Assembly (NCBI GenBank): GCA_002205965.3
Contig: NADL03000486.1
Span: 409,275 to 473,274 of the forward strand
Origin: Kappaphycus alvarezii
Lineage: Eukaryota; Rhodophyta; Florideophyceae; Gigartinales; Solieriaceae
DNA: 64,000 bases
Direction: 5' to 3'
Shown here: positions 1 through 64,000 of the stretch, in pieces
How positions within the stretch are numbered: the stretch's first letter is position 1
Layout of the letters: the number at the start of each line of letters is the position of its first letter
The notes under the pieces: model-generated
What the model was told of the DNA's origin: nothing
What the model saw: the letters and a program-made list of their open reading frames with translations, nothing else
The model's database searches: none
Position numbers and translations under genes: made by a program

Positions 1-86
1 TTAGACACGCCTCAAATCCGATAGGTTGATCTCCAGTGTCCACACAACCCCGGCGCCATCGGGAGAAAAAATCTCACACTATATGT

Positions 87-1131
87 CCATGCGCTTCAGG
101 GAAGAAAATAAGAAATTTTCTAGAAGCCTAGCCGAATGTTAGAACGGGTTCATAGCTGAATACAAGTATGCCTGGCAGAACTATATGCTCAATGACGAAC
201 AAAAGCTCAATTATATACGCTATCTCCTTACAGAAAATGCGAAAAGATTCTGCATAACGAATGTGGAAGGTGTGCATGAGCATTATTCTCAAGCTCTTGA
301 AGCTCTGGAAAGTTAATATAACTCAGCCTCGAGGAAAAACAGAATTGCTGTGTATTTTCGAAACATTCGTGTCAGCCGTATATTTCTCCTATTTGTACTG
401 TGAATTATGCTATCAAGAAAGTCCACGAGGAAATCACTAAGCTCATTCCACAAGCACTACCTCATTGCTGTTCAGAAAGGCACAAGATTCAGCATCTTCA
501 GTCCGCAGTTATCCGATTCTCCTGGGCTCGTGATCCTTGCAACAAAGCAAACTCTGGTGAATTAAGTTAAGAATTATTTTACAGCCAGCTCATTTCTGTC
601 GCACAATTCGGGCAAGAGGATAAAGTTGGACGAATGGGGGATCAGAGGAACCTACGTATGAAATTGATTCCAGATGCAGACCATACAATATGTAGCCGCC
701 TTGCTGATACATTGTATACTGGACAACCTGATTACAGCCTTTATCGGCGTTCTATCAAACTCAGTCGTCACGATGGTAATTCACATAGCAACGACACTTA
801 CAGCATGAGGGAAAAAACCCTTAATGATAGATTTTGTTGGGGTTGTAGTAAAAATGGTAATATTATTTCTCAATGTTGCCATTCAATTGCTGAGAATGTT
901 ACCGGTAATTTTCAATACTATCAGAAAAGCTCATCCAAAGTTCCGGCCAAGGCCACGAAACGTGTTCTTTTTGAGCTCTGTCCGTAATTGGATCATAATT
1001 ATTAATCAGTTGATGAAGAAATACTGCCTGCGCAGGATTTCTCCGGAGACGACAACAGTGATGATAGCATTAATGACTCTGAAAATGGAAGAATGGATGG
1101 ATATGAATCAATTTTTGTCCCTGAACAGTAA
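87..1131 (+). pseudogene. decayed retrotransposon gag, left end outside or at the window edge
   Basis: Translation in shifting frames gives a gag-like helical region (about 87-315, with WQNYMLNDEQKLNYIRYLL) and, from 634, an ORF holding a retroviral-type zinc knuckle at 835-876, CWGCSKNGNIISQC. This has the CX2CX4HX4C spacing, but the zinc-binding His is Asn. After another frame change an acidic, Ser/Asp-rich tail follows and ends at a TAA at 1129-1131. Capsid-like helices, knuckle and acidic tail in order are what a Ty3/gypsy Gag looks like. It does not match the gag of gypsy-1/2 or gypsy-3 in this window, so it is a third, older family. Stops and frame changes make it non-functional. The family assignment is inference from architecture only. 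Confidence 0.5.
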
Positions 1132-3569
1132 TTTTCACAAATTACAGTTGTGAACCAACTGTTTTGGGATGAAGAGGATTTCTAAATGTGGTACTCAAAC
1201 AAGCCGAAGTGCCCCTAACCGTAATCTTCATTTGTCGCTTAAAACGATAGAGCTTTATTCTCATCGGGGAACCTTAACTGGGTCGTATTTCCCCAGCATC
1301 AATCGAAAATAGGCTTAAACGAATCGAGAAACTCACCAAGTTCCCGCACGTCCTTCATAATGTAGTTCAAAGTATGGTGGGTAGTTGTTCCCGTCTAGTT
1401 ACTTAATACAGCCAGATGATGAGAGAACCAACAGACACCGACAAAGGCTCACAGGGGGCTTGCTTTCTCTTTAAGCACCCTTCAATGGAGTATGCCTCAC
1501 ATTTGGCGAAGAGAAGTGCGGATGATAGAGCGTGGGTGGATAATTGAACGCGTAGACGGTATATTGTTCCTCTTGGTTTTAGAGCCTGAACTTTTTTTAT
1601 AGAATCCTAGAGACTTGGTATGAATAGAATTAAAAACTAGGGACAGTAAGAATACAAACCCAGGCAAAAATCGATGTAAATGAGCGTTAGAAGCGATGAT
1701 TATGTCCATATTAGATACTTTTGTCGTCATCAGCAACAATCTTGAAGCTCTTATTTGTATGGGGACGCCGGAGTCTAGCATTCCAAGGTTAATGTTATCA
1801 TCATAAACGAAAAATTAAGGGGCAAAATAACATTTCGTATAAACTTATAATATTATAGCCTTAGGGAGGGAAAGAAGGGGGGTACCCGGGCGGAAAAAGA
1901 AGGATATATCCAAAACTGCCGTTGGCAAGGAGAGGCGGATGCCAAAATAGGGAGAAAAATCCAGGGCCAACACCGTGATGGTAGTTTAATCGTTTCAGTT
2001 CGTGGCCAGTTAAGTGTAAGATTTATTCAGCTACGATAATTATTCAATCAGTTAATATTTGCGACGGTTTGGTCAGTGAGGTCGATGCCAGCCAAGTAAA
2101 AAATATTAGAGCTTGAGATGACCAAAGTTATGTCTACACTTGGTCAAATGAGTGGCTGTCACATTCAAAAATATTAGGTCCAAGTTACGGGCCGAGTGGT
2201 CGAGAGCACACGTCCCTGGGACCACTCAGGCAATTTTACAGTAAGATTATAAAACTTGGTTGAAAGTCGACCGTATTGCCCTTGGAGTACAGAGAAGTGC
2301 TTCCTGGTAGCAACGGACTGATTTGTACAAAAAATAGATCAAAAAATTGCCTAAATCACTTCTGCCGATGGTACCACATTAATGTACCAGTACAATCTTC
2401 TATATGATACCCCTCACTCTATTTTCGTGCTATGATTGAATTCCTGACTGACTTACAGAGTATTTTGATCTGTGCAAACAAGATCGTTTGCCTTAAGGCT
2501 TGCTTTCTCTCTGGTTCTGTGACCAAAAGTCCAGTTTATACATGCTGTGGACATAGCTTATTCACATTGCAATTAGGATGTGTCTTTTTGGTTTCATCAA
2601 AAATTAAAGCATGAATAACTTTACATCCCCCCAATCACCAACTTTCACTTTCTAGTACGACGTTAAAGAAAAAGCACAAAAAGCGATGGGTGGGAGTCAA
2701 TTTATTTTTCACCAAAGCGATGGACAAAAATTTGCCTAAAATCGCCGCTATTCTTGTTTTTTCATTTTTGCGCTCATTCCCCTTTTGCTTAACCCCTTAC
2801 GGGAGTCAGCCGTATCCTTTGAAGTTGCATCTGTACAGTACGAGACGACATAAAGCTTATTTCAGGCTCTGCTCAGGCACAGTGGTAGTTCTCTGTCTTT
2901 CCTGGTCTTGTTTAGAGACTTACTCTTGGTACCATCGTTATTGCTAGCCAGGTCATTCGGAATACATTTACTTTTACTCTTTTTTCTCTTGGTACTTTGC
3001 TGACGGCCATAAATCATAGGCACTGAACTGTTATAGTCCTCATTATCATTTAACTATGACTATTCCAACTCCTGTTTTTCAATTATCCTACATTGGACTG
3101 CCAATTCTCGCATGAAATCGCCGAATTCCTTTTTTTCCAAGCATTCATCCTTGAACCATTCAAAAATGTTCTTCATCCTGGTGCTGTGCTTTTGTGGCTT
3201 TACGCATCGTATTATGTATGTGCTTGATGTAAATAGGAATCATTTTTCTTTTGCACCTGTAGTTCTTGCAACTATGATCTCACCAGTTCTTTTGTGTACT
3301 GATAGTGACGCTTCCGGTTACTCTCGTTATCTTCGTCCATCAAAGGGTCCATCTTGACCTTTTCTATGACACTTTAGATACTCAATCCATCAATTACTTC
3401 TGTTATGAAGCTATCTCTGTCTTCAATTCATTTACGGAGCCGATCTTCAGTGACTTCTTCAACTTTTATAGCTTTTATTCATTCAGGATTGATGAAAACC
3501 TTAAGAAAAGAATCATCTATGGATGCTTTGTACGAGTTTAGGAATAAGAAGCTAAAAAAATTTCTCACC
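1132..3569. other. AT-rich stretch without a recognisable gene
   Basis: Only short ORFs that look like chance open frames in AT-rich DNA. I saw no domain motif on either strand. The region lies between two decayed retrotransposon relics and is probably itself decayed transposon sequence. Confidence 0.5.
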
Positions 3570-6175
3570 AAGAGCTGGAGACATACCGGGTTCATTGACG
3601 AAGGCGGACCTGTTGTACAAGAAGGCTAATTTCGACAATATCGCAACTTCCCGGTTAATTCGGATTGTTGCATGTCTAAATGAGCAGTTGCGGCGGCTCT
3701 TATCATTCTTAGGACCTAACAGTCACTTTGATCTATTGAAGGCTGTGAATGACTCTCACGCGAATCCCACTGGGCTTTCTAGGGCCTTCGACCTACACTG
3801 TGGAAGAACCGACGGCAATACTCGAAGTTCGTTCCAAAGCACGCTCAAAGATCCTTGAGAATAAGTTTTATTCCCTGGCAGAAGACCTTTCCAGTCTTAC
3901 TTTTCCCTTCAAGCAGATGAAAGAAAATTACGATAAATTTCGCACAGCCCGGAAAGTGAAGGTCACAAGTTGTGCTCTCATTGGTGTGCACTGGTACGTG
4001 GAGCATCTAGATGTAGGAACATCCGCATTGAGATCAATATTGCAACCAATGCGGACTACTGGGCAATTCAGAGGCTACATTATGTACCACGGCATGGATA
4101 ATTCCGCACGTTACCTCGGAAAAAAGGTGAGAAAGAAGAATTTCAAGTAAACGTTGAGGTCAACTTTGTCCATGAAATTAATTCTGACACCGATTCGGCA
4201 GTGATATGTATCGTTAAAGCGAAGAAGAGAACTTATGAAGGAGCAGTTAGCTTCCTTGCATTAACGAGGCTCTGCTAAAACAGTCTCGTCAAGAATATCA
4301 CGGACGTATCTGATATCCCGTCTAGTGAGTAATCCGCGACAAGTACGAGTTATACCTTCCGTGCTACCGGCAGCATAATCTAGTGTCTCAAGACGAAGAA
4401 GGAAACCGAAGAAGGACAAATGAGGAAAGACCAGTTCAAGCAAGCTTCAATAATACGTCGAAAAGTACTACCTCGTTCCTGATCAATAAAATGCGAACTG
4501 CGAGCTCTCGTTCGGTAGATTTCTTTCTAGGATGCTGAAAGAGGTACGATGGTAACGCGAGTGCGGTTAGAGGAGAATAACATGCAGATAGTTGATTCTT
4601 GGTCGATAAACGTCCCTCTTTGGTTCAATTAGGGGATATAAAGATTTATTTCGCGAAGATATGGGCATATTTTGACTCGGGGGCCGTACTTAATATAAAA
4701 TTTGCGGAGACACCTCTACAACTAAATTTTTCGACAATCTACACCTTGATCAAATCTAACGTCGCAAATGATGATATTGTCTCCTTTGTTTGCATTACTC
4801 AGGTTTTATACTACTTTACGGTACCAAGCGGTCAAGCTGGACTATCTTTTCGTAGTAAATGCTACATTTTCTCTCATTTTCGGCCTTCAAACTATCTCCG
4901 CGATGAGCGAGAATCTAGGGTTCGGAATCTGAAGTGTGCTCCTATACACTGGATCATGTTTTGCTGATTTTGGCGCCTTACAGTAAATGTCGCCGAGAAG
5001 GATCTGATGAGGGGCAAGGATACCGGATTTACTAGCGAAAAATTCACTTTTTACTCAAACTCCGGTCCTTAGTCCTGCGTTACTTGAAAAGAACTGGTCG
5101 TAGCGATCCGAAAGACAAAAACAGAAGCAGTGAGAACTTAAACAAAGAAATAGCCAACAATTGCGCGGCCACAGTAGAGGAACAGGGCGCAGAAAACGAG
5201 AAGGTGGAGGTAAAAGGGGTACTTAGAGCCCGACTTGCTTATTTCTCCAAAGAAACCTAAGAGAATATTAAGAACTCGCTCTGTGATACCTTTGTAGTTA
5301 CTTGGACTATTTATGAACTCCTCCTCGCTTCCGTGCAGATAAAAGAAGTTTTCGAGTTGAGTTATAAGACTAAAATGTATCAAAAGTCTTGTAAAAGATC
5401 TACAGATCACGAAAAGATCGCTTTTAGGGACATCGAAAATATGCTTTACGACTGGATAATTACACTCGCATCTTCAACATGTTCGTTTCCGTAGTGATCT
5501 TCAAGATGAAGGACGTTAGTCCATAGTTTATCGGTAAACTACCGTACAATTATATTCCAAATGAAGGCCTAATGGTGGCTATTATCCAAGATTGAGTAAG
5601 CATTCCATGATTTGAATAGAATCTCTGTAATTTCGACAATCGATTTCTTCGTAGGTTATTGGAAGATTCGTATGGACAAATAACTCAAATAGGTAACTAA
5701 TTTTTGCCTTTTTTGTGCATTTAAGTTAAAGATGATGCCCCTTGACTTGATGAACGCGCTTTCTACATTTCAAAGAAAATGTATCACATCTTGAAAGATA
5801 CAACCTTAACCATAGTATATCTGGAAGATTTATTTTTCCGACTCTATCGGGGAGCACGAGCGTCACTTCCGTATCTTCTTCGAAGCTATCGTAATGGCCG
5901 CGCCCAAGTTCAAGATCAAGATGTATGCTTCGGAGGAGTCTAATATCAATATTCGCGGTCATTTAGTTGATACGGGTCGAGTTCATTCCTATAAAGAGAA
6001 TATAATTGATAAAATAGAGGCAATTACTCCCACTAAAACGACTCCACTTCAAATTTTCCTTGGGTTGGCTAGTTAATTTCGTTTATTTATCAAATATTTC
6101 GCAATTATTCCCGCCGCTCCTCACTCCGATACCTCTTGAAATAGTAAATTAACTTGGACTGAGAAGATGAGGAAA
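3570..6175 (+). pseudogene. decayed Ty3/gypsy gag-pol relic of the gypsy-1/gypsy-2 family
   Basis: Read in shifting frames, this follows the order of gypsy-1 and gypsy-2. A gag segment at 3577-3780 (LLYKKANFDNIATSRLIRI) matches LYEKAGFD..RAKFGLLRS of gypsy-1. Next come SLAEDLSSLTFP (about 3870), a protease remnant with FDSGAV (about 4670), the pre-RT segment LRARLAYFSKET (about 5225), RT remnants around LMNALSTFQRK (about 5740), the stretch FEAIVMAAPKFKIKMYAS (about 5880) and the segment after the RT palm, FLGLAS, near 6060. The match stops at about 6175, where family X sequence begins in the opposite orientation. Many stops and frame changes. It is much older than gypsy-1 and AT-richer, consistent with long decay or repeat-directed mutation. 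No LTRs were recognised. Confidence 0.75.
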
Positions 6176-6630
6176 GTCGCAGCACATCTTGGGAAACGCT
6201 CAGGAGAATCTCATAGCGTACTTCTCTGTTCAGTCATGGATAGTGACTGGATCGAACCTCGAGTCAAGGAATATTTTATGATGTGATCCTAATCGTCCGA
6301 TAGCCGCCGCAATGGAAATTAAACTGGCAGGAGAACCAGGCAAGCCGCATACAAATTCAGCGTCATTCGAATATTTGAGTTCTCGGTGAAAGTTACTCTT
6401 GGTACGTCCGACTAGCTCCCCTTACAGCCTAATGTGGCAAAGGACCGCAAAATCCGGGTAGAGTTCATAAAAAACCTTCCCAAACTCGGCAAAGGAGAGA
6501 AAAGGGGGCTGTAAACAAGTTGTTCTATAGAGTCCTGATATAAATCATAATCTGTTTTCCAATACATATCCGTTATAAAAAGCCCAAAGAAGAGAGAAAT
6601 AGCGTTCGAACTATCAGCTTGCATATAAGG
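6176..6630 (-). pseudogene. fragment of repeat family X (unknown protein), copy 1
   Basis: Minus-strand frames give NAISLFFGLFITDMYWKTDY...DSIEQL (6624 downward) and, further downstream, a decayed EKYAMRFS segment (about 6230-6190). Both match the two other copies here: NAISLIFGPNPADSYWKRDF in 63801-64000, and EKYAMRLSEESFKIFFGEE in 51713-52052. This copy keeps both parts, separated by about 80 bases (CAAGCCGCATA to CCTAATGTGGCAAAGG) at the point where gypsy-3 interrupts copy 3, so it serves as the empty-site reference. Function unknown; broken by indels. Confidence 0.6.
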
Positions 6631-9600
6631 CCCCTCAAAATCTCATAACTATTCGACATGGGTCATGGGAAAAATTCAACAGGGACAGAGAAAATAATAC
6701 TTGCGACTCGAGAGAAAGCACTCAAGTTATTGATTTTGGTGGTTTTAACAATACTAGTCGATCTGCGAAATAACTTTCACTCTCGAACTTATGTCCTTAT
6801 CGAAATCCTTATTGGAAACAATAATATTCTTCTCCTCTTCTCAAATGATATTATTAGCCGGGTTTTGATCGGCATAGCAAGGAGAATTTTCTTTAAAGGA
6901 GAATTTATAGAGTTCAATAGTTAGTTACTGTTTGGTTTCCGCATTGAATCCATTTTACTGTCCTTAAGGGATTCCACGGGCACTAACTAAAGTCCTCCAC
7001 ACTGCCGCAAATATTTTCGAAGAAGAGAACTCTGGGAACTCTAGATAGTCATCCTGGTAGGAAATATTTTCCATCACACTGAGTCGAAGGGTCAGATAGC
7101 AGTCCGTGCGGTCGTCACACGTGTTCAAGACCGCAAATTTTGCAATAATCTGACCGTATAAGATCTCCTACTCTCTACATTACACCCATGCCTACGGTTG
7201 ATCTTCTCGCGAGTATCCTCAAAATGACAAATGAAATTGGTTTATTGGATGGATGCGCCCAGTATTCTAGACTTCTGAATCTTTATCTTGTCCTGTCAAA
7301 TCGAAAAGGCAATTAATTTCTGTTTGTTTGCATTCACAGGGTTTTTTAAGAATAATTTTTCGTTTTTCGGTACGGTTGAGGTTGTAAGAGACTTTTGGCC
7401 CGTATTACCTGATTATAACGAGTACAAGGTTCACCCTCGCGATTACAAGCAGCCTTTGCTCAAAGTTCTCGACTATTTGCCTCCCTCGTTGATATTTCGC
7501 AGTATGATTAGTCCTCTACACCTCAAAGGCCTGCGTAGGGATTTTCGGATGGGTCTGAAGCCTTATGAACCTCCACTCGTAGTTTCACGGATGGAGCATT
7601 CCCGAAGGATTTAGCTGCCCTAAATCGACTTTCGTTGGGGATGTGACGGCCGACCGCGAGAGACGGGTGGGATAAATGGCTCACATGGCGGGGTAAGAGG
7701 TATTGTAATGTTAGGATTGGTAGAGTTCCAGTACGAAGAGAATGTGGTGCTTGAGTTTGAAGGTACCGTAGGGGAGGGCCAACAAGTTCAGAGATAGCGT
7801 CCCAGGCCAGTGTTCTATAGAGTACCGGTCTTACAGGTGAGGATGCGGTATTGTTGCCTACCTCTTTCGCTACTAGAATGGTCTTTACTGCAGATTGCTT
7901 CGTTAGCTACTGCGTTTGAAATTTTTATGTTCTGTTATGTTCTACTATATTTTGGTTATCTTTAATTTTTGGATCTCGCTTGTATGGCACTAGAAGAACC
8001 TAGCACTCCCGCAAGAGTCGATATAAACCGGAATCAAAAGAGGTGGGGGAAGGAAAAAGCGAAAAAGAAACCGCGCTTTCCATATAGTCACCAAAATGGG
8101 GAAAATGGGGGGTTAATTTACTGTGGTAGATATGTGGGTTGGTACCCAGTAAATTTGTACCCGAGCGTAGATACCGTATAATGGCCAAGCCAATTGTGAA
8201 ACCGTACAATGCGTCAAAAACTGTAGATGGCACTCTAATCTACCAGAAGGTGGAAGGGAGGCCAGCCAGCAAACAAGCGGCACTGGAGGTTACTGTCAAT
8301 GCGGAGTGCCGCTGTAAAAGAATGCCTCTAACCTTCTAAAACCGTTCCATTGCGCGAGTGGCAACAGTTCTCGCGAGGTCCTTGACGACGGAGAACGCCG
8401 CCGGATGCCATCACCAACATTGCTCCTGCCTCTCTCTGCCAGCCAGACTGTAACAGCATAAATACCGTACAGGGGGTATAGGGGGTACAGATACTGTTGT
8501 ACAGAGGGAAAAGGTTTCGGTATTTTACTCTTGGAAGATATATCCGGTCTGTTGTACAGTGCAGTGTGGCCACACTTGAGCAGCACTCGCAACCCAATTT
8601 GCTTGTTAAAATTAGAGCCTAAAATTACGTACCCGTAAGCTTATAACGGTATACTGTACAGTAACCTTGCCCTAATTTTGACGTAAGCAATCGTTGCATC
8701 GTTGCTCACAGGTCATTACAGTACTGAATTTGTATTGACCTTTTACCTATCCCTATGGTTGCCTGCAAAACTTTAGGATAGATCGAATGTAGCTTCCCAG
8801 AGTAAGACACCGAAACCTCTCTTCCTACTGTCATCGATATCTACGGAGAAGCCGGATAAACCGGATTTTAGATTCTTCATGAACCTAGCAACTTTACAGC
8901 TGCTCGTCAAGGGCAGCACTTCCTCTCTGAAATACGGAATATCAAGACGTGGGTCTCGGCTTTTGTTCTACAATTCACCGCGGCCATACTGTACTTAGTC
9001 ACCGAAAACTACGCACACACCCCACCACCTGACCTCCAGACGGGGCTCAAGCGTGAACCCCCCTGGACCTCATGAGATAAAGGGTCTCTGTTCCTCTCTT
9101 CTCGCTGTATTTCTTGAGGCCTGTATGTATGATCGGTGAGCGGTGCGTATAGATCACGTCCAAAAATTTACAGTGACTCAGCATCAAATTGCAACTGTTG
9201 TAAAAATCACCATACCTTAGAAAGTATGTTCAGCATTGCTGTTTAATTTAGAACTTGAGATACTGAACTGCTCGAACATCGTGCGCAATGCTATCATTTT
9301 GTAGCACTCGCAGTATCATTGTTTGAGTCCAGCACGGCATATTTTTGAAGCCGTTCTCAACTCCGCAAATGCAGTGAGAAGATTCGGGATATGGGAAAAC
9401 CTATTCTACGTAAGGATCATGTCAGTCACACTTTAGTTTGAACGTAGAAAAGAATGGAATGGCTTTGGATCAATCGTGGAACCTATGGTTGCCAAATATA
9501 AATGGGAAAAGTGTGGGGTGGTTTACTATAATATTGAAAGATATCGTGGCTGTTATCCAGCGTCGTGGTGCGTACATAAATTGCAATGTAGAGGTTGTAC

Positions 9601-11109
9601 TGCAGACTGCACTCGCCTACGTCTGTTTCACACCTTGGTCCAGTAGTTTTTTCATCTTCTTTAACCGCGAAAATGCTAACAGTCGCGGTTACATTATTCA
9701 GTTCTTGCGAAATTGACTAGTGGGCTAATCTGAATTTGAGAAATGAGGGGGGTAGAACGGGAGTTGATTTACAGGGATTGAAGCGATGACTAGTCTAGAC
9801 ATATTAGACCTAGAATAAAGCGATGTTGCTGGGTTACGTAAGGACAGTCCGTTCTTTCCAACCATTATAAAGTGGTCGAAAGTCAAATCCACTGAAAGGC
9901 GGATTTGGAAGTAATCAAGAATTCGATAAGCCGCTAAAGAAGGATATCACTTACATGAAACTATTGATGTACGGTGCAACAGGCGGCTGCACGTGTCCCA
10001 TTCGGCTGGCCGCACACCAGCCCTGTGAAGTAGTAACTCATGACTCGGCCTCATTTCCAGACTCTCCAATACACAGATCAGTCCCCCCCTGGTCTTCGGA
10101 AAATAGCTGTCCTGCATCCCTAATCAGTAAAGCACCCCAATTTCTCCCCCCATTCGTGATAAGGAGGGACAATTCAGGTTGCCATCCCCTGGAGGCGAGG
10201 GGATTAAAAAGGTGTGCATGACTCTGCTCCCGCCATGTCATCCGCCTCTAAACTACTGATACTTTCGCGGCTTATCGGCCTGGGCGTTAAAGCTCAGGAG
10301 AGGGCTAACTTTCCCTTCCGATATGAGAACAAGCTAGCGGGCGCACGAGAAGGAAAGAATGCAATTATCGCCTCATTGTGCTGCAGCAATTGCTCCGTTG
10401 CAAAGACAAATATCAATTGCTCTTCCTGCCGTTGTACATCCCTCACGTCAGGATCGGTGATGGTATTGAAAGGTCACAGGTAGAAGTTAACTAAATTTTC
10501 ACAGGTTTGTGTCCTGGAGCTAAGAGGGAAAGAGAAAGACTTTATTGGAACATTTTTAAACATGCCAGGAATATATTATTAGGGAGCAAAGCGATGCAAC
10601 TTCAAGCTATTGATAGCAATCGCAGTTCGTTGCTGAACCCAAAAGCTGAGAAATAAGAGTCGATGACGTTTGAAATAATAGAGATTCATGCAGTGTTACA
10701 CCCAGAAGACTACTGCAGGATCAATCTGTCACCCTCTTAAGAAATATGGTGGATGAAGTCAATTGATGCTCATGCCTTGCTAACTCGGATGTTCTTGAAT
10801 TGATTTTGTACCTGTTAAATTTTTGCTGATGTCATTCTTACCAGAGGCATGCCTTGATTCACGGGAAGTTCAAATCGCGGAGAAGAAACCCACGGGACAA
10901 TTGAATTGCTACAGAAAACCTTTCCTCGAAGAAAGTAGAAAACTGCCGGGTCCGCAAATTATCTGCGGAGATTGAAATGTGACGTATGCTATGAGGCTGC
11001 GAAGTTTGATAGTTATTGAGAGAAGACGGGCCTTCTAGCGGTCCTACTGAAAATGGAATCCTGAGATTCATCTACTGTAGCCAGAAAACATCACAACAAT
11101 GACTTAGTC
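6631..11109. other. long intergenic region, no supported gene
   Basis: An ORF at 7288-7614 (108 codons, plus) and one at 9438-9716 (92 codons, plus) are open, but I recognise no motif in either. From 8460 to 8740 short words such as GTACAG, TACTGTACAGTA and TACAGTACTG are frequent; these recur between genes throughout the window. Otherwise I see nothing to annotate. Confidence 0.45.
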
Positions 11110-11335
11110 AAACAACAGTATAAGTATGGCGGTGGTAAATCTTTACGAGTTGTACAGTGTAGCACAGAAGCGTGCGGAGGGTATTCAGAAATTAACTACG
11201 AATGCGGGCGGCGGGTGAAACCTGTCGCGCCTGCATCACTTGGAGGCTAAACGCAAAACGGGTAACAAAGCCGCGGAGCCCCTGTTGAGGGGAGGAACCG
11301 CGACGGGAAGCAGCGAAGGGACATCAAAGCAGTTA
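11110..11335 (+). mobile_element. 5'-truncated LINE 3' end
   Basis: This stretch is about 80-85% identical by eye to the reverse complement of 26530-26765, the 3' end of the decayed LINE. Shared landmarks are GGTGGTAAATCTTTA, CAGAAGCGTGCGGAGGG, ATGCGGGCGGCGGGT, GGGTAACGAAG-like and GGAAGCAGCGAAGG. The coded tail includes STEACGGYS followed by the 3' UTR. Only the last ~225 bases of the element are present, the classical outcome of incomplete target-primed reverse transcription. A TACAGTAC cluster follows directly at 11341-11375. Confidence 0.7.
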
Positions 11336-11340
11336 CAAAG

Positions 11341-11375
11341 AGTACGTACAGTACAGTACAGTATAGTACTGTAAT
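11341..11375. repeat. GTACAGTAC palindrome cluster
   Basis: Overlapping GTAC/ACAGTAC words form an almost perfectly self-complementary run. The same words recur at 14940-15020, 16690-16760, 19440-19560, 26320-26350, 33430-33450 and 38840-38970. Confidence 0.6.
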
Positions 11376-12015
11376 GGGGAAACTACATTAGTGTGTACCT
11401 TTAACTACCACCCGAGACTACAGCGTTTGAGCCTAAATCTCAAATCTCTTGCCTACTTGATGAAGGAAAAAACCACACATAAAAAAATGTACAATTTACT
11501 TTCGATCCTGCGAAATGGTTTGGACACCTCTATGTGTATGGTTGCATTGGACCCAGGTTTGATCAAGCTGTGCAACAAGTCGCCCACTTTCTCGCCAGCA
11601 AGCGTGGTACCTCTGTTGCCGCCAAGAAACATTCGCTCCTCGTTAGATTCGTATGCCCGATTTTCCAATACGTTGCTACGTCCGTTAATCGGCGGCGTCT
11701 TGACCAGACCACCGATTTGGCCTCTGCTGTGTAGTCCCAGGCCCTGCGCTGTATGGCGCTAGCAGTCTCCTGAGTATTGATCAATAAAGGTGATGCTTTC
11801 GTTTGAACTCAATGCTTGCAGGACTCCCAACAATCACAAGACTGGCAATAGACCTACCCTATTTATTGTACACCCACAACAATACAAGGTTAACGTCCTC
11901 AGTACAGCAAGGATCCTTTTTGGTATGAACCGCCTTCCGCCATGCGCCGTCTTTACCACGCTATCTTATCGACGGTAACTGAATTCATCGTGTATCGTTA
12001 CTTCACTGGTGAACT

Positions 12016-12024
12016 TATATAAAG
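12016..12024 (+). promoter_or_regulatory. TATA-like box upstream of the membrane-protein gene
   Basis: TATATAAAG lies 272 bases before the ATG at 12296. CT-rich sequence follows (12165-12200), as is common in fungal core promoters. Position and context support it; no transcription evidence is available. Confidence 0.4.
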
Positions 12025-12295
12025 ATCGATTTCATTTCTCACAGCAACTCACCGCGCGCGGCTAAAAAGAGAAGGGGAGTGACTTCCTCTGCTAGTTTTG
12101 GAAGCTTATTCTTACTGCTTAGGCTGCACTTCATCGATTCGTACTGACAGCTTGGAATGAAAGGTGTCCTGTTCCTCTCCTTTTTCCTGAATCTTTCAAC
12201 TCCCAACAACGTTTGGATAACCCCTTAATCAGAGAAAGGCACTTTGGTCTTTTTGCTCTGGGGAGCTAACCCGATCTTCGAAGATTTCTTACAAA

Positions 12296-14161
12296 ATGTC
12301 GTCAAATGGAGACGCACAAAGTGGCGCACCGCCTAGGCCTCAAACAACGCAAAGAATGGCAATTCCAGAGCTGAGTGAGCCACTATCCGGCTCTGGGCCT
12401 AATCTCATGTGCAGTCCAAATTCCGCATCAATTGCTACCACGCCATTCCCGTCCCTTCTATCCGGTCCCAATGTTTCTTCAGCTTTTGGCGTTCCTCAAG
12501 TCCAGCCACGCGCTGCCTGGAGTCGTGCTGGTCGGGAAGTCTTAATTGGCTTTAGTTCTTTTTTCACAGCTCTGGTAGTGGCAAGTGCTGTCATTTTGTC
12601 TATCTTCTCAAAGTCAGGAGTGCTTACCTTTCAAGGCCACATTGTCAAGTGGAAGCTACTTTTATTTACATTGCAGTTGGAGCTTGCTGTCGTAGTGATT
12701 GTCGCGGATGTCCTCGCACTTGGCGTAGACTACTTTCTTACTAATCACGGTATTACATTGGACCAGTTAAGCCATGCCATGTCTCACATGGTTACCTTCC
12801 ACAAGCTTTCAGGTGCTGCATATAAGGGCTTTTATGTGGTCGTACTCCTTTTCGGATATATCCTTGCTCCTGCTTTTCTGTCAGTCGTCCTTGTCGAGCA
12901 AGAACAAACGACAAACCGGTTCGTTCAAGTTGAGAACACTAGGGTTGAAACAAACACAATTGGGGGGCGCCTGGGTGAGAACTATGGAGCAACAGGCCAG
13001 TCTTACCTGTTTAATGCATCGGCAGAGAAATTTCGGATTTCCGACGAGCCATGGCATTACGTTATTTATCAGAAAGCAGGTCTGTCTCGCTCTGTATTTA
13101 TCCCAAAGACACCACAAATAGGACCGTACTCGAGGGAGTGCAATTCGGATATAGATGAAAACATTGTCGCAGCAACAGTGCTAAACGTGCAAGGTCTTTT
13201 GTATCAATGTGAACCCACTGTTGAGGAGGCCCCTCAATCGATCGAAGAATTCAATTCAACAATACCTCCTGGGACATCCAGTGACACAATGCGTCTGATT
13301 CGAGATGATCACACTGGCAATGAGCTGGGCACGAAAGCTACCTTCAATGTTGAAATTGCCGTGAAGAAAGAAGAGCAACGGTCAACATCCATTCTGAGGA
13401 TACCATGCGAGGTTACTGCGGCAAGAGGAAATATAGACGTAGAAATGGATGCTGATGGGATAATGACAATGTCTCTTGGAGAAGAGGATTTTATGAAGCT
13501 AGAACTAATGCTTCCGAGACGTGTAATCGGGGCCGATCCAAACGACTTGAACTTTGCACTAGAAAACTCGATCGGGCGGAGGGGAATAGGGATTGTTTCC
13601 AGGTACGTGTCGTCAAGTGGAGACTTAACTCCCTGGGATGGGTTGATCCGCGCTATTGTAGGGGCCTACGGTATACGAAGTGCCCTACGGATAACATTTG
13701 CGGATTCGCAGGATAGTAGGCAAGCTATTAATGTACGCGAGCTTCGCGCGGTTGAGGAGTTACCGCTGCTGCGAGTGTGGGTGTTGTGGATACCGACGGC
13801 GTTGGCAGTAATAACAAGAGTTTTGTATTGGAGGTACATTAGCATTTTCACGGGAGGAATCAAACAGGTGATGTGCTGGCTTGGTGCTGATAATCAAGAA
13901 GCTGGAGGAGAATTGTACGAAGAGAGGCATGCTGAGAACAAGGTTGAGGCCGAGCTCCATTTGAACTTGAAAAGTCACGGAGGGCGAAATATTTTGGGGC
14001 TGGGAACGGAACGGGACATGAAGCTAGGACTGGGAAGTTACAGGAGAATCCGCAGGCGTACAGGGTACGGCCTGTTGGCAGGACCTTATGGATCATGTTC
14101 AGCGGAGGAGTCATGTGCTCTAGGGCCAAGCTCGGAAAACGCCGACCACTCTTCGGTCTGA
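12296..14161 (+). CDS. four-segment integral membrane protein of unknown function
   Basis: An uninterrupted 621-codon frame with a good fungal start context (ACAAAATGTC). Residues 1-80 are Ser/Pro-rich and probably cytosolic. Strong hydrophobic segments lie at about 82-104, 121-147 and 177-200, and a fourth at about 489-514. Between segments 3 and 4 is a soluble domain of about 290 residues with possible N-glycosylation sites at N240 (NAS) and N320 (NST) and several Cys (282, 304, 371), which would fit an extracytosolic loop. The C-terminal tail (515-621) is charged. I do not recognise the family. It is one of only two intact, non-transposon genes in the window, has no visible intron, and has GC and codon use unlike the neighbouring decayed elements. 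That it is a real gene is fairly certain; any function would be a guess. Confidence 0.85.
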   Translation: MSSNGDAQSGAPPRPQTTQRMAIPELSEPLSGSGPNLMCSPNSASIATTPFPSLLSGPNVSSAFGVPQVQPRAAWSRAGREVLIGFSSFFTALVVASAVILSIFSKSGVLTFQGHIVKWKLLLFTLQLELAVVVIVADVLALGVDYFLTNHGITLDQLSHAMSHMVTFHKLSGAAYKGFYVVVLLFGYILAPAFLSVVLVEQEQTTNRFVQVENTRVETNTIGGRLGENYGATGQSYLFNASAEKFRISDEPWHYVIYQKAGLSRSVFIPKTPQIGPYSRECNSDIDENIVAATVLNVQGLLYQCEPTVEEAPQSIEEFNSTIPPGTSSDTMRLIRDDHTGNELGTKATFNVEIAVKKEEQRSTSILRIPCEVTAARGNIDVEMDADGIMTMSLGEEDFMKLELMLPRRVIGADPNDLNFALENSIGRRGIGIVSRYVSSSGDLTPWDGLIRAIVGAYGIRSALRITFADSQDSRQAINVRELRAVEELPLLRVWVLWIPTALAVITRVLYWRYISIFTGGIKQVMCWLGADNQEAGGELYEERHAENKVEAELHLNLKSHGGRNILGLGTERDMKLGLGSYRRIRRRTGYGLLAGPYGSCSAEESCALGPSSENADHSSV

Positions 14162-15482
14162 CTCAACATCGGCAGGCTACGGGGGGGATTATGGGGGAAA
14201 ATATTGTAGAGAGAGGGTTTGCTGCGAGATTTTTGAGGGCGCTCTTACGATGGCGAAAGGAATTAGTTTTACCTTATCTTTTTCTCTACCGAGGACAGAG
14301 CTAGCCTCACACTATTAATGAAGAGTTGGGTCAGACAACTCTAAGCGACCTTCACTAAGAAAAAAGAGTTACTCTCCAGCCCAGCTGCGATAGCTTAACG
14401 CAGCTATCTTCTCCATAGTAGAATGTATGTGTACATAACACAATCGTCATCCTCCACTATGGATCAAGAAAATACACCACCATTATTCATCATGTTTCCT
14501 CTCCAGCTCATAACAGGCGCAAACCCGGGGTTGCGATGGACATTTTATTTACTCCCGACGAAGAGCCATCTAGGGCTATGCTGTCCGGGAAAAGTAAGAT
14601 GGTAACCATAGAGTTTTCGGTGCGGGTCAAGTGTAATTCATGAGATCGGTGGGGTCCCTGCACAGGCCCAAAAAAAACTTAGTAGGAAAAAAACAGGCCT
14701 TGAACTCGATGTCGATCCTCCTCGTCTACTGCTGATCTTCGCGGAATTCTTAGAGTGTGAGGTAGTCCTTGTCCGTTCTTGCTTTGCTTGAGTTAGTGCT
14801 TCTGCGTTCGTGGATGAGTTTGACGCCTTCCCAGGGCAGTGTGGCATTAGCATTAACATACAGTAGGCGTTGGTGCCAGGGAGAGGATACTTTGATTTTT
14901 GGGTGCTTTATCCTTCGGGGTACTGATCAGAAATGAACTGTACAGTATAATGGATACAGTACTCAGACGGGAAACAGCATAAAGTTGTACTGTACTGTAC
15001 ATAGTGTAATACTGTAAGTGTACTGTTTGTTCCATCGAGTCCCACAACTGCAATGTCCTTTAACGGACAGGTTTGAATCATTGGCACAGTTTCACAAAAT
15101 GGCTGAGACTCTCTAGCAGTTTATCAACTCAGGACCTGCTAGTCAGTATGTTCCAGAGAACCTCTGTTCTCATGGTATCTCCGTCCCTACGCAAGTTAGG
15201 CCTCTTCCCTGTTATGTCTAGTTCCACAATCCATTTCAGTATAAACCTCAATAAACCACATTCAGGAAAATAAAGTATACCAACTCAGGACCTGCTGTCG
15301 TAATTGTACTATAGGACAGTTTCTGTACCAAAAACAAGCTTGTCAGATTACAGAGTTAACTTTCGTTACAACGGAAAGTCGCTGATTTGGACGGCTCAGA
15401 TCCAGGATCAACCCAGATGGCAGCCCCACGTGACCCTTGCGCACCGATTGAAAATACTCATTCTAGTACAGAACGATTCGCG
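14162..15482. other. intergenic region between the membrane-protein and methyltransferase genes
   Basis: No gene seen. It contains a TACTGTAC cluster at about 14940-15020 and a near-identical direct repeat, CAACTCAGGACCTGCT, at about 15126-15141 and 15281-15296. Short open frames here lack any motif. Confidence 0.5.
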
Positions 15483-16301
15483 TCACAGTTTTCGCGCAAC
15501 TAACAACACCGTTGACTTCTCTGAAGTCATTGTTGGGTATTTATCTGCTCGAATATACTCCAGCCTCTCAATATGAAAGCCTGCCCGTCTTGCGTACAAT
15601 CCCATTTCCCTGGTACTCAAGAAATAAAACCATCCCGGTGTTTGATGAAACCATTTGTACTCATCATGACAAACTACAAATCCAGGTGCCCCTGTCAGTA
15701 CGTTATCATCACTCTCTTGCTCAATAAAGGTCAGCGTCTCGTTCACGGTTCGCCCGGCTTTAATCTCGAACCCGTTCGTCTCAACTGCCGCCCTGAGCCT
15801 TGTTACCCCAACCGACGTCGCCACAAGCAAACCGCTTGGCTCGAGCCACCTGAAGATGTCATCAAAGACATCTTGAACTACCTCCGGTCTCATAAAGTGA
15901 ATCACCTCGGATAATAACACACCGGAGACACTACCCTCCTCTAAAATTTCCTTGCACGGCAAACGTCCGAACCGAGTCCCGACCAGACGGCCAACAGCCT
16001 TGCCACCCTTTAGTTCAGGAGCTATTCTCTGATTCACTCTCTCTCGCAAGACTTTTAAGTGCGTTTCATCGCAGTCAACCGCGATTACATCCCGTCCGCG
16101 ATGCAGGGCTTGAAGTGTGTGGACACCGTACGCCGCACCTAAGTCCAGCAGTGGTTTAGGGGAGGCGGGTAGGCTGGACAGCCAGTAATCGAAAGAAATG
16201 CCGATTTTATTGAACATGAAGCCCATACCATTGTTGGTCTTTTCCAAATCAGGCGTTAAATTGGTTTGCTCGGCTGCACGGGTAGCGATGGAGACTGACA
16301 T
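15483..16301 (-). CDS. class I SAM-dependent methyltransferase
   Basis: I start at the ATG at 16301 (MSVSIATRAAEQ, 272 residues). The frame stays open to an ATG at 16478, but that upstream part looks like 5' UTR. Visible motifs, numbered from the chosen start: motif I LLDLGAAYGVHT (about residues 51-62) for SAM binding, motif II VIAVDCDETHL (about 72-82) with the acidic residue for the ribose, and the motif IV-VI region LLSEVIHFMRP...WLEPSGLLVATS. This is the normal Rossmann-fold methyltransferase order and length. The N-terminal NNGMGFMFNKIG.SFDYWL block precedes motif I. The substrate cannot be told. It reads towards the membrane-protein gene (convergent) and lies 340 bases from the Tc1 end. 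No intron is visible. A family more common in bacteria is possible, so transfer is an open question. Confidence 0.85.
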   Translation of the reverse strand: MSVSIATRAAEQTNLTPDLEKTNNGMGFMFNKIGISFDYWLSSLPASPKPLLDLGAAYGVHTLQALHRGRDVIAVDCDETHLKVLRERVNQRIAPELKGGKAVGRLVGTRFGRLPCKEILEEGSVSGVLLSEVIHFMRPEVVQDVFDDIFRWLEPSGLLVATSVGVTRLRAAVETNGFEIKAGRTVNETLTFIEQESDDNVLTGAPGFVVCHDEYKWFHQTPGWFYFLSTREMGLYARRAGFHIERLEYIRADKYPTMTSEKSTVLLVARKL

Positions 16302-16689
16302 TGCGTTTCTGATTCTCTGTAACAGGACGTAAATAATAGATGTGGAAACGAGACGACCTGCTTTATTGCTCTGTGCTACGGCACAGTGTTTGTGGATGAT
16401 GTGCAAGGAATTCTGACACGAGGGTGGACTTCGATTGGGGGAATTGTGGGTGACTGAATATTTGAAAGATATCATCATCGATCCTCAATGGCATTGGTGT
16501 GACAAACCAACCTAAGCGGTTAATCTCGCCCATCCATTCATGCCACGGTGCTGTATCTTGGGTTAGAACTGTCTTTTGCGGTACCGCACACCGACTAGTC
16601 CGACTATTCGGCCAATAACTGGACGTGCCACGTCGGTAGGGTTCGATGTGTTCATCTGGTTGGCTACTGGATTGGATTCACGGGGGAAA

Positions 16690-16760
16690 TACAGTACCAT
16701 ACAGTACAGTGGTTGGAAATGCTGTACGTACTGTACAGTACAGTACAGTACAGTACTGTA
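16690..16760. repeat. TACTGTACAGTA palindromic cluster
   Basis: The densest run in the window of alternating GTAC/CAGTAC words, almost perfectly self-complementary, just outside the left end of the Tc1 element. Confidence 0.6.
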
Positions 16761-16818
16761 GCTGGATGGTATACTCAGAGACGATCGGTCTTTCGCTCTA
16801 ATCGCAAGCAATGCTGTA

Positions 16819-16833
16819 CTGTGGTGGACAAAA
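16819..16833 (+). repeat. Tc1 left outer terminal inverted repeat
   Basis: CTGTGGTGGACAAAA immediately after the TA target dinucleotide; pairs with 26306-26320 with one mismatch. Confidence 0.9.
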
Positions 16834-16994
16834 ATGAAAAAAACAGGAACTATAAAACAGGAGCCAAAATATGAAAGAAATAGGCCTGTCTTACATGTAT
16901 TCTTATGTACTTTGATACGCTAAAATGATGCAGAAAACATATTTTGAATTAACCTAACAGTTTCAGAGAAATATGCATTTTTGTATTATAGGGA

Positions 16995-17015
16995 GGACAA
17001 AAATATAAACAGAAA
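16995..17015 (+). repeat. Tc1 left inner inverted repeat
   Basis: A 21-base perfect inverted match to 26123-26143 (core GGACAAAAATATAAACAG). It shares the GGACAAAA core with the outer repeat and lies about 175 bases inside it, the spacing typical of an IR/DR element. Confidence 0.85.
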
Positions 17016-17099
17016 TGGTTACTTGATTCCTTTCCCGCGAAATATGCAATAATAGGAACTCTGTTGACTTCTTTCGCTTCGCTACCAATGTATTCAAAC

Positions 17100-18058
17100 G
17101 AATGGCTACAAAACTGGCGGACAGAAGACCGTCATCGACAACAAAATTCCATAGGGAAAGAGGCTTTCAGAAAAAGAAAAAGCTTTATTTTTGGCTCACT
17201 CTCATGGTGCCATGTCTCCAGAAGAGAAAGCAGATGAACTGGACAGAAGCCCCACAGTCGTCCGCAACTTTTCCAGGCTCAGGAACAGCAATGGGAAGCA
17301 GTTTCTTCCCGAAGACCCAAAAAACTTGGAACCCTCGAAAAGCGGCAATAATTCGAAGGCCAAGGCGACCGGTTGGGATCACAAATGATTGTCAATACAT
17401 TGGAACCTGATGTCAGTTCCCGTACAGTGCGGCGCGTTCTTCATGAGTCCCTGTTTATGAGATTTCGGAAAGGTATGGCTACTCCAGCGCTAAAACCAAG
17501 GCACAAAATGGACCGCAAAAACTGGGCGATGGAAAAACGTGCTTGGGAAGAGGTTGAGTGGGTAAAAGTGGTGTGGTCAGATGAAAAGAAATTTAAATCA
17601 GACGACCCGGACGGATTGGCTGTCAAATCGCAAGATTATCGGGAGCCGAAGCAAACTTTCTCGAAAAGGCAAAAAGGTGGCGAACGGAATATGGTTTGGA
17701 CAGCATTTTCTGGAACCACAAAAACAGACTTGGTTGTTTTGGAGGGTTCGCAGAATAGTACTAAGTATATGCACACTTTGCAAGAATATTTGGTACCGTT
17801 TGCCGAAGACCTGCTTGATTCTTGGACCATTATGCACGTCGGAGCCCCTTTTCACGGCTATAATTGTCAGAAAATGGTTTAATGGCGAAGGTGTGAACGT
17901 TTTGTGGTGACCAGTTTACTCCCTTGACCTTACTTATATCGAAAAGCTGTGGGAAATTTTAGCGCGGCGCGTGTATGATAAAGCTATGGGAAATTTTAGC
18001 GCGGCGCGTGTATGATAATGAGAGATAGTTTGAAAGTGTCGATTTGCTTCTGGAAACT
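17100..18058 (+). pseudogene. Tc1-type transposase, N-terminal and catalytic part
   Basis: A helix-turn-helix-like segment (RSPTVVRNFSR, about 17244-17276) is in one frame. From 17373 a second frame carries the catalytic region: VVWSDEKKF holds the first Asp at 17580-17582, and WTIMHVGAPFH is the position of the second Asp (normally QDNAPxH), here Val (GTC, 17838-17840). After another frame change comes YSLDLTYIEKLWEIL, equivalent to YSPDLNPIENLW with the catalytic Glu. A 37-bp tandem duplication (17944-18017) adds a further frame change just downstream. The reading then runs into LLLET at 18058, where gypsy-1 is inserted. Dead by several independent lesions. Confidence 0.85.
17944..18017. 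repeat. 37-bp tandem duplication inside the Tc1 transposase
   Basis: 17944-17980 and 17981-18017 differ at one base. The unit runs from AAGCTGTGGG to GTGTATGATA. As 37 is not a multiple of three, it shifts the reading frame. Confidence 0.95.
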
Positions 18059-18297
18059 GTTTTAATAGTGCTATTTTTCTGTTAAGCACTGGAAGGGGTT
18101 CAGTTTTTCTTTCGCACCTCTATTTGAGGCTTCTAATTTTATTTGTTTGTTGTTTTCTTTTTTTGTTTGTTTTCTTTTTTTTGTTTGTTTTCTTTTTTTT
18201 TGTTTTTTTTTTTTTTCTCGTTTTCTTTTTTTTTTTTTTCTTTTGTTTTCTTTTTTTTTTTTTTTTTCTGTTGTTTTTTTTAGTTCAATAAAATACT

Positions 18298-18948
18298 CTA
18301 ATTACGTCTCTTCTCGCCGAGAAAGGAAGCTCTCCTACGGTGCTTGTTACTGCGCAGATGAGTCTCTAGGTCGATCTCCTGGGCGAAGGTAATGTCGCAA
18401 TCAGTACACCGCGGAGGATCCTTGCTTTCCCTTAACCTTTGTTCTGCCCTTTGGTGCCTCCCACCGCCTCGTGCACAGCTTTTTGTCCGGAACTGACGAA
18501 CTCGATGTCGCAGATGCGACAGTAAAACTTAGGCTTTTTGCCTTTCTTATTCCTCTCCCTTCTCTCCCTGTCTGTTGCGACTTTAAAAGCTGTGGTACAG
18601 ACAAGGTCAATGCGGGCCTGGGCCCGGGAGGAAGTAGCCACGGAAGAGGACCCAAGGGCGGTTGTACGGTGCGACGGACGGGACGAAGGCTGTGCAGAGC
18701 GAGGGGTTGTCTTGAGTAGCTAGAGGCTTGGGAAGGAGACCCGTTCCGGATGGAGACCTGTTCGGATTCTTCGGACCCCTCCTCGGCCTCGTCGTCAATA
18801 AGGGATGCCTAGGGTAAGCTGTGATGGCAGAGCTCTCCCCTTCGGTAGATCTGTTGACGAGGCCTTCCCTTTCTTCCCTCCGACGGAGTTCCTGATACCT
18901 TTGATGATCCTTCGGGGTGCGTAGTGGCTTCCTTAACCCTCCAACCAT
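18298..18948 (-). pseudogene. zinc-finger ORF of the 3' LTR, frame-broken copy
   Basis: The same gene as 24659-25312 but split into at least three frames by single-base differences in homopolymer runs: one G fewer at about 18479, about 18705 and about 18806. The zinc-finger Cys/His residues themselves are retained. Either a decayed copy or an intact one with homopolymer miscalls. Confidence 0.8.
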
Positions 18949-19156
18949 TCCTCGAAGTTCCAGGAAGGTTTTTAGAGTATAGCAGTCACTGAGGGTATTG
19001 CCCCCTTGAACTTCGAGCTAAGCACCGAAAGTCCAAAGAGACAAGGGACACCTGCAGTATAATGGGTATTGCCCCCTTGAACTTCGGTATGCACACCGTA
19101 AGTCCAAGGAGACAAGGGACACCACTGCCTAGAGGACAACAAGGAGTCGGACGGCA

Positions 19157-19292
19157 ACGTTTTGGAGTGGGGTTTTTGGATGTGGAGGTTTTGGGTGTGG
19201 GGGTTTTGGAGTGTGGAGGTTTTGGGGTGGAGGTTTTGGATGTGGGGGTTTTGGATGTGGAGGTTTTGGGGTGTGGAGGTTTTGGATGTGGT
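19157..19292. repeat. G-rich GGTTTTGGATGTGGA minisatellite in the 3' LTR
   Basis: About eight imperfect 15-18 base units of GGTTTTGGATGTGGAG type. The plus strand carries many GG/GGG/GGGG runs separated by TTTT or TGT, so G-quadruplex formation is plausible. The 5' LTR copy (25519-25654) has a different unit arrangement. Confidence 0.85.
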
Positions 19293-19338
19293 ACTGGCTT
19301 TTTCTTGTCGGTCGAGGCTCACACCCCGGTCGACCAGC

Positions 19339-19348
19339 CTTTATATAG
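19339..19348 (-). promoter_or_regulatory. TATA box of the gypsy-1 3' LTR
   Basis: CTATATAAAG on the minus strand; the same sequence is at 25702-25711 in the 5' LTR. Confidence 0.55.
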
Positions 19349-19606
19349 AGATTCGCAAATTACTAAAACGCACAAATTGCTACTAAATTCCTAGCAAAAC
19401 ATAAAAGTAGCCCTTAGACCCCCCTATTCGCCTGTTTTGAGGCGCCTCTACTGTACTGTTGTGCAGTACACGCCATTTGGCTCAGAGCCATGCACAGTAC
19501 TGTACATGGCTCTCGTATCCCGAATTTGTGGCCATGTACGGTACTGTACATGGCTCTCGGACCATAATTTGTGGCCACAGGACACCGGCCACTGTGAGCC
19601 ACAACA

Positions 19607-19623
19607 CTATCCTCCCCCTACAG
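19607..19623 (-). other. gypsy-1 polypurine tract
   Basis: On the minus strand CTGTAGGGGGAGGATAG ends exactly where the 3' LTR (TGTTGTGG) begins, the position of the plus-strand primer in LTR retrotransposons. A second A/G-rich tract lies about 70 bases upstream (19694-19740). Confidence 0.75.
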
Positions 19624-19789
19624 CAGGCCACGGGACGGCTTGAAATCCAATGGGCTCTTACCAATCGAAGTTCAAATGAGCATTACATAAATCATTTTTT
19701 CTTCTTTTTCTGCTTCTTCTTCTTCTACTTTTTTTTTTTGTGGTTTCCTTTTTAAAGCAAAACGCAGAAAAATAAATCACTGAAACATC

Positions 19790-22090
19790 TTAACATAGAT
19801 GTTTGGGTCGCCTTGTGTAAAGCTGCAGCCTGCGGGCATGAATGGGACGCCTTGTTTGGCGACCATGAAGTGACGCTAATTCATAACGGGTGCTTTGCCT
19901 TAATGATACGGCACGGTCCATAATACTGTGAGGATAATGCACCACTTGATAGTAGAACTTAAGGAATGCCCATGCGCTACTAAAACCCAGTCGCCCACCT
20001 GAAACGTGATGCCTGTTCCGCCCACAAACCGTTCTTGGCCTCTTAGTTGTTCCATGGCTCGATTCATTCTCCACACCCTGCAAGCCAGTAGTTCGTTCGC
20101 TCTATGGTCTTGGGTGGGGTTTGTAAGAGTCGACGTAGCATCCGTATGCACCAGACGGGGTGGTACTCCGAACATCAATTCAAACGGGGAGAAACCACTC
20201 GAGAGCCGCCGACGCCGGTAGCCGTACAGGACCGTGGGGAGTACATCTTCCCATGCGTCCCCGTGTTCCAACACCATCTTTTTTACTGAAGATTTCAGAG
20301 TTCGCACCATCCGCTCTGCCCTTCCATTAGACATGGGTGCGTAGGCCAGGATAGTTCTCCAGGAGATACCGTTTCTTTTCATGAAGTCCACCAGAGCTCC
20401 TGACGTGAAGCAAGTCGCATTATCCGATATCATTCTTACCGGCGGGCCAAAAGTCAACATAATCTCTTTCTTAACGAACTCTATCACTACATGGGCCGTA
20501 GTCGATTCCGCCGCGACGGCGAACGGCCATCCCGTTAGGTGCTCCACCGCTATTAGGATGTAGCGATTTTTCGATCCTTGCTTGGCGGGGAAGAGGACCG
20601 GCAAAATCGATAGAATAAGTCTCGAATATATTTGTCAGGGGCACATAAAGTGTTGTCTTGTAAGGGACCAAAGGCTTTGACTCCTGACATCCTCTACAGC
20701 TCTTCACAAACTCGTGAATGTCACTATAGACTCCAGGCCACCAATATCGATCCAACACGAACTGCTTGGTGGTTCGAACATCCAATGTCCCATCTCGTCG
20801 TGGAACATCCTAAGTATCCCTACACGGGATGAAATGTGTGGAATAGCTCGGATACCCTTCGCGGTCCTTCGAAACAGCTGTCCTTCCCATAATATAAAGC
20901 TTTTTGCGCCCTTTTGACCGAAAGTTTGAGTTTTTCGTTGTCCTCAATAATCTCAAACTTACTCAAATACCTAATGACATTCTGTAAGAATGGCTCCAAA
21001 TCGAGATTAGTCACCTGAGACTCTGTAAGCATGGCGAGCATCCCTTCGTCCGATGTTGACCCTGGTTTTTCTGGAAGACCAAAGCGGGAGAGATAGTCTG
21101 CCGGAGCATTTTCCTTCCCTGCTCGGTACTCTATCGTGAAATCATATTCGGCTAGAAAATCGAGCCAGCGCGCTAACCTTCCGTGGACATCTTTCCTTTT
21201 GAACGCATTCCGGAGAGCTTGGTGATCGGTGATTAGCCGGAAGGGGTCTGACGATAATAGGTAAACGCGAAACTTGCGCAAGGCAAAAATTACGGCCAAA
21301 GCTTCTCTTTCGCTAGCACTGTAATTTGTTCAGATGATTCATAGTACGGCTCGCATATTGGATCGGGTGTACCTTTCCATCTTCTTTCTTTTGTGCTAGA
21401 ACAGCCCCGATGGCGACTTTCGATGCATCCGTCTCAACGACAAATGGAGCTGAGAAGTCGGGGTAGGCAAGCACAGGTGGCGAAGTAAGTTTTTCCTTCA
21501 GCTCCTCGAAAGCAGACGTCATTTCTTCCGTCCATTCGAATCTTCTATTCCCGAAGTCCCAGCATGTAAGGCGGCTGAGATGTCGGCAAATCCTTTAATG
21601 AACCGCCGATAGTAACCTGCCAAACCCAGAAAACTACGTAGTTCCGTTGTTGATTTTGGGACGGGTGCTTTTTTTATAGCCACTACTTTTCTTTCATCGA
21701 CACTTACGCCACTTGAATCCACCTTATGGCCAAGGAGTTTCACTGAAGGCATCGCGAAACTGCATTTGGTTATTTTCAATTCAGACCCGCAGCCGCTATG
21801 GCCTGAAATACTTCCCTCAAGTGCTCCACATGTTCATGCAAGTCAGATGAAAAGACTACTACGTCGTCCAGATAGACACGTGCGAACGGGATGTCTCGTA
21901 AGACCTTGTCCATCATTCGCTGGAACGTTGATGGGGCGTTCATTAGTCCGAACGGCATTACTTCAAATTTAAAGGTTCCGTAGCGACAAACAAATGTAGT
22001 CATCTCCTTACAGTTTTCGCTCATGCGAACTTGCCAATAGCCGGCGACAGGTCTAGTGTGGTAAAGACCGAACCTCCCCCAGCTCATCAA
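19790..22090 (-). pseudogene. gypsy-1 pol: RT palm, RNase H and integrase, in several frames
   Basis: Continues the 22053-24440 frame after a single-base shift near 22070. Segments in order: RT with VMPFGLMNAPSTFQRMMD and YLDD (21863-21874); RT connection [15 protein letters not shown]; RNase H with FVVETDASKVAIGAVLAQ and FRLITDHQAL; integrase zinc-binding part with CRGCQ; integrase core SIDFAG, ISDNATCF and AYAPMSNGRAER supplying the D, D, E triad; and a C-terminal barrel ending IHARRLQLYTRRPKHLC at 19790. Frame changes near 22070, 21778, 21520, 21305, 20820, 20600 and 19990. All domain motifs are intact, and the shifts resemble single-base indels, so errors in the sequence are a real alternative to decay. 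Confidence 0.9.
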
Positions 22091-24440
22091 ATATTTCCTC
22101 TATCCGGGGTAAAGGCCATCTGTCAGCCTTCATTTGTCTGTTGAGGGTGCGATAATCGACACAAAAACGAGGCTTTCCGTCCTTCTTTTGGGCAATGACC
22201 ACCGGAAATGACCATTCAGATGCTGCAGGTGTAATTATTCCAGCCCTGAGCATGTTATCAATCTCAGTTCTTACTACGTCGTAGTGTTTTGGGGCCATCC
22301 GACGTGCCCGATGGTAGATTGGGGTTTTGTCTTTTAGCTCAAATCCGTGGGTTATAGGGACGGAAGCCGGACGCAACTCATTCATGTTCCACGCAACTAC
22401 CCCCGTCTCCCGTAAGGCACCGCTTATATCTCTCTGAATACTTTTTGGAAGGTGCGCAAGACGAGCTCGTAGTGCACCGAGTAGCTCCTCTGTCTGACTG
22501 TCGTCTACGGATATTGCTCCCGACTCCCCAGGTTGCATATTAATTGGGATATCTTCATAGTCTCCATCCCTAACGACTGCCACCACCAGTTCATCTTCCG
22601 TATCAGAGGCGTTCGTGAATAAATCCGAATCGGAAGTAAAGTCTTCGCTCGGGGTCTTGTCTCCTTTCCCCTGCATGATCTTTCTTTCTGTGGCACGGAA
22701 GTCGGGCTCCAACGGGACTAAAACCTCCTTTTCATCTACGCGTATTACAACCGAGTCCGTGTCGAAGTCCATAAGAGCCTTTAGTGATTTTAAGGTAGGC
22801 CTCCCAATAATGATGTCAAAGGGGGTATTTTCCACCACGAGGTACTCTAATTGTACCGTAAGGTCCTCAAAAGATGTCGGAACCTTTGACATGGAACCAA
22901 CGCATCCAGCGACGACTCCATTAGCCACCGTTATAGTGCGAGTAGTTTCCTCTGGAGAAAGGCATAGGCGTTCCGAGAACTCTTTTGACATTACGTCCGG
23001 GACAGCTCCCGAGTCCAGTAAGGCCCAAGCCTCCGTGCCATACACTCGTAGTTTGGCCAACCGGAGGAGCCTGTCTGGGGTTTCATCTCTTTTCAGATGT
23101 TCTATCTGTGTAATCATTGAGGCTCTCGCGCCTGTAGGTTTTCCGATAAGACGGCGAATAACCTTCTTTGCTTCGTCCGCCTCTCCGCGTAGGAGTTGCC
23201 CGAAAGTAAGTCCACAGCTAGCATTTGAAAGTTCCGCAAGCACATCATAGCGGCTTACATACTCCTGCAACTGGCGAACAGCAGCCCTTTTCGACCTACT
23301 GGTGACTTTTCCTTTCTTCTTATTTCGCAAGTTTAGATCTGGTTCTTTTTGAGGGGCATTCTGGATGACAGGGGGATGATTGAGAAGCCTTGGGATTGGA
23401 ATTCCGGTACGATCTTCTTGACGTGCCTGTTTTCTTACGGCTTGCCCGTCAGCTAGCCTTTTGGTAGCATTCACAGCTTCAACAGGAGCCTTTTCCTCCT
23501 TCATTACGGCAACTTTTTCTTCGGTATTTTCTTTAACACCTTTGTTGTCTGAAAAGCCGACCGCTTTCCTTACCTTGGTCCAGCAGGTAGCTTCCGAATG
23601 GCCTAGTTTATGGCACAGGGAGCAACGGATATCTCTCTCGGGATTTTTCGGACAACGGCTCGCACCATGTCCTGGTTCCCTGCAGTAGGAACAAAGACGT
23701 TCCCCCGCCTGTTGTCCGCCTGCTGGGCCCACGATGCCACGATTGTTATCTTTCTGTTTTTTGATGAGCAAAGTGAGTCTTGACAGATCTTCGGCCAAGG
23801 CGTCGACTTTGTCTTCGATATTCCTGGTACGGGCATCCGGGCGTACCATGAGTTTCGCAGGAGAAACTTGTTGGGGTCGAGAGGAAGCGGAACCGATGAA
23901 AGACAGGTGATTGAACCAGAAATCTTTTAAAGCCTGCACTATCCCCGCGTAGTCTGTCGGGCCCCTAAAGGCGAGGAATTGTGCCAACTCACTATGGTTA
24001 CAAGCGGCCGACCTTAACAGCCCAAATTTCGCCCGGTCATCAAAGCCCGCTTTTTCGTACAGCTTATCGATGATTTTCAGCGATCCGGGGATATCATCAA
24101 TAGCAAAACCTGCTTCTAGGGCTTGCCGGATGACATCTTGAGGTTCCTCTGGAGCCGCAAAGTTTGAAATGATCCTTTGTTTTACTATTTTATAGTTCTT
24201 TGCCTCCTCTGTGAGTGAACCGTCTTTGGCAAAGGAGTCGTAGTAAAAGTCGAATGCAGCACCATCCAAGTGGGCAAGCAGTTTCATTGCTTTTTCGTCT
24301 TCTTCCTTACCAGCCATAACCACATTCTCAAAATAGAAAAAGAACCTGCGAACATCGTCGCTTCCATTAAAGACTAAGATACTGTCACCAGTTGAGCTCG
24401 AATCGGAAGGGGAATTAACCCCCCTCCACAAGAGTACCAT
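22053..24440 (-). CDS. gypsy-1 Gag, protease and N-terminal RT
   Basis: A 795-codon frame. Residues 1-240 are Gag matrix/capsid-like. Two CCHC zinc knuckles follow, CSYCREPGHGASRC (250-263) and CSLCHKLGHSEATC (273-286), for RNA binding. A basic linker leads to the aspartic protease with ALLDSGAVPD (DSG at 476-478), then the start of RT with SEWSFPVVIAQKKDGKPRFC and VDYRTLN (about 735-770). Gag and protease share one frame with no stop between them. The ATG is formed by the first three bases after the 5' LTR and overlaps the primer-binding site. The frame ends early at 22053 through a single-base shift, and RT continues in the next frame. Conserved in gypsy-2 and in the relic at 3570-6175. Confidence 0.93.
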   Translation of the reverse strand: MVLLWRGVNSPSDSSSTGDSILVFNGSDDVRRFFFYFENVVMAGKEEDEKAMKLLAHLDGAAFDFYYDSFAKDGSLTEEAKNYKIVKQRIISNFAAPEEPQDVIRQALEAGFAIDDIPGSLKIIDKLYEKAGFDDRAKFGLLRSAACNHSELAQFLAFRGPTDYAGIVQALKDFWFNHLSFIGSASSRPQQVSPAKLMVRPDARTRNIEDKVDALAEDLSRLTLLIKKQKDNNRGIVGPAGGQQAGERLCSYCREPGHGASRCPKNPERDIRCSLCHKLGHSEATCWTKVRKAVGFSDNKGVKENTEEKVAVMKEEKAPVEAVNATKRLADGQAVRKQARQEDRTGIPIPRLLNHPPVIQNAPQKEPDLNLRNKKKGKVTSRSKRAAVRQLQEYVSRYDVLAELSNASCGLTFGQLLRGEADEAKKVIRRLIGKPTGARASMITQIEHLKRDETPDRLLRLAKLRVYGTEAWALLDSGAVPDVMSKEFSERLCLSPEETTRTITVANGVVAGCVGSMSKVPTSFEDLTVQLEYLVVENTPFDIIIGRPTLKSLKALMDFDTDSVVIRVDEKEVLVPLEPDFRATERKIMQGKGDKTPSEDFTSDSDLFTNASDTEDELVVAVVRDGDYEDIPINMQPGESGAISVDDSQTEELLGALRARLAHLPKSIQRDISGALRETGVVAWNMNELRPASVPITHGFELKDKTPIYHRARRMAPKHYDVVRTEIDNMLRAGIITPAASEWSFPVVIAQKKDGKPRFCVDYRTLNRQMKADRWPLPRIEEIFDELGEVRSLPH
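24423..24439 (-). other. gypsy-1 primer-binding site
   Basis: TGGTACTCTTGTGGAGG starts one base after the 5' LTR on the minus strand. It begins TGG, complementary to the CCA end of a tRNA. Gypsy-2 has the same sequence with one change (TGGTACTCTTATGGAGG at 32519), supporting its role. The primer tRNA was not identified. Confidence 0.65.
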
Positions 24441-24658
24441 AATAGTGCTATTTTTCTGTTAAGCACTGGAAGGGGTTCAGTTTTTCTTTCGCACCTCTAT
24501 TTGAGGGCTTCTAATTTTATTTTGTTTGTTTGTTTTCTTTTTTTTTTGTTTGTTTTCTTTTTTTTTTTGTTTTCTTTTTTTTTTGTTTTCTTTTTTTTTT
24601 TTTTTTTTTTTTTTTGTTTTCTTTTTTTTCTGTTGTTTTTTTAGTTCAATAAAATACT

Positions 24659-25312
24659 CTAATTACGTCTCTTCTCGCCGAGAAAGGAAGCTCTCCTACG
24701 GTGCTTGTTACTGCGCAGATGAGTCTCTAGGTCGATCTCCTGGGCGAAGGTAATGTCGCAATCAGTACACCGCGGAGGATCCTTGCTTTCCCTTAACCTT
24801 TGTTCTGCCCTTTGGTGCCTCCCACCGGCCTCGTGCACAGCTTTTTGTCCGGAACTGACGAACTCGATGTCGCAGATGCGACAGTAAAACTTAGGCTTTT
24901 TGCCTTTCTTATTCCTCTCCCTTCTCTCCCTGTCTGTTGCGACTTTAAAAGCTGTGGTACAGACAAGGTCAATGCGGGCCTGGGCCCGGGAGGAAGTAGC
25001 CACGGAAGAGGACCCAAGGGCGGTTGTACGGTGCGACGGACGGGACGAAGGCTGTGCAGAGCGAGGGGGTTGTCTTGAGTAGCTAGAGGCTTGGGAAGGA
25101 GACCCGTTCCGGATGGAGACCTGTTCGGATTCTTCGGACCCCTCCTCGGCCTCGTCGTCAATAAGGGGATGCCTAGGGTAAGCTGTGATGGCAGAGCTCT
25201 CCCCTTCGGTAGATCTGTTGACGAGGCCTTCCCTTTCTTCCCTCCGACGGAGTTCCTGATACCTTTGATGATCCTTCGGGGTGCGTAGTGGCTTCCTTAA
25301 CCCTCCAACCAT
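24659..25312 (-). CDS. LTR-encoded protein with two U1/JAZ-type C2H2 zinc fingers
   Basis: 217 codons, ending at a TAG at 24659-24661, lying wholly inside the 5' LTR and in the same orientation as gag. Residues 1-135 are charged and Ser/Arg-rich. Finger 1 is C144, C147, H160, H166; finger 2 is C182, C185, H198, H204. Both have the CX2CX12HX5H spacing of U1C/matrin/JAZ-type fingers, which in known families often bind double-stranded or structured RNA. The C-terminus is basic (KHRRRASFLGEKRRN). A TATA box 390 bases upstream would make this the first ORF of the element RNA, with gag second after an A-rich spacer of about 220 bases. Capture of a host gene by an LTR is the simplest reading. Function unknown; an RNA-binding or packaging role is only inference. 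Confidence 0.8.
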   Translation of the reverse strand: MVGGLRKPLRTPKDHQRYQELRRREEREGLVNRSTEGESSAITAYPRHPLIDDEAEEGSEESEQVSIRNGSPSQASSYSRQPPRSAQPSSRPSHRTTALGSSSVATSSRAQARIDLVCTTAFKVATDRERRERNKKGKKPKFYCRICDIEFVSSGQKAVHEAGGRHQRAEQRLRESKDPPRCTDCDITFAQEIDLETHLRSNKHRRRASFLGEKRRN

Positions 25313-25518
25313 TCCTCGAAGTTCCAGGAAGGTTTTTAGAGTATAGCAGTCACTGAGGGTATTGCCCCCTTGAACTTCGAGCTAAGCACCGAAAGTCCAA
25401 AGAGACAAGGGACACCTGCAGTATAATGGGTATTGCCCCCTTGAACTTCGGTATGCACACCGTAAGTCCAAGGAGACAAGGGACACCACTGCCTAGAGGA
25501 CAACAAGGAGTCGGACGG

Positions 25519-25654
25519 CAACGTTTTGGAGTGGGGTTTTTGGATGTGGAGGTTTTGGGTGTGGGGGTTTTGGAGTGTGGAGGTTTTGGATGTGGAGGTT
25601 TTGTGTGGGGGTTTTGGATGTGGAGGTTTTGGGGTGTGGAGGTTTTGGATGTGG
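25519..25654. repeat. G-rich GGTTTTGG minisatellite in the 5' LTR
   Basis: The same array as 19157-19292 with a different number and order of units, the main length difference between the two LTRs apart from poly(T) tracts. Confidence 0.85.
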
Positions 25655-25701
25655 TACTGGCTTTTTCTTGTCGGTCGAGGCTCACACCCCGGTCGACCAG
25701 C

Positions 25702-25711
25702 CTTTATATAG
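25702..25711 (-). promoter_or_regulatory. TATA box of the gypsy-1 5' LTR
   Basis: CTATATAAAG on the minus strand, upstream of the minisatellite, the LTR zinc-finger ORF and gag; the likely core promoter for the genomic RNA. Confidence 0.55.
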
Positions 25712-25976
25712 AGATTCGCAAATTACTAAAACGCACAAATTGCTACTAAATTCCTAGCAAAACATAAAAAGTAGCCCTTAGACCCCCCTATTCGCCTGTT
25801 TTGAGGCGCCTCTACTGTACTGTTGTGCAGTACACGCCATTTGGCTCAGAGCCATGCACAGTACTGTACATGGCTCTCGTATCCCGAATTTGTGGCCATG
25901 TACGGTACTGTACATGGCTCTCGGGACCATAATTTGTGGCCACAGGACACCGGCCACTGTGAGCCACAACAGTTTT

Positions 25977-26085
25977 CCAGTTTTGGGCTCAAAGTGGAGA
26001 TGATGCTCTGTTTAAACTAGTACAGACAATGCCTAAGAGATATGAGTTGATGTTTGGGAAGAATAGGGAAAAGACTCCATACTGA
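25977..26085 (+). pseudogene. Tc1-type transposase, C-terminal part
   Basis: After the second GTTTT the frame reads on through LVQTMPKRYELMFGKN and KTPY to a TGA at 26083-26085. This corresponds to the conserved Tc1 C-terminus (LVDSMPRRIEAVIKAKGG-like, ending near TKY). It joins in frame with the segment ending at 18058, which confirms that gypsy-1 inserted into this gene. Confidence 0.85.
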
Positions 26086-26122
26086 TGGCTAAGTAAACCG
26101 AACCTTTTGCTCGTTCGATTGG

Positions 26123-26143
26123 TTTCTGTTTATATTTTTGTCC
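26123..26143 (-). repeat. Tc1 right inner inverted repeat
   Basis: Perfect inverted match of 21 bases to 16995-17015. Confidence 0.85.
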
Positions 26144-26305
26144 ACTCTGAAATGCAAACAGATAAATATCTCCGAAACTGTTGGAGTAATTGAGAATCCT
26201 GTTTTCATTGCTTTCAGCACATCTTAATACAGTTAACTAGATGTTAAACATTGCTACTGCTTAGTTATTTCAGCCGGTATTTTATACTTTCTGTTTTTGT
26301 TATGG

Positions 26306-26320
26306 TTTTGTCCACCACTG
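26306..26320 (-). repeat. Tc1 right outer terminal inverted repeat
   Basis: TTTTGTCCACCACTG, followed by TA and a TACTGTAC-rich flank. Confidence 0.9.
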
Positions 26321-26437
26321 TACTGTACAATACTGTACTGTACTGATGCCATAAAAGTTGTTTGCTGTACTGTGAGCTGTTCAGTAACCTGTGTGTATGG
26401 AGCCGGACTTGGGGGAAATTTTGGGTTATTTTAATGC

Positions 26438-28590
26438 ATGGAAGATGTCGTCGGTTATATCCATATATATAAAACGATATACTCCTCTCTCCCGTTGGGA
26501 TTGATATTCATGGCGCCTTGGGCGACGACGGCAAGGGTTTTATCCGCCGCCTTGCTTCCTTCGCTGCTTCCTGTCGCGGTTACTGCCCTCAACAGGAGCT
26601 CCGCGACTTCGTTACCCGTTTTCATTTAGTCTCCATATCATGCAGGCGCTACAGGTTTCTACCCGCCGCCCGCATCCGTAGTTAATTTATGAATACCCTC
26701 CGCACGCTTCTGTGCAACATTGTACTACCCATAAAGATTTACCACCACGGTTATATCCCCCTGCTAATGCGTTTCGGGTCTCGGACGCAGTTGAGCGGGC
26801 ATAGCGTGTGGCGAAACCCCTACCTGTGACACGTCGCGCACTCAACCTCCCGGATGGCTCTCGGAACGAACCTCCTTCGAATTCCAACCCCTCGTTTTCG
26901 ATCACTTCGACGGCCCCTCGGCTGAGACTGGCCATTTTCTCAACGAATTTTCCGGCCATCGCTTGCCGCCGTCATACCTCCATGGAGATTATTCGTTGTC
27001 GCACCTACCAGCTCCTCAGCGCCGTCATCTGGGCCGCTGCCGCTATGGCGATCATTGCTCCCGTACCATTGCACGCGGCTGACGTTGACCACCGAGTTAG
27101 CTCCTAACTGTAAGCCAAGACCCCTTAGTGCATATTGCCAGAGGAATTAGCGACCCGAATAAATGAATCTTGGTCCGGAAGAAGCTATCCGTGAAAGTCC
27201 GGTCGCCCGTCGGAGCGTTGACGGAGTCGAAACCATCGTGTGAGCACTCGGAGAGAGGGAACTCGGCAAGGAAGAAAGCGCGGTCCTGAGGATGAGTATG
27301 GCGCCAAGATATCCGCGTTTTCTGCGGGTCCACAAACAACCTATAGGCCGGACCTCCTCGTGCGAGGAGGCGAAGCGCTCGCCGGAGACCATTTTGGTTT
27401 CCCTGGAGCGTTTCGTCGTTTCCATTGGTTGGGCGATGCCATTGTCCCCCGCGTTCGTGGAAATAAGGGACTGGAACGTAAGGCAGAATAACAGCAACGG
27501 GCAGAGTCGCCATGTTGGGTGTCCTGAGCATTCAGGATGGTAGTGCTCTCGTGATTCGGGATGAGTAGCGGCGGTTATAAGCGTTCGTAGACCATGCTGC
27601 GGAATCGTTCAAGGTTAAGTGCGAGGGAGCGGTGAGTGACCACATTATTGTGCCGACATTGGCGTACCACTGATTCAATATGATACCGTCCTCTTAGGCG
27701 ACCCGCCGAATGAGCGGCTGGGTCGTCAACGAGAAAAGCAGTATGCTCATATTACCCCCCTGCTAGTTTCCCTGGGAGCTAGAAAGAATCGTCTGCTCGC
27801 GATTTGGAACAATGAGTGGTGGTTGGGAGGGACCGTACATCATTTTTGAAACTCGGACGAGCAAGGGTGCACAAGATGGCAGCTTGTCCAGTATTGATTG
27901 CCTATCAACGCAGTTTAAGGCGTTGCGGGCATCGATGATGAGGATGGCAACGTTTGGGTACGATGAGACCCACGTGGTGGACAATAACATCCATTCCAGC
28001 TTTGCCGCCATTGGCCGTTTGCAAGGGGCCATAAACGCACGGGAGTCATCAATAGCCGACGGAGCAGCGTCTTCGTGACCAGGCGCCGGAGGACAGGTCC
28101 GACCGCAATGGGATCGATCTTTCCGAGCTTGGGCTGCAGCGGGAGGAGAGTATCAGCGGAGAGCATGGGGGGAACCGAATCGGGAGGTCTCTGTTTGCTA
28201 TGCGGTTGACCAGTTTCGTCAATACGCCGATGCCGGTGACACCAGCTCGTGGCCAAGAGCGGTCTTGGCAAGAAGGCGAAACCGCCGCAAGGGCGTCCGG
28301 TCCAGTCCAGCGGTGGTGCCCCGCGGGATACGATGCGCAGCCCACGCAACGGCCGCTTCAGTAGGTTCCAGAGGTGGTGAGAGGCGGTCCTCAGGAAGCG
28401 GGGCAATAGGCCGTGGCAGAGACGGGTGAAATTCCTGCAGGCGCTGGATGCTACTAGGCGAGTTGACGTCGGCGCACGGGCATTGTGGTGTGTCCGAGTC
28501 GCCCTGCCTTAGCGAGCGTCTGTGGAGTGGGCCTGAGCCCGCCGGGAACGGTTGAGAAATGAGCTTATTGCTCTATTTTCCTTTTGTTAC
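26438..28590 (-). mobile_element. decayed LINE (non-LTR retrotransposon), RT part and 3' UTR
   Basis: Minus-strand reverse-transcriptase motifs in order, in shifting frames: IAVGPVLRRLVTKTLLRRL (about 28120-28060), equivalent to RPIAVGEVLRRLV of LINE RTs; IIDARNALNCVDRQSILDKL (about 27930-27870), the catalytic-Asp motif DFRNAFNSVDR with its Asp kept; and ILSSSQG (about 27785), the start of SSQGVQQGDPLG. The downstream part RALRLLARGGPAYRLFVDPQKT and TGDRTFTDSFFRTK (27430-27160) follows. The YxDD region between about 27760 and 27540 is not recognisable. The 3' end (26765-26530) matches the truncated copy at 11110-11335. No target-site duplication was identified. The element is dead. Confidence 0.75.
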
Positions 28591-28601
28591 TCAAAAAGCG
28601 A

Positions 28602-29364
28602 GCAATTTTAATGGAAAATAAAGATACTACTTGCGACCCTTGGCTGTGAGTCGATTCTGGCCCCGTTCTGATGGCGGACAAGGTCTTGTTCACTGAACAC
28701 CTCAATGTTGCAATCCTTGCACTTGTACTCCTTTTGCTTGTACTGCGGATGTGACGGCGGGAACGGAGGTGCTCGAAGTACTGAACGCGACCGGAGCAGG
28801 TGACTTGACAATGACGACAATGGAAGGGTTAGGACTTCTGATTCTTGTTCATCCGCGGCCTTTTGGAGGGCCTGGCCTTGCGGATTCGATGGTTTACCAC
28901 CCTTTGGATCGAAACCGTGGCGGTGTCCAGCAGAACTTGAAGCCTTCTCGGAGGAGCCCTCAAATTTTTCGGTGGCCTTGACGTGATCCGGACAGTCGGA
29001 CGCGACGGCTTCCTCGGGACCGGGGTAATGATCGAAGACCGGTCGATGGGGTACGGCAAACGATAGAAAAGGGGTGCGAGGCTCCTCAACCGTAACAAGG
29101 GGAGTCGTTTCTCGAACTGAAAAGGCTCGGGGTAAGGCGAGATCTTGGCAAGTCGGTGTCGGTGTCTTGGGGTCCTCGGGGCTGAGTAGGGCGATGGGGG
29201 TTCTCGGAGTCGACGGACGAGGCGGAGCCTTTGGATCTTTTCCTCGCCAATCAGTACAAATGGCGAGGTGGGCGGGGAACGAAAGTTGGCGAGGTCTACT
29301 GGGTCGTACTCTGATGGCGACGGAGACGGGCCTTTTACTTCCTGTTGTACGACACTGGGGGTAA
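28602..29364 (-). pseudogene. two-zinc-finger ORF upstream of the LINE RT
   Basis: In one minus-strand frame from about 29364 down there is an Arg/Pro/Ser-rich region, a TAA (about 28828), then finger 1, CRHCQVTCSGRVQYFEHLRS plus RRH (CX2CX12HX5H, about 28818-28750). After a one-base shift, finger 2 begins CKDCNIEVFSEQDLVRHQNG, and the last His is Ile. The spacing is the same U1/JAZ type as in the gypsy-1 LTR protein, with a shorter linker. It lies just upstream of the LINE RT in the same orientation, so it may be the first ORF of that LINE or a remnant of another element. It has a premature stop, a frameshift and a lost ligand. Confidence 0.55.
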
Positions 29365-29963
29365 TTTCGTAAGCGTCAGAGTGAAAATCACAAGTTTAGT
29401 CTCTGTTTGAAATCGGGCAGCTGAGATAAATCTAATAGAGGTTTTATCCAAACTGGCGGATTGGAAAAACCCACAATGAGGCACAACTTACTTGCGATGC
29501 TACCACAATGTGGGGTGTTAAGCGCACACGAGCAGATCTAGGTCGAACTGTGGTTGAAACTTTGGTTGAGGATGGCTGGGTAAAGCCGGCCGCTCCAAAC
29601 CACGGTTTATATAGAACTGAAGATAGCTACACATACTAAAGGAAAATACAGTCTATCAGTAGCGAATTCAAATGGTTTCCCGTACAACAGCCCTGACGTT
29701 ATCGTAAGTAGCGCTTTCAGAATTGTAGGTGGAACGAGTGAAATACTCTGACAAGATGTAAGAAGTACATTGGTCCAGGTGGCATGCAATAGCAAGTCAA
29801 TTTTGATTGGTAAAGCAATGATATAATATCCCAGTGTGCAACTCGCCCGTAACTATTCCAAGTATATCAGTGGGGTCAAACGCTGTGTTCAGAACTGTAA
29901 GGAAAGTGTAATGACAGCAAAGTTTCTAGTAGCCCTGGTTGTAAGGTTACCAGTGGTTTGAAT
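29365..29963. other. region without a recognised feature
   Basis: AT-rich, only short open frames; nothing recognised. Confidence 0.4.
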
Positions 29964-31504
29964 CTAAAATGCAGTAGAGGAAGTGAATTCGTGTAAAGCT
30001 ATAAGGTCTGTGAAGTGAAATACAACATACGGTCGGTTCGGGGCGACGGCGTCTTCTCTTCTTATTCTCCGGACCTGACGAAAGGGTCGGCTACTATGGC
30101 CTCGGGAAGGGATATCCTGCCTACTTGCCAACGTCACTCTCCGTACATCGGTGATCTTCAGAAAGTCTTCCGGATCTTCCTCTCCGCAGCAAATCTTCAG
30201 AGAAGCCTCGCAGAACCGCATCGCATACTCTTCCGCACAGTCAAATATGAGAATGGTTTCTTCCCTTGCTTCTAGGTATACGACATGCTAGGCCCCGTGG
30301 CGTCCTATGACCGCCGCTACATAAATCTAGCTCGAAGGGGAATTCGGCAAACCGCGGATCCAGTTGATGTCACGGTCACTCATATCCCATTGTCGAAGAC
30401 TACTCTTGAAGCGCCGCACGGAGTTTCGTCAACGCGAATATGACTCGGGACCATGGGAATAGGACATACACGGTTCAACTCTTTCAGGACATCAGCAAAA
30501 GAAGTGCAACGAGGACGGTAACCCAACTGATCCAAGGTCTCACAATCATTCTCGTAATCGCGAGACCAATACTCCTCTGCCATGTCCTTTCCGAAGACGA
30601 GATAAAGTCCTGTCGCTGCGGATGCCTGTATGCAGCGACCTTCAAAGTCGCGAAAAGTAACTGAAAGGCTCTTGTCTAGGAATGGGAGTGCCAAAAGCGA
30701 AGCAGCCCTCGACATCGGAAAGAGTACCTAGTAATAACTGTTGGGGTGCTTCTGGCACCAGGAGTCGATCATCGTGATGGCTCCAACACGGGAAGCTAGC
30801 TTCCTCCCGAACAACACGTTAGCCACGATCCCATCTTTCTGTTCTTTTTTCACGTCCCTTGCAAGGGGATTATGAAACCCAGCTCCAGGGGGCGCCTCAT
30901 GGGACGAGAAAGTGCACCAGTCGATAGGGCTCTTCCTCTGTATCTACGTCTACGGCAAAGTTCTGTCACATGAACCAATCGTGCACGCCTTCCGGTATTT
31001 TCCAAACCAGGGAAGAGATTTTCCACTCAGGGAATTCTGGATACTACGCATGGTCTTCACGGGCGAGAATAGATTCAGTTAGGCTCAGTCTGAATGCTAG
31101 CTCTCTGTCGACCCCATTCGTCAGTTCTCTTGAGGCTGCAATGTTGACCGTATTCTTTCCAAAGAGGAGAGTAGCGTCATAGAAAGACAGTTCTACCGAA
31201 GCCGGTTTCTTCTTCTCATAACCACCAAACGAGACCCGGAAGAAGAGGTCGTCCAGATTTTCGCCCAGTTTGCGAGATAGATTGATTATATCTGGACGGC
31301 CGGCAAGGCGAACGAGCCTACTCTTGTTTGTTCCGCGGCGGGCTTTGTCCAACGAGAAGTATTCTAAAGTCTTGAGGTAAATCCGGGGCTGCGGAATGGT
31401 GTCAGGAACTGGGACGGCCTCTTTCTTGCCGCCTTACATGCTAACTCCAGCCGAGGGGCACTCCAGCCTGTTGATCGTCGGGCAGTCTGTTTCGTATGCG
31501 CCAT
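29964..31504 (-). pseudogene. repeat family X, copy 2: protein with a histone H3-like N-terminal tail
   Basis: The frame starts at an ATG (31502-31504) with MAHTKQTARRSTGW then SAPRLELACKAARK, 21 of 28 residues identical to the histone H3 tail. After a one-base shift it continues AVPVPDTIPQPRIYLKTLEY, then LVRLAGRPDIINLSRKLGEN and LFGKNTVNIAASRELTN (31352-31044). Several in-frame stops follow, then SRVGAITMIDSWCQKHP, VFGKDMAEEYWSRDYENDCE and TLDQLGYRPRCTSFADVLKE (30715-30380). The C-terminal block is YAMRFCEASLKICCGEEDPE and FLKITDVRRV (30221-29964). The last two blocks recur in copies 1 and 3. The region after the H3-like tail does not resemble the histone fold. Function unknown. It could be a transposon gene or a duplicated host gene; broken here by stops and indels. 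Confidence 0.65.
31421..31504 (-). other. histone H3 N-terminal tail mimic
   Basis: The equivalents of H3 K4, T6, R8, S10, R17, K23 and K27 are kept; R2 is His, K9 is Arg, K14 is Ser and K18 is Leu. The segment stops at the residue after K27, and the following sequence is unrelated to H3. Confidence 0.75.
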
Positions 31505-32517
31505 CCTACTGGTCCGCGAGGGATTTTGGGATGACGATACCACCGTATTCCTTCGCCTCTACACACTCAGTGGATAGGCCAGTCGCGGAGGCTTCGTCTG
31601 ACCTGAATCAAAACTGAGCTTCGAGGCGAAGGCGGCGGTGCGCGGGAGGAGATGGAAGTCTCTTTGAGTGCAAGGCTTCAGAAGTTGGCTGCTTGGTGCA
31701 CAAGTTGGCCGCTTGGTGTTTGGTTGCCGGGGTAAGGGAAATGAGGGTGTTGCGGTTGGTGGGGGGAGAGGTGTGCAAGGGTTGACCAACATGCTAGAGC
31801 TGAACGAGCTCACGGTATACTGCACCCGGGTTGCAGTTTGAGAACGGGGTGGTTTTGGTGGCAGTTGCTGGATAGTGATTTTTATGTGTGTTTCTAGTAC
31901 TTTCTATGACGATTTGTAAAGGGTAGCCTACTGCACTTTCTACCTTTTACCTCGTAATTTTAAATGTTTTTTATGGTCAAGTACAGTAGTGTACAGTAAG
32001 TACACTCCTATACAGGCAATTCTCAGCCACAGACCGCTCGGATGTCGGTTATATAGGTAGCACCCGACTCGGCTGGGCAGTTATGCGGAGGCAGGTCACC
32101 CACCGAGCCCCCTCCCTCCTAAACATACACTTACCCACTTTCTTCTTCCATCTACCATCTTCCCCTCTCCTTAAACCCCCTTGACAGGCGGGGTAGTGTT
32201 GGTGGCTCCAAAGGGTCACCAAAAATCTGCCCCTTTTGACTACTTATATGACGATTTTCGTTCTCAGTTTTCTATTTTGTCAGCTACTGTACTCTAGAGT
32301 TATTTTTAATTATTTTATACAGTATTTCATTTATTTTTTAATTACTGTCGGCCCCGCGGCCTGTTGCTTTGGAACCGTCGGCCACAAACGCGGTTGCCAT
32401 ATAAACAGGGTTGGCCTTTGGTGGAAGGGGGGAAGGAGAGACAGCATACGACGACAGAACCTCCCCCTCTGTTAGGGTCGCCAACACTTTTTAAATGTTT
32501 TCCCTTCCGACCCTATC
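31505..32517 (+). other. leader of gypsy-2, probable remains of its 5' LTR
   Basis: A TATA-like ATATAAAC at 32400-32407 lies about 110 bases before gag, as expected for an LTR promoter. The boundary GACCCTATC|ATGGTACTC at 32517/32518 parallels the gypsy-1 LTR/primer-binding-site junction. As no 3' LTR was found beyond 51500, the 5' limit cannot be set. TACAGTA words occur at 31980-32010. Confidence 0.4.
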
Positions 32518-33342
32518 ATGGTACTCTTATGGAGGATCTCTTCCTCCGGAGCGAATTCCGTCGCTTACAACGGAAACAGCGATGTGAAGAAGTTCTTTTT
32601 CTTCTACGACAGTGTTGTGATGGCCGGGAAGTCCAGCCAGGAGAGGGCATTATCCCTCCTTGGATACTTAGAAGGACCCGTGTTCGAGTTCTACTACGAT
32701 TCCTTTGCAGCCCAAGGAGAGCTGATCGAAGATTCCAAGAACTATGCCGTTGTCAAGGAGAATTTCTTCGAACATTTCGCCGAGGAAGAAGAACCTCAAG
32801 ACATCATCCTTCAAGCACTGAAAATCGGCCATGAGATTGAAGACATACAGAAATACTTGAAGAAATCGAGGCAGTTGTACGAGAAGGCAGGTTTCGACAG
32901 TATTGCAACATTCGGATTACTAAGGACTGTTTCATGTAGACCTGAGAAGTTGCAGCAGTTCCTGTCGTTCCGAGGGCCGAAGAATCACGCAGATCTAGTG
33001 AAGGCTTTGAAAAACTTTTACGTGAATCGGATTGCGTTTTCCGGATCCTCGCCTCAAGTTATGGAAGTACCGCCGGCAAGGCTCTTAGTTCGACCCGATG
33101 CTCGCTCAAGAAACATAGACGATAAGTTGGACTCCCGTGCTGAAGACCTGTCTCGCCTTACCCTTCTCGTCAAGCAGAAGAAGGGAAATTTCGATAAATT
33201 CGCAGGACCGTCTTCGTCAGCTCAGAGGGGAAATGATCCTAAATCATGCTTTTATTGTCGCCAACCTGACCACAGAGCATGTAGATGCAAGAAGAATCAT
33301 CACCGCGATCATCGTTGCACTTTTTGCAGCCAATTGGTGTAG
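32518..33342 (+). pseudogene. gypsy-2 Gag, interrupted in the second zinc knuckle
   Basis: A 274-codon frame aligned along its length with gypsy-1 Gag (LYEKAGFDSIATFGLLRTVS, RLLVRPDARSRNIDDK). Zinc knuckle 1 is CFYCRQPDHRACRC. Knuckle 2 begins CTFCSQL and is cut by inserted sequence; its end, IAACW, reappears at about 34046. The start codon again coincides with the primer-binding site (A-TGGTACTCTT). Confidence 0.85.
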
Positions 33343-34043
33343 TGCAATAGGCACTCACACTGTACTGCCATCGGAAGAGCTAATTTTGGTGATCTTTTTT
33401 TGATCTGATTCACTGCTAACCAGCGGGCACTGTACTGTACAGTACAGTGAGGGGAATTTTCTTTGTCGCCCACTATTATTTTCGTACTGTATACCCACCC
33501 GACGGGGCTTGAATGCTTGCCATCTGGACCACTCGGCCCCCAAATGGGACCTGATATTTTTGCAAGTGAAAGGTAACTATTGGGCCAAGTGTCGAGTTTT
33601 CTTATCTCTAACTTGGATCTCTCTAACTTCACTCACCCCGCCATCGTAGATAACCCTAACCTACCTAACTAGTATTTATACCTACCTGGCCACTAGGGCC
33701 CCAGAGTAAACAGCCACCCCGGTGTTGGCTCCGAACTTGACTCCCAACTTCCGCCTTTGCAGAAATCTTGCCAACAGCAACTTTGGCTATAGCCACGTTT
33801 ATCCGCCCGGGTCCCTCTTTCTGTTCCCCCCCTCTCTATCCAATATTACAATACCCCTTTTGTTATTTGTTTGTGATATTTATTCACGCTTGGCGCCCCG
33901 GACTCCGGCGTCTATATACAAATAGGAACTTCAAGGTTGTCGTTGGTGACAACATCTTTATCTCCAAAGGAGATATTCAGCACAGCTGACCCAATACAAC
34001 ATCTTCTTTGTCCAGTATTACACCCCTGGTGTATACGATTCTT
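33340..34043. mobile_element. insertion of about 700 bases in gypsy-2 gag, probably a solo LTR
   Basis: It separates CTFCSQL from IAACWTAARNKASG, which are adjacent in gypsy-1. The insert starts TGTAGTGC after ATTGG and ends before TTTGG, a possible 5-base target duplication with one mismatch. It contains a TACTGTACAGTAC cluster (33430-33447) and a TATTTATA box (33674-33681), and no coding capacity. It does not match the other LTRs in the window. Exact ends are uncertain. Confidence 0.5.
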
Positions 34044-37000
34044 TGGAATCGCTGCATGCTGGACTGCGGCGAGAAATAAGGCTTCTGGTGCTTCGGAAGA
34101 TCACGAAAGGAAGGAAGAACTTCGAATAGCGGATCAGGTCAGCGTTTTTCGTGAAATCTAGTCAGAAATAGATCGATAATTCGAGGAGATAGATAACGCG
34201 ACGAAAAGAACAGCTGAAGCAGAAGCTTTGCCGAAAAAACCTCGTCAAGAAGATCGCGGGGAATTCCGGTATCCCGCATGGCTCATAACCCGCAAGAAGT
34301 ACGAATTATCCCTCTCGTTCCGCCTGCAGAAGAATTAAGTGTTTCAGGCTGAAGGAGGAAGCAAAAGAAGAACAAAAAAGGAACGAAGGTTTCGAACAAG
34401 CTCCAAGAATATGTCGGAAAGTATGACGTTGTCGATTAGCTTGCGAATGCCAACTTAGGGTTTACGTTCGGTCAGCTTCTTCGCGAGGATGTTAACGGAG
34501 TCGCAAAGGTAATTAGAAGGCTGTTACGACAGAAGAATATGCCCCGAATTGCCATCGTCGCTGATAAAGGGCCACTCTTGCTGCAAGTATTGCAGCTAAA
34601 GGTTTATGGCACGGAAGTATGGGCGCTTTTGGACTTTGCAGCCGTATCGGACGTAATGTACGGGAGTTATCTAGACGCCTCTACCTGTCGCAAAACTACA
34701 AGTACAAGAAATTACCGTCGCGAACGGAGATAGAGCTTCCTGTGTCCGTTCGTTGCTCAAGGTTACCACTACCTTTGGGGACCAAGCGGTCAAGCTGGAC
34801 GTCCAACTTTTCCACAACTACGTAGTTGCCATTTATCGTATTACTGGTCTCCAACTCTCTCAGCTATGCGGGCAAATTTGGACTTCGGGACCCAAAGTTT
34901 TTGTGTACACATTGGCTCGAAAGAAGTTGTACTGAATTTGGACACCAAAGCCGCTGAAAAGCAGCTGATGAGGAGTTGAGACATCGGAACGCCCAGCGAA
35001 GACTCCACCTCCGAATCCGACGCCGGCCCCGACTACGCCGACACCTCAGAAGAAAACTGGTCCTGGCTATCCGGGAAAACATTCAAGGGAGCCCCAGAAA
35101 CTCTGATAAAGAACTAGCCGATAATATGCAGCAGCTGAAGAAGGGGGCGAAGAAATTGAGAAGGAGAAGGTGAAAGGGGCACTTCAAGCCCTTCTTGCCC
35201 ATCTTCCTGAAGAAACACAAGAAAGCATCAATAGCGCACTCTTTGACACTGAGATAGTCGCATGGACGATTGAGGAGCTCCGCCCTGCATCAGTACGACG
35301 AAAAATGGATTCGAGCTGAAGCAAGACACCCCTATCTACCAAAGGGTCATCGAATGTCCCCGCGCCGCAACGAAATCGCTTGCAAGGAGATCGAAAACAT
35401 CGATGCAGGAATTATCACTCCAGCCTCTTCAGCCTGGTCGTTTCCTGTCTTAATTGTGACAAAAGGACGACAGGCCCCGCTTCTGTGTGCAGTACCGTGC
35501 GCTGAACCGACGAATGAAGAGTGACCGCAAGCGGTTTCCCAAGATCGAAGAAATATTCGATGAATTGAAGGGAGGCTCCGTCCTTACAACCCTGGACCTC
35601 TTCGCAGGGTATAGGCAGATCCGCATGAGCGAAGAATGCGAAGAGATGACTAACTTTGTATGCAGCTTTGGCACATTCACGTTCGAGGTGATGCCCATGG
35701 CCTGATGAACGCGCCATCTACCATTCTAGCGAATGATGGATTACATCTTGAGAGATGTAACCTTCGCTCGAGTATATCTGGACGATGTCGTTGTGTTTTC
35801 CAACACGATCGAGGAGCATGTTATACATCTTCGCATTGTTTTCGAAGCTATTGAAAAGGACGGATTCAATATGAAAATCACAAACTGTGCCTTTGTGAGG
35901 CCTATTGTCAAGCTTCTCGGTTATTTAGTTGACAAAGAAAGATTTTATGTCGATCAAGAGAAGATCAGTGCCATCAAGGAGGCAACAGTACCAAAAAAAC
36001 GACTGAGCTGCGGAGTTTCTTCGGCTTAGCCGTTTATTATCGCCGATTTATCAAGGAATTCGCGGGCATATCTGCTGCTCCTCATGATGCGACTTCTGGA
36101 AAAAGGAATTTCAGCTGGACAGATGAAATGAAGGAAGCGTTCAAGGGGCTGAAAGAGAAACTGACATCCCCGCCGGTGCTGGCCTTCCCAGACTTCGACG
36201 CGCCGTTCATCGTGGAAGCGGATGCCTCAAATGTCACCGTAGGAGCAGTCCTTGCTCAGAAGAAAGACGATGGAAAGGTACAAAGTACAATATGCAAGTC
36301 GCACCATGAACTCTGCCGAGCAGGGCTATCCCGCGTGCGAAAGGGAAGCTCTTGCAGTCATCTTCGCGCTTGGGAAGTACAGGGGTTATTTGCTTTCAAT
36401 GGAGCCCTTCAAACTTATACTGACCACAGGGTCCTTCAGTACGCCTTTAAGAAGAGCGACGTCCACAGAAGATTGGCACGATGGCTAAAATGTCTAGCCG
36501 AATACGAGTTTGAGGTGGAATATATTCCGGGCACAAGGAATGGGGCTGCCGACTATCTTTCACGCGTAGTGAACGAAGGGCTCGGAGGCACCCCAAATGT
36601 CGACGAAGGAGAACTTGTTGATGCAGTGAATTCTGTGTGTTTGTTCGATACTCCGTTATGGAAACATATTTGGTTGATGTCGCTCGCTATATCGAAGGAC
36701 ACAATATTCAAGAACAAATTACGTGTAAGCGCCGCTCGATAAAAAGTGCCGCAAAACATTTCATGGTGTGGCAAGGAAAACTGCTGAGGCGTACGAAGAA
36801 TGGACTCCGCGCGATCTCGACAATCAAGGACAGGCCTGGGATTCTGAAGACATTCCACGACTAAGTGGGACACTGGGATAGGGAGACAACAAAAAAGTTG
36901 TTATCTGCTGATATTGGTGGCCCAAGTCCATCGGGACGTTCAAGACTACGTCAGTAGCTATGAGGGATGTCAAAAAGCCAAGACTTTGATCCTTTATGGA

Positions 37001-37394
37001 ACTACGCTGAGCATTCCGCTCACAAATATCTTCGAGACCTACTCTATGGACTTCGCTGGACCCTTCCCAGGGTCCAAACTGGTAAACAATTTTATTCTTA
37101 TCGCCGTCGAGCATCTGACGGACTGGCTAATTGCCACGGCAATGTAGACCGCATCCGCAGAAGTCGTGAACGCATTTATGGAAAAGAAGATCATTTCCCT
37201 CTTTGGTCCCCCGAAGACCGTCGTACCTGACAATGCTGGATGTTTTACCGCCACTACACTCGTAGACTTCATGGAGAAGAATGGAGTAGAGTGGAGCACC
37301 GTCCTGGCCTATGCTCCGATGTCAACCGGGGCCGAACCGAAAGGATGGTGAGCACTATAAAGAACGCATTAGAGAAGGTGGTGATCGGACAAAG
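34044..37394 (+). pseudogene. gypsy-2 protease, RT, RNase H and integrase (to the insertion point)
   Basis: In shifting frames: the end of Gag; a protease whose active site reads WALLDFAAVSD, so the catalytic DSG is DFA (about 34620-34650); RT with TTLDLFAGYRQIRMSEE (35586-35636) and YLDD (35775-35786); the RT connection with FCE-type decay; RNase H with FIVEADASNVTVGAVLAQ (about 36205-36258); integrase with SMDFAGPFPG, VPDNAGCFTAT and AYAPMSTG. It stops in EKVVIGQR at 37394, where the DNA transposon begins. Numerous frameshifts and the lost protease Ser-Gly make it inactive. Confidence 0.85.
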
Positions 37395-37405
37395 ATCATC
37401 TGTAA
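37395..37405 (+). repeat. left terminal inverted repeat of the 13.6-kb transposon
   Basis: ATCATCTGTAA, exactly at the point where the gypsy-2 integrase reading stops. Confidence 0.75.
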
Positions 37406-38005
37406 GTTCGGGATGCTATGACCGCTATGCGCACTCAAAACGCCTTCCTAGGCGCAATTTGGACGAAACGCTATGCACACATTAACCGCCATTGAAATGT
37501 TTACGCTCAATGCACACATCACATATCGAAAGAAATATGTACATATTAAATATGGGTAATGTAAATTATCCTTAGTGTACGGTAAAACGGGAAATAACGT
37601 CCATTTAGAGGCGTAAGAAGCCCACATAAGCCTCCGTTTTGTATCAGTAATTGTGCCTTACAACCTTGAAACACAGTGAACACAGTGTAAATTATACTGT
37701 ACATAGCAATGTGCAGCAAGTACATTGCTAAGTGTGCATTAATATTTTGTAATGTGCAACGTAATTTCTTGTACATAGCAATGTACAAGACTGTACATTG
37801 CAATGACTGCTTCACGTAAGGAGAGCGCATTGGACATTGGAAGCCTGCACATCGACACATAGCAATGCGAGCATAGCTAAAGCCGATGCGCACATAACGC
37901 TTATTAATGTACGCATCATGACATAACAATGAATTAACTCATAGAAGGTATGTTAACATTGCATTGCGCAATGCACACATTACCCATATGTTACGCACAT
38001 ATCAC

Positions 38006-38504
38006 AACGCGCTATGCACATGTGCACATAGCACATGCGCTATGCATACATTTCGTAAATACAATGCACATATCACAACGCGTTATGCACAATTTTATTA
38101 GTCATGTGTACATAGCACATGCGCTATGCATACATTTCGTAACTGCAATGTACAGGTCACAATGCGTTATGCACACATTGTACATGGTCATGTGCACATT
38201 GTATATGCACTATGCATACATTTTGTAAGTGCAATGTAAACAGTACAATGCGTTATGCACAAATTGGACATGGTCATGTGCACATTGCATATGTGCTATG
38301 CACAAATTGCGGAAATGCAATGTACAGATATCAATGCGTTATGCACACATTGCACATGGTTATGCACACATTGCATATTCGCTGCGCACACATTTCGCAG
38401 ATGCAATGTACGCATTTCAATGCCTTTTTGCACACATTCCAATGTGTTATGCACACATCGGACGTAGTTATGCGCACATAATACATGGGCTAATGCACAT
38501 ATTA
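38006..38504. repeat. 86-bp subterminal tandem array
   Basis: Units start at 38006, 38077, 38161, 38247, 38333 and 38419, with spacings 71, 84, 86, 86 and 86. The unit core is AATGCGTTATGCACACATTG, followed by the self-complementary words CATGTGCACATTG and TATGCATACATTT and then GTGCAATGTA. Related, more diverged words continue left to 37490 and right to 38676, and resume at 39155-39330 after the solo LTR. Confidence 0.85.
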
Positions 38505-38676
38505 CACAATTCAAAAGGACACAGTGCAATATATGGTGTACAAATCACACAAAAATACGCAAACATAGCATGTGCGTTATGCACACATTGCGCAGATGCA
38601 ATGTATATATTACAATGTGTTTTGCACACATTTCATATAGTCTTTTGTACATAGCATATGCGCAATGTTTGCATAG

Positions 38677-39150
38677 TGTTGTGGACAATTTGGAATGCGG
38701 GGGACACTTGGGCGAAGCACTGTACTCGCCTGGTGAGAACGAGGGAAGCTCAAGGTTAACTAGAGGAGAACAGCGGCAAGGGAATTAGTTGGAGGGTTGG
38801 AAGGGTCGGAGGTGCGGGGGTCGAGATATCTGTGGCACATACTGTAAGTACTGTGTCGCACCTCGCCCGCACTGTATGCCACCCGAAACCCTCACGTATT
38901 ACATGTGTCTGCTTCTAGAAACTTCGCTGGTACTGTAATGTAGCTCGTTTATTTTGACACTGTACAGTGCAGTTTATAACACCCCTAGCGAGAGGGATAG
39001 TAGAGATAGAAAAAGATACAACAACATCAACACTTTTCCAAACTCCGGCACACCCTATATCCCTTACTCGATCACCCATCACCCCCCCTCCTCCGCGTCA
39101 CTCTCTCTTCCCGAACTCACGCGCGCGACCCTACACTCGCGCCCTCAACA
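38677..39150. mobile_element. solo LTR of a third LTR family
   Basis: 474 bases starting TGTTGTGGAC and ending CCCTCAACA, flanked by a perfect 5-base duplication CATAG (38672-38676 and 39151-39155). The subterminal repeat array continues on both sides, so it inserted into the array. It contains TACTGTAA/TACAGTGCAG words and TTTATAACACCCC (about 38973). The first eight bases equal the gypsy-1 LTR start but the rest differs. Confidence 0.85.
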
Positions 39151-39399
39151 CATAGCACAGGGTCTATGTGAACATCACAATGCGCGATGCACACATTGCC
39201 CATTTTCTGTCCACAGGGAACTATTTTCAATTTACTCTCTGAAAATTGTAATATGTGCATTGATTTCGGCTATATGTGCATTGCAATTAAAAATTGGACA
39301 TTGCGAATTTTGTTTGTGCATAGGCGATTTTTCCGTGCATATAGGGGATTTCAGTTCCTCCACAATCACTGCAGTCCGATCCATACCGCGTCGCGCTGT

Positions 39400-40130
39400 C
39401 GTGCTACTGGTAGCGGGCGTCTTGTAGAGGCCGGTGGTGGTAGCGGATGGCGTGTAGGCGGCAAAGGAGGATGCGGGCGGTTTACGTCGCTGTGGCGGGC
39501 TGCTTTTGGAAGCTGATGCTGCCGTAAGGGGTGCGGTAGTCGGCGGAGTGGGGGTTGCGGTATTTGGTGTGGTAGTCGGTGAGGTAGTTGGCAAGGTAGA
39601 TGTGTGGTACTCGGGGAGGTGAGCGGTATATTTGTCGGCTGGGCAGGTAGTGCGGTAGGGGTCACGGTAGCTGGTGCGGTAGTTGGTGGAGTAGTCGGTG
39701 CGGTAGATGGCGGGTAGGCGGCGCGATAGGCGCGCGGTAGGTGGCGATGCGGTGCGGCGGCGTTGATAGGTGATGGTGCTCAATACGGCGCTCTTTACGG
39801 TGCGGTAGACATCGTTTCGGGGCGGCGGCGTTGGTAGACGATGGGGCGTCAGTTTGCGGCAGTTGAAGCAAGCCTGCGCGCGAGGCGGTTGCTATGACTT
39901 GCGGTGTAGTCCTTGGAAAGTTCCGCAAGGACATGTTGTGCTTAGCGGCGTGTCCTTGGCGGGGCAGCAGTGAGCGGTAAGGTTGTCAGCCGGCGCTCTT
40001 TCGCGGTGTGTTCTCGGCGGAGCGGTGCGGCAGCCTGCGAAGCAATGCTCGACCGAGCGGTCCTTTTCATATCCTTGGCGATGCAGTAGCCGCTGGTGCG
40101 GCAGTTCTCGGTGCGGCGGTTTGCGGACGA
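39400..40130. repeat. degenerate GGTAGTCGGTGCGGTAG low-complexity tract
   Basis: About 700 bases dominated by GCGGTAG, GGTAGTCGGTG and GGTAGTTGG words with no fixed period. Open frames across it (Tyr/Arg/Thr/Pro-rich on the minus strand) are by-products of the repeat. Confidence 0.7.
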
Positions 40131-41085
40131 GGCTCACAGAGATCAGGAAGTATTACATGTCAGTGGTCTTGTTGTTCTTACAATGTGAGGTGTTCTCCTC
40201 TTTGCTAGATGGAGAGAGGAAGACTTACCGACGATCAACGATAGGTGTGGGCCAATGACATTGCTTTGTCGTTCGGGTTCAATCCGAAAGTTTCACGTAG
40301 TGAAAACCGAACGTCCCTGGAGTGCAGCACCGTCACGAATAGGAGGAAAGGGAACAGTTATTAGAAGGTCTTGTGATTGGACGAAAGCCGCAGTGGAGGG
40401 AATAATGGTTCCGCTTACCACGTAAGATAGTTGATGCCTTTGGTGGTTTTGGTTGTGAGGACTGCTGCTGCATGAAGAGGTGGGGTGAGATGGATGGAGG
40501 GATGAGACGGTTGTCGGTTACCGTGTGTAATGACGGTACTGATCGTTGCCGAAAGAGACGACGGGGGATGATCGTAGAGGTTGGAAAAAGGGCATTGGTG
40601 ACGGGAATGTTGTTGTGAAGATTGTGTTTGGAGGCGGTTCGGAAGGATTGTGCAGATCGGCGGAGCGTAATGAGATGGAAGTTCAATCTGAATGCAGCCG
40701 CGCGGCAAAGGTATTCGTATGTTTTGTATTCGGCTACTTTTCTATAAGGGCTGATAGGGTGTACAGTAAAGAGAATAGACGGTTACATGAGACTAGATAG
40801 TATGAGTATTATAATATCTGCATCTATCTGTTCCATCTTACACTTACAGTACAGTACCAGTGTCGTGCGTAACAAGGTATATTTCAGCTACAGTATCTGA
40901 AAGTACAATAAGAAATAAGGAAATCATTGTGTTAGATATTTCTAAGTTTGAATTAGAATGCAGAAGGCCTGGATTCTGTTATGGGAGCGGGTAGTCTTCG
41001 GCCTGAATTCGTGTTGTGTACAATGTTTTTTTTCGGGTACCACAGTGTGTGTGGTCTAGCTCAAAGTACTTGTCTCTAGCAAATC
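40131..41085. other. no recognised gene
   Basis: Short open frames only. A TΨC-like GGTTCAATCC hairpin at 40270-40290 was considered as a tRNA and rejected. Confidence 0.4.
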
Positions 41086-44000
41086 ATGAGCGGACATGTA
41101 GGGCGTAATTTGACAGAAAGGAAAAGAATCGTCAAGGGGCTGGGACTCGTGGGAATCTAATTTCGATGAAGAGGGTCATGTTTGGACCTGAGGCAGAAAG
41201 TAACTCGTCTGTATCAGAGCCCAGGGAAATTGGCAGTTCCCTGGGCATTGCATGGAGCGAAGATGTGCCTGTGCCTGGAATCATTCAGGACTGTGACGGT
41301 GAAGTCGTTGCTATGGTGGGGTCAGAGAGAGTTCTCAGGCCTCATTTCGGTGTGGAACAGCAGTCAAAGCTGTCTGAGGAACAGCGTGTGCGTCGGATGG
41401 GAATAACGGATGCCCTTCTGGTAACTTTGGGATGTGTTGCGAGGCAAAGATTACGGAGGACATTGAAGTGATCATAAAGTTTGTATCTGATGCCGCTTTT
41501 GATCCATTGACATTCAAGGAGTACTGCACCTCACACTCTGACTCCATGGTTGCCGTGGGTACGATATTCAGGGATGACATGGATAGGTGTGGATTTAAGA
41601 GGAATACCGTTTATGGAGATGGAGGCACAGAGTGTCTTGTGTACACGAAGTCAGTCGTACAAGTTCTACGGGAACAGGTGAGTTCATGCTTGTCATCCAA
41701 CCTTTAAACTTGCTGTGATGACTCAATTGAAAAGAACGGAGGTAGCGTACCATTCTATGCTGTGTGCGCAGAACTTGGTGTAGAAGGCATTCCTATCGTG
41801 CGGCAACGAATAATGGATGATGACATTGAGGACGTTGTCTGGGCTGACAGAGATTCGGCAAGTCCGTCATTTGGGGTTTAGTTCAGGTCTACAGCGATAA
41901 GTCGAACAGTACGTTGAAGTCGTCGACCTTCTCCTTATACGCAGTACATCTCACCCTCTTCAACTTCAAGGACTCTGTTCGCGCAGACTGATCGCTCAGG
42001 AGAAAACTGTCATTAGATACCTACCGTTTGTTTTTTTAAAAGAAGAGGACGGATTTGGACCTGTGTCTACCGCGAATGTCGCGGTTGGACGTAGTCAGGA
42101 ACTGCGCCTACTCCATCATGAACTACTGATCATCTCCTGCGAGAAGTCCGTCTTTCTGTTTGGAAAAGTTGAGATCAGCACGTCAATTCTAAGTCTTTCA
42201 CCTGAGATCTTGTTATTTCGAACTATTGTGCGGATTTGCCTTAGGCAAAGACATGTCTTGGGTCTATCAAGATAAAAGGGGCGCAGTACAGTTATAATCG
42301 CTGTCTAGTGGAAAAAGGAAGGTTACATGGGGGTTGGAAAAGTCGTAAGCGGGCCCTAGCTTCAGAAAAACCATTCTTGGAGACTTAGAAGCGGTGTGTG
42401 GAGCAAGAAGACATGTATCGGAAACGGGGTAAGCTTCAGAGAGCTCATCAGAAAAGGAAGGAGGGACAGGATGAGCTTGCTGCACGCTGCCTCAATGAGA
42501 CGGGCCATGTCTTGCAAAGGTTATCGTTTACAGATACGGCTATCATCGACCCTTACGCATTGTCTAATTTCTAGCAAATGCACAAAATTCACCTGGGTTT
42601 AACCAAGATGCTACTGCACTGTGTTTCTGATCGACTTCGGTCGAAGGATCTGGTTCTGAAGCAGGTTTCTAATGGAAGTTCAATTCAGAGGACCTTCTAT
42701 TCATTGTGTGGTTCTGTTCTAAATGCATTCAACCGGTTCATGCTGTCAGTTGATCAGATAAAGGTATCGTCCGACTTTAGGGTGGACTTCAGTGTCCATG
42801 GAAAAGGTGGGTCGTACAATGGTTTGTTTACGAGCGATGGTCTGAAAGGGATGTTGGAAGCGAAGGACTACAGGAATGTGGAGATATTGATGTCATTTCT
42901 TGGTGCGACTGCAGACCGAATGAGTGGTGAAGACAAGGGAGCATCGGTGACAACCGAATTCACAATGTACAGTGACCTGGCTCATAGACTCTATACCGAT
43001 GACTGTGGACGTCAGTGGTGTGATGCTACCATGAAAGATCTGGAGAAGTGCTTGAAGGCATTCCGACGAGGTTCTGTGCAGCTGTTCGCAGACTTTCAAA
43101 AGTCCGGTATGGGAACTTTGAATTTTCATATGCTGCAGCATATAGTGGAGAAACTTCGCCGTCATGGAAGTTTACGGGTTGCAGATGCAGGCCTTTTACT
43201 TCAAAAAAAATTACAGGAATAAGTCGAGAAGGAGAGTGAGCGCAATGTCTGAGACGCTGGAGTCTCATACATTGCGTGATTGATTGAAGGAAGAAATGCA
43301 ATTGATCGATGGATGGACGAAAATGAAGTACTTTCTATGTTAAAGAAAGTAAAAAGTCGCTCCAGAACTGCTTCTTGCAATCCAGAAAAAGGGAGTCATA
43401 GCAAGGGAATGGCTATTCTGGAAGACAGTTTAATCCTTTCTAAGGATAGGGATATAATACTGGTTCGAGACCTCCGACGTGCATGGGAGCATATGAATTC
43501 AGAAAAGAAGGGCAGTATAACAAGGAAAAAGTTCGGCTTTGGGGATGAAGGAGTACCTCCAGGGGTACTACGACTAACCGGAGATACTAGTAAAGAAGCA
43601 CTGCGAATGATTCAAAGAGAGCTACGAAATATGTTTGGTCAGCCTGGGAGTTCTTCCTCAAACTCAATTGCCTTCCTGTGGATTGTGTCTAGTTTTCTTG
43701 TTGGAAGAAAGGTATCGATTAGATCTGAAAAAGTCAGGAACAGTGGTGGAGAATTGATGTCTCGAATGAGAAGGAGTCAAGAGCGGTATATGCAGCGTGT
43801 TGTCTCTGTCTATAACTTTCATGGGAATATGAAGTTGCGTCAAGACCGTGTGATGCTAAAGGCTTCAGACACTACATAGAGAGGCGAAAGACATGCTGGT
43901 GGACATGACTACTAATTTGATATTTGGATTGGCAGAGTTCTCTGTCTGCTTAGAGTTTAAAGGGAAAGAAGGAGAAAAGGGGGTGACGACGATGGTGAAT

Positions 44001-44283
44001 CAATGGTTTTCATTCAGTGCTTCGAACAAGTGCGGACAGATGAGAAAGTAGACAGTGTCCTGAACTGCGTCAGGCTACGTTTGGCACGGGATGACGGACC
44101 TACTGGGGACGCCACAGCTCCAGCGAAGTGGTTCGGACTTTGTCCAGTATCTAGTGCAGTTAGGTTGCTCACGTTGTGCCAAATCCTGACTACAGTACTG
44201 GTGAGATAGATAGTAATTCCGACGCTGCATGGGCTGATGAAGAGTTCTATGCGAAGGTTTATACGCTATCCGAGTTTGAATAG
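41086..44283 (+). pseudogene. transposase-like gene of the 13.6-kb transposon, frame-broken
   Basis: A possible start is the ATG at 41086 (MSGHVGRNLTERKRIVKG). Consecutive open segments in changing frames: 41432-41707 with ITEDIEVIIKFVSDAAFDPL and RDDMDRCGFKRNTVYGDGG; about 41709-41880 with VRQRIMDDDIEDVVWADRDS; 42578-43222 with VDFSVHGKGGSYNGLFTSDG, CGRQWCDATMKDLEKCLKAF and FADFQKSGMGTLNFHMLQHI. The next frame gives KKNYRNKSRRRVSAMSETLE (to 43273), then 43280-43879, then a clean C-terminus AHVVPNPDYSTGEIDSNSDA...EFE stopping at 44281-44283. The H-x-LQHIVEKLRRHGSLR ... NKSRRR pattern resembles the C-terminal part of large fungal and oomycete DNA-transposon transposases (KDZ/Plavaka-like). That is from memory of the motif, without a database check. 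Confidence 0.55.
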
Positions 44284-45232
44284 TTTCTCTATTCACAAGT
44301 AAAGAGCTATACTAAGTGGAGATATATGGCGTAATAGAACACTAGCACATCACGGAAATGTTACGGACACATTGAATTGCTATACACACATCAAATTATT
44401 AGCAAATGAACGTTGTTGCTGTACAGAGCGCAAATAACAAATGTAATGCACATAATATATTTTAATTTGGTACAAAACACGAGTCGGGGGTTGGAAAATC
44501 AGAATATCGTATTGTGATGCGAGGTGAGCACTGAATTTAATCTGTACAGCAGTGTGGCAAGTGCAGTGCTATGATTTTCTACTTATGTTACTTTACTGAA
44601 TGTTATTGAGCCAAAAATTGTCGAGATCATCATTTGTACACATCATACGCACATTGCTTCCAAAATAAAGAGCCAGGGTTTCTATTCGCCTTGCTTGCGT
44701 CTAAGATCACAGACTGTGAGAGAAACTCAGCGCTTAGTCTAGTGCAGAGTGCACCAGGCTTCTCTCGGGATGACAAGGACGACTGCTACCTCGTAAAGTG
44801 TGCCCCAGCCTCAGTGCGCGACCTCTGGCAGAGGATGAGCCTCCGGTCGTTCTGAGCGTGTATAGTACGACGTTTTTCACAAGGACACTTGTAAGAGCAT
44901 GCAGGCTGCACGACACGTAGGCGGTGATTATAAGAATATGAAGAGTCTGTATTGTGATTAATAGTGATTCAATCGGTACAGTGCGATGTACTGTAGCTGA
45001 CCTCACTTATGATGAAGACATAGGGAGGTATGATATTGGTAGGAAACGATGGGTATTCCATATTTCTAGGTATAGTTCACCTGGAAGCTCATTTAAGCGG
45101 GTGTTTTGTGTACAGTTTGACACGCTGCATAGTAATGAGTCAAAAGATTGAACTCAGCGAGCACCTATGTAGCAATTAGGGTGTCTCTGGGCACCCGACT
45201 ATAAGCCCGATTTCGTAAAAGATTCCAACGCA
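44284..45232. other. AT-rich spacer between the two transposon genes
   Basis: Contains scattered ACACATCA/ATGCACATA words at 44340-44460 like those of the transposon ends; no gene recognised. Confidence 0.4.
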
Positions 45233-45742
45233 TTGAATCCTGTCATCCCTCCACCGTATATATTTGAAACGATCTCGAAAGCATACCATCTCCTCAAGTA
45301 CTTCCTACTATACGTTTCCTCATCTCTTTGCTTTCTTTCACTTCTTCCTTTCGAACCAACGTCCTCTACGCGCATCCTTATGTTAATACGGTTTCCGAGT
45401 TATCCAAACTCACATCGATGGAACCGTTTTGCGATGAAATATACACAGCAGACGCCTACGTCACCACGTCAACCACAGCGATACCTACTGCAACATGGAG
45501 AAAATGATGCGATTGGCAACAAGAGAGGGTACAGAATGGATCGGCGAAGCGAGCGTATACAGACGGAGATGCGGCAGCTGGGATCGGAAGAGGTTGGGGA
45601 CGATATAGTGGGCATTCTGACTGTGAACGGGTATGGAGATCCTGAAATGGAAGCGGATCTCCGATATTTTTACCAAAATTCTGATGGAGTCCATGTATGT
45701 ATGACGCGGACGGAGCAAAGCAGGGAAAAAGTAATGCAATAA
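45233..45742 (+). CDS. hypothetical 169-residue ORF
   Basis: Open from ATG 45233. The N-terminus has a hydrophobic run (YFLLYVSSSLCFLSLLPF) and the C-terminal 70 residues are polar and charged (RMDRRSERIQTEMRQLGSEE, GYGDPEMEADLRYFYQNSDG). No known motif. It approaches the minus-strand gene tail-to-tail, and its last ~250 bases overlap a minus-strand open frame, so one of the two is likely chance. Included only because the C-terminal half has protein-like composition. Confidence 0.3.
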   Translation: MNPVIPPPYIFETISKAYHLLKYFLLYVSSSLCFLSLLPFEPTSSTRILMLIRFPSYPNSHRWNRFAMKYTQQTPTSPRQPQRYLLQHGENDAIGNKRGYRMDRRSERIQTEMRQLGSEEVGDDIVGILTVNGYGDPEMEADLRYFYQNSDGVHVCMTRTEQSREKVMQ

Positions 45743-46407
45743 ACTTTTATAGTAGGTATGGCACAGCAGAATAATTGCGCGACGACAATTAACATCTATA
45801 AACCCGTAAACGTCGTCCTCCTCGAGCTCAGTATGTTTTTCCGTAACCCGAATGGGCTTACCGTCTTTATCAAAAGCTGGAACAAGCTGCCGTTCCACCA
45901 GGAGAATTCTCCGGAAGGACTTGGATGACTCCTTCATTGCAGGACCTTCCGGTCTGCTAGGGTTGTACGTATCGCCGTCAAACCTTCCGATAGCTGAGCA
46001 AAAGATCCTTGCATCCTACTCGTCTTCTTCCGCATCATCAAAAAAGCGGCCACAGCTTCTCGTGATGTACTCCATTGTGGTTTGAGCGGTAGTTCTTCTG
46101 TTACGCCGAGATCGACCTCAGATGTAGACCCCGCAAGTAAATCGAGGCCGTCAGTGACGGCTCGAGCAGCAGTGCCGTTGTCCGTCATCTTAATTGGATT
46201 TAAATTTCCATAGTCCTCCTTACTTCCCACCCCTGCAGCCTTTTAAGCCACAGCTTCTTTCCTCATTGCTGCGTTTGCCCTGCCGATATCCCCCATGATA
46301 GAATCAGAAAGTGCAAGGTCGACTCCATCCTCAGCAAGCTTCTCTTCATCCAACCCCACATCAAAGTCCGTCATTGGCATGATCTCTTTCGCGTTCTCCC
46401 GCCCTGA

Positions 46408-46505
46408 CTGTAGAGATATTAGCTCTGAAAAATAGCTCGTCTCAAATGACGGCGCCCTTTCGCTTGCGGATGGGTGTCGCCTTATTCCGCATCTTCAAAA
46501 CTCAC
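46408..46505 (-). other. probable spliceosomal intron 2 (98 bp)
   Basis: Minus-strand donor AGG|GTGAGTTTTG at 46505 and acceptor TCTCTACAG|TCAGG at 46408. Phase 0; splicing joins VPSTIPSR to SGRENAKEIM. An alternative acceptor TTTTTCAG lies about 17 bases upstream. Confidence 0.55.
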
Positions 46506-46864
46506 CCTTGACGGTATCGTTGAGGGTACTTTACCTGCAGCGCTACCGTTCTTGGTATTTGCAACCCCCGCATTCCCTACAATCTGCCGAGTCCCCCCAA
46601 TCGCTGTACCACCTGCATCCCCATCATCGCCCATTTCCAGTGGTTCCATTTCCATCATCACCGCCATCCCAGCATCACTGGTCTGATTAGGGCTCTTGCT
46701 CTTCTTCTTACCATCATCAGGGGGCGGAGAAGGCGTTTGTTCATCGTCATCGCTGTCCGTAGTAGCATCAACCTCTTCGGTGGAAAGTATCGGGGCAAAG
46801 AAAGACAAGTAACTCCTCGCCCTCCCGATATAGCAGTCGATTGACGGAACCAGTAGCAGATCTT

Positions 46865-46941
46865 CTAGATGAAAAAATCCGGAGATACAGCGACGTAGTG
46901 AACTACAGTGCTCTGGCGGAAGCAGAAAAAAGTATACTCAC
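46865..46941 (-). other. probable spliceosomal intron 1 (77 bp)
   Basis: Donor ACACCC|GTGAGTATAC at 46941 and acceptor TTTTTCATCTAG at 46865, minus strand. Phase 1; splicing removes a stop that is the TAG of the acceptor itself and joins LSIDT to QDLLLVPSIDCY in frame. Length and signals are typical of filamentous fungi. Confidence 0.65.
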
Positions 46942-48878
46942 GGGTGTCGATACTTAGACCTCGTTCCTCACCAGCCTTGTTGAACTTCGAAGAACTCCTA
47001 GGCACCGCCATGTCCTTGGTGAGCTCATTCCGGGCAGTGACCTCGATTTCATGGCGTACTCGCTGCTGCATCTCTTCAACAGCACGGGGAATGAGGTACA
47101 TCATACCCCCTTTCTTCTTCATATTCTTCTCACCGCCCTTCTTTGGCTTCTGGTTGATGGAGCGCATGACATTTGTGAGGTACGCATTAACCCTCGCAAT
47201 GGAGAGGATACAGCTATCCTTGTCGAAACTATGACGGAAGGAAAGCTTCATCTCTGCACGTGCCGCGTTGTTGTTGAAGAGGACGTCAACGCCGGTGGAC
47301 TCGGCATGAGTAAACTCGTCTTTCACCTGCGCATTGTAACGCAGCTCCTCGAATATTACTCGCCACCACCATGAAAGATCGACTCTCCCGGATTCATCGC
47401 GGCGCAACAGCTTCTTGTATGCCTCGTCCCTTTCCTCCTCAAGTTGTTCGCTGTATCCAGGGAGTCGATCACCAAGTTTATCGTAGCCTAGTGCTTTGAA
47501 GGAGAACTTGTGTAAGGCGCGCTTCTGGTTGCCTATGTTGTCCTTTGACATTTGAGAAACATCTTGAGAGTCGGCGGGTTTGTACTCGCCTCGTCAGCAA
47601 GCTCCTCCCACTTCTGCTCTTCATTCATTAAAGCGTTGAGCTTCTCATCTGAAACGTGTACATCCAGATGCCCTGCTGAACAATGCGCTGTAGGAGCTCG
47701 CCGCTCTCAGTAAATATTTCCTGCTCGGAGAAGCTGTACCACACACCACGTCTGCAGGGCATTCCGAGGGATCCTCGACACGACAACGGCAGTCATGGTA
47801 TCGAACCATTGTAGACTCTCCATTCACAACCTCCTCACGCATGATGGTCTCAGTGATCTCGTCCATCACCCAATCATTCGCCCTGCTTTGTGCCCTGCCC
47901 AGAATGTAGTGATGCATAGGGTCCATCTCATTTAACCCATGACTGCAGGCGTCCCTGATGTCGGCCCGGTTACGTCTCCCACCAGCCTTCTTCTTCTCCA
48001 GCACAGTAGAGCCCCTCACCATACCAACCATCGCCTACACCACCACCAACTTCTTCTTCAGGTCCTCGACCTTCGCGGCCATCACAGTCTCCGAGCGCAT
48101 CAGAGTTTACACCATTCTCCGCTCTCTCGCCAGTGATTCCTTTAGACTGTTCTTCGACTTGAGCAGACTGCGGTTGGCCTTGACGATTTCCACAATGCTC
48201 GATCGAAGACGTACGCACACGGTACACTTACTTGGTGTAGCAACCTTCTTCCCCTTAGAGTCAGACGGAGGCGCGAAGGTAGGCGTAGGAATCCCGGTAG
48301 AACCCAAAGAGTCCGTAGGCGGGGTGATTTCATAGACTTTCCCACATTCTTCTGCATCGTGGTCGTTTTCTTCTGCATCGTCAACAACGAAACCCCCGAT
48401 TCAGCATCATCTTATTCTTCCGGGGGATCTGGGACAACCATTGAAGGAGGCTGCGACTTCACATCTTTTCCACGAGGTTCATGACCAGGGCTTCTCTTTG
48501 GATCCTTCTTGGGGGAGCTCTTCTCTTGAAAGTAATCGAATCACTGTCCGGATTGACGACGCTCGACAACCGCATATTGACCGCCAAACGCGTCGTGCGG
48601 GGTTGATGCTGCGGCGGAGCAGTGGTCCCAGGCGGCGCAAAGCTTGTTACAGCTGGACTTGCAGGCGTTTGTTATGCAGCTGGAGGGCCAGACGGAGGCC
48701 TACTCGCAGTGATACGGCGCATGGACCTCCGATTGGGAGAAGCACAGGCTCTTGCCGACCCCTTGCCACAAGGTTTCTTGACTTTGCCAGACCCCTTCGT
48801 AGACTTGCGAGACGGCATTCTTCTAAGACAGGATTGTTTTGAAGCTCTCAGAAAGGACGAATCAAAAGGAATGTTCAA

Positions 48879-49660
48879 TGTGTCAAAGTGTAGTGTTTTA
48901 GTATCTTCGAGCGGTACGAGTGAGTGGAATAAAAGCTTGCATCTGGAATACCTCTGTGCAATGCTCTTAAATGTTTAACGAAAGCAATTTACAGAAGCCC
49001 GCCTGCATAAAGTCTCAGTCTCACAAACTGCCTACCCCCTGAATGATGCTCCTACATCTCCAAAAAGGACTAAACTGTACTTTTTCAGGTGCAGCCTAAC
49101 GTGCCCAATGTTTACCCTAATAACACAAAAAGACACCAATGTGCTAGCACTTTGCAAATATCTCATACCCACAATCTAAATTAAACCAACCGACACCGTC
49201 CAATGGCTCCCGGATAGGCGGTGTGTGATAAATTAAATTCTGATTTGGTGGCCCGACCATATTCTCTTGCGACATTGGTGGTAGATACACGTCCAAAAAG
49301 GGTATGGTACACCGTTGTCATACCACAAGTCCATTGTGATTGGCCTCTACACATGGTCACGTACAGTAAACAATTTAACGGGGCAGTGCTCCTCAATGGC
49401 GCCACCTCCCTGGCGCCTTATAGTGGCCCGTGCAGCGTTACCGTACTGCACCAGTTCACCGTGAACTGGCCAACGTAATGATTCGGCGGCAACATCACTC
49501 TCGTGCATCACCTCAGCTGGGGCGTAGGGAGCCTTCGTACGGGCATCAAAATTCTAAGTCTTAGCGTAAAGCCACATGCACTGCCATTGCTCTCGCACCC
49601 TTTTCTTAGAGCATTATTACAGCTACTATGTCGGTATGCTGTGGCAAACCCACCAAAAAA
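48879..49660. other. region with two short perfect hairpins, no gene
   Basis: GGCGCCA-CCTCCC-TGGCGCC at 49398-49417 and CCAGTTCAC-C-GTGAACTGG at 49451-49469. No coding feature recognised. Confidence 0.5.
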
Positions 49661-49668
49661 GAACTCTA

Positions 49669-50300
49669 CATTTTGGGCAATGTACACTAAATTACCAACT
49701 CTACGTAGCGAACTGCATTTTGGGCAATGTACAATAGATTAACAACTTTATATAGCGAAACAAAATGTGTGCATAGCACATAGCTATGCACACATTGCAA
49801 AACGTTATATGCAAAGCGCATATGCATATTACAGGTAAACGGGGCTTTCCGCGTGTACCAACGCTGTTTCTACATTATTGCAGTAAGTGTGCAGGGCTCT
49901 TTCATGCAATGTACTTATTTAAAACAATGTTTGCATAGAAATATACTATGTGCACATTGCATTTTGGCCAAAAACACTACAATACCAACTGTACGTAGCA
50001 AAATACAATGTGCGCATAGCATATTCCCATGAACGCATTGCAAAACGTTATGGGCAAAGCGCATATGTACATTACATGTGTTCCGAGCTTTATGCATTAC
50101 CCAACGCTATTTGTACATTACTTTTGGATGCATGCAGGGCCCATCCATTCAATATACTTAGTAAAATCAATGTCTGCATAGCTAGTGGCTAAGTGCACAT
50201 TGCATTTTGGGCAATGTGCAGCATTGTATGGTATGTACAAAGCTAAATGGAATGTGTGCATAGCATATGGTTATGAAAGCATTTTGTGAGTAATGTTGGT
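49669..50300. repeat. right subterminal repeats: 47-bp duplication and 243/244-bp tandem units
   Basis: Two 47-base units start CATTTTGGGCAATGTAC at 49669 and 49716. Then larger units start AATGTGTGCATAGC at 49764, 50007 (AATGTGCGCATAGC) and 50251, spacings 243 and 244. Each contains GCATTGCAAAACGTTAT and TGTGCACATTGCATTTTGG. They share the TGTGCA/TGCACA vocabulary of the left-end 86-bp array but have a different unit. Confidence 0.8.
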
Positions 50301-51023
50301 TGATATTAGGTCATACGTTTCCCACAAGCAATGCATGTATACGGCACAGCTATGCACACATTACATTTACCGATGTACATGACCTTCAAAGTTCTTTTGC
50401 ACCTGGGTAATGTGTACATAACACATTGCAATGACCACACTAAAGTAATTTACATGGCGCTAGCAATGTGCGCATTGCACATGTAGTGTTCACATGGCGT
50501 TTTATCTGACACATTGCAACTCTAAGGCAAAATCGAGTTATGTAATGTGCGCATTACATCTGCCTATGTATAACAATACTGCATGCAAATTGTGCGCACA
50601 TGACTAAACAAATGTGCACATAACAGTAAAGAATTGTACGTTGACCATGTTCAAAGTGGGTGCACAATGCCCAATGTACGCATTACTTTAAACTTAAAAG
50701 TCGTAGTACTTACAAGTATCAGATGCTCAACTATCTCATCCTTTATGGTTGCTCTGTTTTACATTGCATACTCCGTCATGTACACATTGATATTTACAAA
50801 TCCCCTAGGCTGTACATTGGGATGCAATGTGTGCATTACAATGTACACTACATTTAAATGATTTCTTTCACAACTTTAACTACATGTAAATGACTTTAGA
50901 AGCATCCCACTACCTTCCAATAATCCCCTCTAATATTCTCCAACCATTTTTGAAATCTCTTACTTGCACATTGGATTTTCACCTGTAATTTTGTACATCG
51001 CACCTGATCATTGGATTCCGGTT
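50301..51023. other. right subterminal zone, scattered TGTGCACA-type words
   Basis: Diverged repeats (AATGTGTACATAACACATTG, AATGTGCGCATTGCACAT) up to about 50860, then unique AT-rich sequence to the right terminal repeat. No gene. Confidence 0.55.
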
Positions 51024-51034
51024 TTACAGATGAT
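51024..51034 (-). repeat. right terminal inverted repeat of the 13.6-kb transposon
   Basis: TTACAGATGAT, the exact inverse of 37395-37405. Confidence 0.75.
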
Positions 51035-51500
51035 ACGACTAGGAACAGTGGCTTCCCCAAGTTCTTTATGCCTACAACCGCCGGCGACTTAGAACAGGTG
51101 CCTCCCCTTTCGAACTCATGTTCGGAGTGGTACCGCGCATGGATCCATCTGACCCCGCTTCGTTGATACAAAAACCTTCAGAAGATCATTACCGGCTAGA
51201 GATGCTGGCCACCTTAGCACTTCGTGCGACGAGGTTCGATATGCAGATGCAGTGGTTGGTAAGGAAGTTGGGGCGGTACAATCCCGGAAGTTTAATACTT
51301 GAGACCTGGTTTTGGTCGCACATGGAAAAGCCCTAACTTCCGCGGCTAAGTGGCCAACTTTAAAGTCCCGTTTCTCCGGACCATATCTCATTTGGAAAGC
51401 AGCTCATAAGGGTTACTGGCTAACCTCTTAGGGGGTTGGCATTCCCGACGAGCTATCCACACGAGGCGCCGGGTACCCTACTCTTTGCACCCGTTTTTCT
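51035..51500 (+). pseudogene. gypsy-2 integrase C-terminal part
   Basis: EQWLPQVLYAYNRRRLRTGA then SPFELMFGVVPRMDPSD (51042-51150) matches VLPTVLYGYRRRRLSSGFSP and FELMFGVPPRLVHTDAT of gypsy-1. Decayed barrel residues follow (KSRFSGPYLIWKAAHKGYWL) to about 51500. No 3' LTR was recognised after it. Confidence 0.8.
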
Positions 51501-51712
51501 TACAGGGTTAATTCAAGAAGCCTTCCTATAGACGAAGGCCAGTAGTTGTCTTATGTTTGTTCCATATATTCTAGTCCATGTACTGTCATTTAATCATTAT
51601 CTGAGTACAATTCAAATTCGTAATCACATTTCATCAAACTCTAGGAAACTCTCGCTGCAATATAGAGGGTTTTACGAAAGCAGAAGAAAAGTTTTTACTT
51701 CAACTGAAACAG

Positions 51713-52161
51713 TCAACGACTGGACGGACACGCCCTTGAGCTCTTATTTCCAGAGGAAGAGGCTGCCGAGGCCCTTAAACGATAACGGTGACGTTTCTTC
51801 TTCGTAGAATCCGACAGCGTGTATGGAATCTTTATTTTACGAGGCGGGACCTCTTGACCATTCAATGGAACTAGACGGCGCACATCGACGATTTTCAAAT
51901 AATCGCATGGGTTCTCCTCTCCAAAAAAAATCTTGAAGGATTCTTCGGATAATCGCATAGCGTACTTCTCGGCGCAGTCGTAGATAAAAATTTGGGGGCG
52001 TCAAGACAAATTTAATGCGGCGATCCGAGCCGTCCGATAACCGACGCAACATAAAGTCCGCGGACAGAGGAACTGGTCAAGCTGCGCACCCATGCTGCTT
52101 CGATTGAAGATTCTACTGCTCCGCAAAGGCTATTTATGGTTCTTCCGGAAGACCCTCGTTC
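51713..52161 (-). pseudogene. repeat family X, copy 3, C-terminal part (left of gypsy-3)
   Basis: FIYDCAEKYAMRLSEESFK then IFFGEENPCDYLKIVDVRRL (51980-51850) is nearly the same as LIFDCAEEYAMRFCEASLK...GEEDPEDFLKITDVRR of copy 2. Upstream on the minus strand the gene is cut by gypsy-3 at 52162 and resumes at 63801. Confidence 0.65.
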
Positions 52162-52166
52162 TGGTT

Positions 52167-52850
52167 GAGGTATAAACCCGTTAGGTTTCACTTCTCTCTT
52201 ACCTAACGGACGTCTCCGTTCGGGAAAGGGAAGGACCTCGGTAGATTGGTAGAGCGTTAGGTAGGTCTGCGACCAGCGAGGGACCACCGAACGGAATAAC
52301 AAGGGAAACACAAGACAGAGGCTCGCTCACTCTCGGGACGAGCTAACCGTGCCGCGGTTGGGGGAAATACGCGGAGACGGTGACGGCGCGATACAGGCCA
52401 GAGGGGGACTATTAAAACAAGGAATAACCGAGCGGTAAAGGAAAAGGTAAAAGTAAAACAGGGAACTCCAAGGTGGAAGGGTGCTTACCTCTTTACCTGA
52501 CGGGCACCGTAAAGGAGATCAAGTTAAATATCTGTGAAGTCCGTACGGAGTCTGATTGGACCTGGCACTAGACCCAATGGTCCCGTGCATACAGGTGTCA
52601 ATTTCTACTAATTATCATACGCATTACTAAATTATACCCTACTGTACTCTCCACAGTCCTGTAATTACCTTACGGATTCCTCACCCCGGCGCGGTGTACA
52701 CTGCTGTACGCCCTCACCTTTGCCACGTGGTCGCCGAGCGGGTCAACGCGTGAATCGCCAAACAACCGAACGGCCGGGTGATTCTCCCTCGGATCATTAT
52801 AAATTCAGCCATCCCACTCACCGTGCGGTCACTTCTCTCACTATACCACA
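52167..52850 (-). repeat. gypsy-3 3' LTR
   Basis: 684 bases. CCGNNCGG occurs at 52216, 52287, 52428, 52540, 52734, 52766 and 52821, seven in 684 bases. Confidence 0.95.
52798..52804 (+). promoter_or_regulatory. TATA box facing the antisense gene
   Basis: TATAAAT on the plus strand inside the 3' LTR, 247 bases before the ATG at 53051. A CT-rich leader (52905-52975) follows. The core ATTATAAAT is nearly symmetric, so it could serve either strand. Confidence 0.45.
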
Positions 52851-52862
52851 GACCCCCCACCT
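52851..52862 (-). other. gypsy-3 polypurine tract
   Basis: AGGTGGGGGGTC on the minus strand directly before the 3' LTR start (TGTGGTATAG). Confidence 0.75.
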
Positions 52863-53050
52863 TACCTCTGCGCACGTCCGCGGGCGTAAGTCATCCATAC
52901 TCCTTCCTCTCTGTTCTCCTCTCTTTCCGCACGGTCCTCCGTCTCTTCCTCTCTGTTCCTCTGCGCATGCCCTCTCCGCCATCAACATCACTCCCCTTTC
53001 GCAGCCCATTTCAACCTACTGCTCGGAGAAATCGTCGCAACTCTCTCACC

Positions 53051-55128
53051 ATGCCGACTGGACAAGATACGCCGTCTCAACCTCTGACATCTTCCAACCC
53101 AGTTCCTTCCGTTCGGTATGACCCTGAGCAATGGGGACGGAGTGGGGGGACCTGCCGCCGATTCCTCATCAACTCCGTCCGGTGGTCAAGCAGCGCTACA
53201 GTACGCACCCCCGTCCGGAGCTTCAGTTCAAGTCATCACTTCCCGTCGGCCGCCTCCGAGTTTGCCGGTTCTCCCCGGGCAAGAGTTGGACCATCGTGTT
53301 GGTCGTGGGGATTCTTTCCGTGCGGTGCAGGTCCCGATGGGGGTGGACGACTTCATTCGTGGGCATCAAAAGGTACTGGATGCTGAACGGTTCGCTGCCA
53401 TACCACTTGTCCAACCACCGTATCGGAAGAACGTCAAGGGCCGAGAGCAGTCCTGGCAGCAGCACTGGGCTCACATTGGTGTGATTCTGGAAGCACCGCC
53501 CGGACTGGACTCTGCCTGGATCCGCTGCACTGGCGAACTTGGTTATACCGAACGGGTTGTTGCTCTGATTACAAGACATCGCTGCCATACTCATCCGATT
53601 TGTCCATCTCCGGAGTTTGTCTGCTTCGATCAGCCCTACGACCGGTCCATCTTTTGGTTTGCCGATCGGAAGCGCTGGGGTGAGTCGGCCTTTACCGAGC
53701 ATCGAATCCGCACTCGTCAAGGACAACTTCATGCACCAGGCACACCGAACGGAATTTTTCGACGTACCCCTCATCTGCGCGCGAACTTGTACATCACGAC
53801 TCCGAACGGATGGGACGAACTCGAGGCAACCCGCAGCTTGTGCATCCCTACTCCATCCGTTTTTGTGTACTTCTCTCATTGCCTGCTGCGTGAGCCTCAC
53901 CGTTCGGATCGTCGCCTGACGGATATACTTTGGACTGTTGCTTTGTCCGAGTATATCGTGTTCGCCGGCTTGGCCATCCTCGAAGCGGCATACTTCGGTA
54001 TTACTAACTTTGTCCGTTCGGAAGATCCTCGTCTCTACAGTCAAGAAGGTGATGTACCGGGCGGTGACTGTGGTCGTCTCTTTCCAATTCCCGAGCGGTT
54101 GATGCGCGGAATAGAGGCATTCGGCATCGAGAACATCGTGCGCGACTCTGCTTACCGACCGGACTACGCAGTGGCTATCTTCCGTCACTTGCGCTGCATC
54201 CAGTGGCCCGCGTACCCCGGTTTGCGGCTACAACTGGGAAGAAGACTCATTAGTACCGATTCGGGGTTCTGACCATCGCTATCCAACACTTCCTCCTCCG
54301 CCAGAAGTCGGTTACAGTTCTCCCGTTCGTCGCGAGGTCCTGAAGAAGTCCTGGCCCGTGTGGTGGTCGTTACACACCGCCTCCGTCTCCCTTCCGGTAG
54401 AAGTTACTCCAGCGCCTTCCCATCCCTGTCCTTCTGCGAGCAAACCGAGAGGTACCGCGAAGCCATCTACTCCCTTGTCCGGCGCAACGAAGGCACCTCC
54501 TCTCCGTAGCGTTCCCGTTCCTGTTCCCGAACCGGTAGTAGTGGAGCACTTGACAAACGCGAGGTGAGTCTGCAGTGCCCAAGCCGAGGCGCAACGAGCG
54601 GAGAAAAAAAGTTGAAGACGACCGTCCGGTGGTGAAGAGATTCAGAAGTCTGTACAGAAGAATGCGGCTACGGAGCGCGTTGCATCTCCTCGAGCTTTTC
54701 CGTCCGGTAATGCGGTAACTCCCGTAATGGGTGTTCGCATTGCACGTCCTACAACTCCGACCGGTCCTCCTCTACCTGTCACTCCTTGGAAACCAGACTA
54801 CGAAAGCAGTGATTCGTCTGCGGCGGTTTCTCATGATCATCCGGGTGGGGCGTTGATTTCTGATACCACGTTGGTCTCTTCCGAAACGGTGATCCTACTT
54901 CGCGAGATTCAAGCCGTCTGTCGCCACACTCGCCGTCCCGTTCCCGATTCGGTTGATGATGGTCTGCGTTTGTTACTAAGTACCATGATGGATGTGGACC
55001 GTTATCGGGACATCTTAGCTAATTTGCGAACTTCCGTGCGGGTGAGGCCAGAGTTGGGTGAAGATGCGGAGATACCATCCGAAACCGGAATTACCGATAG
55101 GGGTACCAAACGTCGTCGTCACCATTGA
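53051..55128 (+). CDS. antisense gene of gypsy-3, about 690-residue protein of unknown function
   Basis: On the strand opposite to gag-pol. The likely start is the ATG at 53051 in CACCATGCC (MPTGQDTPSQPLTSSNPVPS). After a one-base shift near 53130 a long frame (53118-54272) has protein-like composition: HQKVLDAERFAAIPLVQPPY, WAHIGVILEAPPGLDSAWIR, PEFVCFDQPYDRSIFWFADR, LRANLYITTPNGWDELEATR, LSEYIVFAGLAILEAAYFGI and IPERLMRGIEAFGIENIV. A second shift near 54240 leads to a Pro/Ser-rich linker, a basic stretch KPRRNERRKKVEDDRPVVKR (about 54580-54640) and a C-terminal part (54727-55128) with DTTLVSSETVILLREIQAVC ending GTKRRRHH. No known domain recognised. Basic segments fit a nuclear, nucleic-acid-binding protein, but that is inference. 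The frame shifts are single-base and may be sequence errors. CCGNNCGG sites run through the gene. Confidence 0.6.
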
Positions 55129-56256
55129 TAGTACCGAGCGGTAACTTTGTCGTTGCGAATTAGCCGATCGGTAGTTACTCTCTTTTCTACTTCGTTGTAA
55201 AAGTTACCGACGTTCTGGTTCAAACTGTGTTTTCCCCTTTTCTTCTATTCCGTACGGTGATATCTTGACTTCTACTGCTCAGTTTCCGCCTCTGTCAACG
55301 CCAGTGAGGGGGGGCACCCTCCTCTTTAAAGTGGCAAGAGTTCAGGTCCGTAGCGTTAACCGTTTTAGAATGGGAGCATTTTCTTTTTTCCCAACTTTGC
55401 CGTCTTCTTCACCGTTCGGTAGACTTCATGTCCTTCGGCATAGTACAGTGCGGTGCAGGTACTCCTGGAGGCGTTTCGGTGTTTTCTGGTACAGTAACTG
55501 AACCAATAAACACGCATTATTAGTGGAGTCAGGGGGTTCCTGCACCTTATTGAACCAATCAAAAGTATCCCCGTGCGGTAGGTATAGAATCAACCATTCA
55601 TTTGCCTTCATTCTTGGCATCGCTCGGTCATTCCGCCTCCCGGTCTGTGTTTTCCTTCTTTTTGCACCATCCGTTGTTTTCCCGCGCGGTACTGTACGCA
55701 GGTGGCTAAGAAATAATAAAATTTCATGATACCGTACTGTACTTTTGCGCGGTTTTTCTGCCATCCGTTTTCGGTTTCCACTCTTTGCATTTTGACCGTG
55801 GCCGGTATAAAAAGTCTGTTGCCCACCCTTTGGCTTGTCCAAACTCCGTCCCCTCACGGTTGCCTTTCCTCTTCCTCATCATCCTCCGTTTCCGTCCGGT
55901 TTCTCCCTTCCCCTTGCACCATTTTCCGTTCGGTATACATCATCCTTCGGGAAAATACAGTACACTGCAGAAAGAGTGGTGCCCTCCAGAAAGAGTGTCC
56001 GTTCGGAAAACAGTAAAGTAAACACGTCCCAGAAGGGGCGTACGTTCGGTAAGAGCCGTGCGGAATTCGGGACAACCCAGAAGGGTTGGCCTACATGAGA
56101 TCTGGGACGCAGATCGGTACTTCTCTCTCATCACCGTCCGGAATACCAGCCTTGGGAGGCCATAACCGCCTAGTTGGACTATGTCCGATTTTCGTGAAAC
56201 GGCAAGTGACTCCGGTAACTAATTCTTCCACCACAATAAACTCATTCCCTGGACAG
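55129..56256. other. non-coding spacer between the antisense gene and pol, CCGNNCGG-rich
   Basis: About ten CCGNNCGG sites (for example CCGAGCGG at 55135, then CCGATCGG, CCGTACGG, CCGTTCGG, CCGCGCGG), CT-rich tracts (55850-55925) and repeated AGAAAGAGTG and CCAGAAGGG words at 55970-56090. No gene recognised. Confidence 0.6.
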
Positions 56257-59200
56257 TTAGGCTTGGGCCCGCTTTCGGAGAGGAAAAGAACGTTCGGTTT
56301 TACCCCCCTCCTTAGCTCGACGGCTCCGCCGGCGCCAATACTGACGTATTTGGTTTTCCGGGAGACCGTCAGCGGGTTCAAACGTATCCTCATCCGGGGA
56401 ATATCCGAACCAACGGACTCTGTACTCCATTCCGGTCTGTGTTTCGCGGTGAAACGATCTTGTCCACCACGTATTCCTCGTCCTCGTATCGGAAGGTAAT
56501 AAAGTAGGAGAATGCCGATCGGGAAGAATAGGTACTGTAGAGGACTCACCAGACCCAGGGGTAGGAACTGTAGACGTATCGGATAAACCAGATAAAGGCA
56601 AACGACCGCTCGGAACCTTAGTAACTCGGTCAATACTGACAGGAATAAGGAGACCATCCTGCTCAATGTAGACAACCGAGTCGGTAACTGATTTCACCAC
56701 GTACGGACCAGTAGTACGGGGAAGAAGCTTTTTCCTTCCCTCGTTTAGTCTCGCCTCGTCGGTGTCAACTTCTCCCGTTAACGGATCCTTTTCTGCTCGT
56801 TCGACAGGACGCAGAGCCCGTGGCGGTCGATCAACAAATACAGTATCCCCCGAACGGATAACCGGTCGGAATCTTACTTTCCGATCAAAGTCCTGTTTTG
56901 CTTTTTCCTGCGCGGTAGTCATCTTCAAGTTAGCTTTTTGTAAAGCATACCGAAGTCGGCGCATCGTCGCTCGTTTCAGCTGTACAGGAGTTAGGGTTTC
57001 ATCCGTAGCGGAGTCAGCCACTCGATCAATTGTTCCCGTAACGGTGATACTCGGCGGGTGTCGAGTTAATACCAAATCAAAGGGAGTAGTTCCCGTTACC
57101 CGGTGTACCTGCATATTGTAGGCGTAGGTCAATGGTTGTAAATAAAGATCCCAATCGGTTTGATGTTCTTCCACATAGTGACGAAGGCGCTGTACAATTG
57201 TCTTATTAAACCGTTCGGCTTGCCCATTAGTTTGAGGGTGATAGGCCGTGGTTAAGAAATGGCGGGACCCCAGCATACTGCAAACCGCATCAAAGAACTT
57301 AGCAGTAAACTGTTTCCCGTTATCGGTTAAGACATAAAGAGGGGCGCCATAAGCATAAACCCAATGGTCAAGGAACGCAGCTGCGACAACCGCGGCGGTA
57401 GTAGTTCGTAAAGGGATGCAACGAGTGAGCTTAGAGAACCGATCGGTGATAACCAAAATAAAGACAAAGCCACGAGTAGTCTTCCGTAGCGGTCCGAGCA
57501 AATCCATTGCGACAAATTCGAGGGGGCCACTAGCTGGGAAGAGTTTCATAAACTTCTGAAACTTCCGTACGGTTCCGCGGTTACGAGCACAACTAACACA
57601 ATCCCGGACGGTCATAAACACATCGTTCGCCATTTGTGGCCAGTAATACTCCCGCCGAAGGGAATAGTACATTCTAGTTCCGCCTGGATGACCGGCTAAA
57701 CGGGGATAGTGAGCCATATACAGTAACCGTGCTCGGAGCGACTTAGGAACAACTCGTTGTAAAGCTCCGTCCAATTTGGACTTTCGAACGAGAATACCGT
57801 ATCGGTCGAAGTCGAACTCTGAACCACGTTCACCGACTGCATTGGCCTTCCCTAGGCAGAATTCGTCCTTAGCTTGTTCAGCTAGGAATTCTTCCACCGT
57901 AAACGGGTTTGCAGGTTCATCAACCTCTGCAAGTGCCATTACCTCCGGTAGGCCAATAATTCTATTTTCCCCGAGTTCGGATTCCCAATATGCGACTACA
58001 GCGTCGTGGTAATCAAGCAAACTTTCGCTTCCAGCTTGTTCCGGTTCGGCGTTGCTTTCAACGATGAAACAGGGGACTTCATAGTCGATATCTGTGTCGT
58101 CTTCACCTTCCGTTCGGAGTCTAGATACACCATCAGCCAACTGATGCTTGATACCCGGGCGGTATTCCACATCATATTCATACTCGGCTAACCTCAACCG
58201 CCATCTCGCAAGCCGTCCGGATGCGTCGGCTAGATTCAAAATCCAACGTAGTGCATGGTGATCCGTACGGAGAGTAAACTTGTCGCCATAAAGGTAAGGT
58301 CGTAGAGTTAGAATTGACCAAACAACAGCTAGGCATTCCTTCTCGGTGGTTGAATAATTCTGTTCCGCTTTGGTCAAACTCCTACTCCAATACCCAACAG
58401 GCAGTTTGTCACCGTTCGGTTGTTCTTGTAGGAGTGTGCATCCGACTTGATACTCGCAAGCGTCAGTGTCCAATGTGTATTTATAACCGATGCGGGGTAA
58501 AGCCAGGATAGGTGGTGATACCAACTTCTGTTTCAGCGTCATAAAGGCATCAAATTCTTCATCATCTAGGATACCGAATTCGAACGGACTTCCTTTTCCG
58601 GTCTTCTTGTTCAGCGGCGCGGCTATCTTGGCGAAACCCTTGATAAACCGACGGTAAACGTTGCACATTCCTAAAAACGACCTTAATTCCGTCTGGTTAG
58701 TCGGTGGAAGCGCTCTTTTGATAGCATCGCAATTCCTGTTATCCACGAGGAGTTGACCCGGACGGATGACATGGCCCAGATACGCAACCTCTGCCTCGAA
58801 GAAGGTGCACTTCGCCAAGCGGAGCGTGACACCAGCGGCTCTTAAAAGGCTCAACACTTCTCTAACATGCTGAAAGTGTTCCGAAACGGTCTTAGAATAA
58901 ATGATGACGTCGTCCAAGTAAACAAGGGCATACTGCCACTTAACCCGTGAAAGGATTATATCGACAGCCCTTTGGAACGTCGCGGGAGCATTCTTAAGAC
59001 CGAACGGCATACGGGTAAAGCGAAACAAACCATGATGGCTAGAAAAGGTAGTCTTGTCCCTATCCTCTTCCGGTATCTCGACTTGCCAGTAGCCACTGTT
59101 ACAGTCTAGAGTAGAAAAGACCGTAGCCTCTCCCAGCGAGTCGATACACTCATCCATCCTTGGTATAGGATAGGAATCCCGTACGGTTACAGCATTCAGT

Positions 59201-59934
59201 CTTCTATAATCTATACAAAAACGTAAGGTGCCGTCCTTCTTCGGCGCGAATACGACTGGACTGGCCCATTCCGACTGTGTGGGCTCAATCACTCCGGCGG
59301 ATAACATTCGATCGATCTCTTTCTTCTCGAATTCTCTTGCTTTTGGCCCGGCACGGTACGGTTGTTGATAGATTGGCCTAGCATCTGGCGTGAGCTCAAT
59401 TCGATGCTTAGCTATATCTATCTTTCCGAGACGGCCAGTCCACATTTCGGAGAACTCGTCCAACAAATTGAGGACATCCTTTCTTATTTCTCTTCTTTCA
59501 CACGACCGCGGACACTGATCATGCCAATCTGGTTGCAATCCTTCTTGGCCGATCGGTCTGTCACTCGATGTATAATTACGTTGCGACTGCCAATTTGGTA
59601 CAGTCTTCTCGTCTCTGCTTGAACCGGTCGGTAAAATAGATTCAGAATTAGAGTCCTTACCCCCCTCCTTAAATGAGGTGCCATCCTGGCAGCGGGAAGA
59701 GTGACGGACAAAATCCGAGCGGGTGCAGGTAGAGCGAGACCCACGACTGTATTCTTGGGGAGTTGCAGTCTTACTAGAAAAATTACTCATTAAAACGACG
59801 AACGGCCGGTTCGGGCGGATGTCCATGATCCCATTTGCCATAAGGGCGAGATGTTTGATTAAGGGTTTGGGATGATTCTGGACAAGGCACAAACCACCGG
59901 TCGGACATTGAACACGAATTGAAACATGACTCAT
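56257..59934 (-). CDS. gypsy-3 Pol: RT, RNase H, integrase, chromodomain
   Basis: 1225 codons. RT: SEWASPVVFAPKKDGTLRFC (221-240), FSTLDCNSGYWQ with D277, RMPFGLKNAPATFQR, YLDD at 339-342. RNase H: YTLDTDACEYQVGC (485-499), E532, TDHHALRW (557-564). Integrase zinc-binding part: H742, H749, C779, C782. Integrase core: D811 (MDLLGP), D871 (LTDNGKQFT), E907 (AYHPQTNGQAERFN). A C-terminal chromodomain has its second half in this frame (YRVRWFGYSPDEDTFEPADG, LP) and its first half (YEDEEYVVDKIVSPRNTD, about 56490-56430) in another, so one indel lies inside it. Such chromodomains read histone methyl marks to guide integration. The start codon overlaps the protease stop (ATGA at 59931-59934). All catalytic residues are present. 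Confidence 0.95.
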   Translation of the reverse strand: MSHVSIRVQCPTGGLCLVQNHPKPLIKHLALMANGIMDIRPNRPFVVLMSNFSSKTATPQEYSRGSRSTCTRSDFVRHSSRCQDGTSFKEGGKDSNSESILPTGSSRDEKTVPNWQSQRNYTSSDRPIGQEGLQPDWHDQCPRSCERREIRKDVLNLLDEFSEMWTGRLGKIDIAKHRIELTPDARPIYQQPYRAGPKAREFEKKEIDRMLSAGVIEPTQSEWASPVVFAPKKDGTLRFCIDYRRLNAVTVRDSYPIPRMDECIDSLGEATVFSTLDCNSGYWQVEIPEEDRDKTTFSSHHGLFRFTRMPFGLKNAPATFQRAVDIILSRVKWQYALVYLDDVIIYSKTVSEHFQHVREVLSLLRAAGVTLRLAKCTFFEAEVAYLGHVIRPGQLLVDNRNCDAIKRALPPTNQTELRSFLGMCNVYRRFIKGFAKIAAPLNKKTGKGSPFEFGILDDEEFDAFMTLKQKLVSPPILALPRIGYKYTLDTDACEYQVGCTLLQEQPNGDKLPVGYWSRSLTKAEQNYSTTEKECLAVVWSILTLRPYLYGDKFTLRTDHHALRWILNLADASGRLARWRLRLAEYEYDVEYRPGIKHQLADGVSRLRTEGEDDTDIDYEVPCFIVESNAEPEQAGSESLLDYHDAVVAYWESELGENRIIGLPEVMALAEVDEPANPFTVEEFLAEQAKDEFCLGKANAVGERGSEFDFDRYGILVRKSKLDGALQRVVPKSLRARLLYMAHYPRLAGHPGGTRMYYSLRREYYWPQMANDVFMTVRDCVSCARNRGTVRKFQKFMKLFPASGPLEFVAMDLLGPLRKTTRGFVFILVITDRFSKLTRCIPLRTTTAAVVAAAFLDHWVYAYGAPLYVLTDNGKQFTAKFFDAVCSMLGSRHFLTTAYHPQTNGQAERFNKTIVQRLRHYVEEHQTDWDLYLQPLTYAYNMQVHRVTGTTPFDLVLTRHPPSITVTGTIDRVADSATDETLTPVQLKRATMRRLRYALQKANLKMTTAQEKAKQDFDRKVRFRPVIRSGDTVFVDRPPRALRPVERAEKDPLTGEVDTDEARLNEGRKKLLPRTTGPYVVKSVTDSVVYIEQDGLLIPVSIDRVTKVPSGRLPLSGLSDTSTVPTPGSGESSTVPILPDRHSPTLLPSDTRTRNTWWTRSFHRETQTGMEYRVRWFGYSPDEDTFEPADGLPENQIRQYWRRRSRRAKEGGKTERSFPLRKRAQA

Positions 59935-60590
59935 AGGGGTATTGTTACATGGGAGGCAAGACGAATCTTCCGGGATCGGGACTCAAAGGAAAGGGCTTGG
60001 ATAGACGTAGAACGTTTCGACTTTGTCTCCGTCTTCGGTAACGTTCTGCCAACAATAGTAACTGGTGGTGCATGATGAAATACAACTTTCCGGTCGGATG
60101 GTAAAATAGCGCGTACATGTTGATCAATAAATGTAGTACCCAGAATGCAATCGACGGCTAGATTACCAACCACCAGGAAACGAACACGAGTCTTCAATTC
60201 ACCGATACGGACATTAAGATCAAGAGTACCCAAACATCGGATGGGTTTATTTGAAGCGTCCAATAAAGGGGGTGCGGCAACCGAACGGATAGATGATTTC
60301 CAAGCATCCGGTAGGGTGCGCACATTCACGATATTTGGTCCCGCTCCGGTATCAAGGACAGTCGTTAAAGGAATCATTAACGACGGGTCCCGTCCAACGG
60401 TCATTGATACTTTGTAGTTGCGTTTCTTAAAGAAATAAAGAGAATCACCAGCACTAGAATCATAACGCAGAGAGAAATCAGACGACAGAGAGGAGGTCTT
60501 CCGTTCCGGTGTCCATCGAAGACCTTTAGAATTCCAAATCGGAAACGACGACGCCCCTACGCGTTTCCGGCATCGTTTTCCGACTCGGGG
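59931..60590 (-). CDS. gypsy-3 aspartic protease
   Basis: Open from directly after the gag ORF 2 stop (60591-60593) in the same frame; the first ATG is at 60404. The active site is TTVLDTGAGPNI (DTG), with the flap/C-terminal part FLVVGNLAVDCILGTTFIDQ. It matures Gag and Pol. Since it shares the gag ORF 2 frame and lies beyond a single TAA, expression by stop readthrough is possible. Pol follows with a 4-base ATGA overlap in the -1 frame. Confidence 0.9.
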   Translation of the reverse strand, partial: PRVGKRCRKRVGASSFPIWNSKGLRWTPERKTSSLSSDFSLRYDSSAGDSLYFFKKRNYKVSMTVGRDPSLMIPLTTVLDTGAGPNIVNVRTLPDAWKSSIRSVAAPPLLDASNKPIRCLGTLDLNVRIGELKTRVRFLVVGNLAVDCILGTTFIDQHVRAILPSDRKVVFHHAPPVTIVGRTLPKTETKSKRSTSIQALSFESRSRKIRLASHVTIPL

Positions 60591-62024
60591 TTATCTACTT
60601 GTCCCGGAAGGGAGTGTTTCAGTAATCCCCTCCTCGATAATGTTAACCGAATGCGGCGCACGGGATGGACCAATCTGCGGGGGTACCGCAGCGGAGTTGT
60701 CCTTGTTTGCCATAAAGCGGCGATAGTTTTGGCTACGGATCTGCATCAATTTCGACCGGTCGGTAGCATTCAAGTAAGGACAGACGACGTGGCCGGGATC
60801 CAAACAAAGACGACAGAATGGAGGTTTAGACCTGGACGGAGGGTTACCAGCGCGATTCACAGGAGTACTCACTGTATCGGCCGGCGAGCTTCCTTGAGGG
60901 GACTTCGGCTGCTGCATTGCTGCAGGTGACGATGGTCCGGACGGATAGAAACTCGAGGGCGGCGTTGAATACGTAGTCACGCTGTTACCCGTACGGTCAC
61001 CTTGAGTTAAAGCAAGAACTTCCAAATCTTCAACCCGTTCGGTCACGGTTGAACTGTCTTCTTGCGAAGGACTTTCGATCGTTAACGCCCTTCCCGGTCG
61101 GTCGCGTGGTTGAAATCTTGTCTCTTTCGTTAACGGGTAACTTGTTGCTATATTCGATACCGGTCGGCGAGCTGTACGATACCCTTCTCCCAATGCGTGG
61201 GCATGATTGACTACTGTCTGATAATCCGCATTCGGGTGAGTGGCGAGATACAGCCGCACCTGTTTGCAAGTGGCAGGCAACAAGCCATCTACGAACAACG
61301 ATTTCAACCTCCGATCGGAAAATACAGTACCGCAACGGAGAGCTTTGTTCCACAACATCCGGGAATAGGACTCTTCGGTCATTGAAGAACTTTGCTTAAA
61401 GTTCACAACTTCCGAATAGGCCATCGCGATTACCTCATCGGTTGCATACGTACGGAGTAGAAACTGAACCACTTCTTTGTACGAACGGAGCAACTCATGA
61501 TGGTTTCTATCCATCGCCATCGAACCGCCGGTCATACGAGCTTGCACTAGCACTTCGGCTTGTCCGGTGAGGTAGAATTGGAAACACCACATGGCGGCCT
61601 GCTCCGGTACGGAATTCATGTTACAAGCGTCTTTGAACTTGGCCAAAAAGTTCAAAACCGCGATCGGATCTGATCCAGAGAACATGTGCGGTCTCATCTG
61701 GATGTCTATCTTCTTTCTGTATTTAACGATACTCCTCGACGACCCGTGAGAATCTGCCGAACGGAGTTCCAAACGATAGGTCTTGTAGTTCACTGCCTTC
61801 GTGAACAACTCATTCAACGGACGTAGCGGCTTCAACTTCTTACTAGACCTCTTCTTTTTTCTTACCACGACGGGAGCTATCCGAACCGGACGACGACGAA
61901 CTGGATGAACTCGACGATTCCGAATCGGTACTCGCATCACTTGAATCGTGGGAACTCCGGCGACGGGAACCCTTCTTACTCTTCTTCTTCTTCTTGCGGC
62001 TTCGGCTCTTCTTCCGGCCATCAT
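60591..62024 (-). CDS. gypsy-3 Gag ORF 2: capsid and nucleocapsid
   Basis: 477 codons. A very basic N-terminus (residues 1-70). Capsid-type helices: FSGSDPIAVLNFLAKFKDAC, EQAAMWCFQFYLTGQAEVLV, LLRSYKEVVQFLLRTYATDE, SYSRMLWNKALRCGTVFSDR. One zinc knuckle, CRLCLDPGHVVC (CX2CX4HX2C, shorter than the usual CX4HX4C). The TGA of ORF 1 overlaps the ATG of this ORF (ATGA, 62021-62024). The third frame over about 62020-61860 gives a much more natural Ser/Lys-rich linker (RKKSRSRKKKKKSKKGSRRR then a long Ser run), so ORFs 1 and 2 may once have been one Gag with small indels in A-rich runs. Confidence 0.85.
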   Translation of the reverse strand: MMAGRRAEAARRRRRVRRVPVAGVPTIQVMRVPIRNRRVHPVRRRPVRIAPVVVRKKKRSSKKLKPLRPLNELFTKAVNYKTYRLELRSADSHGSSRSIVKYRKKIDIQMRPHMFSGSDPIAVLNFLAKFKDACNMNSVPEQAAMWCFQFYLTGQAEVLVQARMTGGSMAMDRNHHELLRSYKEVVQFLLRTYATDEVIAMAYSEVVNFKQSSSMTEESYSRMLWNKALRCGTVFSDRRLKSLFVDGLLPATCKQVRLYLATHPNADYQTVVNHAHALGEGYRTARRPVSNIATSYPLTKETRFQPRDRPGRALTIESPSQEDSSTVTERVEDLEVLALTQGDRTGNSVTTYSTPPSSFYPSGPSSPAAMQQPKSPQGSSPADTVSTPVNRAGNPPSRSKPPFCRLCLDPGHVVCPYLNATDRSKLMQIRSQNYRRFMANKDNSAAVPPQIGPSRAPHSVNIIEEGITETLPSGTSR

Positions 62025-62965
62025 CGGAACTTGAACTTCGAATTCCGAATCGGTACTAGTCTCCTCTTCTCGATACTTGCGACGGCGACCTTGAATTTCT
62101 TCTTACCGTGACGGGAAGGAGAGCGATCATCATCACACTCACCACGTCCGCTACGGTGTTTGGGACTCGACTCTTCATCATTAGAGTCTCGTCCCCCAGC
62201 AGGGTTAACCGGAAAGTACGGTTGTTTCACATCCATGGGTGGAACAGCCGACTCCCGTAAAGGACTTGTATTACCGTGTTCGGTGTTTTTAAACTGTAAA
62301 TGCCCAGACGGGCCTGGTAGACTCTTGGCGAGATTTCCGGTCGGTAGACTGCTCGAACTATCCGGTACGGGTTTAGACTCTTCGTCAGCTCTGAGTAATT
62401 CCTCGATGGGCATATTTGCAAAGCGCCTCATCAGAGCTGTAGTCTCCTCCCGAAGGAATGACATGACCATCGGCTCCGCAGCCTCGGCCATTATGTCATA
62501 CACCTTTGCTTGGAGCTCGGACTCCATAACCGAACGGACTTGTTCCTGCACCTCCTTCTTAACCATCTCCTGTACTTCGACCTTTAATTCCGAACGGATT
62601 TTCTTCTTCACTTCTTCTGTTGCATTATCAACTTCCGTACGGACTTGTGGACCCAGGGCATCCAATACACGCGGGACGACCTCGCTGTGTATCCACCGGG
62701 CCCTTTCCAAACCGATCGGTGATGTCATTCCGGACGGTGATGTCATGGCTCTTGCCAATCCACTGTCTCCGGACGGAGGTCCTGGAAACAACTGATAGGG
62801 GGCCGAAGTAACGGGGTCGGCGGCACTTGTCGGCGTCGCTTGGTTCCGTGCACGGTCATGCAAATACCGTTCCGGTTCGGCGAGCAGCTTCATCAGTGCC
62901 GACGGCGCACTGCGGGTGCCCTGCGAAGACTGGGAGCCTTCCGGGCGGTCTACGGGGGCGGACAT
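62021..62965 (-). CDS. gypsy-3 Gag ORF 1: coiled-coil N-terminal part
   Basis: 314 codons starting MSAPVDRPEGSQSSQ, 148 bases from the LTR. Residues 100-190 are a strongly charged helical stretch (VDNATEEVKKKIRSELKVEV, QEMVKKEVQEQVRSVMESEL) predicted to form a coiled coil, then a Ser/Pro/His-rich linker. Probably the matrix/multimerisation part of Gag. The last ~40 residues may be out of frame (see ORF 2). Confidence 0.8.
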   Translation of the reverse strand: MSAPVDRPEGSQSSQGTRSAPSALMKLLAEPERYLHDRARNQATPTSAADPVTSAPYQLFPGPPSGDSGLARAMTSPSGMTSPIGLERARWIHSEVVPRVLDALGPQVRTEVDNATEEVKKKIRSELKVEVQEMVKKEVQEQVRSVMESELQAKVYDIMAEAAEPMVMSFLREETTALMRRFANMPIEELLRADEESKPVPDSSSSLPTGNLAKSLPGPSGHLQFKNTEHGNTSPLRESAVPPMDVKQPYFPVNPAGGRDSNDEESSPKHRSGRGECDDDRSPSRHGKKKFKVAVASIEKRRLVPIRNSKFKFR

Positions 62966-63092
62966 CTTGACTTCGGTATCTTCTTCTTTGAAGTACCGAA
63001 CGGATAATACTGTGATTTTCGACTCTGCCTTCTCTTGTTTTCCGGTGGCGTCTCTTCTCGAAACCTAAAACCGTACGGAATTAACCAAAAGG

Positions 63093-63111
63093 GGTTCTAG
63101 GTCGGAGACCA
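63093..63111 (-). other. gypsy-3 primer-binding site
   Basis: TGGTCTCCGACCTAGAACC on the minus strand, two bases after the 5' LTR end. It would pair with a tRNA ending GGTCGGAGACCA. Tentative; no tRNA gene lies in the window to compare. Confidence 0.55.
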
Positions 63112-63113
63112 GT

Positions 63114-63795
63114 TGAGGTATAAAACGTTAGGGTTCACTTCTCTCTTACCTAACGGACGTCTCCGTTCGGGAAAGGGAAGGACCTCGGTAGATTGGTAGA
63201 GCGTTAGGTAGGTCTGCGACCAGCGAGGGACCACCGAACGGAATAACAAGGGAAACACAAGACAGAGGCTGGCTCACTCTCGGGACGAGCTAACCGTGCC
63301 GCGTTGGGGAAATACGCGGAGACGGTGACGGCGCGATACAGGCCAGAGGGGGACTAGTAAAACAAGGAGTAACCGAGCGGTAAAGGAAAAGGTAAAAGTA
63401 AAAAAGGGAACTCCGAGGTGGAAGGGTGCTTACCTCTTTACCTGACGGGCACCGTAAAGGAGATCAAGTTAAATATCTGTGAATTCCGTACGGAGTCTGA
63501 TTGGACCTGGCACTAGACCCCAATGGTCCCGTGCATACAGGTGTCAATTTCTACTAATTATCATACGCATTACTAAATTATACCCTACTGTACTCTCCAC
63601 AGTCCTGTAGTTACCTTCCGGATTCCTCACCGCGGCGCGTGTACACTGCTGTACGCCCTCACCTTTGCCACGTGGTCGCCGAGCGGGTCAACGCGTGCAT
63701 CGCCAAACAACCGAACGGCCGGGTGATCCTCCCTCGGATCATTATAAATTCAGCCATCCCACTCACCGTGCGGTCACTTCACTCACTATACCACA
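63114..63795 (-). repeat. gypsy-3 5' LTR
   Basis: 682 bases, about 98% identical to 52167-52850, with the same seven CCGNNCGG sites. Confidence 0.95.
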
Positions 63796-63800
63796 CTGGT

Positions 63801-64000
63801 CTAATGTGGCAAAGGACAACAAGGTCGGGTAAGCTTCATGCAAACCATTCTGAACGTCAGCAAAGGAGGACAACGAGGACGATAGCAGAGTTGTTCTAAT
63901 GAATCCTGATCTCGAGCGAAGTCTCTTTTCCAATAGCTGTCCGCGGGATTGGGCCCGAAGATGAGCGATATCGCGTTAGCCACTGCATCTGGCATACAGT
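63801..64000 (-). pseudogene. repeat family X, copy 3, middle part (right of gypsy-3)
   Basis: NAISLIFGPNPADSYWKRDF then ARDQDSLEQLCYRPRCPPL (63974-63850), matching copies 1 and 2. It continues beyond the right edge of the window, where its N-terminus should lie. Confidence 0.65.

Follow-up and report, generated by a model that had tools for sequence, protein, structure and literature searches.

Length-wide self-recognition of a mobile element, and its change without loss of function, are to our knowledge known mainly from the VANDAL transposons of Arabidopsis. Short dispersed words that mark self DNA across coding and non-coding sequence also occur in bacterial chromosomes, as DNA uptake sequences, Chi and KOPS, where they are read by proteins of the cell. 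LTR elements may carry an antisense regulatory gene at their 3′ end, as HTLV-1 does; its product HBZ is a bZIP protein acting on host partners, and we know of no self-motif along the HTLV-1 provirus. For the VANDALs, which are plant DNA transposons, binding and anti-silencing by VANC have been demonstrated, and the available text describes the VANDAL21 motifs as mainly non-coding, tandem and same-oriented (PMC5735166). Plant Retand/Grande-type elements, a non-chromovirus lineage, carry, in the interval from pol to the 3′ LTR, antisense ORFs with a TRP28 domain (PF04195), for which DNA binding and regulation are suspected; the accessible part of this source does not mention a dispersed motif for them, and refers also to the antisense genes of HTLV (PMC11963269).

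The window, which is the whole 64-kb stretch analysed, contains an element with the following features.

52166..63795, minus strand: chromodomain Ty3/Gypsy-type LTR element, defined by its LTR pair, domains and site counts, with ends and target-site duplication (TSD) read from the sequence
52161..52165, no strand: left TSD, CTGGT, read from the sequence
63796..63800, no strand: right TSD, CTGGT, read from the sequence
52166..52850, minus strand: 3′ LTR (LTR pair), seven CCGN2CGG sites
52851..52861, minus strand: putative polypurine tract, sense GGTGGGGGGTC, adjoining the 3′ LTR
53118..55128, plus strand: antisense (AS) gene between the 3′ LTR and pol, C-terminal KRRRHH, recognized by the codon-position pattern of substitutions and kept in copies; in the window copy three plus-strand ORF segments (53118–54272, 54115–54567, 54616–55128)
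55131..56256, no strand: spacer, 11 CCGN2CGG sites
56257..59934, minus strand: pol, with domain matches for RT, RNase H, integrase and chromodomain, 20 N2 sites
59931..60404, minus strand: protease ORF, weak domain match under the curated cut-off
60591..62024, minus strand: gag ORF (by position), conserved in copies, eight N2 sites
62021..62965, minus strand: orf0, an extra ORF upstream of gag and second candidate for a binding protein, eight N2 sites
63093..63111, minus strand: putative primer-binding site, starting TGG and adjoining the 5′ LTR
63114..63795, minus strand: 5′ LTR (LTR pair), about 97% identical to the 3′ LTR, seven CCGN2CGG sites

The element is an LTR chromovirus, with matches to PF00078, PF17917, PF17919, PF17921, PF00665 and PF00385 in addition to the LTR pair and TSD; a Pfam search with the gag ORF gave no match. 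The place and orientation of the AS gene match those of the extra gene in Retand/Grande-type elements and recall HTLV-1. Unlike the plant genes (PMC11963269), the AS gene shows no match to PF04195, either in its three window segments or in the AS pieces of loci L051 and L053.

The palindrome CCGNNCGG (the N2 site) occurs 93 times in the window, and 84 of these sites lie in 52179–63795, the interval on which the motif counts for the element were taken. An earlier note on this DNA had estimated about 80 by eye, with seven per LTR, some 18 in the antisense gene, about ten in the spacer and the rest in coding sequence. The exact distribution agrees closely: seven in each LTR, 19 in 52851–55130 (13 of them within the ORF 53118–54272), 11 in the spacer, 38 from pol to orf0 and two in the leader. 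The excess is real and exceeds what the note claimed. Against its chance expectation of about three, 300 dinucleotide shuffles of the element gave a mean of 4.8 (maximum 13) and Markov models of order 2–4 gave means of 8.3–13.3 (maximum 24). The first 52 kb of the window hold nine sites (6.8 in 20 shuffles, maximum 12). As in the VANDALs (PMC5735166, available text), a short motif is thus dense in one family and rare elsewhere. Genome-wide, paired sites number 1256 against 685 in a reversed control, counted irrespective of element.

Shuffling synonymous codons (500 times per ORF) likewise falls short of the observed N2 counts: 20 in pol (mean 2.3, maximum 8), eight in gag (0.9, 4), eight in orf0 (1.7, 6), 13 in the antisense ORF (2.0, 6) and four in the last antisense segment (0.5, 3). 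The protease ORF, with two sites (0.2, 2), shows no excess over the shuffle range. The pol sites are spread over all three reading frames (6/7/7) and others fall in non-coding DNA. Codon use or composition as the source of the dyads was therefore rejected, as the earlier note had anticipated for codon use.

The outer CCG and CGG of the N2 sites are accompanied by frequent A/T flanks (position −1 in 63 and position +8 in 71 of the 84); the centre, previously described as free, is A/T-rich (64/84 and 57/84 at its two positions). Nor is the gap restricted to two bases, as had been supposed, because CCGN3CGG (34) and CCGN4CGG (20) are also enriched in the element. Together these forms make 138 sites, spread through both genes and LTRs with a mean spacing of about 84 bp. 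Enrichment holds for CCG-Nk-CGG at k = 2–4 and not for the reverse arrangement CGG-Nk-CCG; moreover, the flanks show no base-pair covariation and no complementarity beyond chance, so that the motif resembles a dyad in DNA more than a hairpin in RNA. The N3 and N4 forms leave room for a 3-bp stem, and one-mismatch variants are uneven between the strands (ACGNNCGG 11, CCGNNCGT 1), both of which would suit small hairpins or protein sites in genomic RNA serving packaging. The preferred N2 form, however, is unable to make a 3-bp hairpin. With flanks lacking complementarity, RNA hairpins are disfavoured, and we regard a role at the RNA level as very improbable.

Neighbouring sites avoid each other: gaps below 30 bp number 6 of 137 against 41 expected, and the same deficit appears in all five other CCG-type copies tested. 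The mean distance is 85 bp across the 3′ LTR, AS gene and spacer and 82 bp from pol to the leader. The ratio of N2 to N3/N4 sites is 46:10 outside gag, pol and orf0 versus 38:44 inside (Fisher p = 2e-5). A dimer favouring a 2-bp gap would tolerate 3–4 bp inside coding DNA, where there is less sequence freedom. No tandem array is listed within 52166–63795. A periodicity scan (helical/nucleosome) yielded a single weak signal at 11.0 bp (R 0.19).

The even density and the 30-bp exclusion, together with the presence of sites within the element's own genes, would also fit an element protein that reads the sites on unintegrated cDNA, as a coat or tag against autointegration, for nuclear import or for packaging. 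We know of no LTR element that coats its cDNA through a scattered sequence motif, and the literature searched, as far as its text was available, offered neither such a precedent nor any report of a dispersed dyad in LTR elements or of antisense genes in red algae. A cDNA coat therefore appears unlikely to us.

Dyad core bases are conserved above other bases and above lone CCG/CGG in all nine copy comparisons. In the comparison with copy C809, for example, core conservation is 0.883 against 0.750 for other bases and 0.806 for lone CCG/CGG, and 26 of 52 whole N2 sites are kept (control 0.201). The core excess shrinks or vanishes in the closest copies: C641 keeps 49 of 80 whole N2 sites (control 0.597), and in C513 and C641 spacer bases are conserved even better than the core. 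Within LTR pairs, which were obtained from six of 11 copies (the other five gave no pair), motif bases decay neutrally, differing at a rate like that of other bases (7/209 versus 98/3332); transitions, which would bear on protection of motif CpGs after insertion, are few, at 3/140 motif CpG and 13/366 other CpG positions. The earlier note's other option, a methylation-linked role of the paired CpGs, may be set against this similarity of rates. The decay after insertion, and a GC and CpG content somewhat above that of much of the surrounding DNA, would suit a neutral origin of the dyads, whether by biased mutation or conversion, by codon use or by composition. Such an origin is scarcely credible given the shuffles, the persistence of dyads over lone half-sites and the avoidance of close spacing. 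The dyad form, preferred spacing, exclusion and conservation agree with the earlier suggestion of a dimer-type target, and by these sequence features the dyads behave as selected sites of dimer binding would.

Related families elsewhere in the genome carry the same or a shifted dyad. Of 30 related pol loci (L001–L030), 27 have a CCG dyad as their top palindrome; the set includes the window copy (L001) and overlaps in part, for example L027 with L028 and L015 with L020, each pair on one contig. The earlier statement that other elements in the window nearly lack the motif holds there; many related chromoviruses outside the window carry such dyads. The dyad type differs by family: the window type has N2, C567 has N3 (78 versus 19 N2) and a sister clade has WCC-N4/5-GGW. 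Distant families were sampled as 5-kb or 2.8-kb stretches; C646, C71, C75 and C635 have 41–46 WCCN4GGW per 5 kb, and shuffles of two of them averaged 7.5 and 8.5. In C821 the N3 motif is weak, and C530 retains N2 sites (12).

These shifts bear on the possibility that the reader is a dimeric transcription factor of the host, the element having evolved a super-enhancer of host sites. The dyad does resemble a classic dimer site, for which gaps of N2–N4 would be a plausible tolerance. However, a single host factor would not yield spacing and sequence that change between families within one host, and 138 sites, at like density in gag-pol and the terminal part, are far above the need of a promoter. 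We consider this reading improbable.

Nine of ten further copies have the AS gene at this position and in this orientation, seven being detected by its first part and nine once later parts are included; in C111 and C827 the later pieces alone were detected, and in C821 the gene was not detected. The codon-position pattern of substitutions shows coding constraint. The family comprises 117 matched stretches in the genome, with identity down to 24%. Within the word and length limits of the search, no homologues outside the genome were found in a large protein set; the protein matched no known fold significantly, and a single-sequence fold was unusable (pLDDT 32). From its sequence, the product would be an orphan protein ending in a basic, NLS-like stretch. 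The earlier note's proposal of a Zn2Cys6 reader did not hold for the element itself: its proteins have no Pfam match to this domain, and scanning all six frames of the element and of eleven related loci (L032, L038, L041, L044, L046 and L050–L055) revealed no CX2CX6C-type motif. An element-encoded Zn2Cys6 protein was accordingly rejected.

In C567, the copy with changed spacing, the AS branch is long (1.01, against 0.20–0.21 for the C669 and C658 tips), although support for its placement in the AS tree is weak (0.70). Its pol has a branch of usual length (0.32 versus 0.30–0.33), and identities are 71% for pol and 63% for gag, which speaks against integrase or gag as the reader of the motif. 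The case for orf0 is somewhat different, as its divergence in this copy (31% identity) equals or exceeds that of AS; in the CC-N4-GG clade all element proteins diverge. Yet C658 keeps the motif while orf0 was not detected there, and orf0, integrase or gag as the reader in place of the AS product seems doubtful. The motif type does not follow from AS change alone, since C530 has a diverged AS protein (41–42% identical, branch 0.62) and keeps its N2 sites.

We propose, with a probability of roughly 0.5, that the dyads are selected sites for a homodimeric protein, likeliest the element's own AS product, in a VANC-like, self-directed anti-silencing. Selection would maintain the dyads along the entire DNA of a red-algal chromovirus lineage as it replicates, and the reader, with a CGG(A/T)-like half-site, would coat or mark every copy of its own family. 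By analogy with VANC, dense occupancy might hold the element's chromatin open or unmethylated and leave host genes untouched. The VANC comparison drawn in the earlier note fits this family-specific, dense motif, and VANC/VANDAL is the closest known analogue. In both systems the motif shifts among related families and the element encodes a changing extra protein. The sites described here differ in being palindromic dyads with a spacing rule, scattered and present also in gag, pol and the antisense gene, and in being known from sequence, whereas VANC binding and anti-silencing are demonstrated (PMC5735166, available text). Unlike DNA uptake sequences, Chi and KOPS, the element appears to carry both word and reader.

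More broadly, we give about even odds to a self-labelling code in red-algal chromoviruses, in which an antisense-encoded orphan DNA-binding protein and its cognate dyad, kept by selection about every 84 bp in genes and LTRs, are rewritten jointly as families split (CCGN2CGG, CCGN3CGG, WCCN4GGW, possibly TGGCCA). Each family would then find and de-repress, or coat, its own DNA only, as an independent, retrotransposon-borne counterpart of VANC. The coding sequence of gag and pol bears a signal at this density. More than 100 dispersed dyads, together with sister families in a single genome whose spacing or sequence has shifted, make up a natural mutagenesis series for protein–DNA co-evolution, and the data point to a large family of antisense proteins, with no relatives in the searched databases, in a probable red alga.

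A red alga is the probable host, not the fungus supposed earlier. Among the 120 pol matches listed, the only named organisms are Chondrus crispus and Agarophyton chilense, both red algae. No relatives were found in viral_contigs, and genome_contigs contained one pol relative, left out of the comparisons, at 37% in a bacterial MAG.

The element that carries the dyad is a chromodomain Ty3/Gypsy LTR retrotransposon with the following organization in the window:

52166-63795, minus strand: the element, with CTGGT on either side
LTRs: each about 685 bp, about 97% identical to each other
pol: RT, RNase H, integrase and chromodomain
Upstream of pol: protease, gag and then an extra ORF, orf0 (62021-62965)
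Between pol and the 3' LTR, plus strand, opposite to the rest of the element: the antisense gene (AS)

The earlier note took the element to be fungal, which is unsupported: the only organisms named among the 120 pol matches listed (of 4003) are Chondrus crispus and Agarophyton chilense, both florideophyte red algae. From the element alone, we infer a red algal host.

The dyad CCG-N2-CGG (CCGNNCGG, N2 denoting the gap between the half-sites) occurs 93 times in the window, with 84 sites in the element. Dinucleotide shuffles of the element (n = 300) give a mean of 4.8 and a maximum of 13, and Markov models up to order 4 reach at most 24, in line with the earlier estimate by eye of about 80 sites against about 3 by chance. 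Codon use does not explain the sites either, as the earlier note had argued. When synonymous codons are shuffled with the protein fixed, real counts exceed the means in pol (20 versus 2.3), gag (8 versus 0.9), orf0 (8 versus 1.7) and the antisense ORF (13 versus 2.0); only the short protease ORF, with 2 sites, equals its shuffle maximum of 2. Among all gapped trimer pairs (gaps 0–12), CCG-N2-CGG ranks first with a z of 26.6, followed by a pair at 13.7. CCG-N3-CGG (34) and CCG-N4-CGG (20) are also enriched, while the same scan shows no enrichment of the reversed order CGG-Nk-CCG in the element. The frequent A/T flanks noticed previously are borne out (left 63/84, right 71/84). The direct pair CGG-N1-CGG is mildly raised (21), and one-mismatch sites on the plus strand of 52179-63795 are uneven, with 11 ACGNNCGG to 1 CCGNNCGT, both small numbers.

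The claim that other elements hardly carry the sites holds within the window, where a single CCGNNCGG, at 21948, falls between the outer ends of the other long LTR pair (18063-19606 and 24440-25971), but fails elsewhere in the genome. Searching this genome (336 Mb) with pol gave 69 matches. Thirty partly overlapping loci, the window copy among them, were fetched; in 27 the leading palindromic dyad is of the CCG type (23 N2, 4 N3), the exceptions being L019, L022 and L023. Ten further copies of 11.6–11.9 kb were each read in two pieces, with element ends unmapped. In C567, N3 predominates over N2 (78 versus 19; shuffle means 7.1 and 7.2), both in pol (20 versus 9) and elsewhere (58 versus 10). 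C809 has equal numbers (41, 41), C669 has additional N1 sites (11, mean 3.2) and C821 shows a weak signal (N2 8, N3 14).

The inner CpG is not required in four more distant AS-bearing loci of two families (C646/C71 and C75/C635). Counts of WCC-N4-GGW there are 41–46 per 5 kb; for the two loci tested, shuffles average 7.5 and 8.5. N5 is the next spacing. L019 follows the same trend (24, mean 8.2), as does L023 weakly (15, mean 5.3). In the pol tree, L019 groups with the CC-N4-GG loci in one clade, and a second clade unites L022 with L023. In L022 (C771, a chromovirus with pol at about 51%), TGGCCA occurs 13 times against a shuffle mean of 1.3. Non-palindromic GGCCGA and TTGGCC outrank it there, such pairs at times rank higher in distant loci, and TAC-N-GTA reaches a z of 10.8 in the window background; TGGCCA, perhaps this locus's own dyad, is thus a lead, not a result.

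The sites also obey spacing rules. Pooling N2–N4, the element has 138 sites at a mean distance of 84 bp (CV 0.58). Neighbors closer than 30 bp account for just 6 of the 137 distances, against 41 under Poisson. The mean is 85 bp in the 3' LTR, AS and spacer, where the shortest distance is 30 bp, and 82 bp from pol to the leader. Short distances are also depleted in all five other CCG-type copies tested (C641, 5 versus 24 expected; C567, 16 versus 30; C809, 9 versus 23; C111, 5 versus 17; C669, 3 versus 12). Two CC-N4-GG loci show a weaker deficit (18 versus 29, 17 versus 31). The ratio of N2 to N3/N4 is 46:10 outside gag, pol and orf0 and 38:44 inside (p = 2e-5); N2 therefore looks optimal, with N3/N4 tolerated where the protein code narrows the choice. 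Complementarity of the site flanks is no greater than chance. Together, distances, N2 bias and flanks would be compatible with a dimer that binds DNA and covers roughly 30 bp.

Core bases of the window copy are identical in other copies more often than other bases and lone CCG/CGG in 9/9 comparisons. In the five most divergent copies, core identity is 0.80–0.88, versus 0.71–0.75 for other bases and 0.71–0.81 for lone CCG/CGG. Whole N2 sites are kept at 26/52 (C809), 11/22 (C567), 20/44 (C669), 17/34 (C658) and 14/26 (C827), whereas six-base controls of the same geometry are kept at 0.12–0.20. In close copies the excess is little or absent (C641, 49/80 versus 0.597; C680, 42/68 versus 0.544), and C513 and C641 show slightly higher conservation in the spacer bases than in the core. 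LTR pairs diverge only after insertion; in pairs from 6 of 11 copies, motif bases differ at 7/209 and other bases at 98/3332. Since the core is kept across copies while motif bases within LTR pairs differ like others, the pattern fits selection in the replicating lineage, with none on inserted copies. We consider the dyads to be selected DNA sites with a probability of about 0.9.

An element-encoded protein is the probable reader of the dyads. The first part of AS lies antisense beside pol in 7 of the ten further copies (C513, C641, C680, C809, C567, C669, C658), and later parts add C111 and C827 (9/10); neither was detected in C821. A search of 1-52000 of the window gave no AS match. Conservation is higher in the AS frame than in the reverse frame (85 versus 75% in C641, 52 versus 32% in C658), and third codon positions are the most changed in 7/7 alignments from six loci, though barely in the closest (6, 5, 7). 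AS matches 117 stretches in the genome, down to 24% identity, and a distant member as query matches 115, stretches not being equivalent to copies. Spread over many contigs, this large, deep family has open frames at 24–33% identity, and its elements may include further motif types. Searches of Pfam, PDB and 5.8 billion proteins gave no significant match at those tools' sensitivity; the best Pfam match, PF03967 (E 0.026), is below the cut-off. The AS C-termini are basic (KRRRHH, SKRPRHR, SKRSRHH) and, judged by eye, NLS-like.

In C567, where the spacing switches, the AS branch is 1.01, versus 0.20–0.21 for the C669 and C658 tips, with pol branches alike in the three (0.30–0.33). Two counter-cases exist: C530 has N2 sites (12 in 2.8 kb, mean 0.8) although its AS is about 42% identical and the AS branch measures 0.62, and C821 has its weak N3 motif with AS not detected. 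The reader could instead be orf0, which is divergent in C567 too (only 31% identical); it was not detected in C658, C827 and C821. We slightly favor the AS product as the reading protein.

The closest working analogue is VANC, the anti-silencing protein of Arabidopsis VANDAL elements. VANDAL motifs are described as chiefly non-coding, tandem and same-oriented (PMC5735166), which places the dyads outside the VANC system. By this analogy, anti-silencing is a tentative proposal for the purpose of the dyads. Plant Retand elements have antisense genes in the same position, with a TRP28 domain described as possibly DNA-binding (PMC11963269); AS lacks this domain.

Other features were observed in the window. 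The 1.5-kb LTR at 24440-25971, part of another element, contains a C2H2 zinc-finger ORF (24662-25312) next to long T-rich tracts. TAC-N-GTA has 76 scattered sites, frequently within TACAG-type runs (for example GTACTGTACAGTAC); it is enriched across much of the window and at several other loci, and resembles a microsatellite or a feature of the genome at large. The dyad ATG-N4-CAT (mostly ATGYRYRCAT) is densely clustered at 37473-39187 and 49765-50827, which hold 41 of its 60 window sites, often 21 bp apart and partly within 86-bp and 243-bp tandem repeats. The clusters may represent arrays of a motif belonging to a second element.
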